NCBI GenBank assembly: GCA_903844735.1
Contig: CAIMUX010000025.1
Coordinates: 1 to 57,970 of the forward strand
Source of the DNA: Candidatus Eiseniibacteriota bacterium
GTDB taxonomy: Bacteria > Eisenbacteria > RBG-16-71-46 > CAIMUX01
Length of the DNA: 57,970 bases
Direction: 5' to 3'
Shown: positions 1 through 57,970 of the stretch, piece after piece
Numbering within the stretch: position 1 is the first letter of the stretch
Layout of the letters: each line of letters begins with the position of its first letter
Notes under the pieces: generated by a model
Told to the model about the DNA's origin: nothing
Seen by the model: the letters and a program-made list of their open reading frames with translations, nothing else
Databases searched by the model: none
Made by a program: the position numbers and the translations under genes

Positions 1-1
1 C

Positions 2-2326
2 CCTCCCGCCGCCATTACCACCCTCGCTCCCGGAGCGACGACACAGACCACGGCGATCCTCACGTGGACCTCGGTCGGGGACGACGGCAACACCGGAACG
101 GCCGCCACCTACGACTTGCGTCGCTCGTCCTCGATCATCACCGAGGCGAATTGGGCCTCGGCCACGCAGATCTCCGGCGAGCCCGCGCCGCGGGCGGCCG
201 GGCAGGCCGAGTCGATGACCGTCACGGGCCTGACCCCCGGCACGATCAACTTCTTCGCCTTCAAGGTCGCCGACGAAGTTCCTAACTGGGGTGGGTTGTC
301 CAATGTTCGTAGCGCAACAACCCTGCCTCCAAGTGATGTGACACCGCCGGCAGCGGTGACCAATTTGGCGGTGGGGACCCCGACCTCGATCTCACTATCG
401 TTGACCTGGACGCCGGTGGGAGACGACGGCAACACCGGTACCGCAACGGCCTACGACCTGCGTTACTCGACGTCGCCGATCAATGCCTCCAACTTTGACT
501 CGGCCATCCCGGCGACCGGAGAGGCTGTTGCCCGTGCGACGGACCTGGGGGAGGGGTTCAGCGTCACGGGCCTGAACTCGTCGACGACATACTATTTCGC
601 GCTCAAAGTGGCGGATGAAGTTCCGAACTGGTCGGTGATCTCGAACGTGCCCAACGGGACGACCTTGCCTGCTCCGGACACCACACCTCCGTCCGCGGTG
701 GCCAACCTGGCGGGAGGAATTCCGACAGCAACGTCGCTGACGTTGACCTGGACGACGGTGGGTGACGACGACAACACCGGCACCGCGACGACCTACGACC
801 TGCGGTACTCCACCTCGGCGATTAACGCCTCGAACTTCGCCACGGCGACGCCGGCAACGGGCGTTCCCGCTCCGCATATCGCGGGAACGGCAGAGAGCAT
901 GACGGTTGGCGGGCTCTCTCCGAGCACGTTGTACTACTTCGCTCTCAAGGTGGCGGATGAGGTTCCGAACTGGTCGGGCCTGTCGATCGCACCTGGTGCG
1001 ACAACGCAGTCGGCCTCGGACACAGTCCCGCCTGCGGCCGTGACGACGCTTGCCGTGGCGTCTGCCACCCGGACTGCCACGACACTGGCGTGGAAGGCTA
1101 CGGGGGACGACGGAAGCACGGGAACGGCAACAACGTACGACATTCGGTACTCAACATCCGTCATCTCCCAGGACAACTTCAATTCGGCGACCCAGGCGGT
1201 CGGAGAGCCGACCCCAACGGCGGCAGGCCGGTTAGAGAGCTTCGCGATCACCGGACTGAACCACGGTACGAGGTACTACTTCGCCATGAAGGTGGCGGAC
1301 GAGGTTCCGAACTGGAGTGGGCTGTCGAAGGTGGTGAAAGCAAGGACCCCCACCCCCACCGAAGTTCCCCCGCCTGCCGCCATCACCGACCTTTGGGTCA
1401 CGGACGTAGGGATCGGGACGGCCCGGTTGGCGCTACGGCACCCGGAGACGCTGATCGAAGGTGCGGTTGTGGACCACTACCAAGCCAGGGTCGCAGAGAC
1501 GCCTCTGGACGACGAAGTCTGGGAAGCATCGTTCGTCGTCCCCAAGCCGGATCCCGGGTCTGCCGGCACCGAGGTGGAGTGGCTTATTGCGGGACTCGAG
1601 CCAGCGCACACCTACTACCTCGCGATGCGGGTCTACGATGTGGACGGTCGCGCTTCCGAGCTGTCGCCCGACATCCAGTTCCAGACCGAGGATGAAGACC
1701 TCGCTCCTCTGGAGCCGCCGCCGGGACCACCACAAGTGTCCTGGAGCGCTGACGGCACGAGGTTGACGCTCCGGTGGTCGGCGTCGGTCGATCCGCGGGT
1801 GGCTGGCTATGCCCTCTACTACGCCCAAGGACAGGATGGCGACTGGTTCCGGTATCGTCCTGACCTTCTGCCGACGCCCTCTTGCGAGATGGAGCGGCCT
1901 GACTCCTCCATCGTAAGGCTGATGGCGGTGAAGTCGGTAACTGCGAAGGGGGTTGAGAGCGTGCGCTCCAGCTCGGCGGACCTATACCCGAGTTCCGGGG
2001 AACCGAATCTGCAGGGGCGATCGCTGCGGTCCTTGAGTATCGAGGGTCCATTCCCGCACCCGGTCATCGACATCTACCAGTGTTGGTTTAGGATCTCCGT
2101 CCCTGAGGGTTTCCCCGCGGACCAGGTTGTGCGCGTGGAAATCCTCTCGATCGGCGGCACCAGCGAGGCGGTGCTTTACGACGGGCCGGTTCCGCCGGGT
2201 GGTGAAGTGAACCGGGATCCCCAGAGCGACCGCCCCAGCGGCCCCAGGCTACCTCCCGGTTATCACTACCTGCTGTGCACCGGAGGAGGATCCCGAACCC
2301 TGCGGACGATCTACCTCGCACCGTAG
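2..2326 (+). CDS. Fibronectin type III repeat protein, 5'-truncated by window edge
   Basis: The reading frame is open from base 2, so the N-terminus and any signal peptide lie outside the window; 774 residues are visible. Four tandem FnIII-like units of exactly 114 codons (342 bp each) start at 2, 344, 686 and 1028. Each begins with a PPAAV-type linker, contains GDDGNTGTATTYDLRYS and ends with YYFALKVADEVPNWSGLS. Two more divergent FnIII-like modules follow (about 1370-2050), then a C-terminal domain of about 90 residues that resembles no sorting signal I know; there is no PEP-CTERM tail. Such proteins are normally exported and act in adhesion or as spacers for catalytic domains; that role is inferred. 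A strong hairpin follows the stop codon. Confidence 0.88.
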   Translation, partial: PPAAITTLAPGATTQTTAILTWTSVGDDGNTGTAATYDLRRSSSIITEANWASATQISGEPAPRAAGQAESMTVTGLTPGTINFFAFKVADEVPNWGGLSNVRSATTLPPSDVTPPAAVTNLAVGTPTSISLSLTWTPVGDDGNTGTATAYDLRYSTSPINASNFDSAIPATGEAVARATDLGEGFSVTGLNSSTTYYFALKVADEVPNWSVISNVPNGTTLPAPDTTPPSAVANLAGGIPTATSLTLTWTTVGDDDNTGTATTYDLRYSTSAINASNFATATPATGVPAPHIAGTAESMTVGGLSPSTLYYFALKVADEVPNWSGLSIAPGATTQSASDTVPPAAVTTLAVASATRTATTLAWKATGDDGSTGTATTYDIRYSTSVISQDNFNSATQAVGEPTPTAAGRLESFAITGLNHGTRYYFAMKVADEVPNWSGLSKVVKARTPTPTEVPPPAAITDLWVTDVGIGTARLALRHPETLIEGAVVDHYQARVAETPLDDEVWEASFVVPKPDPGSAGTEVEWLIAGLEPAHTYYLAMRVYDVDGRASELSPDIQFQTEDEDLAPLEPPPGPPQVSWSADGTRLTLRWSASVDPRVAGYALYYAQGQDGDWFRYRPDLLPTPSCEMERPDSSIVRLMAVKSVTAKGVESVRSSSADLYPSSGEPNLQGRSLRSLSIEGPFPHPVIDIYQCWFRISVPEGFPADQVVRVEILSIGGTSEAVLYDGPVPPGGEVNRDPQSDRPSGPRLPPGYHYLLCTGGGSRTLRTIYLAP

Positions 2327-2335
2327 CGGACGCGG

Positions 2336-2371
2336 CGTCGGCTGGTCTCATCGAGCGGAGACCAGCCGACG
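2336..2371 (+). terminator. Strong hairpin after the FnIII gene
   Basis: A perfect 14-bp inverted repeat (CGTCGGCTGGTCTC, 8-nt loop, GAGACCAGCCGACG) starts 9 nt after the stop codon of the FnIII gene. There is no clear T-tract, only TTCCTCGAT. It probably ends or stabilises the upstream transcript. Confidence 0.7.
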
Positions 2372-2460
2372 TTCCTCGATCCGTTCGATGAGCGACGGAA
2401 GGTCGAGGGTCCGCGTCCTGAAGACTACGTATCCTGAAGGCCATAGCGCCCGGCAACGAT

Positions 2461-3606
2461 GTGTGCGACGCTTCGCCGGTGATGCACGCATTCCGTAAGC
2501 CGGTTTCCGTTCTTTCTCCCGGGGAGCTCTTCGGGGGCGTAGAGACCCAAATTCTCGGACTCTGTACTCAACTCCGTGAACTTGGTGTCAAGGTGCAACC
2601 GCTTCTCTTCCACGATCACGAACTTGCCGCCCGGCTCCGCGACGCCGGTCTCGAACCCCGCGTCATTCGGGCGCGCCACCGCTATGATCCGGCTGTGGCG
2701 CGACGACTGGCCGAACTGGTGGACGCGAACGGCAGTCGAGTTCTCCACGTCCACGGGTATCGAGCAGCCGTGACCTCGGCCCTGGCGGGATCCCGTCTGC
2801 GAGTGGGGGTTGTTAGGACAGAGCACGGTCTTCCCGAACCGGGGACGAACTTCCGCGACAACGTGAAGTCGCGACTGAATCATGCCCTGGATGACTGGTC
2901 CACCCGCCGTCTTGGTGCTCGCGTCTGCTACGTCACCGCCGACATCATGCGCCGATTTGATCGGGCGCATGCGGGCCTCACCCGGCGGGTCATTCACAAT
3001 GGCATCATTCCTCTGACCAAGGCCGGGCGTGAGCGACCCCAAGGCCTTGCGCCTGACCTGTTTCACGTGGGAATCGTCGGACGTGTCTCCCAGGTCAAGG
3101 GCATTCCTTTCGCTCTCCAGGCTCTGGCCCACGGTTCCATCCCCGACCGCCTGAGACTCGACATTATCGGGACCGGTCCGGTGCTAAACGACCTTCGCAA
3201 CGCTGCAGAAGTGCTGGGACTCGGCGACCGGGTTCGCTTTCACGGCTTCCAACGCGACGTCATCGACTGGCTGGCTCATCTTGATGTCCTGCTCATGCCC
3301 TCACTGCACGAAGGTCTGCCCTACACCCTACTGGAAGGAATGTCGCTGGGCGTTCCGGTCGTAGCTTCACGGATAGGCGGTCTGGCCGAGGTACTTCGTG
3401 ACGGCGTGACCGGCCTGCTGGTGGATGTCGGCGACGTCGCCGGCCTGGCACGAGCACTGGCCCGCCTGGCCGCGGAACCGCATCTCGCGAGCCGGCTCGC
3501 CGCGGCCGCGGCAGAAGAGCAACGACGGGGTTTCACGCTGGCGCGGATGGTGAGTGACTACGTGGAAGCTTACGCCGCCGCGGATGCCGCCGGCCATCAG
3601 GAGTAG
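2461..3606 (+). CDS. Glycosyltransferase family 4 (GT-B fold)
   Basis: The 381-residue product has the usual length and layout of GT4 enzymes that transfer a sugar from a nucleotide-sugar donor during EPS or glycan assembly. The N-terminal acceptor domain carries the typical FGGVETQ glycine loop. The C-terminal donor domain has GRVSQVKG and the EX7E-type element in SLHEGLPYTLLEGMSLGVPVVAS, followed by GG-AEV and DG-TG-L-V. The open frame starts at GTG 2461; ATG at 2482 (MHAFRKPV) is an equally good start, and neither has a clear ribosome site. The gene converges on the minus-strand EPS operon and probably serves the same pathway. Substrate and linkage cannot be told. Confidence 0.85.
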   Translation: MCDASPVMHAFRKPVSVLSPGELFGGVETQILGLCTQLRELGVKVQPLLFHDHELAARLRDAGLEPRVIRARHRYDPAVARRLAELVDANGSRVLHVHGYRAAVTSALAGSRLRVGVVRTEHGLPEPGTNFRDNVKSRLNHALDDWSTRRLGARVCYVTADIMRRFDRAHAGLTRRVIHNGIIPLTKAGRERPQGLAPDLFHVGIVGRVSQVKGIPFALQALAHGSIPDRLRLDIIGTGPVLNDLRNAAEVLGLGDRVRFHGFQRDVIDWLAHLDVLLMPSLHEGLPYTLLEGMSLGVPVVASRIGGLAEVLRDGVTGLLVDVGDVAGLARALARLAAEPHLASRLAAAAAEEQRRGFTLARMVSDYVEAYAAADAAGHQE

Positions 3607-3668
3607 CAGGCTCGCACCATCAGGCCAGGTCGGACCCGCGGTTCCCGACCGACAGCAGGCGATGCCTG

Positions 3669-4805
3669 TCACCTCCTTGGACTCCAGGTCACCTGCTTGT
3701 GCCCGAGCAGGAGGCGCGCCAGCGCGACCGCCGCGGCACCGTTCAGAAGACAGAGATAGTAGGGGAACGACAAGGGAGCGGGAACGGATTTCCATACGAC
3801 ACCCAACGCGGCCACCAGATAGAACAGACACTGACCGGCGAACAAAAGATCCCAGACCAACCCTTCACCCAACATGCCGACATTGCCCACCAGGGCTCCC
3901 ATTTGGAACACGGGCGCGAAGTACCGCAACCACTTGTGCGACCACAACTGCCAGGCAAAGAGAGGGTATCGCAGCGGGTTCAGCAGTCCGAGTCGATCCA
4001 GCAGCACATGCCATGCTCTCAACGTCACCCGAATCCGCATCCCGAACTCGTCCGTCGGGTTACTCAGGCTTTCCTCGAACACGATGGCGCCCGGCACGAA
4101 GACCACCCTTGCACCCCGCTGAACCACGCTGAGAGGAAGAACCAGGTCCGGCTGCTGATCAGGCCGCATGCGGAGATACAGGCTCGCCCGGATGGCGTCG
4201 ATCCCGCCGTTTACGCCCACGATCGACCCGATCGCCGACTCGTGCCGCCTCAGGAAATTCTCGTAACGCATGTACAGGGAACACGCCTCGCCGGTCATAG
4301 ATCCGTCCGGCGCCAGGTACACCATCTTCCCCGTCACGTAGCCGACAGCGGGGTCGGCGAACGGTTCCGCTAGCTTCCGTAGCGCATCGGGTGCGTAGAG
4401 CGAGTTGGCGTCCGCGAACACCAGGATCTCTCCCTTCGCCACAGCCGCCGCCGCGTTCAGAGCCGCGGTCTTTCCGGCTCGTGGTTCCTGGCGAAGATAC
4501 CGAACCCGGCCATCCATGTCTGCAGCTCTCTGGATCGCGGCGTCTGTTCCGTCGGTAGATCCGTCCGACACGACAATGACCTCAAACGAATCCGTCGAAT
4601 AGTCGAGCTGCAGCTTGTTCGCTATGCCCTTCGCGATACAAGCCTCCTCGTTGCGCGCCGAGGTGATGATCGTGATACGAGGCGTTATCGCCGCACCACG
4701 CACCCCCCGTCGCAATGCCTTGCCCAGGGCGACGCAGATCACCGGGTAGAGCACGTAGACGTACACCAGCAGGAAGATGCATGTCAGTAACACAAGCCGC
4801 AGCAT
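3669..4805 (-). CDS. Membrane glycosyltransferase family 2
   Basis: A 378-residue processive-type GT2. One N-terminal transmembrane segment (residues 2-25) precedes a GT-A domain with ITIITSARNEE, the VVSDGSTDGTD nucleotide-binding motif and LVFADANS (DxD-type); two or more hydrophobic helices close the C-terminus. This layout resembles enzymes that polymerise or extend polysaccharides at the cytoplasmic membrane, but the classical QxxRW signature is not obvious, so a single-sugar transfer role is possible. It is the last gene of the minus-strand EPS run, 32 nt behind the next GT2 gene, and probably cotranscribed with it. Confidence 0.82.
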   Translation of the reverse strand: MLRLVLLTCIFLLVYVYVLYPVICVALGKALRRGVRGAAITPRITIITSARNEEACIAKGIANKLQLDYSTDSFEVIVVSDGSTDGTDAAIQRAADMDGRVRYLRQEPRAGKTAALNAAAAVAKGEILVFADANSLYAPDALRKLAEPFADPAVGYVTGKMVYLAPDGSMTGEACSLYMRYENFLRRHESAIGSIVGVNGGIDAIRASLYLRMRPDQQPDLVLPLSVVQRGARVVFVPGAIVFEESLSNPTDEFGMRIRVTLRAWHVLLDRLGLLNPLRYPLFAWQLWSHKWLRYFAPVFQMGALVGNVGMLGEGLVWDLLFAGQCLFYLVAALGVVWKSVPAPLSFPYYLCLLNGAAAVALARLLLGHKQVTWSPRR

Positions 4806-4837
4806 CGCTTCCTACCTTCCGCTCGCCAGTCGTCCGC

Positions 4838-5869
4838 TCATGGGCATCCCGTCCCGACTCTGCGAAGACTCCACGATGAAGCGGCCATACCCAGCCAGAA
4901 ACCCAACGTCAGTCCGATGTATATGACAAAGAGGGCGATCATTACCCGCCATGCTTTCGTCTCTGTGGTCGATGCCCGGAGACTCTCCGCAACCACCAGC
5001 ACCAGCCAGGCGGCGATCGGAACCAACAACGTCAGCATGCCTACGGCCCTGCCGAAAGCCACAAACGTCGCCGCCACCAGCAGGAGGAATGCCGTCAACA
5101 GCACCAGGGGCCACGGAACCGTGCGGGAGTGGGTCCGGAACAACCGGGCCCGGCCGGTTCCGTAGCGGAACATCTGACGGTACAACTCGCGCAGGGAGGA
5201 ACGGGGTCGGTAGTGCACAGCCAGATCCGGGTGGCGATAGGAACGAAATCCAGCTTTGGCCAGCCGATGATTGAACTCGACATCTTCGCAGGTGTCGAAT
5301 CTTTCATCGAATCCCCCCAACTGCTCTAGGCATGCTCGTCGGTAGGCCGCGCCCGCCGAGCGCGGGTTCGTGAAACCAGGCGGACCGCCATAGATGTCCG
5401 ATGGATAGTTGTGCCCCAGCCACGAGTGCCTCGCGGCGGCGATGGCCATGGGCCAGGCTCCCCTGGCCAGATGGTCGAGTGGCTGCGGACGAGCGAGACA
5501 GTCAGTGCCCGTCGACTCGAACAGCTCGACCGTTCGGATCAGGTAATCCTGACGTGGTACCGCGCAGTGACCATCCACGAAGAGGACGAACCGCCCGCGT
5601 GCGGCTCGGAAACCCACGTTCCTCCCGGCGGCGGCGCGTCGGCCCGGACTATCGAGCAGTTTCAGCGTCGGGTGCTTAGCGCAGAGACCAGTCACGATGG
5701 CCCGAGTGGCATCGGTCGATCCGCCATCTGCTACCAGGATCTCGAACCCGCCGGGGGGAGGAGCCTGCTCCAGAAGCTGGCCGAGCAAGCGGCCGATGTC
5801 GCGCTCCTCGTTGAGAACCGGCAGGATTACGGAAACGTCGATGGGCTCCTCAGCCCTGGGCCGGTCCAT
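4838..5869 (-). CDS. Glycosyltransferase family 2, ExoA-like, with membrane C-terminus
   Basis: A GT2 enzyme of 343 residues with VSVILPVLNEERDIG at the N-terminus, LVADGGSTD (nucleotide binding), a LFVDGHC DxD-like motif, GAAYRRACLEQLGGFDE and a hydrophobic pair near the C-terminus (VLLTAFLLLVAATFVAFG and a following helix). This matches the succinoglycan ExoA-like group, which adds sugars to a lipid-linked EPS repeat. I chose the ATG at 5869 because GAGAAG stands 4 nt upstream; it gives a 20-nt overlap with the tyrosine kinase gene. An upstream ATG at 5935 would add 22 low-quality residues and lengthen the overlap to 86 nt. Confidence 0.85.
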   Translation of the reverse strand: MDRPRAEEPIDVSVILPVLNEERDIGRLLGQLLEQAPPPGGFEILVADGGSTDATRAIVTGLCAKHPTLKLLDSPGRRAAAGRNVGFRAARGRFVLFVDGHCAVPRQDYLIRTVELFESTGTDCLARPQPLDHLARGAWPMAIAAARHSWLGHNYPSDIYGGPPGFTNPRSAGAAYRRACLEQLGGFDERFDTCEDVEFNHRLAKAGFRSYRHPDLAVHYRPRSSLRELYRQMFRYGTGRARLFRTHSRTVPWPLVLLTAFLLLVAATFVAFGRAVGMLTLLVPIAAWLVLVVAESLRASTTETKAWRVMIALFVIYIGLTLGFWLGMAASSWSLRRVGTGCP

Positions 5870-6587
5870 CGGTCTTCTCGGCTGTCTTGTCCTCGCCGTA
5901 TCCACGGTGATATCCGTAGCCGGAAGCGTAGTCATATCCGTACTGCCCGTGTCTCCCCGACGTTTCTTCGACGTTGCTGATTACCAAACCCATGATGTTC
6001 GCGTCCATGCCAAGACAAATGTCGCGGGCCTTGGTCAGTTCGTGTTTCGTCGTCTTGCCGGCCATGCCCAAGAAAATCACCCCATCGGCGACCCAGAGAA
6101 GATTGGACGTGTCGGCGACCGGCAGGAGCGCAGGCGTATCGACGAGAATCAGATCGTAGCTGCTCCGGAGTTGTCTAAAGATTTCGTGCAGCTCTGGTGT
6201 CTTCATCAATAGACTCGGGTCCTCACCCTCCGGCAACGGGCAGATCAGGTCCAAGTTGGGCAGCTCGGTCTTCTGGATCGCGATATCAAGGCTACACTCT
6301 CCCCGGAGCACGGCACCTATGGATTTCGATGCGTCCAACGGGAAATGCCGACCGAGCGACGGCACGCGGAAGTCGAGATCCACAGCCAGCACTCGCCGGC
6401 TGGGATACAGTCCCATCGCCGCTGCGAGATAGGCGACCGTCGTGCTCTTCCCTTCGCCACGAACCGCGCTGGTGAACAGGATGACACTCAGGTGATCACG
6501 TTGTACCCGCCGCCACAGCCGGGCCTCGAGTTTGTGCACCTCTGTGGCCAGGCGCCAGTTGCCGTTCAGGTTGTCAGCGATCTGCAT
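5850..6587 (-). CDS. Bacterial tyrosine kinase (CpsD/CapB/XrtA-associated autokinase type)
   Basis: A cytoplasmic BY-kinase of 245 residues controlling polysaccharide chain length by autophosphorylation cycles with the neighbouring membrane co-polymerase. Visible are Walker A GEGKST (residues 44-49), Walker A' VLAVDLDF (67-74), Walker B LILVD (146-150) and a C-terminal tyrosine cluster with Tyr at 216, 218, 220, 224, 226 and 230. Its start overlaps the end of the chain-length gene by 14 nt, which suggests translational coupling. Exosortase-linked EPS loci usually carry such a kinase (established for XrtA systems); assignment to that exact subfamily is inferred from context. Confidence 0.88.
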   Translation of the reverse strand: MQIADNLNGNWRLATEVHKLEARLWRRVQRDHLSVILFTSAVRGEGKSTTVAYLAAAMGLYPSRRVLAVDLDFRVPSLGRHFPLDASKSIGAVLRGECSLDIAIQKTELPNLDLICPLPEGEDPSLLMKTPELHEIFRQLRSSYDLILVDTPALLPVADTSNLLWVADGVIFLGMAGKTTKHELTKARDICLGMDANIMGLVISNVEETSGRHGQYGYDYASGYGYHRGYGEDKTAEKTDGPAQG

Positions 6588-8268
6588 TCGGGGGGCTCCC
6601 GGGGCTGGTCATCTGGACAGGTCGACCCATAGTGGCCAATCGCTGCACGGCCGTCGGACGGGACAGAAGAAACATCAGCCCCAACAGAGCCACCGAGATC
6701 AACGTGATCGCCACCCGGTGACGCCGAAACCAGCTTGGTTGTCCGGGCATGCGGGAGAGCGGTGGCGTGCTGCCGAGCGTTGGCTCGGGAAAGACATTCG
6801 CAAAGTCCTGCACAGTGCGCAGCGTGGGATCCAGTGTCTCCGCTAGGAACGCCAAGGCTGCCCCGATGAGCGGGCCCAACAGCAACGACGCCAGCAAGAC
6901 TCTCACCCGATTCGGCTTACTCGGTGAGAGAGGTAGACTCGCGGGATCAATGATCGCCATCTTCGTGCCCAGGTTGGTCATCTCCACAGCTTGGCTGATG
7001 TCACTGGCGACCTGCTGATCGCGAAACGATTGGAGTAGCGTGCGATTGCTCGCAACATCTGCTTCAAGGCGCGTCAGTTCAGATTCACCCTGCGGAATCG
7101 CCCTTGCCTGCCGCTGAAAGTCGGCGATGGCGCCTCCCAGCATTTCAGCGACCTTGAGTTGTGCGTCCACATCAGCCTTGGCAAGGACAAATCGCACGAT
7201 TCGGCTCGATGCTTCTCTGGCAAGCTCCGGATACCGCCGGATCGTCTGGAGTTGAATTCCTTGCTCCAGCCGTACTCTCCAGATAGCGTTCGAACCAAGA
7301 GGAGGCCATTGGACGTCGGGAGCTGCCGCCAGCCCACCCGAAGCGCCGCCGCTCCCCAGTCGTTGCCGGATCTCTTCCTTCAGCAACGACACATAATCAT
7401 CGACCAGCCCTCTGATCTCCGGATCGCCGCTGAAGTCACACTCCTCGGGGCTCCTCTCGACCAAGACGAGGCTGTCCATGGCGGCCTTCAGCCGTTGGCG
7501 AGCCGCTGCGATCTCGTCTGCGAGGCGGCCGTCCAACGCTAGGGCACGGTCGAGGTTCTCGCTGCGAACGAGACGGCGTGTCAGGCCTTGGTCAATCAGC
7601 GATCTCTTGTAGTCTTCCAGGGCCCCCTCGGAACGCCGCAGTCGCTCCTCGTAGATTCGCGCTTGTTCCACACCGAACTGATTGGCGGACCGGATACGGT
7701 CGAGAGCTGTCTGGTTGGTGACATCGACGAACAACTGACTGATCCATTTGGCGATGGACTGGGCATTTTGCGGACTGTAGTCGGCAACAATGACACGGTA
7801 CATCACTCCTGAGCCCGCGTCCTCGAATCGTATCCGCGATTGCAGACTCGCGACGAGAATCCGAACCGCAATGTCATCTTGGTTGACCTCCGGATTCCTC
7901 TGCCTGCGCTTGTACGCTTCGGCACGGATCACCGGATCCTCGTTCATCTTCAGAAGTCGGACTACTCTCTCCAAGAACGGAAAGCTTCGGATTCTCCCGA
8001 CCATCCGAGCCATTCGCTCCCCATCGTTGCCATAGCGCCGGGGAGCCTGGCCGATTCCTCCCATGGCCCTCTCGATCCCGGAAGAGACGAGCTGGCTGTC
8101 CTCGACCTGAAGCGTGACCCTTGACTCATAAACCTTTGGGACGATGGCCAGAGTAATCACCGCAATGCACAGTGCCGCAAGCGTGCTGAGCAAGATGATC
8201 CACTTGCGCCTCCACGCCATCTGCCCGTAGTGTCGAAGTCCGAGAGCGTTGCCCGGCGAAAAGGCCAT
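6574..8268 (-). CDS. Polysaccharide chain-length determinant (Wzz/GNVR, XrtA-type)
   Basis: The 564-residue protein has the polysaccharide co-polymerase layout: a first transmembrane helix (WIILLSTLAALCIAVITLA), a long periplasmic region rich in coiled coil (about residues 90-430), a PASLPLSPSKPNR element typical of the second Wzz membrane segment, and further hydrophobic segments near the C-terminus. There is no fused kinase domain; the kinase is the next gene. I start at the ATG at 8268 (MAFSPGN) rather than the in-frame ATG at 8304, because the extra residues are Cys/Trp/Gly-rich and would overlap the preceding gene. It probably sets EPS chain length and interacts with the tyrosine kinase. 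Confidence 0.86.
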   Translation of the reverse strand: MAFSPGNALGLRHYGQMAWRRKWIILLSTLAALCIAVITLAIVPKVYESRVTLQVEDSQLVSSGIERAMGGIGQAPRRYGNDGERMARMVGRIRSFPFLERVVRLLKMNEDPVIRAEAYKRRQRNPEVNQDDIAVRILVASLQSRIRFEDAGSGVMYRVIVADYSPQNAQSIAKWISQLFVDVTNQTALDRIRSANQFGVEQARIYEERLRRSEGALEDYKRSLIDQGLTRRLVRSENLDRALALDGRLADEIAAARQRLKAAMDSLVLVERSPEECDFSGDPEIRGLVDDYVSLLKEEIRQRLGSGGASGGLAAAPDVQWPPLGSNAIWRVRLEQGIQLQTIRRYPELAREASSRIVRFVLAKADVDAQLKVAEMLGGAIADFQRQARAIPQGESELTRLEADVASNRTLLQSFRDQQVASDISQAVEMTNLGTKMAIIDPASLPLSPSKPNRVRVLLASLLLGPLIGAALAFLAETLDPTLRTVQDFANVFPEPTLGSTPPLSRMPGQPSWFRRHRVAITLISVALLGLMFLLSRPTAVQRLATMGRPVQMTSPGSPPNADR

Positions 8269-8272
8269 GCAG

Positions 8273-9118
8273 CTACCTAGCCCCCCTCCCCAACAACATA
8301 ACATCGATAGTCTTGATCATGATCTTGAGGTCCAATAGCCGTCCGCGGTTGTTGACGTAATAGACATCATACTTCACCTTCGTGCGGACATCCTGCACGC
8401 TGGCGTCATAATGCCGCTTCACCTGGGCCAACCCGGTAATTCCCGGCGGCACCTTCTGCCGCTCGGCGTAGCCCGGAATCTCGAGCACGAGCTGATCGAC
8501 AAAATGCGGCCGCTCCGGCCGCGGCCCGATGAGCCGCATCTCCCCCTTCAAGACATTGATGAACTGCGGGATCTCGTCGACGCGGAGCCTGCGCAGCAGG
8601 CGTCCCAGGCGGGTGATTCGCGGATCTCGCTCCGTGGCCCACACCGGGCCGGTCAGGCCCTCCGCGTTCGGGATCATCGTCCGAAACTTGTAGATCCCGA
8701 ACGGTCGACCGACCCCGTGCGTTCGCCGCCGGTCTGCCGCGAAGGCGGCGGCAACGGCGTTGGCACCGGCATTAGCACCGGCATCGGCACCGACAGTCCG
8801 GCGGCGCCGGTCGAGCCCCACGCGCTCCTGGCGGAACAGCACTGGCCCCCCGGGTGAATCTACTTTGATCGCCAGCGCGACCAACGCCATGAACGGCGAC
8901 AGCGGAACAAGCATGGCAAGCGCCAATCCCCGTTCCAGAAGTCCGACGTCCGGCAGCCCTGCCCCTTCGGCCCGCTCTGCCTCCCCGGCCCCTTCCGCCG
9001 CCTGAACCTCGCCTGGCAGCGGAGGCAGTTCCGTCCAGGCCGAGAAGTCGAACCGGGGCGGCTGTGCGCTCCCCGAGCTGCCCCCCCTGCCCTCGAATGT
9101 GCCGATAGCCATGTGCAT
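8273..9118 (-). CDS. Undecaprenyl-phosphate sugar transferase with low-complexity insertion
   Basis: The 281-residue enzyme belongs to the bacterial sugar transferase family (PglC/WcaJ catalytic domain), which loads the first sugar phosphate onto the lipid carrier. Present are one hydrophobic helix (LALAMLVPLSPFMALVALAI), KVDSPGGPVLFRQERVG, YKFRTM, DPRITRLGRLLRRLRVDEIPQ, GEMRLIGPRPERP and PGITGLAQV. Unusually, about 35 residues rich in Ala, Gly, Asn and Arg (about 103-138, with GADAGANAGANA) split the motifs QERVG and YKFRTM, which normally lie close together. The start at 9118 follows AAAGGGG and lies 16 nt after the prsR stop, so both are probably in one transcript. Confidence 0.88.
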   Translation of the reverse strand: MHMAIGTFEGRGGSSGSAQPPRFDFSAWTELPPLPGEVQAAEGAGEAERAEGAGLPDVGLLERGLALAMLVPLSPFMALVALAIKVDSPGGPVLFRQERVGLDRRRRTVGADAGANAGANAVAAAFAADRRRTHGVGRPFGIYKFRTMIPNAEGLTGPVWATERDPRITRLGRLLRRLRVDEIPQFINVLKGEMRLIGPRPERPHFVDQLVLEIPGYAERQKVPPGITGLAQVKRHYDASVQDVRTKVKYDVYYVNNRGRLLDLKIMIKTIDVMLLGRGAR

Positions 9119-9134
9119 GGGGTACCCCTTTCCG

Positions 9135-10562
9135 TTAACGGTCCACCGGATCCACGTTGCTCGCATGCAGTTGCCGCGCCCGGTATTCCCGGGCCTTGAT
9201 TCCCTGCTTGGTCAGAAGCTCATGCAGGCTCGGACGCGAGATCCGAAGCACCTGCGCGGCTTTCGAAATGTTGCCCCCGGTCTGTCGCAGCACGTCGATG
9301 ATCGTGCGTCGTTCCGCCTCGTCACGGGCTTCCCGCAGCGACAGCAGCCGGCCGGAGTCGGGAGCGTCCTCCAGCCCGAGATCCCGGGCGTCCAGGTGCC
9401 GACTCGATGCCATCAACACCGCACGCTGGATCTTGTTCTCCATTTCACGAACATTGCCCGGCCAGTTGTGGTTCTGGATCGCCAGTCGTGCGCCCGGCAT
9501 GAGCGTCGCCTGCCCCTTGCCGAACTCGTTGGAGTAGCGGTCCAGGAAGTACTGGGCCAGAAACAGGACATCCTCTCCCCGCTCGCGCAGGGGGGGAAGC
9601 TTCAGGGTGACGACGCAGAGCCGGTAGTAGAGATCCTCGCGGAACCGACCCGCTCTTACCTCATCTTCCAGGTTCCGACTGGTGGCCGCGAGCACCCGGA
9701 CGTTGAGGTCGATGACCTCGCGCCCGCCCACCCGTTCCACCTGGTGGTCCTGGAGGAAGCGCAGCAGCTTGACCTGGAGCAAGATCGGCAACTCACCCAC
9801 CTCGTCGAGGAAGACTGTGCCGCCGTCCGCCAGTTCGAGCCGACCGACGCGGGCGGCGTGCGCGCTGGTGAACGCGCCCTTCTCGTGCCCGAACAGCTCG
9901 GCCTCCATCAGGTTCTCAGGTATGGCCGCACAGTTGATGCTGACGAACGGCTTGGTCGCCCGTTTGCTCAGGCGGCGGATCTCCTTGGCCACCATCTCTT
10001 TGCCGGTGCCGCTTTCGCCGAGCACCAGCACCGACACGTCGACCGGGGCCACTTTGTCGACATCGCGGAAAAGCGCCTTCATCGCCGGGCTCTGGCCGAG
10101 GATCGAGCCCAACCGGCGCTCCTCGCCGAGGTTACGGACCAGCTCAGCGTTCTGCCGCTCGAGGCGCCCGCGCGTGAGGACGCGGCGCAGCAGGACACGC
10201 AGATCCTGGACGTCGACCGGCTTGCCGAAGAAATCGGCCGCCCCTTGTTCAATCGCCCGCCGCGCGTTCTGATCCTCATCGTTCCCGGTGATCAGAACGA
10301 CCTTCATGTAGGGGTCAAAGCCGAGACACTTTTCGAGCAGGCCGAAGCCCGACTCGGGGTCGCTGTCATCCAACGCCAGATCCAGCGTGATGAGATCGGG
10401 ATGCTCTTTGCGAATCAGCTCCCACGCGGTCCAGGAGTTGTTTGCCGTCTTGACGCTGAAGTCCCGACTGAGCGCCAGGCTGAGCTGGCTTAAGATCGAC
10501 GGATCGTCATCGACAATCAGCAGGCGGGGCGGCGTCACACCGGAAAGTGCGGACGTGCTCAT
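9135..10562 (-). CDS. prsR: PrsR-type sigma-54-dependent response regulator
   Basis: A 475-residue NtrC-class regulator. The receiver domain (about 13-130) has DDD at 18-20 and the phosphoacceptor Asp61. The AAA+ domain has GESGTGKE (182-189) and a Walker B VFLDE. The Fis-type HTH is at the C-terminus (GNISKAAQVLRISRPSLHEL). The sigma-54 contact loop reads GAFTSA (229-234) instead of the usual GAFTGA. Its ATG overlaps the kinase stop in ATGA, which fixes the start at 10562 instead of an upstream in-frame ATG. In exosortase A systems PrsK-PrsR with RpoN controls PEP-CTERM and EPS genes (family knowledge); the name rests on that architecture and context. Confidence 0.87.
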   Translation of the reverse strand: MSTSALSGVTPPRLLIVDDDPSILSQLSLALSRDFSVKTANNSWTAWELIRKEHPDLITLDLALDDSDPESGFGLLEKCLGFDPYMKVVLITGNDEDQNARRAIEQGAADFFGKPVDVQDLRVLLRRVLTRGRLERQNAELVRNLGEERRLGSILGQSPAMKALFRDVDKVAPVDVSVLVLGESGTGKEMVAKEIRRLSKRATKPFVSINCAAIPENLMEAELFGHEKGAFTSAHAARVGRLELADGGTVFLDEVGELPILLQVKLLRFLQDHQVERVGGREVIDLNVRVLAATSRNLEDEVRAGRFREDLYYRLCVVTLKLPPLRERGEDVLFLAQYFLDRYSNEFGKGQATLMPGARLAIQNHNWPGNVREMENKIQRAVLMASSRHLDARDLGLEDAPDSGRLLSLREARDEAERRTIIDVLRQTGGNISKAAQVLRISRPSLHELLTKQGIKAREYRARQLHASNVDPVDR

Positions 10563-12721
10563 GACTCGCCTCCCAGTGGGGCCGCGACCTCTGGATCCAG
10601 GCCTCCGTTGCTCGCGGCGCCCAGCACCACCTGAAACACCGACCCTTCTCCCGGGCGGCTGCGGACCAGGAGCTCTCCCCCGTGGGCGTGGACGATGGAC
10701 CGGCACTGGTACAGCCCGATACCCAGCCCCTTCTTCTTGGTTGTCGCAAAGGGACGGAAGAGCCGCTCGCGCACGAACTCGTCGGTCATCCCGGGGCCGG
10801 TATCCTCGACGAACAGGTAGACCTTGGAGGAACCGTTCGCGCTCAGGTCCTGTGTCCTGATCTTGAGCGTCCCCGATCCAGACATTGCCTCGACCGCGTT
10901 CGTGACCAGATTCTCCACCACACGACGAAGCATCCCGCGGTCACCCCGAACCGGCTGCGTCGCTTCCAGCACAAGATCGACCTTCAGGGTGGGCCGGGTC
11001 TCAACCTGCAACCCCCCGAGGGCATCCCTAACCAGTTGATTCGGGCAAAGGGCCTCCCCACCCAGCGTCGGATCCTGACGCAGTTCGGAGAGTCGCTGCA
11101 CAAGCGTCTCTATGCGGTCGGCCACGCGGCTGATGTCCTGCGCGCAGATCGTGGCGATGTCCGGATGGTCCTTGTTCTCCACCAGGTTGGTGGCGACCAT
11201 CCGCATCGGGTGCAGATAGTTCTTGAGGTCGTGGAGCAACATGCTGCTCCATTGCGACATCAACTCCATCTCGCGAGACTCGGAGACTTCCCGGGCTAAG
11301 TCCGCGGACCGCAGCGCTGCCGCGAGGTGTCCGGCGATGCTGTCCAGGAGCGAGACATCTTCGTAGGTGAATGGGTCGGCCCCGTCCTTCCGCTCCAGGC
11401 CGATCGTTCCCATCAATTCGTCACCGTGGAAAAGCGGCGCCACGACACGGCTGGCCGTGGCATCCAGCCACTCGCCGTTTTCGGCGTAGATCGGGATGTA
11501 GGTAAAATCGTGGGACTTCCGGTCCAGCAAGAGCGCCTTCCGCTCCGCGGACAGATGGTTGTACAGAGCGGAGCCGGTTTCTATCCGCAGGTCTCGATTC
11601 CCGTCCAGCCCCTTGCCGACCACGACCCGGATGTGACGGTGGTGGCGGTCCCCCAGAGCGATCGTCACGATGCCCGTGGCGAAGACCTCGCCCAGGAAGA
11701 TCACCGCCCGCTCCAGCAACGATCGGCGATCCACGGCAATGCTCAAGGCTTCGGTCAGGGCCGACCACTGCGTCCGGTAGTCATACCGGTTCACGTAGAA
11801 GTTCCGGTCGATGTACCGCCGGACCCTGCGCTGGAACCTCGTGGAGAACAGGAAGAGGACCGTGATCAGGACCGCCAGAAAGCCGAAGGAGACGACCAGG
11901 ATCTCGTCCGGCGACCAGTGCGTCACCGTCGCCACCTGGGCCGCGACGGCTATGGCCAGGACAAACAGCCCCGCCGCCACCGCGGTGAAAGATGAGTAGA
12001 CGACGTTCCTTGAAACCGGGGCGTTCACATCCGTGATCGCCCCCTTAAGAAATCCGTACGCTACGGTGACCGCGGCGAAGCCGACCGGAAGGGAGAGCGC
12101 CACCAGTTTGCCGATGCCGATGGTCGAGTAGAGCATCCCGGATGCCAGAATGAACGCCTGGTACGCGAGGAGAAAGAAAAGTCCGAACAGGGGCACACGC
12201 AGACGATGGCGAGTGTCACTCAGGGCGACCCGGTAGGTTCGTTCCAGGTTGTAGCCGATAAGAACAATCCCCACCAAGAGATAACTCAGGAACGCCTTGC
12301 CGATGGAACCCAGGCGGGCCACGCCCGGCCTGCTCGCCCAATCGTAACCTTCAACGAATCCCGGGTGCTTTAGCAGGGCCAAAAACACGATACCGCCACC
12401 GATGAGTAGGAACGCCGTCCGCCCCGACGCCCGAATCGCCTGACCTGCGTGATCACGCCCAAAGGTGAACGAGAAGAGATACCCGGCCAGCAGAAGGGGC
12501 ACCGCCGAGGCCATGAGCAGATACACCCACACGTCCGGACCGGTCCGGGGTCCGTCCTGCACGAGGTGGAGCACGATGCCCAACAGGAACAGCACGCTCG
12601 CGGACGCCAGTACCGTAGACAGGGTCACCAACCGCCTTGCCCGCCCGCGCAGGAATACCGCCACGACCGGAAGGATCGTGGTCAGCAGCGCCAGGATCAG
12701 GACGGTCTTCGCGAGGCTCAT
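10559..12721 (-). CDS. prsK: PrsK-type membrane sensor histidine kinase
   Basis: A 720-residue kinase. The N-terminal third is a bundle of about eight hydrophobic helices, followed by a GAF-like domain (SLLERAVIFLGEVFATGIVT onward), a dimerisation domain with the phosphoacceptor His in SMLLHDLKN, and a HATPase with N-box ENLVTNAVEAM, G1 EDTGPGM and G2 KKKGLGIGLY. This is the layout of PrsK from exosortase A loci. The start at 12721 forms an ATGA overlap with the upstream TPR gene, and its stop overlaps prsR the same way, so the three are likely translated together. The signal sensed is unknown; the coupled membrane protein and lipoprotein are candidates for input partners. Confidence 0.88.
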   Translation of the reverse strand: MSLAKTVLILALLTTILPVVAVFLRGRARRLVTLSTVLASASVLFLLGIVLHLVQDGPRTGPDVWVYLLMASAVPLLLAGYLFSFTFGRDHAGQAIRASGRTAFLLIGGGIVFLALLKHPGFVEGYDWASRPGVARLGSIGKAFLSYLLVGIVLIGYNLERTYRVALSDTRHRLRVPLFGLFFLLAYQAFILASGMLYSTIGIGKLVALSLPVGFAAVTVAYGFLKGAITDVNAPVSRNVVYSSFTAVAAGLFVLAIAVAAQVATVTHWSPDEILVVSFGFLAVLITVLFLFSTRFQRRVRRYIDRNFYVNRYDYRTQWSALTEALSIAVDRRSLLERAVIFLGEVFATGIVTIALGDRHHRHIRVVVGKGLDGNRDLRIETGSALYNHLSAERKALLLDRKSHDFTYIPIYAENGEWLDATASRVVAPLFHGDELMGTIGLERKDGADPFTYEDVSLLDSIAGHLAAALRSADLAREVSESREMELMSQWSSMLLHDLKNYLHPMRMVATNLVENKDHPDIATICAQDISRVADRIETLVQRLSELRQDPTLGGEALCPNQLVRDALGGLQVETRPTLKVDLVLEATQPVRGDRGMLRRVVENLVTNAVEAMSGSGTLKIRTQDLSANGSSKVYLFVEDTGPGMTDEFVRERLFRPFATTKKKGLGIGLYQCRSIVHAHGGELLVRSRPGEGSVFQVVLGAASNGGLDPEVAAPLGGES

Positions 12722-14265
12722 TGCGGCTTTGTCCCGCGGAGGCGCGCGGCCTCGGTGGAGGCCCACTGCCCGACCGGCGACCCTTCGTACGTCTTGCCCA
12801 TCCGCTCCAGAATGTCCGCGGCCTTCAGCGAATCGGCCAACTCGCGGTAGGCCATGCTCGCAGCGCCGGTGAGCAGCGCCACACTAATCCGGGCCGGTGC
12901 TAAGTCCTGGCCCAACGACACCATCTCCGTGATCGCCTCGTCGTATTTCTTCTGCAGCGCGAGAGTCTTGGCTAGCTGCTGCCGCGCAAAGCTCGTCTGC
13001 TGCCCCGGGGGGTACTTCGTCACGAAATCACGGTAGTCGCGCGCGGCCTTCTCAAGGGCGGTCGCGGTGGCGGCCTGGTCCTTCACCCGATCGTAGTGTG
13101 CCGCGATCTCGAGCGGAGCCCGGAGAGCTTGCTCGGTCAACGGATACTGAGCGGGCACGGAGCGGTACGCGTCCAGCGCCTCTCCCCAGCGATCCCGGCT
13201 CTCGAGAATTCGCGCCCGGGTGAGGAGACCTTGCGCAGCCGCGGTCGGGCTGCTCTTGTAGTCGGTCGTAAGCCGGTCGAGGTAGCCCAGAGCTTCGCCC
13301 ACTTGGTTCCGACCGTAAGCATTCAGTGCCAACTCATGCAGCGCCTGGGGCACGGCGGGGGACGTCGGGTAGTCCTCCAGGACGGAGTTAAGCGTCGCCT
13401 GCGCCTGTTCTGGGTTCTTCGCGGCCCGGGCTTGGATCCCCGCCTGTGCCATGCGGACGTCGGCCGGATCCCGCGGCGGGGAAGGGATCGCCTTGAGTTG
13501 ATCTTCCAGTGCTTGTAGCGCGCTCAACGCCCGCGGCCAATCGCCGAGGTCGACGGCGATGTCGGCCAGGTGCCCTTGCGCCGTGAACTGGATTCGGCTA
13601 CCCGCGTTGTCACGCACGACGCGTTCATACCATCCGCGGGCTTCATCGAAGTAGGATCTCCCCCCCGCGGCGGGAGTCGAGCCGGCCGCCCGCGTCCGCA
13701 GCCTGGCGATGAGCAAGGGCAGGTCGACGACCGCCCCGGCCACCCCCGCGCTTTCCGGGTCCGGCTGCACACGGTCCACGACCGACTGATACAGATCGGC
13801 TGCCTGGCCGAACTGCCCGCGACTTTCAGTAATCCTTCCTTTGGCCAGGGCAACCTCGGCCGCGACCGCGGGCAATCCGGAAAACTCGCCGGCCATACGG
13901 CCGAAAATCTGGTCCACCCGCGTCGAGTCCCCGTTCGCGCCGTACAACTGCGCTGCGGAGAACAAGGCCCGCGCCGCCACGGCCTGCAGGCCCTGTCGAC
14001 TCCGGCTGTTGGAGGACGCCGCACCCAGCCCCTTCCCGTGACGATCCGCGATCCCCTCGTACCGGTTGGCCAGCGCCAGCCACTGCTCTTTCTTCACGTC
14101 CCGCGGACGCACCGAAAGCTCCCGCTGCTGGAAATCCGCCTGCCAAAGCTCCCGCTCCGCTCGGTAGCGCCGCCCAGCATCCTGGTCACGGCTGCAAGAC
14201 GCCAGAAGCACGCAGAGGCCCAGCCCGAGCAAACCCAGTCCAGCCAAACTCAGCGCGCGCCTCAT
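12718..14265 (-). CDS. TPR-repeat lipoprotein
   Basis: A 515-residue protein with a lipoprotein signal peptide: a hydrophobic stretch, then LLASC with Cys24. The rest is alpha-helical with TPR-like repeats, for example VPQALHELALNAYGRNQVGEALGYLDRL, and repeated Ala/Leu-rich helix pairs to the C-terminus. TPR proteins of other lengths occur in exosortase A loci (PrsT, about 900 residues); this one is much shorter, so I do not use that name. It overlaps both neighbours by 4 nt (ATGA), placing it between a membrane protein and the PrsK kinase. It may monitor EPS or protein traffic in the periplasm (inference). Confidence 0.8.
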   Translation of the reverse strand: MRRALSLAGLGLLGLGLCVLLASCSRDQDAGRRYRAERELWQADFQQRELSVRPRDVKKEQWLALANRYEGIADRHGKGLGAASSNSRSRQGLQAVAARALFSAAQLYGANGDSTRVDQIFGRMAGEFSGLPAVAAEVALAKGRITESRGQFGQAADLYQSVVDRVQPDPESAGVAGAVVDLPLLIARLRTRAAGSTPAAGGRSYFDEARGWYERVVRDNAGSRIQFTAQGHLADIAVDLGDWPRALSALQALEDQLKAIPSPPRDPADVRMAQAGIQARAAKNPEQAQATLNSVLEDYPTSPAVPQALHELALNAYGRNQVGEALGYLDRLTTDYKSSPTAAAQGLLTRARILESRDRWGEALDAYRSVPAQYPLTEQALRAPLEIAAHYDRVKDQAATATALEKAARDYRDFVTKYPPGQQTSFARQQLAKTLALQKKYDEAITEMVSLGQDLAPARISVALLTGAASMAYRELADSLKAADILERMGKTYEGSPVGQWASTEAARLRGTKPQ

Positions 14266-15098
14266 CGGCCGACCTCCATTCTCCAGACAAACAGTCGCGT
14301 CAGGGCGCCGACGAGGATGAAGGTGCAGAACAATTCCATCACGATTTGGACCGAGACCAGCGCTAGGGTCGTTTCCGGCCGCAGTTTCTGAGCGATCAGG
14401 TCAATCCGGCTCGTGGCATAGGAGATCGGGAACAGAAGCGCTGTCGGCAACGCCACCACGAGCAAAGTCGGCAAGAGCGTGATCCCGGTAACCTTGAACG
14501 AATCACGCAGCGCCGGGAGAAACCTGTGCCCCATCAGGACCACCCACGCCGTAGTGTAGCCGAACAGGCTTTGCACGATGATGAAGACGGCGAGCATCCC
14601 CCCCCGGGTACCCCAGCGCACGGCGGCGTTGGTCAGCATCAGATCCCGAGGCACCAGGCGGACCAAGGCGCCGATCCCGTAGAGAATCCCTATCACGAGG
14701 AGCGTCAGCGGGATCAGCGTGGGCGCCGCGCGAAAGCCCCGGCGCCAGGCCCCGTCCGAGTTTCCCATCCCCCAGAATCGAGCGAATAATAGGGTCGCGG
14801 TCCCACCGGCGATGGAGGCGACGAGCGCCCCGATGACCAGGTTGGCCCGCGAGAACAGGGTGGGGAGCGCATAGTAGAACACCGGGTAGTGCGTGGCCGC
14901 CTCCCCCGCGAGTCGTTGGACAAGGGGCAAGCCAAAGGGCAGGATCAGAGGCTTGTCAAAGAAGACCAGGATCGCGAGGACCGCGAACTGGACAGCGGTA
15001 ACGAGCAGGAACGGAACCCACGTGATCGGGCGAAGCATCATCGAGAAGGCACCACGCCATGCCCAGCCTGCCACCTTGACGGATTGACCTACTTGCAC
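14262..15098 (-). CDS. Integral membrane protein of unknown function
   Basis: A 278-residue, strongly hydrophobic protein with about six predicted membrane helices (for example ITWVPFLLVTAVQFAVLAIL, AVFIIVQSLFGYTTAWVVLM and LLPTLLVVALPTALLFPISY). I recognise no catalytic motif. It is the first gene of a four-gene run (membrane protein, TPR lipoprotein, PrsK, PrsR) joined by ATGA overlaps, so it is probably a stoichiometric partner of the lipoprotein or of the kinase. A promoter for this run is expected in the 313-bp gap upstream. Confidence 0.72.
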   Translation of the reverse strand: MQVGQSVKVAGWAWRGAFSMMLRPITWVPFLLVTAVQFAVLAILVFFDKPLILPFGLPLVQRLAGEAATHYPVFYYALPTLFSRANLVIGALVASIAGGTATLLFARFWGMGNSDGAWRRGFRAAPTLIPLTLLVIGILYGIGALVRLVPRDLMLTNAAVRWGTRGGMLAVFIIVQSLFGYTTAWVVLMGHRFLPALRDSFKVTGITLLPTLLVVALPTALLFPISYATSRIDLIAQKLRPETTLALVSVQIVMELFCTFILVGALTRLFVWRMEVGR

Positions 15099-15411
15099 TG
15101 TGTCGGACTCTCCTTCAATCTACTGTTGTGCAAACCGACAGTTCCAACGAAGTTGACAAAAACCCCGGCTCCTCCCGGAACACCCACGACCAGCGATTGA
15201 GGAGTTGCTGGGCCAAACGGCACGACTGCCTGTGACTCAGATGCTTAACTCACTCGGCGAACCAACAAGATAACATTAACACGAACGTAGACTCCCGTCT
15301 CTAAGGAAAATCGGCCACAAAACGGGATCTTTCCGGGGCGAACTAGGGACGCGATTCCCGACTTCTGAGATCGAATCTCTCTTTTCTGTCAGCACAGGGC
15401 GACAATTCGAG
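15099..15411. other. Intergenic gap within the EPS locus
   Basis: These 313 bases contain no gene that I can support. The central part (15250-15300) is clearly richer in A+T than the surroundings and is the likely promoter region for the downstream membrane protein-TPR-prsK-prsR run. I found no convincing -24/-12 element with correct spacing. Confidence 0.5.
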
Positions 15412-16281
15412 TCATAACAACCCGAGGGACTCCAGAACATCGCGCTGCGGGCGGAACTTGGCCCGAGACAACAAGTCTCTCAATCGGCGCTCGGCCGTCC
15501 CGAGGTTGTGGTAGTGAGTCCACATGGTCCGCCTGCCGACAGGGAGCCGGGGCTGCCCGGGATCGAGCTCCCATGGGTGCACACTGACCACAAACGGCTC
15601 TGCCCGTCGCACCATGCGGGCGATCGCCCACCGTTGAAATCCTTCCGGGAGGAGCCGGAGATAGGCGCCACCCGTGGCCGGAAGGTTCACCGGCCCGATT
15701 CTGACGGTCGGAAGCGGGAACTCCGCGATCGACCCCGTCGCCCCTAACTCGATGCGATGGGGCCATCTAGAGGCCTTGGGCATTCCATAGCGGCGGCGTG
15801 AAATCGGGAAGATGCTCGAGTCGTAACGGTATCCTTCTTCCGCCAGGATCGGCAGCGCCCAAAGCGTTCTCTGGACGATGGTGTAGGATGGCGCTCGGTA
15901 GCCGATGACCGCCTGCCCACTGAGATCCTGTAGCAGTATCTTGGCAGACCGAACATCCTCACGGAATTCCGCAGCCGTCTGGTTGTAGATCATCTCGTGG
16001 CTGTACCCATGCGAAGCGATCTCATGTCCCGCATCACGAATAGTCTTCACGAGCGCGGGGTGTTTCTTCGCCACACAACCGAGGACAAAAAAGGTCCCCT
16101 TTGCGTCGAGATCCGAGAGCAGGTCAAGGATTCGCTCCGTATTGGCCTGGGTGCGATCTTCAAACGTGTCCCAGGTCTCACGTGGACACAGGGGCCGCAG
16201 CGCCTCGACCTGGAAGTAGTCCTCCACGTCGACGGAGAAGGCCGCGAGGCTGGGTGGACCCGGACGAGATGACGGCTTCAT
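15412..16281 (-). CDS. XrtA-system polysaccharide deacetylase
   Basis: A 289-residue NodB-fold deacetylase of the type found beside exosortase A. Motif 1 is FSVDVEDYFQ (Asp18 and Asp21 region), motif 2 is HEIASHGYSHE with the metal ligands His91 and His95, and motif 3 is GYRAPSYTI; the C-terminal extension (SVHPWELDPGQPR) is typical of the subfamily. It probably removes N-acetyl groups from the EPS made by the locus. There is no signal peptide, as in related proteins. It follows the epsI gene by 20 nt and so belongs to the exosortase transcript. Confidence 0.9.
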   Translation of the reverse strand: MKPSSRPGPPSLAAFSVDVEDYFQVEALRPLCPRETWDTFEDRTQANTERILDLLSDLDAKGTFFVLGCVAKKHPALVKTIRDAGHEIASHGYSHEMIYNQTAAEFREDVRSAKILLQDLSGQAVIGYRAPSYTIVQRTLWALPILAEEGYRYDSSIFPISRRRYGMPKASRWPHRIELGATGSIAEFPLPTVRIGPVNLPATGGAYLRLLPEGFQRWAIARMVRRAEPFVVSVHPWELDPGQPRLPVGRRTMWTHYHNLGTAERRLRDLLSRAKFRPQRDVLESLGLL

Positions 16282-16301
16282 GAGTCGCTCCGGCGCCCGC
16301 C

Positions 16302-16925
16302 TCAGAGACCGACCTCGCCCAGCACGGTGTGCATCTCCGGGACCAGAAGGGCCATCAGCTCACGGGCAGCCGTGGAGTCGGACAGCGCACCATCGAACCG
16401 AATGATGACCGCGTCGGTCGGCCGACGGGCCAGGGAGTTCTTGACGAGGTCCCATTTCACGGCGTACTCGCCCGCAAGATCACCTCCGCGCGTGCGAAAC
16501 CAATAGAGAACCTCCTGCTCCGATCGGGATTGGGCAACCAGCATGCGCGTGACCACCTGCGGGCCCACCGGTAGCGGAATGGTCTCGTTCGCGATCCGCC
16601 GCACCTTCCAGCCCGACCCCGGCAGGCAGTTCCTCGGCGAATGCATCTGCGAGTTCACCTGCTGCTGGGCGAAGTACGCAACGAAAACCCCGATCGTAGT
16701 ACCGTCAGTTCTCGTGTACGCCCGCTTGAGAGTGACATCCGCGGCCAGGACGGCGGCGGTCGCCGAGTCCGTGGATAGACTCTCGCCACGCCAACCCGCG
16801 ACCACGGCCGGCACACGATCGAGAACCGGAAGTGTCCCTACGGTCGCGGCCCCGTGCCGGAGCTGGGCGGCGTACATGCCGGCGAGGCCGATGAGGACGA
16901 TGGCTGTGATGTACCGTGCAACCAT
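16302..16925 (-). CDS. epsI: EpsI family protein
   Basis: A 207-residue protein with an N-terminal membrane helix (YITAIVLIGLAGMYAAQL) and the EpsI (DUF3485) domain, including VAYFAQQQVNSQMHSPRNC LPGSGW with Cys100. EpsI proteins accompany exosortases, either as a separate gene or fused to the exosortase C-terminus, and are thought to work with them in EPS export or protein sorting; the biochemical role is unsettled. I place the start at the ATG at 16925, since residues encoded upstream in this frame are not EpsI-like. This gives an unusually long 88-nt overlap with the exosortase gene. Confidence 0.88.
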   Translation of the reverse strand: MVARYITAIVLIGLAGMYAAQLRHGAATVGTLPVLDRVPAVVAGWRGESLSTDSATAAVLAADVTLKRAYTRTDGTTIGVFVAYFAQQQVNSQMHSPRNCLPGSGWKVRRIANETIPLPVGPQVVTRMLVAQSRSEQEVLYWFRTRGGDLAGEYAVKWDLVKNSLARRPTDAVIIRFDGALSDSTAARELMALLVPEMHTVLGEVGL

Positions 16926-17746
16926 ATCGATTGGACTACTTTCTTCACCGCGTAGAACAAGCTGAGGGTGACGATGAAAACCACCAGGCCGAACATCTCG
17001 TGAATGGTGCCTCGGATCGCCTCCATCCCGAAGAACGATGCCGCCACGCCGCTTCCAAAAACCCGAAACGCGTTGCCGGCGATGGTCAATGGAATGGCGG
17101 TCGCGAACACCAGGAGCCGTCCCCACCAGGCGACAGGGAGGGAGTAGGCCATGAGCGCGCCGGCCGCCAGAAAGGCATAGAGCGACCGGATGCCGCTACA
17201 AGCCTCCGCCACTTCCAGACTGACTCCCCCCGCGAGATGGATGATGTTCCCTTGGACCACGGCCGGAACACCGATCACTCTCAGCCCGCCCACCGCGATC
17301 TTCGCCGCCAGCGCCTGCAGCGGCATGGTAAGGCCATAGTAGATCACGTACGGCAGCGGTATCGCCAGGAGGAGAAATACGATAGGGAAGGCCACCAGCC
17401 GCAGGTGGCGCCAGCCCCAAAGAAAGCAGACCAGGGAAGCGCACAGCACCAGAAGGCCGACCCGCTGGGTAAACACCTCGGCGGCGGCGGTGCCGATGAC
17501 GAAGAGGCTCAACCCGCCAACCAATCCGGCCAGACCCCAGAAAGAGGGCGAACTCCGGGTGCTCGTCAAAACGGACTTCTTCTGCCAGAGAAAGTATGCC
17601 GACACCAAAGGGATCAGGAACCCGTGGTTGTAGTTGGTGTCCCGGGCCCAATCCTTGACAAGCTCGGATGCGACGGAAGCGAATACAACACAAACAGTTA
17701 GTGTCAAGATGGCGGGTGCAGCCAAGCTGATGGAGAGCTTTCTCAT
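16838..17746 (-). CDS. xrtA: Exosortase A (transpeptidase-like membrane protease)
   Basis: A 302-residue polytopic membrane protein of about eight helices. It has the exosortase catalytic triad: Cys183 in EACSGIRSLY, Arg228 in NAFRV and His249 in GTIHEMFG. Exosortases cleave proteins at a C-terminal PEP motif and are thought to transfer them to a surface acceptor. A GGGAG-type site 7 nt before the ATG at 17746 supports this start over an upstream in-frame ATG (17890). The last 30 residues (Ser/Pro-rich) lie over the epsI start. XrtA type is inferred from the linked EpsI, deacetylase, PrsK/PrsR and a PEP-CTERM gene. Confidence 0.93.
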   Translation of the reverse strand: MRKLSISLAAPAILTLTVCVVFASVASELVKDWARDTNYNHGFLIPLVSAYFLWQKKSVLTSTRSSPSFWGLAGLVGGLSLFVIGTAAAEVFTQRVGLLVLCASLVCFLWGWRHLRLVAFPIVFLLLAIPLPYVIYYGLTMPLQALAAKIAVGGLRVIGVPAVVQGNIIHLAGGVSLEVAEACSGIRSLYAFLAAGALMAYSLPVAWWGRLLVFATAIPLTIAGNAFRVFGSGVAASFFGMEAIRGTIHEMFGLVVFIVTLSLFYAVKKVVQSIWLHGTSQPSSSSASPACTPPSSGTGPRP

Positions 17747-18320
17747 GGGTATCTCCCGGGCAGACTCACTCCGAGTTCCACCACGCTGTGGGTACAGTAG
17801 CATAAGAAGGAACCCGTGGAGATGAAGTTTGGACTGAAAACCGACTTGCAGACGCCGAGGGATTCTAAGGTGTTGCGGCTTCGCAGCCAATCCAAGATGA
17901 AGAACTCCCCGGCCTCATCTTTGAGCATGTCGGTGAGCGAGAGGCAATCGCAGCGTTGCCGGAGAGTACGAGATCTCCATAGAACCTGGACCGCATTGTC
18001 ACGGTGGAGCGATACCCGTTGTCAGTCGATCTGACAGTCTCTTCCTGCCACCTCCCGGGCGCCGTTCGTTGAGAAGAAACGAGTTCCCACGTACCCAGGC
18101 GGGCCGCAGCCGAACGAGATGTCACCACGGGCGACACTTGTTGAGGTAGGCATCTTGCACCGATCCAAGGAATCGAGTCCCAGAGCCAAGTTAGTGTGTT
18201 GCATCTGAAGCTGTTACCTGGACTGCAGTTTTTCCCGTTCGTGGCTTGGCACAAAACCTGTGGCGCAGAACGAGTGGGTCTCGTGGGTCATGCAACTTGT
18301 GTCAAGTGGAGGATCGTTCG
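17747..18320. other. Divergent regulatory region between exosortase and PEP-CTERM genes
   Basis: This 574-base region has no convincing gene. It must hold the promoters for the exosortase operon (minus) and for the PEP-CTERM gene (plus). On the minus strand TTGGCTGCGAAGCCGCAA (17874-17891) has the GG-N10-GC geometry of a sigma-54 promoter, 128 bases before the exosortase start, but its -12 half is weak. Confidence 0.45.
18247..18261 (+). promoter_or_regulatory. Candidate sigma-54 promoter of the PEP-CTERM gene
   Basis: TGGCAC-N5-CTGT lies 60 nt before the start codon. The -24 half is perfect (TTGGCACA context), while the -12 half has GT where GC is expected. Sigma-54 activators (two in this window) make such a promoter plausible. 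Confidence 0.35.
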
Positions 18321-19052
18321 ATGAGGAAAATCGCAGCAGTCTTGGCTCTCTTGGTAGCTCTTGCCGCGTTTCCGGCAACGTCGCACGCGGTATTCGTGGA
18401 GTTTTTCGGTCAGGACCTTGGGTTGGGCGAGTATACGCCGCAGCTCAACCATCCGTTGGCGGACGCAGCTCAGACTTCGTTTCTCTCGAATCTGACCGGC
18501 GTAGGGACAGAATCGTTTGAGTCCTACGTGGCCGGTACGGGTGGTCCGCTCGGTATCAGCTTCCCGGGAGCCGGAACCGCGACCCTCGGTGGCAACGGTT
18601 CGGTCGCCTACGTTCCCGCCGGGACCACCAACAATTTCGGCCGCTACGCCACCTCGGGCACAAAGTACTGGGAGTCATCGGACCTCTTCTCCATTGATTT
18701 CTCAACCGCGATTTCGGCATTTGGATTCTACGGTGTCGACATTGGAGACTTTAACGGCCAATTGACGTTGACGGCGACGGATGGTGTCACTCACAGTTAC
18801 ACCATTCCGAACTCCACCAACATCGAAGGAGGCAGCGTCCTCTACTACGGCTTCTACGACACCGAAATTGCCTACACCAGGATCGAGTTCGGGAATACCG
18901 CGCCGGGCGTGGACTACTTCGCGTTCGACGACTTCACCATCGGCACCCTGGAGCAGGTGACCCCGGAGGTTCCGGAGCCCGCATCGATGTTGTTGCTCGG
19001 AGTTGTCCTTGGGGCCGGAGCCCTATTTGCCCGGAAGCGGAAGAACAGCTAA
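18321..19052 (+). CDS. PEP-CTERM sorting domain protein (exosortase substrate)
   Basis: A 243-residue exported protein. It has a signal peptide (MRKIAAVLALLVALAAFPAT, cleavage after SHA), a beta-rich body with FSIDFSTAISAFGFYGVDIG and DYFAFDDFTIG, as in small PEP-CTERM carbohydrate-binding-like proteins, and a C-terminal sorting signal: VPEPAS (217-222), a hydrophobic helix, then ARKRKNS. The start at 18321 has GGAGG 8 nt upstream. It is probably cut and surface-attached by the exosortase encoded 0.6 kb away and is the only PEP-CTERM gene in the window. Confidence 0.95.
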   Translation: MRKIAAVLALLVALAAFPATSHAVFVEFFGQDLGLGEYTPQLNHPLADAAQTSFLSNLTGVGTESFESYVAGTGGPLGISFPGAGTATLGGNGSVAYVPAGTTNNFGRYATSGTKYWESSDLFSIDFSTAISAFGFYGVDIGDFNGQLTLTATDGVTHSYTIPNSTNIEGGSVLYYGFYDTEIAYTRIEFGNTAPGVDYFAFDDFTIGTLEQVTPEVPEPASMLLLGVVLGAGALFARKRKNS

Positions 19053-19071
19053 ACGGTTCTTGTCCGCAATT

Positions 19072-19091
19072 GAGAGGTAGGGGTCCCTCTC
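19072..19091 (+). terminator. Weak hairpin after the PEP-CTERM gene
   Basis: GAGAGG, 8-nt spacer, CCTCTC starts 20 nt after the stop codon. There is no T-tract; the stem is short, so this is tentative. Confidence 0.3.
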
Positions 19092-19424
19092 TGATGCACG
19101 AGTCGGCTGTCGCCAGACAACGGAATCGTGCATCGGGGAGGGATCTCACGTTCAAGAGAAGTAGGGACCGTCGAATCTGGCGGTTTCATCCCGCCGTGTC
19201 CGAAGACTCGCTCGCATTCGAGTTTCCCGCTACGCCACGTGCCGGCAACTGCTTCAGCATTCCGCCGAGGCAATCTCCAACCTTCACCCGGCCCTCGCTC
19301 ACGGTCAAACCGCCACAGATCTCGGATTCACGGCCATGCCGACGATGTCCAAAGCCATTCGTCTTCGTTCCCTATCAAGAAACACCGTTTCATGGCTCGC
19401 GGAGCCGACGGTTGCGGCGGCATG

Positions 19425-19658
19425 GGCACTACTCCGAATCTCAGGTGATGGTCGAAGTGGTACCGATTCCGTTTCAACCGGGTGCGGGTGGGTCATCCGG
19501 CCGGGTCCCAATCGGATCTCCATTTCCCTCGAGGATGCGAGGCATGCGCCCGGGACGCGTCCGATGGACATGGCCCACGTTCGCGCCTGACGCTCTTCGC
19601 CGTCGATCCACGCACGGCCCTCCCTGTCTGTTTGGATGGGTTTGAGTTGGAGCGGTAG
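19425..19658 (+). pseudogene. Decayed copy of the C-terminal domain of the VanZ/carbohydrate-binding protein
   Basis: Translation around 19491-19590 gives VIRPGPNRISISLEDARHAP and DMAHVR, closely matching VIQPGSNRISIALDDVRRAP and DMTHIR of the intact gene at 25190-26197. A one-base deletion near 19588 then shifts the frame; the next frame continues as LTLFAVDP and LDGFELER and ends at the equivalent TAG (19658). Upstream of 19491 the similarity fades with several indels. The VanZ half is absent. The fragment is therefore a dead partial duplicate about 6.5 kb from its parent. The remaining bases 19092-19424 hold no recognisable gene. Confidence 0.8.
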
Positions 19659-19744
19659 GCTCAAGCTGGAGTATGATGGCGCGTGGGCGAAGTGTCGCCG
19701 GGAGGACCGGAGGCGGAAACACCCGCGGGATGGACGAGGCGGTC

Positions 19745-21190
19745 ATGGAGCATCGACACAGCATCCTAGTGGTTGACGATGATGAGTCGTTATGCCGGAA
19801 ATATCAGATGATTCTCACCGAGTTCGGGCACGCCGTGGACACGGCTCCCGACGCGGAGCGCGCGCTCCAGCAGGCCATCGCCTCCTTGCCCGATCTCATC
19901 ATCATGGACCTCGACCTCCCCGGCAGGAGCGGCCTGGAACTCGTGGGTGACCTGCAGGAGAGCGGCGTGGAAGCCACCATGGTCGTTCTCACGGGAACGG
20001 GCTCGATCCCCAGTGCGGTGGAGGCGATGCGCCACGGTGTCTTCCACTATCTCGAGAAGCCGGTCGAGACGAGTCTGCTGAGAGTGGTCGTCGAGAAGGG
20101 CCTCGAGCGGACCGCGTTGCGCCGGGAGGTTCTCGAACTTCGCCGGGAAGCTATGAAGACCGGGCGGCTCCAGGAGCTTGTCGGCCGCTCCCCCTGCATG
20201 CTCGAGCTCTACCGGTTGATCGACCAGGTTGCCCCGAGTAGCGCCGCCGTCCTGATTACAGGCGAGAGTGGGACTGGCAAGGACTTGGTGGCACGGACGT
20301 TGCATCGACTCAGCCCGCGCACCGCCCGCCCCTTCGTGGCCATCAATTGCGCGGCGATCCCCACGACACTCCTGGAGAGCGAAATCCTGGGTCACGAGAG
20401 AGGTGCATTCACCGGGGCAACCCTAGCCCGCGCCGGATGCTTCGAACAGGCGAATGGTGGCACTCTCTTTCTCGATGAGATCGGGGAGATGCCGGCGGAC
20501 CTGCAGAGCAAGCTGCATCGCGTGCTGGAAGACGGCAAGGTCCGGCGGGTCGGCGGAAACCGCGAGGTGACTGTCGACGTGCGGGTCGTGGCCGCGACCA
20601 ACGCTGATATCGGGCAGATGCTGGAGCAGGGCAAGTTGCGTCCCGACCTTTACTACCGGCTCAACGTCTTCCCGCTGCATGTCCCGCCGCTACGGGAACG
20701 GGTTGAGGACATTCCCACCCTGGCCGAGCATTTCCTGGAGCGATTTCGCGGAGAAAGCCGGGCACCCATCGCCGGTTTTTCGGAGGCGGCGCTCGACGTA
20801 CTGCGTGGGCAGACGTGGCCGGGCAATGTCCGAGAGCTGCGCAACGCCATCCACCGCGCGGTCATCCTCTGCTCGGGGGGAGAGATTCAGCCGGAGAATC
20901 TTCCCTTCGGCCTGCGGCAGAGAATCGCCGTGGCACCTGCGGGAGACGGCCAGATGGTGATCATTCCGGTCGGCGCATCGGCAGAGGAAGGCGAGAGGGC
21001 GCTCATCCTGGCGACACTCCGGGCCTGCGACGGCGACAAGCCGGCGGCGGCGAGGATTCTCGACTTGAGCTTGTCGACCCTGTACGCGCGCCTGCGCGGG
21101 TACGAGCAGGAGGAGACGGGCCGGCTGGGATACGTAGGACCGGTTGGTTCCAGCGGAGTCCTCGGATCGGCCCAAGAGCGGTTCGGCTGA
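19745..21190 (+). CDS. NtrC-type sigma-54-dependent response regulator
   Basis: A 481-residue regulator. The receiver domain has DDDE (11-14) and Asp55 in IIMDLDLPG. The AAA+ domain has GESGTGKD, an intact GAFTGA loop ([15 protein letters not shown]), FLDEIGE and the arginine-finger region [15 protein letters not shown] Fis-type HTH ([20 protein letters not shown]) ends the protein. I prefer the ATG at 19745, with GAGG 5 nt upstream; ATG 19730 is possible. The sensor kinase gene follows after 22 nt. Its position next to the PEP-CTERM gene suggests control of surface functions; targets are unknown. Confidence 0.92.
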
Positions 21191-21212
21191 GAAGCCTCAT
21201 CGGCGGATTACC

Positions 21213-22652
21213 ATGCGTTTTTCCTGGCTCACCCGGCCCGTGCTTGCGGTCCTCCTGTTGGCCATCGTGCTCGTCACGGTCTCCGGACTACTCGAGCTCG
21301 TCAGCGCGGTGCGCCTGGCCGCCTCACACGCGGTCGTGGAGACCGGGCTGGTCGCGGGGAGCGTGCAGCGCGAACTGACACGACGGGCGGCCGGAAGCCC
21401 GAGCGATTCATCCCAGGCCTTCAGCGACAGCGCCCGCATCCACGAGGCGCTCATGGATGGACTGGCCCGGGCGCCTTCGATCCTGTACGTCGCCGTACTC
21501 GACCCCACCGGTGTGGCGATCGCCCATACCCAGCCGGATCTGATCGGCACCGTACCGCCACAGCTTCCCCCCCTCCCGGATATCCGGACGTTTCCGCAGT
21601 CCGTGCGGATGCTCTGGAGCCTGTCGCGCACGCCCCAGACCTACCAGAAAGAGACCGCCCTCCTGCGGGGAGATCAGCTCTACGCGACGATCCGCGTGGC
21701 CATCGCCGGGTCTTTCCTCTGGGAGGCGGTCCGCGATGCCGCCTCGCGGGGGGGGATGACCGCTGGGATCGTGGTTTCCCTGGCGATGCTGGCGGGAATC
21801 CTCCTGACCCATCTGGCCACCGGCCGGGTCCGGATTCTCGAAGCCGGGATCGATGCCATCCGCGCGGGTCGCTTCACGGAACGGCTTCCCGAGTCGGGCC
21901 GTGACGAGTTCGCCCGCATGGCCCGGGGGTTGAATCTCCTCGGCGCCCAGTTCGATCAGTCGCGCGTGCTTGCGAGCCTGGGGGAGGCCGCTAGAGGCGT
22001 CGTTCACCAGATTAAGCACCAGCTCCAGACGGTTCTGATCGACCTCGAGGCGCTGCAGAAGGCGGACACGCTGCCTCCGGAGGATGTGCAGCACCTGGTC
22101 GATGACGCGACCCACGCGGTCCGAAAAATAAAACAGGCAACAATCGGCTACCTGGCGGTGGCCAAGGTGCAACCCTTGTCGCCGGTGTCATTGGGGATCA
22201 ACGAGATGGTGGGCGACCTCTGTGCGGAGCAGCGAACATCGGCGACCCTCGCCGGAGTGGAGCTTCTGCTTGAACAGGATCCGTTGTTGCCCGAGACTCT
22301 CGCTGATCCCGGTGTGCTGGGTCAGGCGGTCCGAAATCTCGTCTGCAATTCGCTGGAGGCGCTCTCGGGGCGAGAAGGGCGGATCACGGTCCGAACCGCT
22401 CGGGTCGGCGACCGGGCTCAGATTACCGTTGCCGACGACGGTCCCGGGATCGCCCCCGAAATCCTGAAGCGGGTCTTCGATACAGACTTCACCACGCGTC
22501 GCGACGGAAGCGGAATCGGTCTCGCCCTAGTCCGTCAGTCGGCCGAGATGCACGGAGGAAACGTCACCATCAACTCGACGGTCGGGAGCGGGACGGAGGT
22601 CACCCTCGATATCCCCCTGCGGGTCCCATCCGGACTTGAGTCCCGGACATGA
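21213..22652 (+). CDS. Sensor histidine kinase with periplasmic domain and HAMP
   Basis: A 479-residue kinase: TM1 (about 8-28), a periplasmic region of about 150 residues with the PAS/Cache-like stretch SILYVAVLDPTGVAIAHTQP, TM2 (GMTAGIVVSLAMLAGILLTH), a HAMP linker, a phosphoacceptor His in ARGVVHQIKHQLQ, and a HATPase with VRNLVCNSLEALSG, ADDGPGI and RDGSGIGLALV. It is the evident partner of the preceding NtrC-type regulator. Its stop codon overlaps the start of the following lipoprotein gene in ATGA. The ligand is unknown. Confidence 0.92.
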   Translation: MRFSWLTRPVLAVLLLAIVLVTVSGLLELVSAVRLAASHAVVETGLVAGSVQRELTRRAAGSPSDSSQAFSDSARIHEALMDGLARAPSILYVAVLDPTGVAIAHTQPDLIGTVPPQLPPLPDIRTFPQSVRMLWSLSRTPQTYQKETALLRGDQLYATIRVAIAGSFLWEAVRDAASRGGMTAGIVVSLAMLAGILLTHLATGRVRILEAGIDAIRAGRFTERLPESGRDEFARMARGLNLLGAQFDQSRVLASLGEAARGVVHQIKHQLQTVLIDLEALQKADTLPPEDVQHLVDDATHAVRKIKQATIGYLAVAKVQPLSPVSLGINEMVGDLCAEQRTSATLAGVELLLEQDPLLPETLADPGVLGQAVRNLVCNSLEALSGREGRITVRTARVGDRAQITVADDGPGIAPEILKRVFDTDFTTRRDGSGIGLALVRQSAEMHGGNVTINSTVGSGTEVTLDIPLRVPSGLESRT

Positions 22653-23215
22653 GGATTCGTCACCCGCGCGGCCGGGCTGTGATTTTCGTGCTCTGCGCCT
22701 GGTTCGCCTGCGCGGCCGGCGGGGCCGGGTGTGCGCATTTCCCACCCTGGAAGCGGGCCGCGCCCACGGCGCCGCTGGCGAACGCTCCCGCCGACACATC
22801 CGCAGTACTGACACCGAGTCCCACGGTGCCGGTACCCGTGGCGCCGGCCGGGGACAAACCGGTCAAACGGAGGCAGATCGAGAAAATCGTGGTGCCGGCA
22901 CCCAGCGATTCTCTACCGGCGCCGGCGGAACTAACTCCCGGCGATCCTTCGGTGGATCCCGTGATCTCCGTGGATCTTCCTCCGGAGGAGAAGGCGCGGC
23001 TGAGAGATACGATGCAGCGTGAACTGGAGCAGATCCGCGCCGTGGTGGAATCGGTCGACACCGGGCTCCTCTCTCCCGCGGGAGAAGAGACGCTGCGAAC
23101 CATTCAGGCACTGTTGAAGGCCTCCCGGGACGCCACGGATCGCGCCGAAATCTCGGAGGCCGCAGGCCTGGTCCACAAAGCCTGGATCCTGGCCGCGGGG
23201 ATATCCAAGCGTTGA
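22649..23215 (+). CDS. Small Pro/Ala-rich lipoprotein coupled to the kinase
   Basis: A 188-residue protein with a hydrophobic N-terminus (VIFVLCAWFACAAG) ending in GGAGC, a probable lipobox with Cys28. A Pro/Ala/Thr-rich linker (about 35-110) leads to a charged helical C-terminal domain (EEKARLRDTMQRELEQIRAV through AAGLVHKAWILAA). I do not recognise the family. The ATGA overlap with the histidine kinase implies linked translation and perhaps a role in sensing, as a periplasmic or outer-membrane-anchored accessory. Confidence 0.75.
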   Translation: MRIRHPRGRAVIFVLCAWFACAAGGAGCAHFPPWKRAAPTAPLANAPADTSAVLTPSPTVPVPVAPAGDKPVKRRQIEKIVVPAPSDSLPAPAELTPGDPSVDPVISVDLPPEEKARLRDTMQRELEQIRAVVESVDTGLLSPAGEETLRTIQALLKASRDATDRAEISEAAGLVHKAWILAAGISKR

Positions 23216-23480
23216 TGCCCTGTTACTGACTGGCCTCGTGCCACCAAACCCGAGACTGACTGTACTCACTCTTTCCTCCGACAGCATTTCATCGAATTTC
23301 CCACATACTGCAAGCCAGCAAGGGCATTCCGCAACTTTCTCGGCTCGACTGGACTTGGGAACGATTTGTGGCTTGGCCAAACCAGCCTCACATCCGTCCA
23401 CGATGAAAAGACTTAGAGAGACCTCGCACTAGAGCGTTTTCGAACTCGCGATGGGCACGAATCTGGAGCCACCCATCGCC

Positions 23481-24959
23481 ATGCGACACATCACCGCCAT
23501 CCCAGTGCTGGACCGGGGGGTCCCCAGGGTCGGCTTCGCTCTCAGCCCAGGCCGCCTGGGGAGGGGCAGGCGATCCCTGGTGGCGATCGGGCTTCTGGCC
23601 TTGCCGGCTCTCCTGGCTCTCTTGGCCATCCCGGTGACGCCGACGAGCGCCCACGCCGGCAACCCCGCCGCTTTCACCTCGCATCTCCTCGCTCCCGATC
23701 CCGAGTGGCAGGCGATGCGGGGCGCTCGTTCCGCGACCGGTCCCGGCCTGGCCGCTTCCCTCGGAAATCCGGCGGCCATTGGCTCGCTTTCCGGTGGGGC
23801 TGCTGCCTGCACGCACCTGCAGTGGGCGGGCGGCCTGGCTCGCGAGTGGGCCGGCGCCGGCCGGCCCATCGGGCATGGGATCGTGATGGCCTTCGATGCC
23901 GCGATTCTGCGCACTCCGGAACTCCCTGGCTATGATGTCGATGGAAACTCCACGACGCCGTTTCGGGCCTCGGAATGGAGCGCCGCCGTGCACGCGGCTC
24001 TACCCATCGGCCATGGGATCGGCGTCGGTGCCGGAACCAGGGTCTTTCGCCTGGAGGACGGAACCGAACCGCTCACCGGAACCGGCTTCTCCTTCGGGAT
24101 CCAGGCGCGCGACGCCGGCCGAACGCTTGGCCTCGCGCTGACGGACGCCGGGGCACCGATGAAAGGACCGCATGGTGCCTATGCGCTGCCAACTTGCTGG
24201 CGCGCCGGGCTAGAGCAGGAAATGGCAGGGGAGAAGGTGCTCCTGGCAGCTTCGATCGAGAGGGCGATTTCCGGGACCACGCACGGAGCACTCGGCGTGA
24301 TCATGCGCCCCGCTGCTTCCCTCGAACTCCTGGGCGGCCTGCTCATGCGAGGGAGTGACGAGGGCGAACCGCCGCTCGGATGGTCGGCCGGCGCTACGGT
24401 GTACCGGGGATCACTTGCCGTTTCCTATGCTTTCCGCCAGGAAGAGGCACTCGGTGTGACCCACATCGTCGGGCTGCGCATGAATCTCCGTGGCGCTCGG
24501 AGTGCCTCCCACACGATCCGTATCGATACTCCGTCGGCGCTGCCCCGGGCGGCGATGACCGAACGGACGACGACGGCGTTGGATCGACCGGAACCCACGA
24601 CGCCGATCGTCGTCACGGCAAACGCGTCCGCTCTCGAGAGATCTCTGGTACCCGATCTCTTGACTGCTCCGGCGGCCAAACCGCTAACCACGGTTGCGCC
24701 GAGATACGGCGTCTTCGGTGGGCGCTACCGGTCGGCTGCCGCCGCCGGACCGGAGGTGGCGCTGATCCGTCGCGAGGGATTTCCGGGTGCCCGGCCCGTG
24801 TCCAGCACCGAAGGTAGCTGGCGGGTGCAGGTTCTCGACTCCCCGACAGCGAGGGAAGCCGATGCTGCTGTCACCCGGCTGCGTGCTCGCGCGATTGTCG
24901 TCACCGCCGAGAGCCTTGACGTCTCTCTATCGCAGGCCGTGAGCCCGGCCCTTCCTTGA
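23481..24959 (+). CDS. PorV/PorQ-like outer-membrane beta-barrel protein
   Basis: A 492-residue protein with a long N-terminal basic region, a hydrophobic signal segment (SLVAIGLLALPALLALLAI) and probable cleavage after TSAHA. The body resembles PorV/PorQ-type barrels: GARSATGPGLAASLGNPAAIG near the start, then alternating glycine-rich strands such as GHGIGVGAGTRVF, GFSFGIQARD and LGLALTDAGAPM. The last 45 residues (GSWRVQVLDSPTAREADAAV) look like the first half of a SPOR domain. The start at 23481 is uncertain; the frame is open to an ATG at 23451. Role: probably an outer-membrane channel or scaffold; no partner is identified. Confidence 0.68.
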   Translation: MRHITAIPVLDRGVPRVGFALSPGRLGRGRRSLVAIGLLALPALLALLAIPVTPTSAHAGNPAAFTSHLLAPDPEWQAMRGARSATGPGLAASLGNPAAIGSLSGGAAACTHLQWAGGLAREWAGAGRPIGHGIVMAFDAAILRTPELPGYDVDGNSTTPFRASEWSAAVHAALPIGHGIGVGAGTRVFRLEDGTEPLTGTGFSFGIQARDAGRTLGLALTDAGAPMKGPHGAYALPTCWRAGLEQEMAGEKVLLAASIERAISGTTHGALGVIMRPAASLELLGGLLMRGSDEGEPPLGWSAGATVYRGSLAVSYAFRQEEALGVTHIVGLRMNLRGARSASHTIRIDTPSALPRAAMTERTTTALDRPEPTTPIVVTANASALERSLVPDLLTAPAAKPLTTVAPRYGVFGGRYRSAAAAGPEVALIRREGFPGARPVSSTEGSWRVQVLDSPTAREADAAVTRLRARAIVVTAESLDVSLSQAVSPALP

Positions 24960-25020
24960 TCTGCACGGCAAGATCTCTCGCCTGTCTGTTCCACGACCCC
25001 ATCCACGTGACTCGCCACAC

Positions 25021-25123
25021 CGTACGGCCGTATCTCGAATTCCCTGCTTGCCGCATTGTACAGCCGTATCTCAAATTCCCCGCTTGCCGCACCGTAGAAC
25101 CGTAGCCTAGATTCCCTACCCAC
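25021..25123. repeat. 36-bp tandem repeat, about three copies
   Basis: Units start at 25021, 25057 and 25093. The shared core is GTAC-GCCGTATCTC-AATTCCC-GCTTGCCGCA; copies 1 and 2 differ at few positions and the third is more divergent and incomplete. The array lies just upstream of the VanZ-like gene. Confidence 0.8.
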
Positions 25124-25189
25124 TCCCGGCGGGCAGGCCAGTTCTTCATTCCGGCTTGATTGCGGCATCGACAAACGAAGAGACGGCTC

Positions 25190-26197
25190 ATGATCGAACG
25201 GCGTACGGTGCACACTGCCCTCTCTCTCGGTATCGCAGCCGGCGTGATGGCGTTCGTACTCCTGGCGAACACGCCGGATTGGGGCATGCTCTGGTCCGCG
25301 GTGTTCGACGCCGGTCATGCGCCGCTATTTGGCCTGTTCGCGCTCATGGTCCTTCGGGCGGCCTCTGCCTGGGAAAACCCGAGGGCTGGGCAGACGGGAC
25401 CGCGTCGGATCCGAAACTACGTTCTGGCGCTTGGTGTTACCGTCGCGTTCGGCGGGCTGACCGAGATCCTACAGGGCCTCGGCTCTCGACATGCCGAGCT
25501 CTGGGACTTCATCCGCGATGTTCTTGGCGGCTCTGCCATTCTCCTTCTCGCGTTTGGGTTTGACCGGCGGGCAGACCCGCACCCCACTCACGGGCGCCTG
25601 CCTCGCGCTCAGGAGTGCTCGCTCCGGGTGATCCTGGCTTTCGTCGCGATGATCCTGCTGGCAGTCGCCTTTCTGCGTGTCACCACCGTGGCGATTGCCT
25701 ATTTGCGGAGGGACGCAATCTTTCCCCGGATTTGCGAGTTCGACGACCGTTGGCAAACCACATTGGTCGGGGTCCAAGACGCGGTCCTCACGAACGGCGA
25801 ACCACCGGCCGGTTGGGGTCGAGAGCTCTCGAACTTGGTCCGGCGCCTCACCTTCCTCCCGGCGCGGTACCCCGGCATGTCCATCCTGGAACCTCATCCG
25901 GATTGGACGGGCTACGAGCGCCTGGTGTTTCAGGTGTACTCAGAGGAACCGGCGCCTGTCGGTCTCGTGCTCAGGATCAACGATTCCCGTCACAACAACG
26001 CGTACGGGGACCGCTTCAACCGGACGCTGGTCATCCAACCAGGTTCCAACCGGATTTCGATCGCCCTCGATGACGTGCGGCGCGCGCCCACGACGCGTCT
26101 GATGGACATGACCCACATTCGCGGTCTGACGCTCTTCGCGGTCGATCCGCCGATGCCGTTCTCGGTTTACCTGGATGGGTTTCGGTTGGAGCGGTAG
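25190..26197 (+). CDS. VanZ-like membrane protein with C-terminal carbohydrate-binding-like domain
   Basis: A 335-residue protein. Residues 1-150 form a VanZ-like region with hydrophobic helices (ALSLGIAAGVMAFVLLANT, GHAPLFGLFALMVLRAA, ALGVTVAFGGLTEILQGLG) and the conserved acidic/His positions GHAPLF and ELWDFIRDVLGG. Another helix follows (VILAFVAMILLAVAFL). The outer part (about 175-335) looks like a galactose-binding/CBM11-type beta-sandwich (WTGYERLVFQVYSEEPAPVG, RFNRTLVIQPGSNRISIALD, VYLDGFRLER). Similar fusions occur near EPS and exosortase loci. A partial dead copy lies at 19425-19658. The start at ATG 25190 has a weak GAAGAG site. Confidence 0.82.
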   Translation: MIERRTVHTALSLGIAAGVMAFVLLANTPDWGMLWSAVFDAGHAPLFGLFALMVLRAASAWENPRAGQTGPRRIRNYVLALGVTVAFGGLTEILQGLGSRHAELWDFIRDVLGGSAILLLAFGFDRRADPHPTHGRLPRAQECSLRVILAFVAMILLAVAFLRVTTVAIAYLRRDAIFPRICEFDDRWQTTLVGVQDAVLTNGEPPAGWGRELSNLVRRLTFLPARYPGMSILEPHPDWTGYERLVFQVYSEEPAPVGLVLRINDSRHNNAYGDRFNRTLVIQPGSNRISIALDDVRRAPTTRLMDMTHIRGLTLFAVDPPMPFSVYLDGFRLER

Positions 26198-26492
26198 GGG
26201 CGGCCGATCCTGAGCATAGTCATCGTTCCTCCCTCCGGGATTCCCACGACCGGGTGCCCTTTGCTCGATGGGACATGGTGCCCGGTGCCTCCGGCAACCA
26301 CAATCCCTCGGGTTCCCCCACGGCTGTCAGGGCATCTGTGGGGGTGTTCTCGGTTTGCCTGGAATGGCTTCGGCCGGAGTCGCCCGCTGGTATCGGGGCA
26401 ACCGGTGGGGTATCTTTGCGCCCGCGGACCTGGGCCCGAGGCGCCGCGCCGAGACCCGGCGCCCCGGCCGCATGCAGAGGAGGGTCCCTGCC

Positions 26493-27101
26493 ATGAAGCG
26501 TCGGATCTCGGCGGTCTTGCCGGCCGCCATCATTGCGCTCGCCGGGCTTGCGTCCGTCTGTGTGACCGAGGTCACCTCGGCCCCAGGGCCCGCGAAGCCG
26601 GCGAAGAAGGAGGCCGCCATCGTGAGCTTCACCATCAGCTCGCCGAACTTCACCCACGAGGGTGAAATTCCGTCCAAGCACACCTGCGAGGGGCCGAACA
26701 CGTCTCCCGCCCTGGCGTGGAAGAACGTGCCCGTCGGGACGAAGAGTCTCGCCCTCATCGTCGACGATCCCGACGCGCCGGACCCGAAGGCGCCGAAAAT
26801 GACCTGGGTCCACTGGGTGCTGTACAACCTGCCGCCCGGTGCCCACGGTCTTGCCGAGGGGATCGCCACCAAGGATCTGCCCGCCGCCACCCTCGAAGGG
26901 ACGAGCGATTACAAACGCGGCGCCTGGGGCGGCCCGTGTCCGCCGATCGGGCGCCACCGCTATTTCTTCAAGTTGTATGCGCTGGACGCTCTGCTGCCCG
27001 ACCTCGAGAGCCCGAACAAGGTCCGTCTACTGAAGGCCATGGAGGGACACATTCTCGCGCGGGCGGAACTGATTGGGACGTACGAAAAGAAAGGGGGCTG
27101 A
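26493..27101 (+). CDS. YbhB/YbcL family PEBP-like protein, exported
   Basis: A 202-residue phosphatidylethanolamine-binding/Raf-kinase-inhibitor-like protein. An N-terminal signal segment (ISAVLPAAIIALAGLASVC) precedes the single domain with LALIVDDPDAPDP, WVHWVLYNLP, RGAWGGPCPPIGRHRYFFKL and a C-terminal helix. GGAGGG 8 nt upstream fixes the ATG at 26493. Function in bacteria is poorly known; the anion-binding pocket residues (Asp-x-Asp-x-Pro, His, GPCPP-x-G-x-H) are all present. The 295 bases upstream (26198-26492) hold no recognisable gene. Confidence 0.9.
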   Translation: MKRRISAVLPAAIIALAGLASVCVTEVTSAPGPAKPAKKEAAIVSFTISSPNFTHEGEIPSKHTCEGPNTSPALAWKNVPVGTKSLALIVDDPDAPDPKAPKMTWVHWVLYNLPPGAHGLAEGIATKDLPAATLEGTSDYKRGAWGGPCPPIGRHRYFFKLYALDALLPDLESPNKVRLLKAMEGHILARAELIGTYEKKGG

Positions 27102-27249
27102 TGGAAACCCACGATAGGAAGAGGCGCTGAGGGGAGCCCACGAAGAAGTGGGAATGTGATCGGTTCTTCGCAGGCCCGCCTCCACACCGGGGACGGGCGG
27201 TTCCAGCCACGATCCCCGCGGCGTCTCTGCCGCAAGGAAGGATGTTTCG

Positions 27250-27684
27250 ATGCGCTGGGTAACCCGTGCCCACGTCCATGTCGATCGCGTCGCCTGTCCC
27301 TGGCTGCTTCAGCGTTTTGTCGATTCCGACGCGGAGTTTCTCCTCGTGGCGCGAAATCTTGTCGATCGCGTCGCCGCGGAAGAGGACGCGACCCCCTTTG
27401 ATGTCGCAGGCGCCGAGTTGGGGCACCAGGGGGACCGCTGCTCGTTCGACGCCATCATCGCGAAATACGAGCTGAAGGATCCGGCGCTCCTCCGCTTGGC
27501 GGACATCGTCCGCGCCGCCGACACCGGCAAGATGGAGAACGAGCCGATTGCGGCCGGGCTCGAGGCGATCGCCACCGGGTTCAGCCTCCGCTATCCCGAC
27601 GACGAGGAAAACCTCGCCGTGCAGTTCGAGGTCTATGACGCGCTCTATGCCTGGTGTCGGATCCAGGTGGCGAAGACGAAGTAG
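27250..27684 (+). CDS. ChrB-like (chromate-resistance-type) domain protein
   Basis: A 144-residue protein resembling the C-terminal domain of ChrB, with the signature RAHVHVDRVACPWLLQRFVD near the N-terminus, TPFDVAGAELGHQGDRCSFD in the middle and a helical end. The N-terminal part of full ChrB is absent, as in many stand-alone homologues. A GGAAGG site lies 8 nt before the ATG. There is no chrA permease; the next gene is an MFS transporter 16 nt downstream, so the pair may form an operon. Substrate is unproven. Confidence 0.85.
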   Translation: MRWVTRAHVHVDRVACPWLLQRFVDSDAEFLLVARNLVDRVAAEEDATPFDVAGAELGHQGDRCSFDAIIAKYELKDPALLRLADIVRAADTGKMENEPIAAGLEAIATGFSLRYPDDEENLAVQFEVYDALYAWCRIQVAKTK

Positions 27685-27700
27685 GGGGCGCCTCCCAGTC

Positions 27701-29107
27701 GTGAGCGATCAGCCGAGAAGACCCACTTCGGCCACCGGCGCGTCAGGCGAAAGAGGTTCGGCCCCCAACGCGCCAGGCGAAAAAAGTCCGGCCATCGGCG
27801 CGCCTGCGGACTTGGCGTCCGCTCGCCGTTTGCCACCTCCTGGCAGCCCCGGGGTCACCTCGCCGGGAGCCGCCGTCCGGAAGGCGGTCGGCTTCCTTGG
27901 CATCAACCGCAGTATCGGCGGGCTGATGGGAATGGTGATTCTTGTCGGCCTGGGCGAGAAGATGGCCGAGCGGTTTCTGCCGATCTACATGTTGGCGCTG
28001 GGGGGCGGGATCCTCGGCGTGGGGCTTCTGAACAGTCTCGACAACTTGCTCTCTGCGCTTTATTCGTTTCCCGGGGGCTATCTCGCCGATCGTTACGGCA
28101 CCAAACGTGCGCTGCTATGCTTCAACCTGATGGCCATGGTCGGGTACCTCATCGTCATTCTCGTGGCGAAGTGGTATGCGGTGATCCTCGGAGCCGTACT
28201 CTTCCTTTCGTGGACCGCCATATCGCTCCCCGCCACCATGCAGCTCGTTAACAACGTGATGCCCAGGAACAAGCGGACCATGGGCGTCTCGATGCACTCG
28301 TTGATCAAGCGGGTACCGATGTCACTGGGACCGCTCATGGGCGGCGCCTTGATCGTGGCGTGGGGCGAGACCACCGGCGTGAGGTTGGCGTTTGTGGTGG
28401 CGCTGGTCATGGCAATCATCGCTACCCTGGCGCAGGAGCGGATGATCACCGACGCCCGGCCGGCGCGGGACGATCGGAAGCGCTCCGCCGAACGCAACCC
28501 GTTTCGCCTCTGGAAAGAGATGAGCCCCGACTTGCGCGGTCTCCTCGTCAGCGACATCCTGGTGCGTTTCTGCGAACAGATCCCGTTTGCTTTCGTGGTC
28601 ATCTGGGCGATGAAGAGTCTGGGCACGCCGGGCATCGGCGGTCACCCGGTGACTGCGTTCCAGTTCGGCGTCCTTACCTCCATCGAGATGGCCACGGCCG
28701 TGCTCTGTTACATCCCGGTGGCTTACTACGCGGACAAGACAGGCAAGAAGCCGTTCGTGATCGTCACCTTCGGTTTCTTCACTCTCTTCCCGGTGGTGCT
28801 CTGGTTCAGCCGATCGTTCTGGCCGTTGGTGGGCGCGTTTGTGATCCGCGGGTTGAAGGAGTTCGGCGAGCCGACGCGCAAGGCGCTGATCATGGATCTC
28901 TCTCCCGAAGACCGCAAAGCGGGGATGTTCGGTCTGTACTACCTTATCCGCGATGTCATCGTGTCGCTGGCGGCGTTTGGCGGCGCGCTCCTCTGGCAGC
29001 GCAGTCCGGCGATCAACTTCATCGCCGCGTTTGCGTTTGGTGTCCTCGGGACGGCGTGGTTCGCCTGGAAGGGGAAGGATCTGCCGGTGGCGAAAGAGGC
29101 CGCGTGA
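27701..29107 (+). CDS. MFS transporter
   Basis: A 468-residue major facilitator protein with about twelve membrane helices. Between helices 2 and 3 lies GGYLADRYGTKRAL, the classic loop motif, with a second-half counterpart in YYADKTGKKPFV. Conserved helix ends include MQLVNNVMPRNKRTMGVSMH and FVIRGLKEFGEPTRKALIMD. The likely start is GTG at 27701, giving a Pro/Ala/Ser-rich cytoplasmic tail of about 50 residues before helix 1; no strong ribosome site is visible. The gene follows the ChrB-like gene. Substrate cannot be inferred. Confidence 0.86.
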   Translation: MSDQPRRPTSATGASGERGSAPNAPGEKSPAIGAPADLASARRLPPPGSPGVTSPGAAVRKAVGFLGINRSIGGLMGMVILVGLGEKMAERFLPIYMLALGGGILGVGLLNSLDNLLSALYSFPGGYLADRYGTKRALLCFNLMAMVGYLIVILVAKWYAVILGAVLFLSWTAISLPATMQLVNNVMPRNKRTMGVSMHSLIKRVPMSLGPLMGGALIVAWGETTGVRLAFVVALVMAIIATLAQERMITDARPARDDRKRSAERNPFRLWKEMSPDLRGLLVSDILVRFCEQIPFAFVVIWAMKSLGTPGIGGHPVTAFQFGVLTSIEMATAVLCYIPVAYYADKTGKKPFVIVTFGFFTLFPVVLWFSRSFWPLVGAFVIRGLKEFGEPTRKALIMDLSPEDRKAGMFGLYYLIRDVIVSLAAFGGALLWQRSPAINFIAAFAFGVLGTAWFAWKGKDLPVAKEAA

Positions 29108-29194
29108 GCCGCGGGGGCTCCTCCGGCTGTGCCGACGGGCGAGCGTTCAGACAGGAAACGGTCGGCCGCTCGTGACCGGCGAGGCGAGTGCGGG

Positions 29195-29947
29195 TCAGAT
29201 CCGCAGCAACGACCGGGCATTGGCGGTGGTCGCGCGTCCGATCGCCTCGACCGTAGTACCCCGGATCGTGGCCACAGTCCCCGCAATCTCACGGACGTGC
29301 CGCGGCTCCACTTGCTCCGGCGGGACCTCGTGGAGGCCGATGAATGGCGCATCGGTTTCCAGGAGCAGCCTTGTTTCGGGCACCATCTCCACGGAGCGGC
29401 CGGCCTTGCTTCCCGGCCGGGTCACCGCTCCGCCGAAGGCAAGGTGCATCCCAAGGTCGAGGAAGCGCTGTGCCAGCATCGGCTCCTTGGCATAGGCGTG
29501 GATGACCCCGCGGAGCTCCGGCGCAAACTCCCGGAGTTCCACGATCAGTTCGTCGAAAGCGTTCCGGCAGTGGAGGAGGACAGGCAGGTCCAGCTCGCAC
29601 GCCACGCCGAGCTGCATGCGAAGGAGGCGACGCTGCGTCTCCATCGACGGGCTTTCGATCTTGGCATCGAGGCCGATCTCGCCGACCGCCACGGCACCGC
29701 ACTCGCGCAGAGCGTCGCGCAGCCGTGCCGAGTCGAGCGGTTCGCCGGCAACCCACGGGTGCAGCCCGAGCGCGGCATGAACCCCTGGATGCTCCTTCAT
29801 GACCATGACTTTCTCCCAGGAAGCGAGATCATAGGCGGGAACCACGACGCGCGAGACGCCGGACTCGTCCGCCCGCGCCAGCACGCCATCGACGTCATCC
29901 GCGAGGGGTGGTTCATAGAGGTGACAGTGGGTGTCGACGAATTCCAT
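29195..29947 (-). CDS. tatD: TatD family metal-dependent hydrolase
   Basis: A 250-residue TIM-barrel hydrolase. Metal-site motifs are in order: DTHCHLYEP at the N-terminus, ALGLHPW, VGEIGLDAK, LLHCRNAFDE, GVIHAYAKEP and LLLETDAPF near the C-terminus. TatD proteins are DNases or related phosphoesterases. The open frame extends 109 codons further upstream, but the TatD signature begins at the ATG at 29947, which I take as the start. The gene is single and transcribed against its neighbours. Confidence 0.92.
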   Translation of the reverse strand: MEFVDTHCHLYEPPLADDVDGVLARADESGVSRVVVPAYDLASWEKVMVMKEHPGVHAALGLHPWVAGEPLDSARLRDALRECGAVAVGEIGLDAKIESPSMETQRRLLRMQLGVACELDLPVLLHCRNAFDELIVELREFAPELRGVIHAYAKEPMLAQRFLDLGMHLAFGGAVTRPGSKAGRSVEMVPETRLLLETDAPFIGLHEVPPEQVEPRHVREIAGTVATIRGTTVEAIGRATTANARSLLRI

Positions 29948-30331
29948 GCCTGCAGTGTAGGGCGACCGGGCGCAGGAAGAAAGCGGGTGTCGTCGGTTGA
30001 TATCGGATCCCGCTCTGACAACGGGCAAGGACTGGCAGCCCCGGAAGAGTCCTTTTTCCCAGTCGAACGCGTAGCCCGACGTCACGGACGTCAGTGGCGT
30101 CGAAGCCTGCAGATCTCGTCGGTGCTCATGCCGCCGGCTAACCTCCCGACGACCAGTTCGACCGGGACTCGTGTGCCTTCCATCACAGGGCGGCCAAAGC
30201 GCACGCTCTCGTCGACCGTGGCTCCGGGCGGCGGGATGGTCGCACGTGACCTGCCCGGGCTTGACCCAGGTCAAGGCGCCCCCGCCGTCTACCGCCGATC
30301 CTTATTGAGTGTGCCAACCAAGGAGGAAACC
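29948..30331. other. Intergenic region between tatD and the ferredoxin gene
   Basis: A 384-base divergent region. Its only recognisable elements are the FNR-type palindrome at 30261-30274 and an AGGAGG ribosome site at 30321-30326. I see no gene in it. Confidence 0.6.
30261..30274. promoter_or_regulatory. FNR/CRP-family palindromic operator
   Basis: TTGACCCAGGTCAA is a perfect TTGAC-N4-GTCAA palindrome of the FNR/DNR type, 58 nt before the start codon of the two-cluster ferredoxin protein. That distance suits activation of a promoter starting 15-25 nt before the gene. Low oxygen or nitric oxide would be the expected signal (inference). Confidence 0.6.
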
Positions 30332-31210
30332 ATGACACAGACCCGGGACATGATAGAAATCGACGAGGAGCTTTGCGACGGGTGCGGGCTCTGCGTTCCG
30401 TCGTGCCACGAGGGGGCCATCCGGATCATCAACGGAAAGGCCCGGCTGGTCGGCGATTCGCTCTGTGATGGGCTCGGCGCCTGCCTCGGGCACTGCCCGC
30501 GGGGCGCCTTGAAGGTCATCCACCGGGAGGCCGTTCCGTTCGTGGCGCCGGCGCCATTCCCGGCGACCGCCCTCGCTCCAACGCCGGCGTCTGTGCCGGC
30601 GGCGATTCTCGCCCCAACGTACGCGCCCCTCCCAGTGCCGGCCCCCGCCGCGCACCATCGTGAGGGAGGTTGTCCCGGCAGCCGAATGCGGATCATGAAA
30701 CCGATGTCTCCGGCTGTCGCCGGCCCGGCTCTTGGGGGAACATCCACCGGTGCGTCCCCGGCCGCACCGGGCGCACCAGCCGCGGATCCTCCTGTGGGCA
30801 GCGAGCCTTCGCAGCTCTCACACTGGCCGGTACAGATCCGTCTCGTTGCGCCGACCGCACCGTTTCTCGACGACACCCGATTGGTGGTCGCCGCGGACTG
30901 TGTGCCGGTAGCTCTGCCCGGATTCCACCGCGAGTTTGTGGCCGGAAATGCCGTGATGATCGGCTGCCCCAAGTTCGACGACCTCGAGGCCTACACCCAG
31001 CGCTTCGCCGAGATTTTCTCCACGGCTCGGGTTCGCCGCGTCACCGTGGTGGTGATGGAGGTGCCGTGCTGTCGCTCGCTCCCGACCGCCGTGCGGCGGG
31101 GAATCGAAGCTGCCGGCGCTTCAGTGCCGCTGGACGTGGTGGTGGTCGGTGTCGATGGGGAGATCCGCCAGCGGACGGTCGTCCCGGCGGAGGGGCCCCC
31201 GGGGCAGTGA
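30332..31210 (+). CDS. Ferredoxin-domain protein with conserved C-terminal iron-sulfur/metal domain
   Basis: A 292-residue cytoplasmic protein. The N-terminus has CDGCGLCVPSC, a complete four-Cys motif, and CDGLGACLGHCPRGA, in which one Cys of the usual four is replaced. An Ala/Pro-rich linker (about 75-165) contains GGCPGSRMR, and the C-terminal domain has SHWPVQIRLVAPTAPFLDD, VAADCVPVA, IGCPKFDD and MEVPCCRSL. This arrangement is known from anaerobes as a conserved protein, often in FNR- or hybrid-cluster-type regulons; its reaction is unknown. AGGAGG stands 5 nt before the ATG, and an FNR-type palindrome lies upstream. Confidence 0.88.
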   Translation: MTQTRDMIEIDEELCDGCGLCVPSCHEGAIRIINGKARLVGDSLCDGLGACLGHCPRGALKVIHREAVPFVAPAPFPATALAPTPASVPAAILAPTYAPLPVPAPAAHHREGGCPGSRMRIMKPMSPAVAGPALGGTSTGASPAAPGAPAADPPVGSEPSQLSHWPVQIRLVAPTAPFLDDTRLVVAADCVPVALPGFHREFVAGNAVMIGCPKFDDLEAYTQRFAEIFSTARVRRVTVVVMEVPCCRSLPTAVRRGIEAAGASVPLDVVVVGVDGEIRQRTVVPAEGPPGQ

Positions 31211-31332
31211 GCCGCAGGTCTTGAGCCTCGACCACAACTCGGCGATAGAGAGCCACATCGAACCCGGACGGACCCTGCAGGTTGCCGCACGTGCTCCTGC
31301 AACCCATGGCCGAGTTCCTCCGTAGAGCGGAT

Positions 31333-31384
31333 GTCCGGCGGCCCCAAGCCCAAACAGCCGACCCCCTTATTGGGGCCGCCGGAC
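31333..31384. repeat. 15-bp perfect inverted repeat in the leader of the VRVxVP gene pair
   Basis: GTCCGGCGGCCCCAA (31333-31347) and TTGGGGCCGCCGGAC (31370-31384) pair perfectly around a 22-nt loop. The right arm ends 22 nt before the ATG at 31407, just upstream of the AGAGGAG ribosome site. It may be a terminator for the ferredoxin gene, a leader structure or an operator. Confidence 0.75.
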
Positions 31385-31406
31385 GCTACCCTTAGAGGAG
31401 AAAGCC

Positions 31407-32054
31407 ATGAACAGACCCCACCGATCCCCGCTGACCTGGACTTTATTCGGCATTCTGGCTTCCCTCCCCTTCGCTCTTGGTCCCGCCAACCCCTTCCTCA
31501 CGTCCGCCTCGGCGGAGCCTTGGCTCCACGTCAAGGTTGTCGAAGCCGGCGCCGACGCCGAAACAGTCCGCGTGAATGTCCCGCTCTCCCTCGTGGAGGC
31601 TCTGGTTCCGCTCATGGAACACGCCGGAGACCGGAATGATGACGCCGCCGAAGCTGACGATGCCGACCGGACCTCTTGGCGTCACCACCACGGGATGAGC
31701 ATCAACAGTCACGACATCACGCCGGCGGAAGTGCGCGCCCTGCTGGAAGCGTTCCGTCAAGCCGGAGACGGCGAGTATGTTACCGTCGACGGCGTGGACG
31801 AGAAGGTTCGCGTGACCAAATCCGGCGGGTTTTTTCTCGTCGATGTCGAGGAACGCGGAGAAGAGCGCGAGCAGGTGAGGGTGAATGTGCGGATGGAGGT
31901 ACTGGAAGCGCTTCTGTCCGGAGGCAAGGATGAGCTCAACTTCCAGGCTGCGGCCAAGTCGCTGCGGAACCACGCGGGCGAAGATCTCGTCACGGTGGTC
32001 TCCGAAGACGAAACGGTTCGCATCTGGATCGACGAGAAGAAGACCACCGATTGA
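31407..32054 (+). CDS. Exported protein with repeated VRVxVP-type units, unknown family
   Basis: A 215-residue protein with an N-terminal hydrophobic signal-like segment (LFGILASLPFALGPANPFLT, probable cut after ASA). It contains two related units: WLHVKVVEAG with ETVRVNVPLSLVEALVPL, and FFLVDVEERG with EQVRVNVRMEVLEALLSG. Each is followed by a helix (ITPAEVRALLEAFRQ; FQAAAKSLRNH) and a short strand pair (EYVTVDGVDEKVRV; DLVTVVSEDETVRI). It is acidic, with a His/Asp-rich linker. I do not know the family. A GAGGAG site precedes the ATG. A shorter relative follows at 32148. Confidence 0.78.
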   Translation: MNRPHRSPLTWTLFGILASLPFALGPANPFLTSASAEPWLHVKVVEAGADAETVRVNVPLSLVEALVPLMEHAGDRNDDAAEADDADRTSWRHHHGMSINSHDITPAEVRALLEAFRQAGDGEYVTVDGVDEKVRVTKSGGFFLVDVEERGEEREQVRVNVRMEVLEALLSGGKDELNFQAAAKSLRNHAGEDLVTVVSEDETVRIWIDEKKTTD

Positions 32055-32147
32055 ATCGCTGAGTGACGTCCGGGGGGGGGCGGAGCGTAAGCCCCGGCAG
32101 AGCAAACCCCGCGCCACCCCCGGGCGACTCTTCAAGGAGACGTCGCC

Positions 32148-32738
32148 ATGAACGAGCCGACCGGTCCCAATGACTTCACCCCCGGGGCGGTCAGTCCCAC
32201 GAGTCACCCGGACCCCAACCGTCCGGGGCGGTCGGGCGCTCTCACCCCGACCGTGGCCGTCGAGACCGGAATCCACCGTACTCGCATGCGGCGTTTCATC
32301 TTCATCCTGGTCGGGTGCGTCGCTGCCCTTTCGCTACTGATCGGCACCGGCCTCGTCATCGCTTGGCGAGCGGGATCGGTCGTCGTCCAGGTCAGCGGGC
32401 ACGACCGAGGCGGGGACGACGTTCGCATCAGGGTTCCGGCGGCCGTCGGCCACCTGGCGTTGCTCTGCATACCGGACCGCGCTTTCGGCTGGTCGGCACG
32501 GGACCGGGTTTTCCACCACGGCGAGATGCGACTGCTCGCCGGAGAGTTGGAGCGGATTCCCGACGGCACGGTGCTGGTCCAGGTCGACTCGCCCGGCGAA
32601 ACGGTGCAGATCTCGCGGGAGCACGGGATGCTGCTCATCCACGTCGACTCGGACCAGGAAAAGGTGCGAGTCGAGGTGCCGGTCAAGCTGGCCGGGGCGT
32701 TCCTCAAGAGGGTGGAGCGAGTGGCGCGAGTCGGTTGA
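32148..32738 (+). CDS. Single-pass membrane paralogue with VRVxVP units, unknown family
   Basis: A 196-residue protein with a Pro-rich cytoplasmic N-terminus (about 45 residues), one transmembrane helix (FIFILVGCVAALSLLIGTGL) and an outer domain that repeats the units of the preceding gene: VVVQVSGHDRGGDDVRIRVP, then VLVQVDSPGETVQI and MLLIHVDSDQEKVRVEVP with LAGAFLKR. AAGGAG lies 8 nt before the ATG. With the exported gene 93 nt upstream it forms a probable operon, so one protein may be membrane-tethered and the other periplasmic. No function is known to me. Confidence 0.78.
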   Translation: MNEPTGPNDFTPGAVSPTSHPDPNRPGRSGALTPTVAVETGIHRTRMRRFIFILVGCVAALSLLIGTGLVIAWRAGSVVVQVSGHDRGGDDVRIRVPAAVGHLALLCIPDRAFGWSARDRVFHHGEMRLLAGELERIPDGTVLVQVDSPGETVQISREHGMLLIHVDSDQEKVRVEVPVKLAGAFLKRVERVARVG

Positions 32739-33120
32739 CGGTTCTCCGGGATCTGTCTGCGACCGGCGCACCGGCCTGGCGTGCTGAGCGCGGAAGACCA
32801 CGCCGCGTTCGTGGCCCGGTACGGTGAGCTGATTTGTGGCCTCTAGCCCGACCTCCTACTTGGTGGCCACCGCCGGCCATTCGGTTCTCCAGGAGCTCGG
32901 CCGAATCAAGAGCACGGCCACCATGGGATTGCCTCGGCCGACTCCCGCCGCTCTTGAAGGCTGCGATTCCGCCGGAGCTGGAGTACATCCAGGATCCGGA
33001 CCGTTTCATATCCCGGGGGGCGGAGCTCCGGGGCGAAGCCCGAAGCCTGAATCTCAGGAAGCATCCGAGCTGGCCAGCGGGACGACTCAGGGTGTCCGCC
33101 GAGGGGCGGGTTTCACCACA
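32739..33120. other. Intergenic region with convergent gene ends
   Basis: 382 bases between the membrane paralogue and the EAL gene. A short stretch at about 32780-32840 translates as LSAEDHAAFVARYGELICGL before a stop and may be the remnant of a lost gene. A heptamer repeat (33034-33054) lies at the far end. Nothing else is recognisable. Confidence 0.4.
33034..33054. repeat. CGAAGCC heptamer repeat, locus 1
   Basis: CGAAGCC, CGAAGCC, TGAATCT: three 7-bp units, the last degenerate. The same heptamer family recurs at 35542-35590 and 37034-37068. Confidence 0.6.
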
Positions 33121-35280
33121 TCAGGCAGCTTTTCTTCCTATTGCCTCAACATTCGGCCACAGTCCCGGCTTGCCGCCGCGCGGGGATTTGGTCGCCAGGT
33201 ACCGGTCGAACTCGTCGGCCGGCATGGGCCGCGCCAAGGCAAAGCCCTGCCCGATGTCGCACCCGCTGCGTCTGGCCCACTCCACCTGCTCGTCGGTCTC
33301 CACTCCTTCCGCCACTACCACCAAACCCAACATGTGTGCGAAAGCGGTGATGGCCGAGACAACCGCCCTCGGCCTGGGGCCCCCGGTGGCCGCTTGGATC
33401 AGCGCCTGGTCGATCTTCACGCATCCGATCGGCAGTCGGTGCAGATGGGAGATGGACGTGTTCCCCGTGCCGAAGTCATCCAGGGCCAGACGGACCCCAA
33501 GGAAGCGGAGCGACTCAAGCTGGGTGGCGTAGGCTCCGATGTCCTCCGCCGCCATGGACTCCGTCACTTCGAGGTCGAGCCTGGCGGGGTCCAGACCGGT
33601 GTCTTTCAGGATCGCCCGGATCTTCCGGGAGAAGTCCGGCGACCTCAACTGGAAGAGAGATAGGTTGACCGAGATCCGCATCCACGGCCAACCCTCGTCT
33701 TTCCAGACGTTGGCCTGTTCGCAGGCCTTGCGCAGAACCCAACAGTCGATGCTCGGACCCAGGCCGATTCCCTCCGCAAAGGGGAGAAAGTCGTGCGGAG
33801 CGAGCAGGCCGCGCTCGGGATGTTGCCACCGGATCAACGCCTCGGCACCGATGATCTCCCCGGTGCGCAGAGACATCTGGGGTTGGTAGTGGACGACGAG
33901 CTGCTCGGCCTCGAGGGCTTGGGCCAGGCTCTCCTTCAAGGAGGCCGTGGGACCCGCCCGATGGTCGGAGGTGGAGACGTAGGCCTGGTGCCGGCTGCCG
34001 CCGAGCGCCTTGGCCTTGTAGAGTGCCTCGTCCGCCTTGCCCAGGAGCTCGTCGGGGGTCGCGCCGTCCAGGGGATAAACCACGGTGCCGACGCTGCACG
34101 TGCCGACGATCGCGTTCCCGTCCACCAGGAACGGGAGCTTCATCACGCGGACGATCTTCTCGGCAATGAGCGCCACGTCGTCGGTGTGGGCCAGCTCCGG
34201 CAGGAGGATCAAAAACTCGTCCCCACCGAGACGCCCGACGGTATCGGACCGGCGCACGGTGCGATGCAGACGCTCCGCGACTCTGCGCAGGAGAGAATCC
34301 CCGGCCGCATGACCATAACTGTCGTTCACCGCCTTGAAGTTGTCGATGTCGAGGAAGATGAGCCCCAGGTGGTGCCCGTGGCGCTCGGCGAGTGCGACGG
34401 CGTTCTCCAGGCGGTCACAGAGAAGCTGCCGATTGGGAAGCCCGGTCAGGATGTCGTGGTAGGCCAGGTGCTCGAGCCGCTCCTCGGCGCGCTTGTGTTC
34501 GGTGATGTCCAGGGCGTACTCGAAGCGAACCATCCGCCCATCCGGCCACCGGATCAGGCGGTCGGTCAGTGCGAAATCCCGGTCGCTGCTTGCGTCGTGG
34601 TGTTCCCACCGGTGGACCTGCCCGGGGTTCTCGCGGATGGTGGCGTTGGTGCAGAAGGTGCAGGGGGCGTCGTGGTCATGGAGTACCCGGTAGCACGTTT
34701 CCCCCACGAGCGGTCGGCCGCTGCGGAGCTTTCTCATCGCGGCGTTGACGAAGAGAATCTCGTGGGTGTCGAGGTCCGACACGTAGATTGCTTCCTCGAG
34801 GCTCTCGAAGACGGAGAGAAGCTGGCCGTGTTCCTGTTCCAGGGCGGCCTCTGCCTTGACTCGGTCATCCAGAAGGCGCCGTTGTTGAATGGTTTTGTGG
34901 ATGACGGAGGGAAGCAGGCCGAGATAGAGCCCGCCGGCGTCCTTCGTGAGGTAGTCGCTCACACCGAGCTTCATGGCCTTGACGGCGACGTCCTCGCTCC
35001 TTGCGCCTGTAAGCATGACGGTGGGCGGAAGCCCGGTGGTTTCCGAGAGGGTCCGGATCACTTCGAGACCGCTCAAGCGGGGCAGGTTTTGGTCTACGAT
35101 CAGGACGTCGTGCTGCGCGCGAGCAAAGAGCGCGAGACCCTCCCCGCCATCCCGGGCCAGGTCGACGTGGTATCCCCACCGTTCGAGGGTTCTCTGCACC
35201 AAGCTCGCCTGTCCCGGGTCGTCCTCGATGTAGAGGAGTCGGGCCTTGCCCGAATCCCCCCCTGTTGCCCGCGTGTTCAT
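33121..35280 (-). CDS. Response regulator with PAS, GGDEF and EAL domains (cyclic di-GMP turnover)
   Basis: A 719-residue protein: receiver domain (about 13-130; LLYIEDD and IVDQNLP with the phosphoacceptor Asp), a PAS-like domain with a CTFC motif (about 160-270), GGDEF with intact RLGGDEF, and EAL with GAEALIRW, EVTESM, ALDDFGTGN, KIDQALI, VVAEGVETDEQ and GQGFALARP. Both catalytic signatures look active, so it could make and degrade cyclic di-GMP, with one side dominating. The ATG at 35280 (MNTRATGG) directly precedes the receiver domain; the frame is open to 35421. The 5' end of this gene exists in a second, decayed copy at 36604-36922. Confidence 0.9.
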   Translation of the reverse strand: MNTRATGGDSGKARLLYIEDDPGQASLVQRTLERWGYHVDLARDGGEGLALFARAQHDVLIVDQNLPRLSGLEVIRTLSETTGLPPTVMLTGARSEDVAVKAMKLGVSDYLTKDAGGLYLGLLPSVIHKTIQQRRLLDDRVKAEAALEQEHGQLLSVFESLEEAIYVSDLDTHEILFVNAAMRKLRSGRPLVGETCYRVLHDHDAPCTFCTNATIRENPGQVHRWEHHDASSDRDFALTDRLIRWPDGRMVRFEYALDITEHKRAEERLEHLAYHDILTGLPNRQLLCDRLENAVALAERHGHHLGLIFLDIDNFKAVNDSYGHAAGDSLLRRVAERLHRTVRRSDTVGRLGGDEFLILLPELAHTDDVALIAEKIVRVMKLPFLVDGNAIVGTCSVGTVVYPLDGATPDELLGKADEALYKAKALGGSRHQAYVSTSDHRAGPTASLKESLAQALEAEQLVVHYQPQMSLRTGEIIGAEALIRWQHPERGLLAPHDFLPFAEGIGLGPSIDCWVLRKACEQANVWKDEGWPWMRISVNLSLFQLRSPDFSRKIRAILKDTGLDPARLDLEVTESMAAEDIGAYATQLESLRFLGVRLALDDFGTGNTSISHLHRLPIGCVKIDQALIQAATGGPRPRAVVSAITAFAHMLGLVVVAEGVETDEQVEWARRSGCDIGQGFALARPMPADEFDRYLATKSPRGGKPGLWPNVEAIGRKAA

Positions 35281-35512
35281 GGGCGCAGGTCGGCTGGCGG
35301 CGATGGAATTCGCCGCCATCTTCTCGGTGGACCCGTCCACCGCGTTGCTCGATGTTTCTCGGTCGCCGCCATCCACGCCCCACGAGGCCTCCGACCGCAA
35401 CCAGTCTCGTCGATGGATCATTTCAAGTGGGCTCGACTACGAGACTTAGCAAACGGAGCCGTTGATAACGTCGGAAGGTCCGGGGGAGTACTGGAGGAAA
35501 ATCTGTTGATCC
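35197..35512. repeat. Segmental duplication, copy A (5' end and leader of the EAL gene)
   Basis: This stretch matches 36604-36922 over about 316 bases. Identical blocks include CATCTTCTCGGTGG, TCGGTCGCCGCCATCCACGC, GGGCTCGACTACGAGACTT, GCAAACGGAGCC and CTGGAGGAAAATCTGTTGA. Both copies have the same orientation and lie 1.4 kb apart. Confidence 0.85.
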
Positions 35513-35541
35513 GGGGGGGCACTGAGACTCGGGGTAGCATC

Positions 35542-35590
35542 GGGTCTCGGACTTTGGGCTTCGGGCTTCGGGCTTCGGGCTTCGGGCGTC
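35542..35590. repeat. GGGCTTC heptamer array, locus 2
   Basis: Seven 7-bp units: GGGTCTC, GGACTTT, four exact GGGCTTC units (35556-35583) and GGGCGTC. It occupies the 375-bp gap between the EAL gene frame and the single-domain regulator, which otherwise holds no recognisable gene. Confidence 0.85.
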
Positions 35591-35796
35591 AATTCGGGGC
35601 CTTCGGAAACAGCTCACCCCCTTCTCATTCCAAGAACGCGCAGGTCGGACGACGGTTGAACTCGCGACATTTGGACACAATCGGGGATCTTCCGAGATCC
35701 TGTCCCCGGGCAGCGCCGGGTGGTTTGAGAGCTGGCCCCACAGGCCGCTTTCGCGCGGGTCCTCTTTCTTGCGGATGTAGAGACACAGCCTGGGCC

Positions 35797-36243
35797 TCAG
35801 CTCTCCCAGTTGAGTCTCGGCACTTCCACGACAGCCAGAAAGAGGCCCAGTTGTCGAATGGCATTCACGAACCTCTCGTACTCAACGGGCTTCACGATGT
35901 ACGTGCTGCAACCCAGGGCATGACATTCTTCCACCTCTCTGGGGTCGTCGGTCGTGGTGATCATGATGACAGGGATCTTGCGGAGCTCCGGATCGGCCTT
36001 CACCTGGGCCAACACTTCCACCCCGCCGAGTCTCGGCATGCGGATGTCGAGAAGCAGAACGTAGGCGGTTCCCGCTCGCCGTTTGCGTCCATCGCCTTTC
36101 CGGAGCAGAAACTCCATGACTTCCTGTCCGTCCTTGAAGTGCAGCAGTTCATTCGCGATGCCTGCACGCACCAAGTTCTTTCGGATCAATCCCGCGTGTC
36201 CCTCATCGTCCTCAGTTATGAGGATCACAACCTCACTGTTCAT
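35797..36243 (-). CDS. Single-domain response regulator
   Basis: A 148-residue stand-alone receiver domain: ITEDDEGH at the N-terminus, phosphoacceptor Asp in YVLLLDIRMPRLGG, MITTTDDPREVEE and the conserved Lys in TYIVKPVEYERF. It has no output domain. The layout matches the CheY-like regulators that usually accompany phytochrome or hybrid kinases (Rcp1-like). An AAGGAG site lies 8 nt before the ATG, inside the 3' end of the preceding sensor fragment, and the two genes overlap by ATGA. Confidence 0.9.
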   Translation of the reverse strand: MNSEVVILITEDDEGHAGLIRKNLVRAGIANELLHFKDGQEVMEFLLRKGDGRKRRAGTAYVLLLDIRMPRLGGVEVLAQVKADPELRKIPVIMITTTDDPREVEECHALGCSTYIVKPVEYERFVNAIRQLGLFLAVVEVPRLNWES

Positions 36244-36500
36244 CTCTCTGTCTCCTTTCGCTTCATGTCCATGAACGTGACATACGTCTCGACCGTGATA
36301 CCCGAAGCGGCGAAGGCATCGTCAATCCCGCGCGGCATATTGTCTGTCCAAATATAGCCGCGATTGAACGAGTTGAGGACGAACACCCGTCTTGGTTCCG
36401 GCCCGGCGGCAAGGGAATCAAACGCGGTCAGCCCGACCATGGGCGAAATGAGCGCCGCGACACAGATCCGTGCGAACGGACTACGAACCGTCGGCTTCAT
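36240..36500 (-). pseudogene. Truncated N-terminus of a periplasmic-sensing kinase or similar sensor
   Basis: An 86-residue frame with a signal peptide (MKPTVRSPFARICVAALISP) followed by RRVFVLNSFNRGYIWTDNMP and VETYVTFMDMKR. This looks like the start of the ABC-substrate-binding-like sensor domain found in hybrid histidine kinases (pattern VLNSYxxGYxWTDxxxxGI and E-MDTKR). The frame then runs into the ribosome site of the regulator gene and stops in its ATGA. The rest of the sensor (hundreds of residues) is missing. GGAG 6-7 nt before the ATG at 36500 shows the start signal survived. Confidence 0.6.
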
Positions 36501-36603
36501 GACAACTCCGGTGGTCACAGCCAATAGGTAATCGCCGATAGAAAGGCAAGTGATTGTCACGGATGCGGCCCGTCCGCTTTCGGATGGCGGCGTTGGTGGT
36601 TTG

Positions 36604-36922
36604 CCCCAAGCTCGGCGGCCTCGGGTCGTCCTCGCGGTGGAGGAGTCGGGCCTCGCCCGAGTCTGGCCCGGTCGCCCCGGTGTTCATGGCTGCAGGTCGG
36701 CCGGCAGCGCCGGATCTCGCCGCCATCTTCTCGGTGGCCCCGCCGACCGGCGCTGCTCGATGTTCCTCGGTCGCCGCCATCCACGCTCCACGAGGCCTCC
36801 CACCACAACCTGTCTCGTTGATGGATCGATTCAACTGGGCTCGACTACGAGACTTGGCAAACGGAGCCACTGATGTCGTCGGATCGTCTGGGGTGGGTGC
36901 TGGAGGAAAATCTGTTGAGCCG
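36604..36922 (-). pseudogene. Segmental duplication, copy B: decayed 5' end of an EAL-type response regulator
   Basis: Reads in the minus direction as MNTGATGPDSGEARLL and EDD, matching MNTRATGGDSGKARLL and EDD of the intact gene, then breaks off after about ten codons of the receiver domain. The leader upstream of the start is also duplicated (see copy A, 35197-35512). The missing body of the gene and the base changes show it is not functional. Confidence 0.75.
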
Positions 36923-37033
36923 AAGGGAAGCGGCGGGGAGCCGCGGGGGCCAAGCGATCGCCGACGGCCAACCCGGAACACCGGTCGCCGCCTCAAACTC
37001 ATGATTGCCAGAGACTGCTCGACGTCCTCCGGC

Positions 37034-37068
37034 CCGAAGCCCGAGGTCTGAAGCCCGAGGTTTGAAAC
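37034..37068. repeat. CCGAAGC heptamer array, locus 3
   Basis: Five 7-bp units: CCGAAGC, CCGAGGT, CTGAAGC, CCGAGGT, TTGAAAC. This is the complement-strand version of the GGGCTTC array at 35542-35590. Confidence 0.65.
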
Positions 37069-37116
37069 GAGCGGTATTTGTCCGCCGCTCCAAATCTCAG
37101 ATCCAGCCTCCAGTTC

Positions 37117-37146
37117 TTGACGCAGCTCATGCCTAAGGGATAGGCT
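37117..37146 (+). promoter_or_regulatory. Candidate sigma-70 promoter of the nuo operon
   Basis: TTGACG, 18-bp spacer, TAGGCT lies 86 nt before the nuoA start. The -35 half is good and the -10 half weak. Confidence 0.35.
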
Positions 37147-37149
37147 GTC

Positions 37150-37168
37150 GTGTCCCATGCGGGGACAC
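37150..37168. promoter_or_regulatory. Inverted repeat in the nuo leader
   Basis: GTGTCCC-ATGCG-GGGACAC is a perfect 7-bp inverted repeat directly downstream of the candidate promoter. It could be an operator or a leader hairpin. Confidence 0.4.
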
Positions 37169-37231
37169 CCGGGCGCAACAGGCTCCCGTAAGCCCCCGCC
37201 GGCACGGACCGCAGGAAACATCGAGGTCATC

Positions 37232-37639
37232 GTGCACTTTGAGTACTCCGTGGTGCTGATCTACCTGACTGTTAGCGCGGTCATTGTAGGACTGGCGCTG
37301 TGGCTCGGCCGGTTTCTGCGGCCGAACCTTCCGGATCCCCAGAAAGCGCAGATCTATGAGTGCGGCGAACGCCCGATCGGGAGCGCATGGTTCAACTTCA
37401 ACCCTCGCTTCTACTTGATCGCCCTCGTATTCATCGTATTTGACGCCGAGATCGCCCTGACCTTTCCGGTAGCAACTGTGGCCAGAGGGTGGATCGCCCG
37501 GTCGGACGGAACCGGCTGGGTCGCGGTGGTGGAGATCCTGCTCTTTTTCGTGATCCTTTTAGCCGCCCTGGCCTATGTCTGGGGAAAGGGCGAACTCGAT
37601 TGGTCGCGGGAGCTTACCAGCCCCGAGGAGATGCCATGA
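37232..37639 (+). CDS. nuoA: NADH-quinone oxidoreductase subunit A
   Basis: A 135-residue membrane subunit of complex I with three helices. Diagnostic motifs are YECGERPIGSAW with the loop Cys, NPRFYLIALVFIVFDAEIAL and a final helix (LLFFVILLAALAYVWGKGEL). I take GTG at 37232 as the start: GAGG stands 5 nt upstream and the frame before it is not NuoA-like. Its stop overlaps the nuoB start (ATGA). Confidence 0.95.
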   Translation: MHFEYSVVLIYLTVSAVIVGLALWLGRFLRPNLPDPQKAQIYECGERPIGSAWFNFNPRFYLIALVFIVFDAEIALTFPVATVARGWIARSDGTGWVAVVEILLFFVILLAALAYVWGKGELDWSRELTSPEEMP

Positions 37640-38163
37640 CGGAGAACCTCAGCGGCCTGGAGGTTTCGCGGCAATGCCCCACCGGGGGTGACGCGGCGCC
37701 ATTCGTGGTCACCACGCGGGTCGATGACCTGGTGAACTGGTTTCGCGAGTCGTCGATCTGGTACCTGCTCTTTGCCACCGCTTGCTGTGGCATCGAGCTG
37801 ATGCAGACCGGCGGCCCTCGCACCGACCTCGACCGGTTCGGGGCGGTGTTTCGCTCGACCCCACGCCAGTCCGACCTGCTCATCGTGGCCGGGACCATAA
37901 CCTACAAGATGGCCGACCGGGTGCGGCTGCTCTACGCGCAGATGGCCTCGCCTAAGTACGTGCTGGCCATGGGGAGCTGCGCCAACTGCGGGGGGCTCTT
38001 CCAGCCCTCCTACTCGGTGGTGCCGGGCGTGGACGCCATCGTCCCCGTCGACATCTATCTACCCGGCTGCCCGCCGCGACCCGAGGCTCTGAACGAGGCG
38101 ATTCTTCGTCTGCAGGACCTGATGAAGGGCGAGCACTGGGCCAGCCGCCGGAAGCATCAGTAG
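37636..38163 (+). CDS. nuoB: NADH-quinone oxidoreductase subunit B
   Basis: A 175-residue peripheral subunit carrying cluster N2, the last iron-sulfur cluster before quinone. All four ligands are visible: Cys50 and Cys51 in ATACCGIE, Cys115 in GSCANCGG and Cys145 in PGCPPRPE. The start overlaps nuoA by ATGA. Length and motifs are those of an ordinary NuoB. Confidence 0.97.
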
Positions 38164-38188
38164 GGACTTCCCAGGAGGGGGACGATTC

Positions 38189-39847
38189 TTGACCGAGAGC
38201 GAGATCTGTGACCGCCTGAAAGCCGCGCTCCCCGACGCTGTCGAGGAGTTCGAATCCCAGCTCCTCGATCCTGCCATTCGTGTGAAGCCGGCCCGCCTCG
38301 TGGAGGCCTGCCGGTTCCTGCGCGACGACCCGAGCACGCGGATGCACTACCTGCGTCTGGTCACCGGGGTTGATCGGCTGCCGGCCGGGGAAACACCGGG
38401 GCGGATTGAGATGGTCTACCACCTCTGGTCCTACGAGAAGCGTCACGGGATCGTGCTGCGAGTGCACCTCGACCGAGACAATCCGGTGGCGGACACGGTG
38501 TGTGGTGTGTGGCCGGTGGCGAACTGGGGTGAGCGCGAGGCGTTCGACCTACTGGGTGTCACCTTCACGGGACACCCGGACCTGAAGCGGATCATGATGC
38601 CGGTCGACTGGGTCGGGCACCCGCTGCGCAAAGACTATCAGCGTCCGGACCGCTACCACGGGCTGCCCACCAACCGCACCGCCGTCCTCGAACAGGGGCG
38701 CGTCCAGGTGGCCACCGCCGAGCACGTCGCGAAGGCCGAGCCGGTGAGCGGCTACATGCAGCTCAACATGGGGCCACACCACCCCGCCACCCATGGCGTG
38801 ATCAATTTTCTCATCGAGACCGACGGCGAGGTCCTGCGCCGGGCGATTCCCGATGTCGGCTACCTCCACCGGGGCATCGAGAAGATCTCCGAAATGGTCG
38901 GTTACCTCGGGACCATGCCCTACACCGACCGGGTCGACTATCTCGGCGCCATGTTCACCAACCACGGCTGGGCCCTGGCCGTGGAGAAGCTGTGCAACAT
39001 CGAGGTGCCGCGCCGGGCCGAGTTCTGCCGAGTGATCGCCAGCGAGCTGAACCGGATCGCCAGCCACCAGATCGCCACCGGGGCGCTGGCCATGGACTTG
39101 GGCGCCTTCACCCCGTTTCTGCACTGGATCCGCGAACGCGAGAAGATCAACGACATCATGGAGCGGATCTGCGGCGCGCGCCTCACCTACAACTACATGC
39201 GCTTCGGCGGCGTCTCGCGCGACATCGACCAGGTGACCATCGACGAGATTCGCCGCTGGCTCGATCACTACGAGCCGATGATGCTGGAGTTCGACCGGCT
39301 CATCTCCGGCAACGAGATCTTCATCCGCCGCCTGGCCAACGTGGCGGTGATCGACCCGGACGACGCCATCGCCTACGGACTGGTCGGGCCCAACCTGCGC
39401 GGTTCAGGGCTCGCCTGGGATGTCCGCCGGGATGAGCCGTACTCGATCTACAACGAGTTCGAGTGGGACGTCATCACCGGGACTGGCGTGCATGGCGTGG
39501 TCGGCGACGCCTTCGATCGCTACGATTGCCGCCTGCGGGAGATCCGCGAAAGCGTGAGGATCCTGCGCCAGGCCTGCGAGCGAATCCCCGAGGGAGAGGT
39601 CAGGACAAAGACGGCGCGGATCAAGCCCGCGGCCAACGAGGTCTACACCCGCGTGGAAGGACCGCGCGGCGAGTGCGGGTTCTTCGTGGTGTCAGACGGG
39701 ACCGACAAGCCGTACCGGTCGCGCTTCCGCACCGGGTCCTTCACTGCCATGACGATCATCGAGCACTTGAGCCCCGGCCTGATGATTGCCGACCTGGTGG
39801 CGCTGATCGGCTCGCTGGACGTCCTGGCACCGGAGATTGACCGTTGA
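38189..39847 (+). CDS. nuoCD: NADH-quinone oxidoreductase subunits C and D, fused
   Basis: A 552-residue fusion. Residues 1-165 are NuoC (30 kDa; [51 protein letters not shown]). From about 188 it is NuoD (49 kDa; [41 protein letters not shown]-type [16 protein letters not shown], and a C-terminus ending in the conserved [10 protein letters not shown]). Together these line the quinone site with NuoB. The start is a TTG at 38189 with GGAGGGG 8 nt upstream. Such fusions are known in enterobacteria and several other phyla. Confidence 0.95.
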
Positions 39848-41115
39848 ACATCATGCACTACCTGGCGGACCTGCTGGTCCGGAGTCTGTTCAAGGCGGAT
39901 CCGGCCACCTGGCCCTACACCTGGATCGCCTATGCCGTCGTCATCGGGGTGGGAGCGCTTCTGGCCTTCGCTTTCGTGGCGATCTTCGCCGGCCCGGTGA
40001 CCTGGATCGAGCGGCGAATCGCCGGCCGGATCCAGTCGCGCATCGGCCCGAATCGCAACGGCCCGCAAGGGTGCCTCCAATGGCTGGCTGACGGGATCAA
40101 GTGCTGGCTCAAGGAGGACTTAGTCCCCGCGACGGCCGACAAGCCGCTTTACCTGGCCGCGCCCTACCTCGTCTTCACGGGAATGTTCGGGGCGTTCGTG
40201 GTGCTCCCCTTCGGCGCGCATGTCATTGCGGCCGATCTCAACGTCGGTTTGCTCTACATATTGGCGGTGACCTCGCTGGTCGTGGTGGGGCTCTTGATGG
40301 CCGGCTGGGGCAGCAACTCGAAGTGGGCGCTCTTCGGCGGTGTGCGCAGCGCGGCACAGCTCGTTTCTTACGAGGTTCCGTCGGCGTTCTCGCTGATGGC
40401 GGTGGTGTTGATGGCAGGCACCCTTTCGACGCAGGGCATCGTCGGAGCACAGGGCGGTTGGCCGTGGCAGTGGTTCGTCTTCCGCAACCCGTTTCTCTTC
40501 GCCGCCTTCATCATGTACTTCATCTCCGCGATCGCGGAAGGCAACCGGACACCGTTCGACCTGCCAGAGGCGGAGAGCGAAATCATCGCCGGGTACAACA
40601 TCGAGTACTCCGGCATGCGCTTCCTTTTCTTCCTCTTCGCCGAGTGGGCCAACATGTGGATCATGGCCGCGGTGGCCACCCTGGCGTTCCTCGGCGGATG
40701 GCAGATCCCCGGCATATCGCCGGAGCGGATCGCGGAGGCGAAGGGCTGGACCTTCGTCGGCTGGCAGGCCCTTTCGTTCGCCATCTTCGTGTTCAAGGGC
40801 ACGTGCCTGGTCTTCACCATCATCCAGATTCGCTGGACGCTGCCCCGCCTGCGGGTGGACCAGTTGATGATCACTTGCTGGAAGTACCTTGTTCCCCTCT
40901 CGATGGGGTCGGCGACCGGTGTCCTGCTCCTCATGGCGCTCGTGCGCGAGGGCGGCATCGTCGACTGGGTCATGCGGGGCGCCATGCTTCTCGTCGGGCT
41001 CTTGGTAGCCGGAGCCTACATTCGCAAGGTTCGCGCCACGTTCATGGCGGACCGCGATAACTATAAGAAGATGGAGGGCCGGGACCTATGGTACCCACCG
41101 TACCGCCTGCCGTGA
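39844..41115 (+). CDS. nuoH: NADH-quinone oxidoreductase subunit H
   Basis: A 423-residue membrane subunit linking the peripheral arm to the proton pumps. It has the expected helices and the quinone-channel motifs [49 protein letters not shown] and [19 protein letters not shown]. The start is TTG at 39844, overlapping the nuoCD stop (TTGA) with GGAG 8 nt upstream; an ATG nine bases later lacks spacing. The 3' end overlaps nuoI by 28 nt. Confidence 0.96.
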
Positions 41116-41810
41116 GTCCGCATCGCCGGCCCCCCAGGGGGACTGTCCGAGCCTACTTCCGGAACATCCGGCTCGCCCTGTCCACGGCCTTCGACGGCAT
41201 GAGCGTCACGATGAGCTACATGTTCCGCCGGCCGTTGACGATCCAGTACCCGGACAAGATCGACAAGCCTGTGCAGGAGATGCTGCCCGAGAGCTACCGC
41301 GGGGTCCTCGAAGTCGACATGGACCGCTGCACGGTCTGCCTGCAGTGCCAGAAGATCTGTCCGCTGGGCTGCATCAACATCGAATCGTGCAAGAACCCAG
41401 AGACCGGCAACCGGGAAGTGACGAAGTTCGACATCGACATCGGCCTGTGCATGTACTGCGGCCTCTGCGCCGAGACTTGCAACTTCGATGCCCTGGACCA
41501 CACGCGGGAGTTCGAGGCCACGGTCACAACCCCGGACCAAATGATCCTGCACTTCGTGGAGAAGCCGCGGGAGGTAACCAAGCTGAAAGCGGCCGAGATG
41601 CCGGTGCGCAAGCACAAGGGGTCGATCCTGCAGAAGATGATACCGGCCTTCGGGCGGAGGCACCCGCAAGAGGTCTGGACACCCACCGCGTACGCGGCGG
41701 CGCCCGTTCCGGCACTCAAAGCGCCGACCGCGACACCAAAGCCCGCGGCACCGGTTGCGTCAGCCGCGCCGAGCGCCGCGGATTCCCCAACACCGGAGCA
41801 GGCCCCATGA
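41088..41810 (+). CDS. nuoI: NADH-quinone oxidoreductase subunit I
   Basis: A 240-residue ferredoxin-like subunit with two [4Fe-4S] clusters (N6a/N6b): Cys81, 84, 87 and 91 in CTVCLQCQKICP, and Cys121, 124, 127 and 131 in CMYCGLCAETC. The C-terminus carries an extra Ala/Pro-rich tail of about 55 residues not found in most NuoI. A GGAGGG site lies 9 nt before the ATG at 41088, inside the 3' end of nuoH. Confidence 0.95.
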   Translation: MVPTVPPAVSPHRRPPRGTVRAYFRNIRLALSTAFDGMSVTMSYMFRRPLTIQYPDKIDKPVQEMLPESYRGVLEVDMDRCTVCLQCQKICPLGCINIESCKNPETGNREVTKFDIDIGLCMYCGLCAETCNFDALDHTREFEATVTTPDQMILHFVEKPREVTKLKAAEMPVRKHKGSILQKMIPAFGRRHPQEVWTPTAYAAAPVPALKAPTATPKPAAPVASAAPSAADSPTPEQAP

Positions 41811-42358
41811 ACGGATCGATCGTCCAAGTCGTCCTCTTCTATCTCTTGGCGGCCCTGGCCCTGACCGGTGCGTGCCTGGTGGCGTTTTCGCGCAGCATCG
41901 TGCACAGCGCCTTCGCGCTGCTCGGGACGTTCGTCGGCGTGGCCGGGCTCTACGCCCTTCTCGCGGCCGACCTGGTGGCCATCGTCCAGGTCATGGTCTA
42001 TGTCGGCGGCGTGCTCATCCTCATCCTCTTCGCGGTCATGCTGACCGCGCGGGTCGACGAGGGGAAGGAAAGCAACCCGACCGTAGGGAAGATCCCGGGA
42101 TTGTTGGCGATGCTGGCGATGGCCGGACTGCTCGTGGTGACCGCGGTGAAAGCGTTCGGGCCGCGCACCGTGATTTCCGAAGCGAATCCTCCGTCGACGG
42201 TTAGTCCTATCGGCAACCTCCTCTTGAGCAAGTACGTGCTGCCGTTCGAGGCGATTTCCGTGCTGCTCCTGGCCGTGCTCCTCGGCGCGGTGACCATTGC
42301 CAGCGGGAGGATGCGAAAAGGGGCCGGCGGCAAGCAGGAAGGGGAGGCACCGCGGTGA
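41807..42358 (+). CDS. nuoJ: NADH-quinone oxidoreductase subunit J
   Basis: A 183-residue membrane subunit with five helices, including the conserved third helix VMVYVGGVLILILFAVML that forms the pi-bulge in complex I. Its start overlaps nuoI by ATGA and its stop overlaps nuoK (GTGA). Ordinary length. Confidence 0.95.
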   Translation: MNGSIVQVVLFYLLAALALTGACLVAFSRSIVHSAFALLGTFVGVAGLYALLAADLVAIVQVMVYVGGVLILILFAVMLTARVDEGKESNPTVGKIPGLLAMLAMAGLLVVTAVKAFGPRTVISEANPPSTVSPIGNLLLSKYVLPFEAISVLLLAVLLGAVTIASGRMRKGAGGKQEGEAPR

Positions 42359-42672
42359 GCATCGGACTCGGGCATTACCTGGTCGTTTCAGGGCTCCTGT
42401 TCTCGCTCGGGCTCTACGTTCTGATCACGAGGAAGAACGCGGTGGCCATGCTCATGGGGGTCGAGCTGGTGCTGAACGCGGCCCTGCTCAACATGGTGGC
42501 GTTTTCGCGCCTCGGGCGGGTCGGGCCGGACAAACTGGACGGGCAGGTCTTTGCCCTCTTCGGCATCGTCCTGGCGGCGGCCGAGGCGGTAGTCGCCCTC
42601 GCGCTTGTGCTCCAGCTCTACCGGGCCTTCCGCTCGGTCGACACCACCGAGACGACGGACCTGAAGGGGTAA
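42355..42672 (+). CDS. nuoK: NADH-quinone oxidoreductase subunit K
   Basis: A 105-residue, three-helix subunit. The two conserved membrane Glu are present in MLMGVELVLNAALLN and AAAEAVVALALV. The GTG start at 42355 overlaps the nuoJ stop (GTGA). Confidence 0.96.
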   Translation: MSIGLGHYLVVSGLLFSLGLYVLITRKNAVAMLMGVELVLNAALLNMVAFSRLGRVGPDKLDGQVFALFGIVLAAAEAVVALALVLQLYRAFRSVDTTETTDLKG

Positions 42673-42675
42673 ATC

Positions 42676-44997
42676 ATGCATCTCGTGCCCTTCCCGCTGC
42701 TCGCGCTGATTCCGCTCTTCCCGCTCCTCGGGGCTGCCTACTGTGGGCTGGTCGGCTGCGGCCTGTTCAAGAAGTACGGGGAAGGAGCGATCCACTGGCC
42801 GGCGATCCTTCTCCCATGGGGCTCGTTTGTGGTTACCCTGATCGCGGTCATCACGCTGGCCGGGGCCGGTCACGGGGCCGTGCTGCACCAACGGCTGTGG
42901 GACTGGTTCCGCATCGGTTCGCTCTCGGTCGATGCCGCTTTCCAGATCGACCGGCTCTCCGCGGTGATGTGTCTGGTGGTGACCTTCGTCGGCAGCTTGA
43001 TCCACGTCTACTCGCGCGGCTACATGAAGGGGGACGCCTCGTACTGGCGGTTCTTCTCGAATCTGAACCTGTTCATGTTCTCGATGCTGGTCTTGGTCCT
43101 CGGCGACAATCTGCTCGTCATGTTCGTAGGCTGGGAAGGAGTGGGGCTCTGCTCCTACCTGCTCATCGGGTTCTGGTACCGCGAGAGGAAGAACGCCGCC
43201 GCGGGGATGAAGGCGTTCGTGGTGAACCGGGTCGGTGACTACGGGTTCACGCTGGGCGTCTTCCTACTGTTCTGGGGGTTGGCCGCGGCGCCGGCGAGTC
43301 TGCTACGGGGGCAGGGTGGTGAACCGGTCGCGGCGGCTGCTGTTCACGAGGTTGCGGTCGGGCACGGGGAAGTCGCTACGTCTCCGGGAGAGCATGGGGC
43401 GCCGATCGGCGAGGCCGCCGGAGAGCACGGTGCGGCCGTGAGCCACGGCACCGAAGGCTCGGAGGCCGGCCGCACGCCGGTCAGCAGCGTCACCTTCCGA
43501 GACATCGAGCGGATCATGGAGGACCCGGCACGGCGCGACGCGGTGCTGAACCAGAAGGTCCTCGGTTTCGGGCTCATCACTCTGGTCTGTCTTCTGTTCT
43601 TCGTGGGTGCTACGGGCAAGTCGGCGCAGCTCCCGCTGTATGTCTGGTTGCCCGACGCCATGGCCGGACCGACGCCGGTCTCGGCGTTGATCCACGCCGC
43701 CACCATGGTCACCGCGGGCGTCTACATGGTGGCACGGCTGCACTTCCTCTTTGCCTACAGCCCGGTCGCGATGACCGTGGTCGCCACCGTGGGGGCGCTG
43801 ACCGCGCTCTTCGCCGCCACCATCGGGCTCTTCCAGTACGATATCAAGAAGGTGCTGGCCTACTCCACGGTGAGCCAGCTCGGGTTCATGTTCGTGGCTG
43901 TGGGCGTCGGCGCCTACTGGGTCGGGATCTTCCACCTCGTGACCCACGCCTTCTTCAAGGCCTGCCTCTTCCTCGGCTCGGGCAGCGTGATCCTCGGCTG
44001 TCACCATGAGCAGGACATGCGGAAGATGGGCGGCCTGCGCAAGCTCATGCCGATCACGGCGGTGACCTACTTCGTTTCGGCGTGCGCCATTGCCGGCTTC
44101 CCGTTTTTCTCGGGGTTCTTCTCCAAGGACGAGATCCTCTGGAAGGCGTTCGACAGTGGCAACATGCTGCTGCCGGGTGGTGGGATCATTCTCTGGGTGC
44201 TGGCCGCCACGGCCGCGCTCTGCACCAGCTTCTACATGTTCCGGTCGTACTACATGACCTTCAGCGGCACGTACCGGGGAGCGCAGGGCCACGGCACGCA
44301 CGATGCTCACGACGCTCACGGTGGTCACGGTCACGGGCTGCCCAAGGAGTCGCCACGCTCCATGACCTGGGTGCTCGCCATCCTGGGCGGCCTCGCGGTG
44401 GTGGGCGGGTACATCGGCCTGCCGATCCTCTGGGGTCTGCCCAACGCCTTTGAGACCTGGCTGGAGCCGATCTTCGAAGGGTCGCACCACCTGATCCACT
44501 CCGCCGAGCGCGGACACGGCGCCGAGTGGGGCCTGATGCTGTTCTCCGTGGTCATCGCCTTCAGCGGGTTCTTCCTGGCCCGCTGGCTCTACAAGGATGC
44601 GAAGAGCCCGATCCCCGGGCGCCTGCTGGCGAGCCGCAACGGTCTTGTGCAGGGGTTCCACCGGGTCGTGTTCAACAAGTACTATGTGGACGAGGCGTAC
44701 CAGGCATCCTTCGTGAACGGGACGGTGGGGCTCTCCGGACTCCTTTCCTGGTTTGACCGCACGGTCATTGACGGCATCGTCAACCTGGCCGGGACCGCCG
44801 GCAGGTTCTGCTCCGGAATCCAGGGGTGGATCGACGCCAACATCGTGGACGGGGCGGTCAATCTTGTGGCTTCTCTCTCGATGCGCGCCGGTCGTTCCCT
44901 GCGGAAGGTGCAGACCGGCCGGATTCAGAACTATGTGCTTGGGCTGACCGCGGGTGCCGTGGTCCTGGTAGTAATCGGCTTCCTGTTGAAGTGGTAG
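42676..44997 (+). CDS. nuoL: NADH-quinone oxidoreductase subunit L with long His/Ala-rich loops
   Basis: A 773-residue antiporter-like subunit, longer than the usual 610-670. Core motifs are present: LFVGWEGVGLCSYLLIGFW, LPLYVWLPDAMAGPTPVSAL, LIHAATMVTAGVYM and KKVLAYSTVSQLGFM, plus a long C-terminal section. The extra length comes mainly from a loop of about 80 residues near residue 207 (GEHGA-type repeats, 43300-43510) and a His/Asp/Gly-rich loop near 540 (GHGTHDAHDAHGGHGHG, 44290-44340). The core appears intact for proton pumping. Starts 3 nt after nuoK. Confidence 0.95.
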   Translation: MHLVPFPLLALIPLFPLLGAAYCGLVGCGLFKKYGEGAIHWPAILLPWGSFVVTLIAVITLAGAGHGAVLHQRLWDWFRIGSLSVDAAFQIDRLSAVMCLVVTFVGSLIHVYSRGYMKGDASYWRFFSNLNLFMFSMLVLVLGDNLLVMFVGWEGVGLCSYLLIGFWYRERKNAAAGMKAFVVNRVGDYGFTLGVFLLFWGLAAAPASLLRGQGGEPVAAAAVHEVAVGHGEVATSPGEHGAPIGEAAGEHGAAVSHGTEGSEAGRTPVSSVTFRDIERIMEDPARRDAVLNQKVLGFGLITLVCLLFFVGATGKSAQLPLYVWLPDAMAGPTPVSALIHAATMVTAGVYMVARLHFLFAYSPVAMTVVATVGALTALFAATIGLFQYDIKKVLAYSTVSQLGFMFVAVGVGAYWVGIFHLVTHAFFKACLFLGSGSVILGCHHEQDMRKMGGLRKLMPITAVTYFVSACAIAGFPFFSGFFSKDEILWKAFDSGNMLLPGGGIILWVLAATAALCTSFYMFRSYYMTFSGTYRGAQGHGTHDAHDAHGGHGHGLPKESPRSMTWVLAILGGLAVVGGYIGLPILWGLPNAFETWLEPIFEGSHHLIHSAERGHGAEWGLMLFSVVIAFSGFFLARWLYKDAKSPIPGRLLASRNGLVQGFHRVVFNKYYVDEAYQASFVNGTVGLSGLLSWFDRTVIDGIVNLAGTAGRFCSGIQGWIDANIVDGAVNLVASLSMRAGRSLRKVQTGRIQNYVLGLTAGAVVLVVIGFLLKW

Positions 44998-45007
44998 GGG
45001 GAGGGGC

Positions 45008-46669
45008 ATGGACTACCCGACGACCAGTTCGCTGCTATCGTGGATGATCTTCACGCCGATGATCGGCGTAGGGATGATCCTGCTCGTCTTGGGCCTGCGC
45101 CCGTTCCTGCGCTTGAGCCAGGCGTTCGCCGACAACTTCTCCCGAACCGTGGGGCTCTTGTGCAGCGCCCTGGTGATGGCAATGGCCCTCGCCATGTGGA
45201 GCGGCTTCAAGGGTGGCTCCTCCGCGATTCAGTTCGCCCATCACGCCGTCTGGATCCGGCAATGGGCGGTGGAATATTTCGTCGGCGTCGACGGGATTTC
45301 GATCTCCATGGTCATCCTGACCGGGCTGGTGTTCCTGGCCGGCGCCATCGCCTCGGTGCCCTGGTGGGGCCGACTGGATGACGCGCACCACCCGCATTTC
45401 TCCAAGAAGCGGGTTCCGGGGTACTGGATTCTCTTCCTTCTTCTGGAGACCGGGGTGCTCGGGACGTTCAGCTCGCTCGACTTCTTCCTCTTCTATATTT
45501 TCTGGGAGGTCATGCTCCTGCCGATGTACTTCCTGATCGGCATCTGGGGCGCGCCCCCGCGGGTCGAGGCCGGTGGCCGGGTCCGCGGCGGTCCGTACGC
45601 GGCGATCAAGTTCTTCCTCTACACCCTGGCCGGGTCGGTGCTGATGCTGCTGGCCATGATCGCCATCTACCAGCATTCGGGTCCCTCGACGCTGGTCGAC
45701 GGGACGCGCACGCTGCATACCTTCAATATCCTGCACCTCACGAAGATGTTCGCGGCGGGGAGCTTCTCCGTGGCCCCCGCGGTCTTCGGGTTGACGTTCA
45801 TGCACGCGGTTTTCATCGCGCTTTTCATTGGTTTCTCGATCAAGGTGCCGATGTTCCCGTTCCACACCTGGTTGCCCGACGCACACGTGGACGCGCCGAC
45901 GCCGATCTCCGTGATTCTGGCCGGGATTCTGCTCAAGACCGGGATGTACGGCATGCTGAGGTTCAACCTGCAGATGCTCAACGGGGCAATGGAGTGGGCG
46001 GCCTGGACTATCGGCGTGCTGGGCGTGATCAACATCGTCTACGGCGCGTTCGTCTGCATGGCGCAGAAGGACTTGAAGAAGCTCATCGCTTATTCGTCGG
46101 TGTCGCACATGGGGTTCTGTCTGCTGGGACTGGCCGCACTCACGCCCCAAGGGGTGACCGGCTGCGTTTTCCAGATGTTCTCCCACGGCATCATCAGCCC
46201 GATGCTCTTCCTCATCGCCGGGGTGATCTACGACCGGGCGCATACACGAGAGATCGCCGGCTTCGGCGGTCTGGCCGAACGGTTGCCTGAGTACACCGGC
46301 ATGGTGGGGCTGGCGTTTATGGCCTCGCTCGGATTGCCTGGGTTGGCCGGATTCATCGGTGAGGTTTTGGTCTTCATGGGCGGCTTCGGGGCGACAAACC
46401 ACGCCTTCCGCGGCCTGGTCGCGGTGGGCGCCCTGTCGGTGATCATTACCGCTGGTTACTACCTCTGGACCATGCAGCGGATGTTCCTCGGCATGCTGAA
46501 CGACAAGTGGGCCGGGCTTTGGGACATGAACTGGCGCGAGCGGATCACGCTCTACCCGCTGGCCGCGCTCACGATCCTCTTCGGGGTCTACCCGGCTCCG
46601 ATCTTCAACCTCGTCAACACCACGCTCCACGCACTGCTGCCGGTGGTGGGCGGGGCGGTGATCCGGTGA
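45008..46669 (+). CDS. nuoM: NADH-quinone oxidoreductase subunit M
   Basis: A 553-residue antiporter-like subunit with FYIFWEVMLLPMYFLIGIWG, FHTWLPDAHVDAPTPISVIL, GILLKTGMYGMLRFNL and KKLIAYSSVSHMGFCLLGL (conserved Lys and Glu of the pump). GGGGAGGGG precedes the ATG by 2-10 nt. Ordinary. Confidence 0.96.
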   Translation: MDYPTTSSLLSWMIFTPMIGVGMILLVLGLRPFLRLSQAFADNFSRTVGLLCSALVMAMALAMWSGFKGGSSAIQFAHHAVWIRQWAVEYFVGVDGISISMVILTGLVFLAGAIASVPWWGRLDDAHHPHFSKKRVPGYWILFLLLETGVLGTFSSLDFFLFYIFWEVMLLPMYFLIGIWGAPPRVEAGGRVRGGPYAAIKFFLYTLAGSVLMLLAMIAIYQHSGPSTLVDGTRTLHTFNILHLTKMFAAGSFSVAPAVFGLTFMHAVFIALFIGFSIKVPMFPFHTWLPDAHVDAPTPISVILAGILLKTGMYGMLRFNLQMLNGAMEWAAWTIGVLGVINIVYGAFVCMAQKDLKKLIAYSSVSHMGFCLLGLAALTPQGVTGCVFQMFSHGIISPMLFLIAGVIYDRAHTREIAGFGGLAERLPEYTGMVGLAFMASLGLPGLAGFIGEVLVFMGGFGATNHAFRGLVAVGALSVIITAGYYLWTMQRMFLGMLNDKWAGLWDMNWRERITLYPLAALTILFGVYPAPIFNLVNTTLHALLPVVGGAVIR

Positions 46670-46679
46670 GGGAGGGGCG

Positions 46680-48176
46680 ATGACGAACATGGGTGCGTCG
46701 CTTTTCGCGATCCTCCCGGAGCTGGTCCTGACCGGCGCCATCCTTGTGGTCATACTGGCCGACCTTCTTCTGAAGGCACGGCCGGGACGACCCACTGCGG
46801 TGGCGGTACTGTCCTGCTTGGGACTCGTCGGCTCCGTCGCGGCCATCGCGGCCGTGCCGGGTCCGGGTGCCGGGACAAGCGCGTTTGGCGTCATGATCGC
46901 CACGGACGGCTTCGCCCTTTTCTTCAAAGGACTGGTCTATTTCGCGGCGTTCTTCGGGGTCATTCTTGGGCTCATGTCGAGCGAGATTCGGCGCGAGCAG
47001 TACGGTGAGTATGCGATTCTTCTGCTCTGCCTCGCTATGGGGATGGGGCTTCTTGCTGCCGCACGGAACCTGCTCATGCTCTACTTAGGCCTCGAAATGG
47101 TCTCGTTGCCGTCGTACATCCTGACCGGGTTCCGCCGGGGCGACCGCCGCTCCAGCGAGGCTGCAGTGAAGTACGTCATCATCGGGGCGGCGTCCTCGGG
47201 GCTCATGCTCTATGGGTTCTCGCTGCTCTACGGGCTTTTCGGCACGCTCGACCTCACGCGCATCGGGATGGGAATCACGAGACTGCTCGCTGGCCCGCCG
47301 ACCGGAGAGCATCTTGCGCTGGCAGTGGCAACGCTCTTGTCCCTAGCCGGGTTCGCGTACAAGATCGCGGCCGTGCCGTTTCACATGTGGTGCCCGGATG
47401 TGTACGAGGGCGCCCCCACACCGTTCACGGCGTTTCTCTCGGTCGGGCCGAAGGCAGCCGGGATGGCTGCACTCCTGCGGTTCTTTCTCACGGCGTTCGG
47501 CGCGCCGGTGGCCGGAGCGGTGGGCGGCTTCCCATGGCAGGTTCTGCTGGGCATTCTCGCCATGGTGACGATGACCGTCGGCAACTTCGCCGCGCTGAAC
47601 CAGGAGAACGTGAAGCGGATGCTCGCCTACTCCAGCATCGCCCACGCGGGCTACATGATGATGGCGGTGGCGGTCGGGAGCGGGGATGCAGTTCGCTCGG
47701 TGATGCTCTATCTGCCGATCTATCTGCTCATGAACACCGGGGCGTTCCTCGCGGTGATGGCAGTGCGGGAACGCACCGGCTCGGAGCTGCTCACCGCTTA
47801 TCGCGGGCTCGGCAGCCGCAGCCCGTACTTGGCGATCACGTTGACCGTTTTCCTCTTCTCACTGACCGGGATTCCGCCGTTTGCCGGGTTCATCGGCAAG
47901 TTCTACCTCTTTGCCGCGGTCCTGAAGGCGGGCAGCCCGTTCTTCAATGTCGTGGCGGTGGTGGGGGTGCTCAACTCGGTGATCGCGCTGTACTACTATG
48001 CGCGGCTCGTGCGGACGGCGTTTTTCGAGAAGGCGGGCGAGGGCGAGGGGGCGGTCGCTTTGACCGAGCCGTCCCGAGTCATGCTCACGGTGCTGGCAGT
48101 GCCTACGCTGATCCTCGGGATCTACTGGGGGCCGTTGGCTTCGTTGATTGAGAGGTCGGCGGGGATGATGCGGTAG
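46680..48176 (+). CDS. nuoN: NADH-quinone oxidoreductase subunit N
   Basis: A 498-residue antiporter-like subunit with LYLGLEMVSLPSYILTGFRR, KYVIIGAASSGLMLYGFSLL, FHMWCPDVYEGAPTPFTAFL and NVKRMLAYSSIAHAGYMMMA. GGGAGGGG precedes the ATG. It is the last gene of the operon, followed at once by a hairpin. Confidence 0.96.
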   Translation: MTNMGASLFAILPELVLTGAILVVILADLLLKARPGRPTAVAVLSCLGLVGSVAAIAAVPGPGAGTSAFGVMIATDGFALFFKGLVYFAAFFGVILGLMSSEIRREQYGEYAILLLCLAMGMGLLAAARNLLMLYLGLEMVSLPSYILTGFRRGDRRSSEAAVKYVIIGAASSGLMLYGFSLLYGLFGTLDLTRIGMGITRLLAGPPTGEHLALAVATLLSLAGFAYKIAAVPFHMWCPDVYEGAPTPFTAFLSVGPKAAGMAALLRFFLTAFGAPVAGAVGGFPWQVLLGILAMVTMTVGNFAALNQENVKRMLAYSSIAHAGYMMMAVAVGSGDAVRSVMLYLPIYLLMNTGAFLAVMAVRERTGSELLTAYRGLGSRSPYLAITLTVFLFSLTGIPPFAGFIGKFYLFAAVLKAGSPFFNVVAVVGVLNSVIALYYYARLVRTAFFEKAGEGEGAVALTEPSRVMLTVLAVPTLILGIYWGPLASLIERSAGMMR

Positions 48177-48199
48177 GCTTGTCGGTAGAGCGACAAGCC
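48176..48199 (+). terminator. Hairpin at the end of the nuo operon
   Basis: GGCTTGTCG-GTAGAG-CGACAAGCC is a perfect 9-bp stem with a 6-nt loop, beginning at the last base of the nuoN stop codon. There is no T-tract after it. Confidence 0.6.
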
Positions 48200-48241
48200 C
48201 CGATCCAGGCTCTTCGGCCTCGCAATGGCCGCTCTCTGAGC

Positions 48242-48652
48242 CTATGGTTCAGGAAAGGCAACACCCAGCAATCGATCCAACTGACCCACCGCGTACAGCG
48301 GCAGTGACAACAGCTTCACCGTCCGATCCTCGCCCGGTAGCTTCACGTCCTCGAGCGCGGGCGAACCCGTGTGCAGTCTCACCGCCCGGCCACGGTGCTT
48401 TTCCAGCAGGAACTGATAGGTCGAGCGAAGCGTTCCCACCTTTCCCGCCTTCACCTCGATCGGAAGAACATCCTGGTTCCGGCTAATGACGAAGTCCACC
48501 TCGGCGTTCGCGTTCCTGGCTTCTCGGGCCCAGTAGAACAATTGCGGATCGACGAACTCCGGAACCGCACATACCAGTTGCTGCCCCACGAACTGCTCCG
48601 CCAGAGCTCCCTCGTTTACCGTCACTTTCCGGTTCGGCCTCAAACATCCCAT
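48242..48652 (-). pseudogene. C-terminal fragment of a DUF4143 AAA ATPase
   Basis: 136 residues matching the C-terminal DUF4143 domain: NEGALAEQFVGQQLV, FYWAREARNANAEVDFVI, VLPIEVKAGKVGTLRSTYQF and the last strand. The N-terminal AAA domain (about 250 residues) is missing; the sequence changes abruptly just before residue 8 and is followed upstream by the RES toxin gene. Probably a dead remnant cut by insertion of the toxin-antitoxin pair. Confidence 0.75.
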
Positions 48653-48692
48653 CCATCCGAGTTGTCGCCTCGGATCGGAGGCCGTTCTGCCG

Positions 48693-49151
48693 TCAGACCA
48701 GGCGAGGATCGAACGAGAAAGGCTGATCCTCGTTCAAGCGCACCCGCACAATGTCCGGGTGCTGGGGATTCAGAAGGAAGTTTCGCTCCGCCGGTACAAT
48801 CGCCGGGGGGACCCAGAGGGCAGCGGTCCTCATGCCCCTGAGCCAAGCGGTGCCGAGTGCTTGCAGTTCCAGGGGAGCCGGAGTCATCTGCCAGTTCTTG
48901 GGAAGGGCTGGTACATCGACCGACTCGAAACCCAGGTCGTCCGGCACCTCGATCGCCAACAGCCGCAGGTCGGAGGGCGCGGTCAGAGGATCGACATGAA
49001 CAAGCACTTCCAGGGCAGCCAACGCCGCGGAACTCGCCGTGTAGACGACGCGACGACCCTTGAAGTGCCAGCGCCCTGAAACGTACATCCCGCCGATGCC
49101 GTCCAGTGCCGTGACCACCTGTGCTCGACGGCAGATTCGCCACACCCGCAT
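48693..49151 (-). CDS. RES domain toxin
   Basis: A 152-residue RES-family protein with VSGRWHFKGRRVVYTASSAA and ALEVLVHVDP near the N-terminus, typical of the RES fold, and IVPAERNFLLNPQHPDIVRV near the end. RES toxins of Xre-RES modules degrade or modify NAD+, an ADP-ribosyltransferase-like chemistry (family knowledge). The start overlaps the antitoxin stop by one base (TGATG), so the toxin is made only when the antitoxin gene is translated. Confidence 0.88.
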   Translation of the reverse strand: MRVWRICRRAQVVTALDGIGGMYVSGRWHFKGRRVVYTASSAALAALEVLVHVDPLTAPSDLRLLAIEVPDDLGFESVDVPALPKNWQMTPAPLELQALGTAWLRGMRTAALWVPPAIVPAERNFLLNPQHPDIVRVRLNEDQPFSFDPRLV

Positions 49152-49603
49152 CAGCTAAAGATTCCGTGTTCGAGACGGAAGAGCACCTCCTCAACTTGGC
49201 GGGATCCGATCTCCGTGTCCAGCAGATCCAGGGGGATTTCTCCACCCAGCGCTCGATTCGGTGTCCTCAGCCAGACCCTGGCCTTATCCCGGCTCCCCAG
49301 TACTTCGACGACTTGAGCGAAGGATCTGGCCAAACGGAATAGCCGGTCGGATTCCTGGGGGGTGAGCTGTTGCTCGGTCTTCCTGCGAGCCATGGTTCTG
49401 TTCGGAATGCCAAGAAGTGCCGTCAACTGTAGTGGAGGGAGGCCGATTTGCGTCGCGACAGACTCGAACGCAGAGAACGGCAGTCCTTCCCGGACCGCGC
49501 TACGCAATCGGACGGCCAGTGGCTTCCGGGAAGTCCTGGCCCCGCCGAGGTCGAGCAAACGCAGGACCGCCGTGTAGGGAAACAGATCCACCGAGAGTGC
49601 CAT
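49151..49603 (-). CDS. Xre/MbcA/ParS-type antitoxin (DUF2384)
   Basis: A 150-residue antitoxin placed directly before the RES toxin. An N-terminal HTH-like part (FESVATQIGLPPLQLTALLG, PNRTMARRK) binds DNA in this family, and the C-terminal DUF2384 region (ESDRLFRLARSFAQVVEVLG, WLRTPNRALGGEIPLDLLDT) binds the toxin. Together the two genes form a complete type II module, normally autoregulated by the antitoxin. Confidence 0.88.
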   Translation of the reverse strand: MALSVDLFPYTAVLRLLDLGGARTSRKPLAVRLRSAVREGLPFSAFESVATQIGLPPLQLTALLGIPNRTMARRKTEQQLTPQESDRLFRLARSFAQVVEVLGSRDKARVWLRTPNRALGGEIPLDLLDTEIGSRQVEEVLFRLEHGIFS

Positions 49604-50015
49604 GTGGCAATCGTATCAAAGCCATCTGGCAGAACAAGGTCTTTCTTCTTCGTGGACCCGGGAAGCACTTGTGCCGCCCCCGGACGCCTCAGGCCCGACT
49701 CCGGGCAACCTGACGGCAGCCATTGTCTCCCGCCAGAAGGCTGGCCTCCGGGCATGCTATCCGCTGGACGGTCAAGGCCATGGCGGCCGGAGACAGACAT
49801 GGCCCGGGCGTCCCGTCCGGGAATTGGAACGGCCACACCAGGCCACGGCGAACGTCTTGATCACCGGAGGTCCGACCATGATCGAGGGCAGGGTGGAGGT
49901 GAGAGATCGCCTCGGCGGGTTGCTGAAATAATGCTACCGGAAGGCGGCGTAGGTAGATCGGCGCATGCGAGCGCAAGTTCGGACAGGACGGGGTCGCGTT
50001 CATCTTTGGTTTTGG
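49604..50015. other. Intergenic region between toxin-antitoxin pair and phosphotransferase
   Basis: 412 bases without a supported gene. It contains the left copy of the 33-bp direct repeat (49678-49710) and a 17-codon frame with a good GGAGG site (ATG at 49879, MIEGRVEVRDRLGGLLK), which may be a remnant. Confidence 0.45.
49678..49710. repeat. 33-bp direct repeat, left copy
   Basis: CCCCGGACGCCTCAGGCC followed by CGACTCCGGGCAACC. It matches the right copy at 51055-51087 at 31 of 33 positions. The phosphotransferase gene lies between them. Confidence 0.85.
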
Positions 50016-51017
50016 TTATAGATACACCGCCAGCGTTTCCCAGTCGAATGTGATGAACGGGACATCCTTCTCGATCTTCTCGCGGCGGCCCTTCATGTAG
50101 CGGGCGCACCAAGCATCTTCGGGTGTCTCACCCATGGTGAACAGGATGGCGGCGAACAGGTCGATCTCACGCAGTTTCAGGAAGTGGGGGATTTCCTTCA
50201 ACCAGACCGGATCGAGGCGGTTGTGTTCGCGGTAGCCCTGGAAGAAGACCGGCATGAAACGGCCCGTGAAACCGGGGATATCGTCGCCGCCCCAACCAGC
50301 CATGTAGAACAGAACCATGGCAATGTCATAGATGAAGTGCCCGTAGACGCAGTCATCGAAGTCGAAGAGCGTCATGACGTACTCGTCATCGACGAACAGG
50401 TTGCCGGTGTGGGCATCCTGGTGGATCATGCCGTAGCCGTCGTGGTCACAGGGAAGGCGGCGCAAGTGATCAAGAACCGCCCGGTATTTTTGGAGGATGA
50501 CCGCTTCTGTGGCGGGGAGTTGACGGTCGGGGGTGTTGTTTTCGGGGCCGTCCCAGACATAGCGCTTCCAGGCCGAGTTGGAGGGGGTGTAGTCCTTGGC
50601 GAGAGCGTGCATGCGTCCGATCAAGCGGCCATAATTCAAGAACAACTGGTCGTTGACCTTGTCTTTCCCGGCAATCCCGCCGACCGCCTTGACGAAGGCC
50701 GTACACAGGAACTCGTCGCCATGGCCGTCTTCGATGGATTCGACCAGGTTCCCGGTCCGCGAGAGGATCGCCCGGGCGACAGTTGTGCCGCCGTCGGACA
50801 GGTAGTTGATCCAATCCACCTCGCCGTGGATCATGGCCGGGGTGCGGCGCAGGCTGTGCCCGATGCGTAGGATAAAGTCCCCGTCGGAGCGGTTGAATTC
50901 GTAGATGAAACTCTCGAAGCCGTCGAGCAAGTGGATCTTGTCGACGGCGATATCATAGCGCTGCATGGCAGTCTGTAGAATGGTATCGTTGAAACGGGCG
51001 GCGATTTTCGGGTCCAT
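50016..51017 (-). CDS. Aminoglycoside phosphotransferase-like kinase (APH fold)
   Basis: A 333-residue protein of the APH/choline kinase superfamily. The N-lobe carries LLDGFESFIYEFNRSDGDFI and FILRIGHSLRRT; the catalytic Brenner motif is MIHQDAHTGNLFVDD and the metal-binding Asp is in LFDFDDC. Substrate unknown; a resistance enzyme or a stress kinase of the SrkA type are both possible. The gene is less GC-rich than its surroundings and stands alone between two 33-bp direct repeats, which suggests acquisition by transfer. Confidence 0.87.
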   Translation of the reverse strand: MDPKIAARFNDTILQTAMQRYDIAVDKIHLLDGFESFIYEFNRSDGDFILRIGHSLRRTPAMIHGEVDWINYLSDGGTTVARAILSRTGNLVESIEDGHGDEFLCTAFVKAVGGIAGKDKVNDQLFLNYGRLIGRMHALAKDYTPSNSAWKRYVWDGPENNTPDRQLPATEAVILQKYRAVLDHLRRLPCDHDGYGMIHQDAHTGNLFVDDEYVMTLFDFDDCVYGHFIYDIAMVLFYMAGWGGDDIPGFTGRFMPVFFQGYREHNRLDPVWLKEIPHFLKLREIDLFAAILFTMGETPEDAWCARYMKGRREKIEKDVPFITFDWETLAVYL

Positions 51018-51054
51018 ACGATGCTCCTTGAACAGCCGATAGGCGGTTCTTTCG

Positions 51055-51087
51055 CCCCGGACGCCTCAGGCCTGACTCCGAGCAACC
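51055..51087. repeat. 33-bp direct repeat, right copy
   Basis: CCCCGGACGCCTCAGGCC followed by TGACTCCGAGCAACC, in the same orientation as the left copy at 49678-49710 and about 1.38 kb from it. Confidence 0.85.
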
Positions 51088-51261
51088 GACGGGAGCATAG
51101 CCGAGCCCCGGGGCCAACTGCCAGGGCCTTGGCGAGTCTCCGGCCGTGCCCCCGAATGGGGGTGGGTGGTCAAAGAGGCGAAGCCCGCTCCCGGAAGAAG
51201 CGGCACCCCGGAATTTCGTATAGACTCCGACGCATCGACCCACGGCGGAACGAGGGACCGC

Positions 51262-51372
51262 ATGAAGATCGAGATCTGCATCGACTCAGTGGAAGGCATG
51301 GCGGCCGCCTCCCTGGGCGGCGCCGACCGCGTGGAGCTCTGCGCGGATCTGCAGGCGGGCGGCCAGTCATGA
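51262..51372 (+). pseudogene. cutC: N-terminal fragment of cutC
   Basis: 36 residues, MKIEICIDSVEGMAAASLGG continuing ADRVELCADL, are the unmistakable start of CutC (copper homeostasis protein, normally 200-250 residues). The frame ends at a TGA that overlaps the start of the next fragment. The remaining 80% of the gene is gone. Confidence 0.85.
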
Positions 51373-51700
51373 AGCGGATCGGCATCGGCGGCATCGCCAT
51401 CGAGAGCTGCTCGACCTTCTCGCGGCCGCCGTACCCCTCGATGGCTTCTACCTGGATGTCCACGGCGCGATGGCGGTCGAGGGGCTGGACGACCCGGAAA
51501 CCGATCTGGCCGCGGCGATCCGCAGCGAGGCCGAGGGCCTGGCGCAGCGCTACTGGGATGCCCGCGAGCAGTTCCGCTTGCGGAAACGCAACCGGCGGGA
51601 GAGCCAGCAGCCGGGAGAGGCTGAGAGGTGTGCTCAGGTACTACCAATGGAGGGCGGCGTGATGTCTGCTGAGTTTCGGCGCGATAGGGGATCCCGATGA
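51369..51700 (+). pseudogene. Internally deleted M81-family metallopeptidase gene (MlrC-like)
   Basis: Three pieces of an M81 peptidase remain. MKRIGIGGIAIES is the N-terminus. From 51404, in another frame, LLDLLAAAVPLDGFYLDVHG with AMAVEGLDDPETDLAAAIR is the internal metal-site region. EGLAQRYWDAREQFRLR is the C-terminal region. Full-length relatives have about 480 residues, so most of the gene has been lost in at least two deletions. It follows the cutC fragment with an ATGA overlap, as an intact pair would. Confidence 0.75.
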
Positions 51701-51748
51701 GGCGCCGCGGGCGCGGCAGTCAGGCGCAGAGACCCTGCTCTCTCGATG

Positions 51749-52117
51749 CTATGACTGGACGGTGTAGGGAACGCGGATGCCCTCCCAGTCGGGACTGAAG
51801 TCTTTGGTGTTGCGCGAAACGAGGGTCGCGTCATGGACTTGCGCCGTCGCCCAGATGATGGCGTCGGGCAGGCGCATGCGGTGGGCACGCCGAAGAGAGA
51901 CCGCTATCTCGGCCACGGCCAGATCCACAGGGATGACTTCAAATTGCGTGGACAGGAAGTCGCGCACCTGAGCGTCATCATCTTGTGCACCGACGAGCAC
52001 CTCCATGCAGGTAATACGACTAATGAGCACGCGCTCGTAGCGGCCGTATTCGGCGTCGGCTTCGGGCAGGCCGTTCAGCGCGTCAATGACGATGTTGGTG
52101 TCGAAGACGGCAACCAT
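51749..52117 (-). CDS. PIN-domain toxin (VapC-like)
   Basis: A 122-residue PIN-fold ribonuclease. The acidic active-site positions are in MVAVFDTNIVIDAL, CMEVLVGA, LPDAIIWATA and VSRNTKDF. The ATG at 52117 lies 2 nt after the antitoxin stop; upstream in-frame codons are not PIN-like. VapC toxins cleave tRNA or rRNA (family knowledge). Confidence 0.9.
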   Translation of the reverse strand: MVAVFDTNIVIDALNGLPEADAEYGRYERVLISRITCMEVLVGAQDDDAQVRDFLSTQFEVIPVDLAVAEIAVSLRRAHRMRLPDAIIWATAQVHDATLVSRNTKDFSPDWEGIRVPYTVQS

Positions 52118-52119
52118 GT

Positions 52120-52344
52120 TCAACGATCCCATTCGGCGCGCGCGGTCTGTTCGTAGTGCAGGGCGTCGATCGCCCGCGCCCGCCATGCGCCGAAGGCGGG
52201 GTGCTGACGCAGGGAGTGCCCCGGGGCCGCCGGCGGGATGGGCGTCGTCCGTTGTTGCAGAAAGGTGACATAATCCAGCACTTCACTCTGCTTCTCCGGC
52301 GGCAGTCGACGCAATCGGTCTTGAATTAGCTCCAACAGGGTCAT
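52120..52344 (-). CDS. DUF2281/VapB-like antitoxin
   Basis: A 74-residue protein with MTLLELIQDRLRRLPPEKQS and EVLDYVTFLQQR, as in DUF2281 antitoxins, and a basic tail that would bind the toxin. GGGGAG lies 6 nt before the ATG at 52344. It forms a two-gene module with the PIN toxin. Confidence 0.85.
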   Translation of the reverse strand: MTLLELIQDRLRRLPPEKQSEVLDYVTFLQQRTTPIPPAAPGHSLRQHPAFGAWRARAIDALHYEQTARAEWDR

Positions 52345-52460
52345 GGTATTCTCCCCGAGAGTCTCCCCTTTCTGACATTCTACCCTCCTCCGAGTCGGCT
52401 TGACAGGAAAACTGATCGCCACCCCGAGAGCCGCGAGTTCAAGACATTTGGCCAAGCTCC

Positions 52461-54052
52461 TCAGTCGACTTGCCGCTCCAACCACGCCTGCGCGTATCCG
52501 ACCGGGTCCTCCACCTCGGCCGGAATACGGATGTCGGGAGCGATGCCGTCGGGATCCACCGGGTCGGCGGGCAGGCGCATGGAACGGCTGATCGCCCAGC
52601 GCACCAGGAAGCGCCCGGACGTGGTTGGCATCTCCGCGACATTGGCGAAGTCCAGCACGCCCGCGGAGTTCCGGCGTCCGAAGAGAGTCACCTTGTGGCT
52701 CTGACGGGCGGCGAGCAGGAACTGCTCGCCCGAGCTTCCCGCGCCATCGATAAGCACGACGACCCGTCGGGGATAGGGAAGAACCGTATCGTAGGTTTCG
52801 ACCACGAACCCGCGAGGCTCCGTACTCACGAACTCGCCGGGGTGGGCCGCCATCACGTCGGACTGCCTTCGGATCTCCTCTCGGATCTCCGACGGTACCT
52901 CGGGATTCGCTGCCAGTTTCCGGCGCGTCGCGATATTGTCCTGCGTGGCGCGCAGCTCGACTTCGATGGCGTAGATCGGCCGGGTGTACAGGAATCGGAA
53001 GACCGGTTCGTAGACCACGTCACTGCCGCCGCCGTTATTGCGCATGTCGATGACGAGGTTGTCGGTTGCCTCCAGCACCGCGGCGGAGTCCGCGAGCAGC
53101 TTTCGCAGCGGCTCGTAGCGCGAGTCACCGAAATCCGGCAGGCGCAGCCAGAGCGTCTTGGGGGAAAGCCGGCGCAGAAAGAGGTTGCGGGCGGGAATCA
53201 AGCGATCCAGGTCCGCCGGTGCCGAACCTTCGGGAAAGGCGCGGACCCACAGGCTGAACGCCTCACCGAAGGCCAGGATCGTGCCACCGGAGATGGTCCG
53301 CACCCGCAACGACCGGGGAGAGTGATCGCCCATCCGGTACACGCATTCCACGGCGCCGGTGGCCACCCGGGAGAAAGCGGCCTTCTCCTGCCCGGGAGAC
53401 CACTTCGGCTGAGTCGTAGACAGTAGGACGCCGACGAAGGCCCCTCCGTCCTCGTCCGTGCGAAGCACGGCCATCCGGTAGAGGTCGGCGTCGGTCACCC
53501 ATATCCCCTCGATCGGATCGCGGCGGTCTCCCAGTTGCGAGAGCCGTTCCTTCACGGAGGCTTCGGTCCAATCGCGGCGTGGCCCGATCGCCTTCAGCGT
53601 CGAGTCGCCGGAGGCCGCCGCGCCGCCGGTCGTCCTCAATCCCGCATCCGGCCCCGCTCCGGCGATTCGAGACACCGAGAGGTGGCCGTCTCGGAAGAAC
53701 CCAAGCCATTCGCGGAGGATGCCCTCCAGCTCGTCCTCGCGGGCGGTCGCCGCCCGCTGCCGCAAACGAGAGGTCAGATTCGCGAGCGAATCCCGGTTTG
53801 CATCGGTCACCTTGGTCGGGTAGCCGGCGTAGTTCGCGGTGATCTTCTCCACCAGGAAATCGAGATCCTGCAGGTTGCGGGCGCGCGGGGAGTCATCGCC
53901 GGCGGCCGGCGGTTTCTCCGACCCTGCGGGCGCCGTCATCGCCGAAGTGCCTCCGCCGGAGGTGGAAGGCTGCGCCAGGGCGCGCGACCATGCCCCCCGA
54001 GCGCGAGTTCCAGTGTGAAGAGGATGACAACCGTCAACGGTCGGGTTTGCAC
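52461..54052 (-). CDS. S41 family peptidase, signal peptide apparently frameshifted
   Basis: The main frame encodes the mature part of a C-terminal-processing-type (S41) peptidase: an N-terminal helical cap (FLVEKITANYAGYPTKVTDA), LWLRLPDFGDSRYEPLRKLL, DNLVIDMRNNGGGSD and the catalytic Ser region VLIDGAGSSGEQFLLAARQS. There is no signal peptide in this frame. One frame away a GTG at 54052 with GGAGG 6 nt upstream encodes QTRPLTVVILFTLELAL; adding one G to the G6 run at 53993-53998 would join it to WSRALAQPSTS with an ALA cleavage site. The frame alone is open to 54068, and ATG 53939 is a cytoplasmic alternative. Confidence 0.78.
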
Positions 54053-54812
54053 ATCGTTCCTCCACCAAGTCCGGCAGGAAGCGTCCCCGGGGCGAAGCCC
54101 TTCACCCGGCGGGGAGCGCCTCTTCCCCGCAATGCCCTACGGTCTGCGAAGATGCCGTGGTCCAGCATACGCTCCTTCGATTCTGGGTAGGGGTGGCATC
54201 TCCCGATCCGTTCTATCGTTGAGATGGGCGTTGCGGAGCGTGTGTCATTGGCCGGGCCGAAAGCACTTTGAACGCCCTGCCGCGCCCTTCGCCCCACTCC
54301 GAGCCGCCGAGGAGGACTATGGCCGACCTCCGGGGGCGAAGACAGGGTCCTTCCCTTCAGAAGGGGGACACGGGTGGTCATTCGTGGACCGTCACAGGCG
54401 CGAAACCCCGCCCCGGCGGGGAAAGATGGTCGCCGTTTCCGTGAAATCCCCGACTTTGGACTCGACCAGGGCAGACTCCGCCCCTTCGACCTGCCGTGCC
54501 CTCGAAGGGGGGCCGGCCGTATTCTCTGGGGGAGATCCCGGGCTGGCTGGTCGTGGTCGAGCGAGGCGTCTGCCGTGCCCCCTGGTGGGCAGAGCGAACG
54601 CGCCGGCGATCTGGTGTGCGTCCTACGGAGGCGGCCGGATACTCGGCTCCATTTCTCCGTAGTCCTCGACCGTGTCGCCTACCGTGACGTGTACGAGGAA
54701 CTGAAGCGAGAGCTGCTCGACCTCCTCGCGGCCGAAGGCGTCGTTCGGCGGCTGGCGCCCGGCGATCCGGTCGGAAGGAACATCGCCGTCGTGCTGGCAT
54801 CTCGCCGCGAAC
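54053..54812. other. Gene-poor region with possible gene remnants
   Basis: 760 bases with no gene that I can name. A plus-strand frame (54374-54847) has a charged helical end (VYEELKRELLDLLAAEGVV, ASRRELTAALDD) that may be the tail of a lost enzyme, and a 41-codon frame starting at 54319 has a good GAGGAGG site. Neither resembles a family I know. Confidence 0.4.
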
Positions 54813-55007
54813 TCACCGCGGCGTTAGACGATCGTTCATCCAATTGATCACGAGGTTGTCAATCCGAATCAGGCTCTTGGTCTCGACATCCACGGGCGCA
54901 TGTCCGCATCGCGGAATGACCGCGACCTCGCACTCTTCATTACCGCTCAGCGCCATGAGGTGCTCGATGTTCCTGATGCTGGCCTGCGTAGGCACGACCG
55001 GGTCCAT
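54813..55007 (-). pseudogene. C-terminal fragment of an alpha/beta hydrolase
   Basis: 64 residues, beginning MDPVVPTQASIRNIEHLMAL and including CEVAVIPRCGHAPVDVETKS, resemble the last part of prolyl-oligopeptidase-like hydrolases: the acid-turn Asp-x-VVP and the catalytic His in GHAP. A stop precedes the fragment 18 nt upstream of its ATG, next to the end of the neighbouring gene. The main part of the enzyme is missing. Confidence 0.55.
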
Positions 55008-55022
55008 GGGAAGACCGGAGGA

Positions 55023-55697
55023 CTACGTCTTCAGGTTGATGAACCGCCTGACGTGCCTTCCCCTTTCGATGTCGAGGGTGTCCACGGTGGCCGGCAGATA
55101 GCCGTTCCGGCTGCACTCCAAACGCCAACGACCCGGTCTGATCAGAGTGCAGATGAAAACCCCTTCTCGGTTCGTATACGCGGTGTCGGGCCGGGCCTGC
55201 AGGCTGTCGCGAGGAGCGAGAACCAGGCGGGCGCCGTCAATCGGCGTGCCCGAGACGTCCGTCACCATCCCCGTGAAGATGCCGCATTCCGGGAACGATG
55301 GGTCGCCGCTTCCGCGGATTTCCGTCTTGAATGGAATGGTGGCCACCCAGCTTTCCGACATGCCCGGTATGCTCCAGCTTTTCATCGCGGCGATGAGAGC
55401 CGGGCCCAGGGCCGGATCGCCGGTGGTGTTGCTGTCCACGGATGCGGAGGCCAGCTTGCCCTGGCGCCAGTCCATGTTGATCCAAGCGACCCCGCGCAAG
55501 TACGGATCCTGATTGTGAAACCTCATGATCACGTCGTGGATGTCGTCCCATTGGCCCCGCAGATGACCCATGAAGAGCCGGGCGTTGGATTCCTCAGGTG
55601 AACCGTCCGCGGCCTGAGCCAGGACGGGCAGGCAGAGGAGCCCGCACAGCAACAGGGAGAGCGGAAGCCGGCGGCGGTGGAGGGCGAAGGGTGGCAT
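55023..55697 (-). CDS. Exported protein with TonB-C/AgmX-like and carboxypeptidase-regulatory-like domains
   Basis: A 224-residue protein: signal peptide (SLLLCGLLCLPVLAQA, cleavage after AQA at about 29), a domain resembling the AgmX/TonB C-terminal fold (HNQDPYLRGVAWINMDWRQG, KLASASVDSNTTGDPALGPA, MKSWSIP), and a C-terminal carboxypeptidase-D-regulatory-like beta-sandwich (GMVTDVSGTPIDGARLVLAP, NREGVFICTLIRPGRWRLE). Role unknown, likely periplasmic or surface. GGAGAA lies just upstream of the ATG. Confidence 0.75.
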   Translation of the reverse strand: MPPFALHRRRLPLSLLLCGLLCLPVLAQAADGSPEESNARLFMGHLRGQWDDIHDVIMRFHNQDPYLRGVAWINMDWRQGKLASASVDSNTTGDPALGPALIAAMKSWSIPGMSESWVATIPFKTEIRGSGDPSFPECGIFTGMVTDVSGTPIDGARLVLAPRDSLQARPDTAYTNREGVFICTLIRPGRWRLECSRNGYLPATVDTLDIERGRHVRRFINLKT

Positions 55698-56015
55698 CTG
55701 GTTCTCCTCGCGGGCTCGCGGCCCGAAATCATGCGGTTAGTGCAGCCGGAACCTCACCGGCACGACGATCCAGGCCGCGAGGGGCTCCCCAGAAACTGGA
55801 CCTCGGGAAAGCTAAGGAAGCCCTCCCCATCACTTGGACGCCGCAGCGAAGAAGAAGTTGCCCTCAAAAGTCGGCCGCCGCCCTTTTCCGGACACGGCAG
55901 CCTCGGTAGCATGGGGGGCCGGCCGCGAAGGGCAGTTCAACGCGGAACAGGCGGGCGAGGCCGGTTGCGTTGGTGCGGGCTCCACTCGTGGCCGTGCGCA
56001 GTCCCCGGACGCAGG
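55698..56015. other. Intergenic region upstream of the TonB-C-like gene
   Basis: 318 bases between the start of the exported protein gene and the end of the metallopeptidase gene, both on the minus strand. I see no gene, repeat or clear terminator in it. Confidence 0.5.
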
Positions 56016-56732
56016 TCAGTAGCTCCAGGTTTCCCCTCGCACCGGCAATCGATTGAGCACCCGCCGGTGGAACTGCCACTTGGGCATGACCCCGTCCATC
56101 AGCGCCACGAACCGGGCCCCGTGAGTCGGCTCCAGCAGGTGCACCAGCTCGTGCACGACGATGTACGCAAGGCACTCCACCGGCTTCTTCGCCAACTCGG
56201 TGTTCAGACGAATCGTGCGAGCCCGGGGATTGCAGCCTCCCCACTTGGTTTTCATCCGCTGCACGAAGACCCGCTCCACCCGCACCTTCAGCAACGGCTG
56301 CCATCGGGCGAGCAGCGGCGGGACGGCGGCCTTGAGTTGATCTCGATACCACGCCTCGACCAGCGCCTGCCGCTTGTCCTCATCCGTGCCCGGCCGAACC
56401 CGCAGCAACATGCGGCTGTGCTTGAGCTCGAGGGACGGCGGCCCATCGTGCTCGGTGACGGTCAGAAGATAGCGCTTGCCCCAGACGTAGTGGCTCTCCC
56501 GGTCCACGTACTCGCGCGGCGTCTCGCGTTCCTGGGCCCGCAGCAGCCTCTGCTGCTGCTTGATCCAGTCCAGTTTGGAGATGGCGAAGACCCGGATGGT
56601 GTCGAGGCTCATCCGCCGGGGTGCCGAGATACGCACGCTCCCGGTCGGGGGATAGACGCTGAGGTGAACGTTCTTGATGTCTTTCAGGACGACGTCCACT
56701 GCAATGTCGCCCAGCTTGATCTGCGGGGCCAT
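56016..56732 (-). CDS. DUF45/YgjP-like (SprT-type) metallopeptidase
   Basis: A 238-residue zinc metallopeptidase-like protein. The N-terminal half has the DUF45 beta-rich part (VHLSVYPPTGSVRISAP, KLDWIKQQQRLL) and the C-terminal half has RMKTKWGGCNPRARTIRLNT and the zinc motif HELVHLLEPTHGARF. The ATG overlaps the hsdR stop by one base (TGATG), so it is expressed with the restriction subunit. This gene type is common at the end of type I restriction operons, with an unknown role. Confidence 0.92.
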   Translation of the reverse strand: MAPQIKLGDIAVDVVLKDIKNVHLSVYPPTGSVRISAPRRMSLDTIRVFAISKLDWIKQQQRLLRAQERETPREYVDRESHYVWGKRYLLTVTEHDGPPSLELKHSRMLLRVRPGTDEDKRQALVEAWYRDQLKAAVPPLLARWQPLLKVRVERVFVQRMKTKWGGCNPRARTIRLNTELAKKPVECLAYIVVHELVHLLEPTHGARFVALMDGVMPKWQFHRRVLNRLPVRGETWSY

Positions 56733-57970
56733 CAGTACTCGCCCTGCGCCTTGACGATCAGGAAGAGTCGCTCTACTTCGGTCTCGTCCTTGAGGAGCTC
56801 ATACAGGGCGGCCTTGATGATCTGCTCGCGGGCCTGGATGCCGCGCCAGCCGTCTGGGCGAACGCGCCGGACAGCGGCGTCGAGTTTCACGGCCAGATCC
56901 AACACCGTGTCAGCAGAGATCATGTAGGCGCCCGGACCGTCGGCCGCCCGATCCGCCGACCCGAGCGTTTTGAGATCCGTCCCCGATGGCGTGGCACGAG
57001 CGACCTTCAAGTTGTTATAGAGCGCCCGAAGCGCCGGACTCCGCTTCAACGCCTCCGGTGTGTCATCCGCCAGCCCCGCCTCAACCTTGCGCGCCAACTC
57101 CGCGATGCTTCTCAGGTACTCCTCGTACTCGACAGTCTTGGACTTGCGCAGGCTGATGATCTCGTCCAGCAGCGCCGACATCGTCTCGTAGTAGGCCGGG
57201 TCGCTCAGGTGCTCTTTGATGATCTTGCGGCGAACGTTGTTCTCGATCGTTTCGGCGATGGCGTTCCTGTTGCCCTTGAGGCCGCCGAGGTGCGAGTTGA
57301 TGGCGCGCGCGATGCCGGTCTTCACGATGAGTTCCAGCAGGCCCATGTTCTCGAACGGGGAGATTGTTCTTGGCTCGGCCGCCTCGATGTAGGTGTCGAT
57401 GAGGTGGCGCATGTCGGCCTCGTAGGCCTTGAGGTCGAGGCTCTCACCGCTGGCGTGGCGGACGATTTCGCGGACGTTCAGGAAGTGGTCGAGCTGCTGC
57501 TTGATGCGGCTGATGTCCGCGGGGCGGTAGCCGGCCGGCTCGAGATCGTCGGCGATGCTGGCGTAGGCGCGCACCAGGGTGACGGTCGCCTTGTAGAGGG
57601 CGGCCCGCTGCGGCTCGCGTTCCTGCAGGTCGGCTGGGATCTCCGTGTTGCCGCAGAGGTAATGGATGTGCTCCAGCTCGCCCTTGGGCGGCTCGACCGG
57701 CTCGCAGAGCAGGATGAGCGCCTCGATCGCGTTGTCGAGTCTCTCCTTGCCCTTCTTCAGGCGATCCTGCAGCAGCACCTCGGGCTCGACCCCACCCGCG
57801 CTGTGATCGAGCTCGGAGGTGTAGACGGCGATAGCGTCCTCGACCTTCTTGAACAGGTTTTTGTAGTCGACGATGTAGCCGAACTCCTTGTCGTCGCCGT
57901 CCAGGCGGTTCACGCGGCAGATCGCCTGGAACAGGCCGTGGTCCTGCATCGACTTGTCGATGTAGAGGTA
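56732..57970 (-). CDS. hsdR: Type I restriction endonuclease subunit R, C-terminal part
   Basis: 412 residues of HsdR; the 5' part lies outside the window (the frame is open through base 57970). Visible are the end of the helicase domain (GLFQAICRVNRLDGDDKEFG YIVDYKNLF, containing motif VI QAICRVNR) and the helical C-terminal domain that binds the methyltransferase core. HsdR drives ATP-dependent DNA translocation and cutting at a distance from methylation-specified sites. HsdM and HsdS would be expected beyond the edge. Confidence 0.93.
   Translation of the reverse strand, partial: YLYIDKSMQDHGLFQAICRVNRLDGDDKEFGYIVDYKNLFKKVEDAIAVYTSELDHSAGGVEPEVLLQDRLKKGKERLDNAIEALILLCEPVEPPKGELEHIHYLCGNTEIPADLQEREPQRAALYKATVTLVRAYASIADDLEPAGYRPADISRIKQQLDHFLNVREIVRHASGESLDLKAYEADMRHLIDTYIEAAEPRTISPFENMGLLELIVKTGIARAINSHLGGLKGNRNAIAETIENNVRRKIIKEHLSDPAYYETMSALLDEIISLRKSKTVEYEEYLRSIAELARKVEAGLADDTPEALKRSPALRALYNNLKVARATPSGTDLKTLGSADRAADGPGAYMISADTVLDLAVKLDAAVRRVRPDGWRGIQAREQIIKAALYELLKDETEVERLFLIVKAQGEY

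Follow-up and report, generated by a model that had tools for sequence, protein, structure and literature searches.

The window, a stretch of 57,970 nucleotides from a Candidatus Eiseniibacteriota genome, encodes in tandem an exported protein (P1) and a membrane-anchored protein (P2), a real, conserved and unnamed pair that is an exported, duplicated variant of a widespread SHOCT-associated domain. P1 and P2 are true paralogues made of one repeated module, and this module is homologous to an unmodelled C-terminal domain of SHOCT-like proteins. Although neither Pfam nor NCBIfam has a model for the module, it is a regular component of DUF2089 regulator operons; the window shows it in a second guise, as a duplicated, exported and bicistronic form, near-universal in one order and two small phyla.

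Paralogy and module architecture of P1 and P2

Eleven orthologues each of P1 (alignment A1) and P2 (alignment A2) were gathered from whole genomes and aligned, and hhalign raw scores were compared with those obtained after shuffling the alignment columns 100 times. Profile-profile comparison of A1 with A2 gave a probability of 99.1 and an E-value of 1.2e-18, with a raw score of 120.6 against a shuffled maximum of 21.3, and comparison of modules 1 and 2 of P1 gave a probability of 98.1 (E 6.3e-14, raw score 70.8, shuffled maximum 20.6). The P1-orthologue profile alone recovered P2 genes in six-frame whole-genome searches at E-values of 4.4e-6 to 3.9e-16. On the strength of the hhalign E-values, the column shuffles and this unaided recovery, both the paralogy and the repeat are real; the 100 shuffles ruled out a chance repeat. 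An earlier note had described a repeated unit in tandem exported and single-pass membrane proteins, and both open reading frames are present (Table 1) with a repeat that is significant against the shuffles.

The AlphaFold2 models, built from 11-sequence alignments (mean pLDDT 73.6 for P1 and 80.3 for P2, pTM ~0.6), show strand-turn-strand-helix units, and the full module has the order strand-strand-helix-helix-strand-strand (ββ-α-α-ββ). The predicted strands of P1 comprise residues 39–46, 53–59, 124–128, 132–139, 142–149, 155–162, 193–198 and 202–209, and its first and last strand pairs may close onto each other. In P2 the transmembrane helix is followed by strands at 77–84, 91–97, 141–148 and 151–158, and then by strands at 161–168 and 171–178 with a helix. 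The second strand of the repeated units is marked by VRVNVP (residues 54–59) and VRVNVR (157–162) in P1, and by VRIRVP (92–97) and VRVEVP (173–178) in P2. Invariant residues in the alignment of 11 P1 proteins include Trp39, His41 and Pro59 near the start and Trp207 and Asp209 in the last strand. Two modules had been claimed for each protein, which holds for P1; P2 of the window consists of one full module and a strand-strand-helix half, and two are kept only in the orthologue from genome G014 (L027:1201-1713). As this orthologue retains the helix-strand-strand half that is absent from the window P2, the half-module appears to be a reduction of a full second module.

Table 1. Features of the P1–P2 locus in window coordinates, with the gene cluster that recurs near the pair in other genomes
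Feature	Position	Strand	Basis
P1, exported two-module protein, 215 aa	31407..32054	+	ORF; orthologues in 10/11 genomes of the order and in two other phyla
P1 Shine-Dalgarno AGGAG	31396..31400	+	Sequence reading
P1 signal peptide, ~residues 1-36, Sec type, without lipobox cysteine	31407..31514	+	Hydrophobic core and A-x-A-type end before WLH in orthologues; putative cleavage site
P1 module 1, residues 38-139: WLHVKV, VRVNVP, helix, helix, strand, strand	31518..31823	+	AlphaFold2 secondary structure; SHOCT-protein profile match 31506-31814, E 2.8e-9
P1 module 2, residues 142-210, VRVNVR version	31830..32036	+	hhalign to module 1, probability 98.1, E 6.3e-14; AlphaFold2
P2, membrane-anchored P1 paralogue, 196 aa	32148..32738	+	ORF; orthologue alignment A2; hhalign to P1, E 1.2e-18
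P2 Shine-Dalgarno AGGAG	32135..32139	+	Sequence reading
P2 transmembrane helix, ~residues 48-75, predicted N-in/C-out	32289..32372	+	Hydropathy 2.6, 4 K/R and no D/E just upstream; AlphaFold2 helix 44-75
P2 module 1, residues 76-158	32373..32621	+	hhalign to P1 module 1, probability 97.8, E 1.1e-12; AlphaFold2
P2 half-module, residues 160-196: strand, VRVEVP strand, helix; helix-strand-strand half absent	32625..32735	+	hhalign to P1 module 1, E 1.4e-8; full second module in G014 orthologue L027:1201-1713
Omp85/POTRA, kinase, NtrC, OMP barrel cluster	L025:10640-16357, L126:573-4149, L129:10413-13829

A Foldseek search of the PDB with the P1 and P2 models produced no match at E ≤ 0.001, and a sequence search of the PDB gave nothing meaningful, with matches to roadblock/LC7 and DNA ligase III at E 0.07 or worse. 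The best VIA-align Z-scores, all in the noise range, were 4.8 for PUR-alpha, 4.6 for LolA and FABP, and 4.5 for an SsgA-like protein. The PUR-repeat (Pur-alpha)/whirly-type and SsgB folds are likewise four-strand meanders with flanking helices, and PURA superposes on P1 with 2.7 Å over 75 residues at a Z below 5 and a Foldseek E above 0.01; the Z of the SsgA-like match to P2 is also below 5. These proteins are without sequence similarity to P1 and P2, and nucleic-acid binding is implausible for an acidic periplasmic protein. The eight strands and several helices of the P1 model, and the placement of LolA, FABP and SAHS chains over P1 residues 39–211 at Z ~4 to 4.6, would suit a periplasmic ligand or lipid carrier pair of the LolA/FABP-like half-barrel type with P2 as its membrane dock. 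However, the r.m.s. deviations are mostly 5–10 Å, a Z under 5 is the tool's stated noise range, the Foldseek result offers no match, P1 is a repeated and strongly acidic sequence, and a carrier role is unexpected for a module whose homologue is cytoplasmic in SHOCT proteins. A carrier pair is consequently considered improbable.

Relationship to the SHOCT-like proteins of DUF2089 operons

Scans against Pfam, NCBIfam and PHROGs found no family that covers either P1 or P2, and placement in a known anti-sigma or DUF family, an outcome that would have spoken against novelty, was looked for without any Pfam or NCBIfam match. PF22746 (SHOCT-like_DUF2089-C) had no match in P1 or P2 at E ≤ 10, and the N-terminal domain of SHOCT-like proteins is hence not found in the pair. 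No Pfam match to the Toastrack families (DUF4097/DUF2154/DUF2807) was obtained, and the AlphaFold2 models contain α+β modules, not a right-handed β-helix. A search of viral contigs returned no relative, and a search of a genome contig collection returned one, from Candidatus Eisenbacteria.

The module was recognised when PF22746 was searched in related genomes, which gave proteins of the form SHOCT, linker, domain. The P1 profile matches the C-terminal domain of such a protein in genome G049 at E 4e-13 (small set) and 1.4e-11 (whole genome), and its hits in six-frame whole-genome searches include SHOCT-module proteins from other phyla (E 6e-5 to 2.5e-12). Aligned by hhalign to seven SHOCT-linked domains, P1 module 1 gave a probability of 97.2 and E 4e-11, with a raw score of 58.9 against a shuffled maximum of 16.2. 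In the reciprocal direction, a profile (A3) built from 11 SHOCT-module proteins that represent several phyla, with no P1 or P2 among them, recovers P1 from at least 10 of the 47 genomes of the phylum, with E-values of 1e-5 to 1e-11 (six-frame search). Its match to P1 of the window (31506-31814, E 2.8e-9) covers module 1 only, and the alignments of A3 to P1 take in profile positions 47–135 only, excluding the SHOCT part. Even plain tblastn aligns the SHOCT-module protein of G198 with the P1 of G145 (34% over 87 residues, E 2e-4). Neither Pfam nor NCBIfam has a model for the SHOCT-linked module, and the SHOCT-module proteins exceed the cut-off for SHOCT-like only; full-length matches to them occur in ~50 of 385 sampled bacterial genomes. 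Under profile searches of the kind proposed for checking it, the claim that the pair belongs to no named family holds only in that no modelled family contains the pair; the module is not isolated and can be recognised in SHOCT-like (PF22746) proteins, where it is the C-terminal domain.

A DUF2089 gene adjoins the SHOCT-module gene in 16 of the 17 genomes examined, including 6 of 7 that were chosen by the P1 profile without a SHOCT or DUF2089 criterion. DUF2089 proteins have a zinc ribbon, an HTH and a SHOCT-like C-terminus. The window's own genome carries such an arrangement on a different contig, L074, with the DUF2089 gene at 7568-7918 and the SHOCT-module gene at 8041-8484. SHOCT-module neighbours often include SHOCT-Toastrack and LiaI-LiaF-TM genes, as in PSP/Lia-like envelope-stress operons, and the order in genome G313 is DUF2089, SHOCT-Toastrack (SHOCT-DUF4097), LiaI-TM-like, LiaI-TM+SHOCT, SHOCT-module. 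This order agrees with the DUF2089/Toastrack/LiaI-LiaF-TM contexts that, in the main text of PMC11237479, are proposed as likely functional analogues of the phage-shock-protein (PSP) system; in the same text, SHOCT-like domains are predicted to keep globular domains at the membrane's inner face. For DUF2089/SHOCT-like proteins, the literature found was the operon context in PMC11237479, whose main text has no name for the present module. Small membrane proteins with a β-hairpin-like tail were also observed between the DUF2089 and SHOCT-module genes (L078:7887-8147, 86 residues, without a Pfam match, and L076:6030-6434, 134 residues); a half-module was considered in these, and the match was not significant.

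Conservation, topology and surroundings of the pair

P1 and P2 form a tight two-gene unit in 10 of the 11 genomes of the window's order (Candidatus Eisenbacteria kin), the sole exception, G001, being 68% complete. The pair is also present in G014, from another family of the class, and is absent from ~30 other genomes of the class, apart from G012, G032 and G033, where the copies are remote or lone. Remote lone P1-like proteins were observed in another family of the class, at L030:9109-9645 in G032 (E 6e-13) and C375:29986-30438 in G033 (E 2e-11). Two other phyla also have the pair, in 6 of 7 genomes of the first and in 4 of 5 of the second.

The N terminus of P1 is a Sec-type signal peptide, MNRPHRSPLTWTLFGILASLPFALGPANPFLTSASA. 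At all 18 orthologous loci P1 precedes P2, P1 has a signal peptide and P2 has a transmembrane segment by a hydropathy script, so the reading of the pair as an exported and a single-pass membrane protein is borne out by a constant topology. Basic residues precede the N-terminal transmembrane segment of P2 at all of these loci except that of G014. The gap between the two genes ranges from −4 to 167 nt, and from −4 to 18 nt in 14 of the 18. Such a conserved bicistron fits the complex at the envelope that had been suggested from the exported/membrane pairing, in which the two proteins would associate.

The surroundings of the pair vary, and a survey of its gene neighbourhoods for conserved partners, which the earlier note had proposed, found no neighbour common to all loci. 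No DUF2089, PspA, PspC, sigma or anti-sigma gene lies in the same operon, and no DUF2089 gene lies beside the pair, the genome's own DUF2089 genes being on L073 and L074. The lack of linkage to regulators and the variable surroundings, together with near-universality in the order and presence in two other phyla, agree with a pair that has a structural or housekeeping task in the envelope of certain uncultured diderm lineages and takes no part in signalling, its module serving only as a protein-protein interaction fold. As the relatives of the module consistently adjoin a regulator, this explanation is kept as a lesser possibility. The only neighbourhood that recurs is a cluster 2–9 kb from the pair in G005, G386 and G388, genomes of two phyla, and comprises Omp85/POTRA, an exported protein of ~220 residues, a HAMP histidine kinase, an NtrC-type response regulator and an OMP barrel. 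The cluster is a candidate outer-membrane stress system and, because it is absent from the window, is treated as a lead only.

The gene preceding P1 encodes a 4Fe-4S ferredoxin (30338-31210), and the only good FNR-like palindrome nearby, TTGACCCAGGTCAA (30261-30274), an FNR/CRP-like site, lies ~60 nt before that gene. A scan with the FNR consensus gave 18 sites with two mismatches against 8.9 expected, and none before P1. Scanning for promoters and terminators gave no informative result. FNR-linked neighbours had been taken as a hint of redox or anaerobic stress; this link is not supported, as the palindrome precedes the ferredoxin gene and not the pair, and neither is conserved at other pair loci. 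An anti-sigma/sigma-type or redox (FNR-linked) signalling pair could draw on a gene in G006 that reads as an ECF-type sigma factor and is divergent from the pair, but a sigma-like gene is near the pair at this one locus only and the pair holds no anti-sigma or redox cofactor motif. With the FNR and ferredoxin observations added, a signalling pair of this kind is disfavoured as highly improbable.

Elsewhere in the window, a direct repeat of ~330 nt (35188-35518 and 36595-36927, 80–88% identical, spacing ~1408) duplicates the upstream region and start of a response regulator-GGDEF-EAL gene (33121-35421). Its second copy, which appears decayed, precedes genes at 37157-48176, downstream of the pair, that read as an NADH-quinone oxidoreductase (nuo) operon. 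By eye, 3669-19052 is a glycosyltransferase/Wzz-type chain-length and regulator cluster in which 16838-17746 encodes an exosortase-like protein and 18321-19052 an exported protein ending in VPEPASMLLLG...RKRKNS, a PEP-CTERM-type sorting substrate.

Proposed role and comparison with known systems

Because the same module is found inside the cell in membrane-stress operons, a group that is widespread yet has received little study, the pair probably serves the cell envelope and shares its ancestry with the SHOCT-linked module. The reading we favour, and hold tentatively, is that P1 and P2 are an extracytoplasmic, duplicated offshoot of this module that forms a membrane-tethered periplasmic complex in envelope homeostasis. 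P1 and P2 would descend from the ββ-α-α-ββ module, which elsewhere is joined to SHOCT-like domains in the cytoplasmic proteins of DUF2089 operons, descent in this direction being presumed. P1, with its two modules in tandem, is exported to the periplasm, and P2 is predicted to display its one and a half modules on the periplasmic side of the inner membrane. P2 may then tether P1 through module-module (sheet-to-sheet) contacts, with its orphan strand-strand-helix half as the putative docking edge, and the resulting complex could serve as a scaffold or sensor in cell-envelope homeostasis. Complex formation and the envelope role are suggested by the topology, by the consistent pairing of the two proteins and by the setting in which the relatives occur. 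As the SHOCT-linked module is thought to be cytoplasmic, and P1 and P2 lack SHOCT, their function may have changed relative to it.

Mature P1 contains 22–28% Asp and Glu and has a net charge of −16 to −29 in all 11 orthologues, and the C-terminal 120 residues of P2 carry a net charge of only +1 to −11. LiaX binds cationic peptides, and in that sense P1 could be a very acidic periplasmic protein that acts as a decoy for, or sensor of, cationic compounds or metal ions, with P2 as its anchor; the SHOCT-linked relatives of the module do occur in Lia/PSP-like operons. An acidic surface alone is weak evidence, however, and LiaX and the module are not related in sequence; the NCBIfam LiaX model matches only the SHOCT part of SHOCT proteins, below the cut-off. 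A decoy is therefore regarded as unlikely. A more far-reaching envelope reading is similarly doubtful: the pair would be the periplasmic arm of an unrecognised PSP/Lia-like envelope-stress system, in which the module would act as sensor or scaffold at either face of the inner membrane, SHOCT-linked on the inside and as P1 and P2 on the outside, and would be tied in some lineages to the Omp85/two-component/sigma-54 regulator cluster.

Naming the module would unify these proteins and give a structural target, and comparison of its inside and outside forms is a natural test of what SHOCT-linked proteins of PSP-like systems do. With LiaX/YvlB (SHOCT-like and DUF4097 Toastrack), the pair has in common only the idea of a SHOCT-associated envelope-stress effector, and P1 and P2 are without sequence similarity to Toastrack or LiaX. 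The DUF2089/Toastrack PSP-like contexts in the main text of PMC11237479, with a predicted membrane-stress function, are the source operons of the module's cytoplasmic relatives, whereas the pair lies outside any such operon. The closest likeness is to the SHOCT-like DUF2089-operon proteins, which share with P1 and P2 the ββ-α-α-ββ module, the pattern WLxIxV...(K/R)V.V.vPL.LV, a final ...VDVDD....V.I and reciprocal profile matches. These proteins have an N-terminal SHOCT domain and one module, are without a signal peptide and adjoin DUF2089, whereas P1 and P2, without SHOCT, have two or one-and-a-half modules and are exported or anchored.
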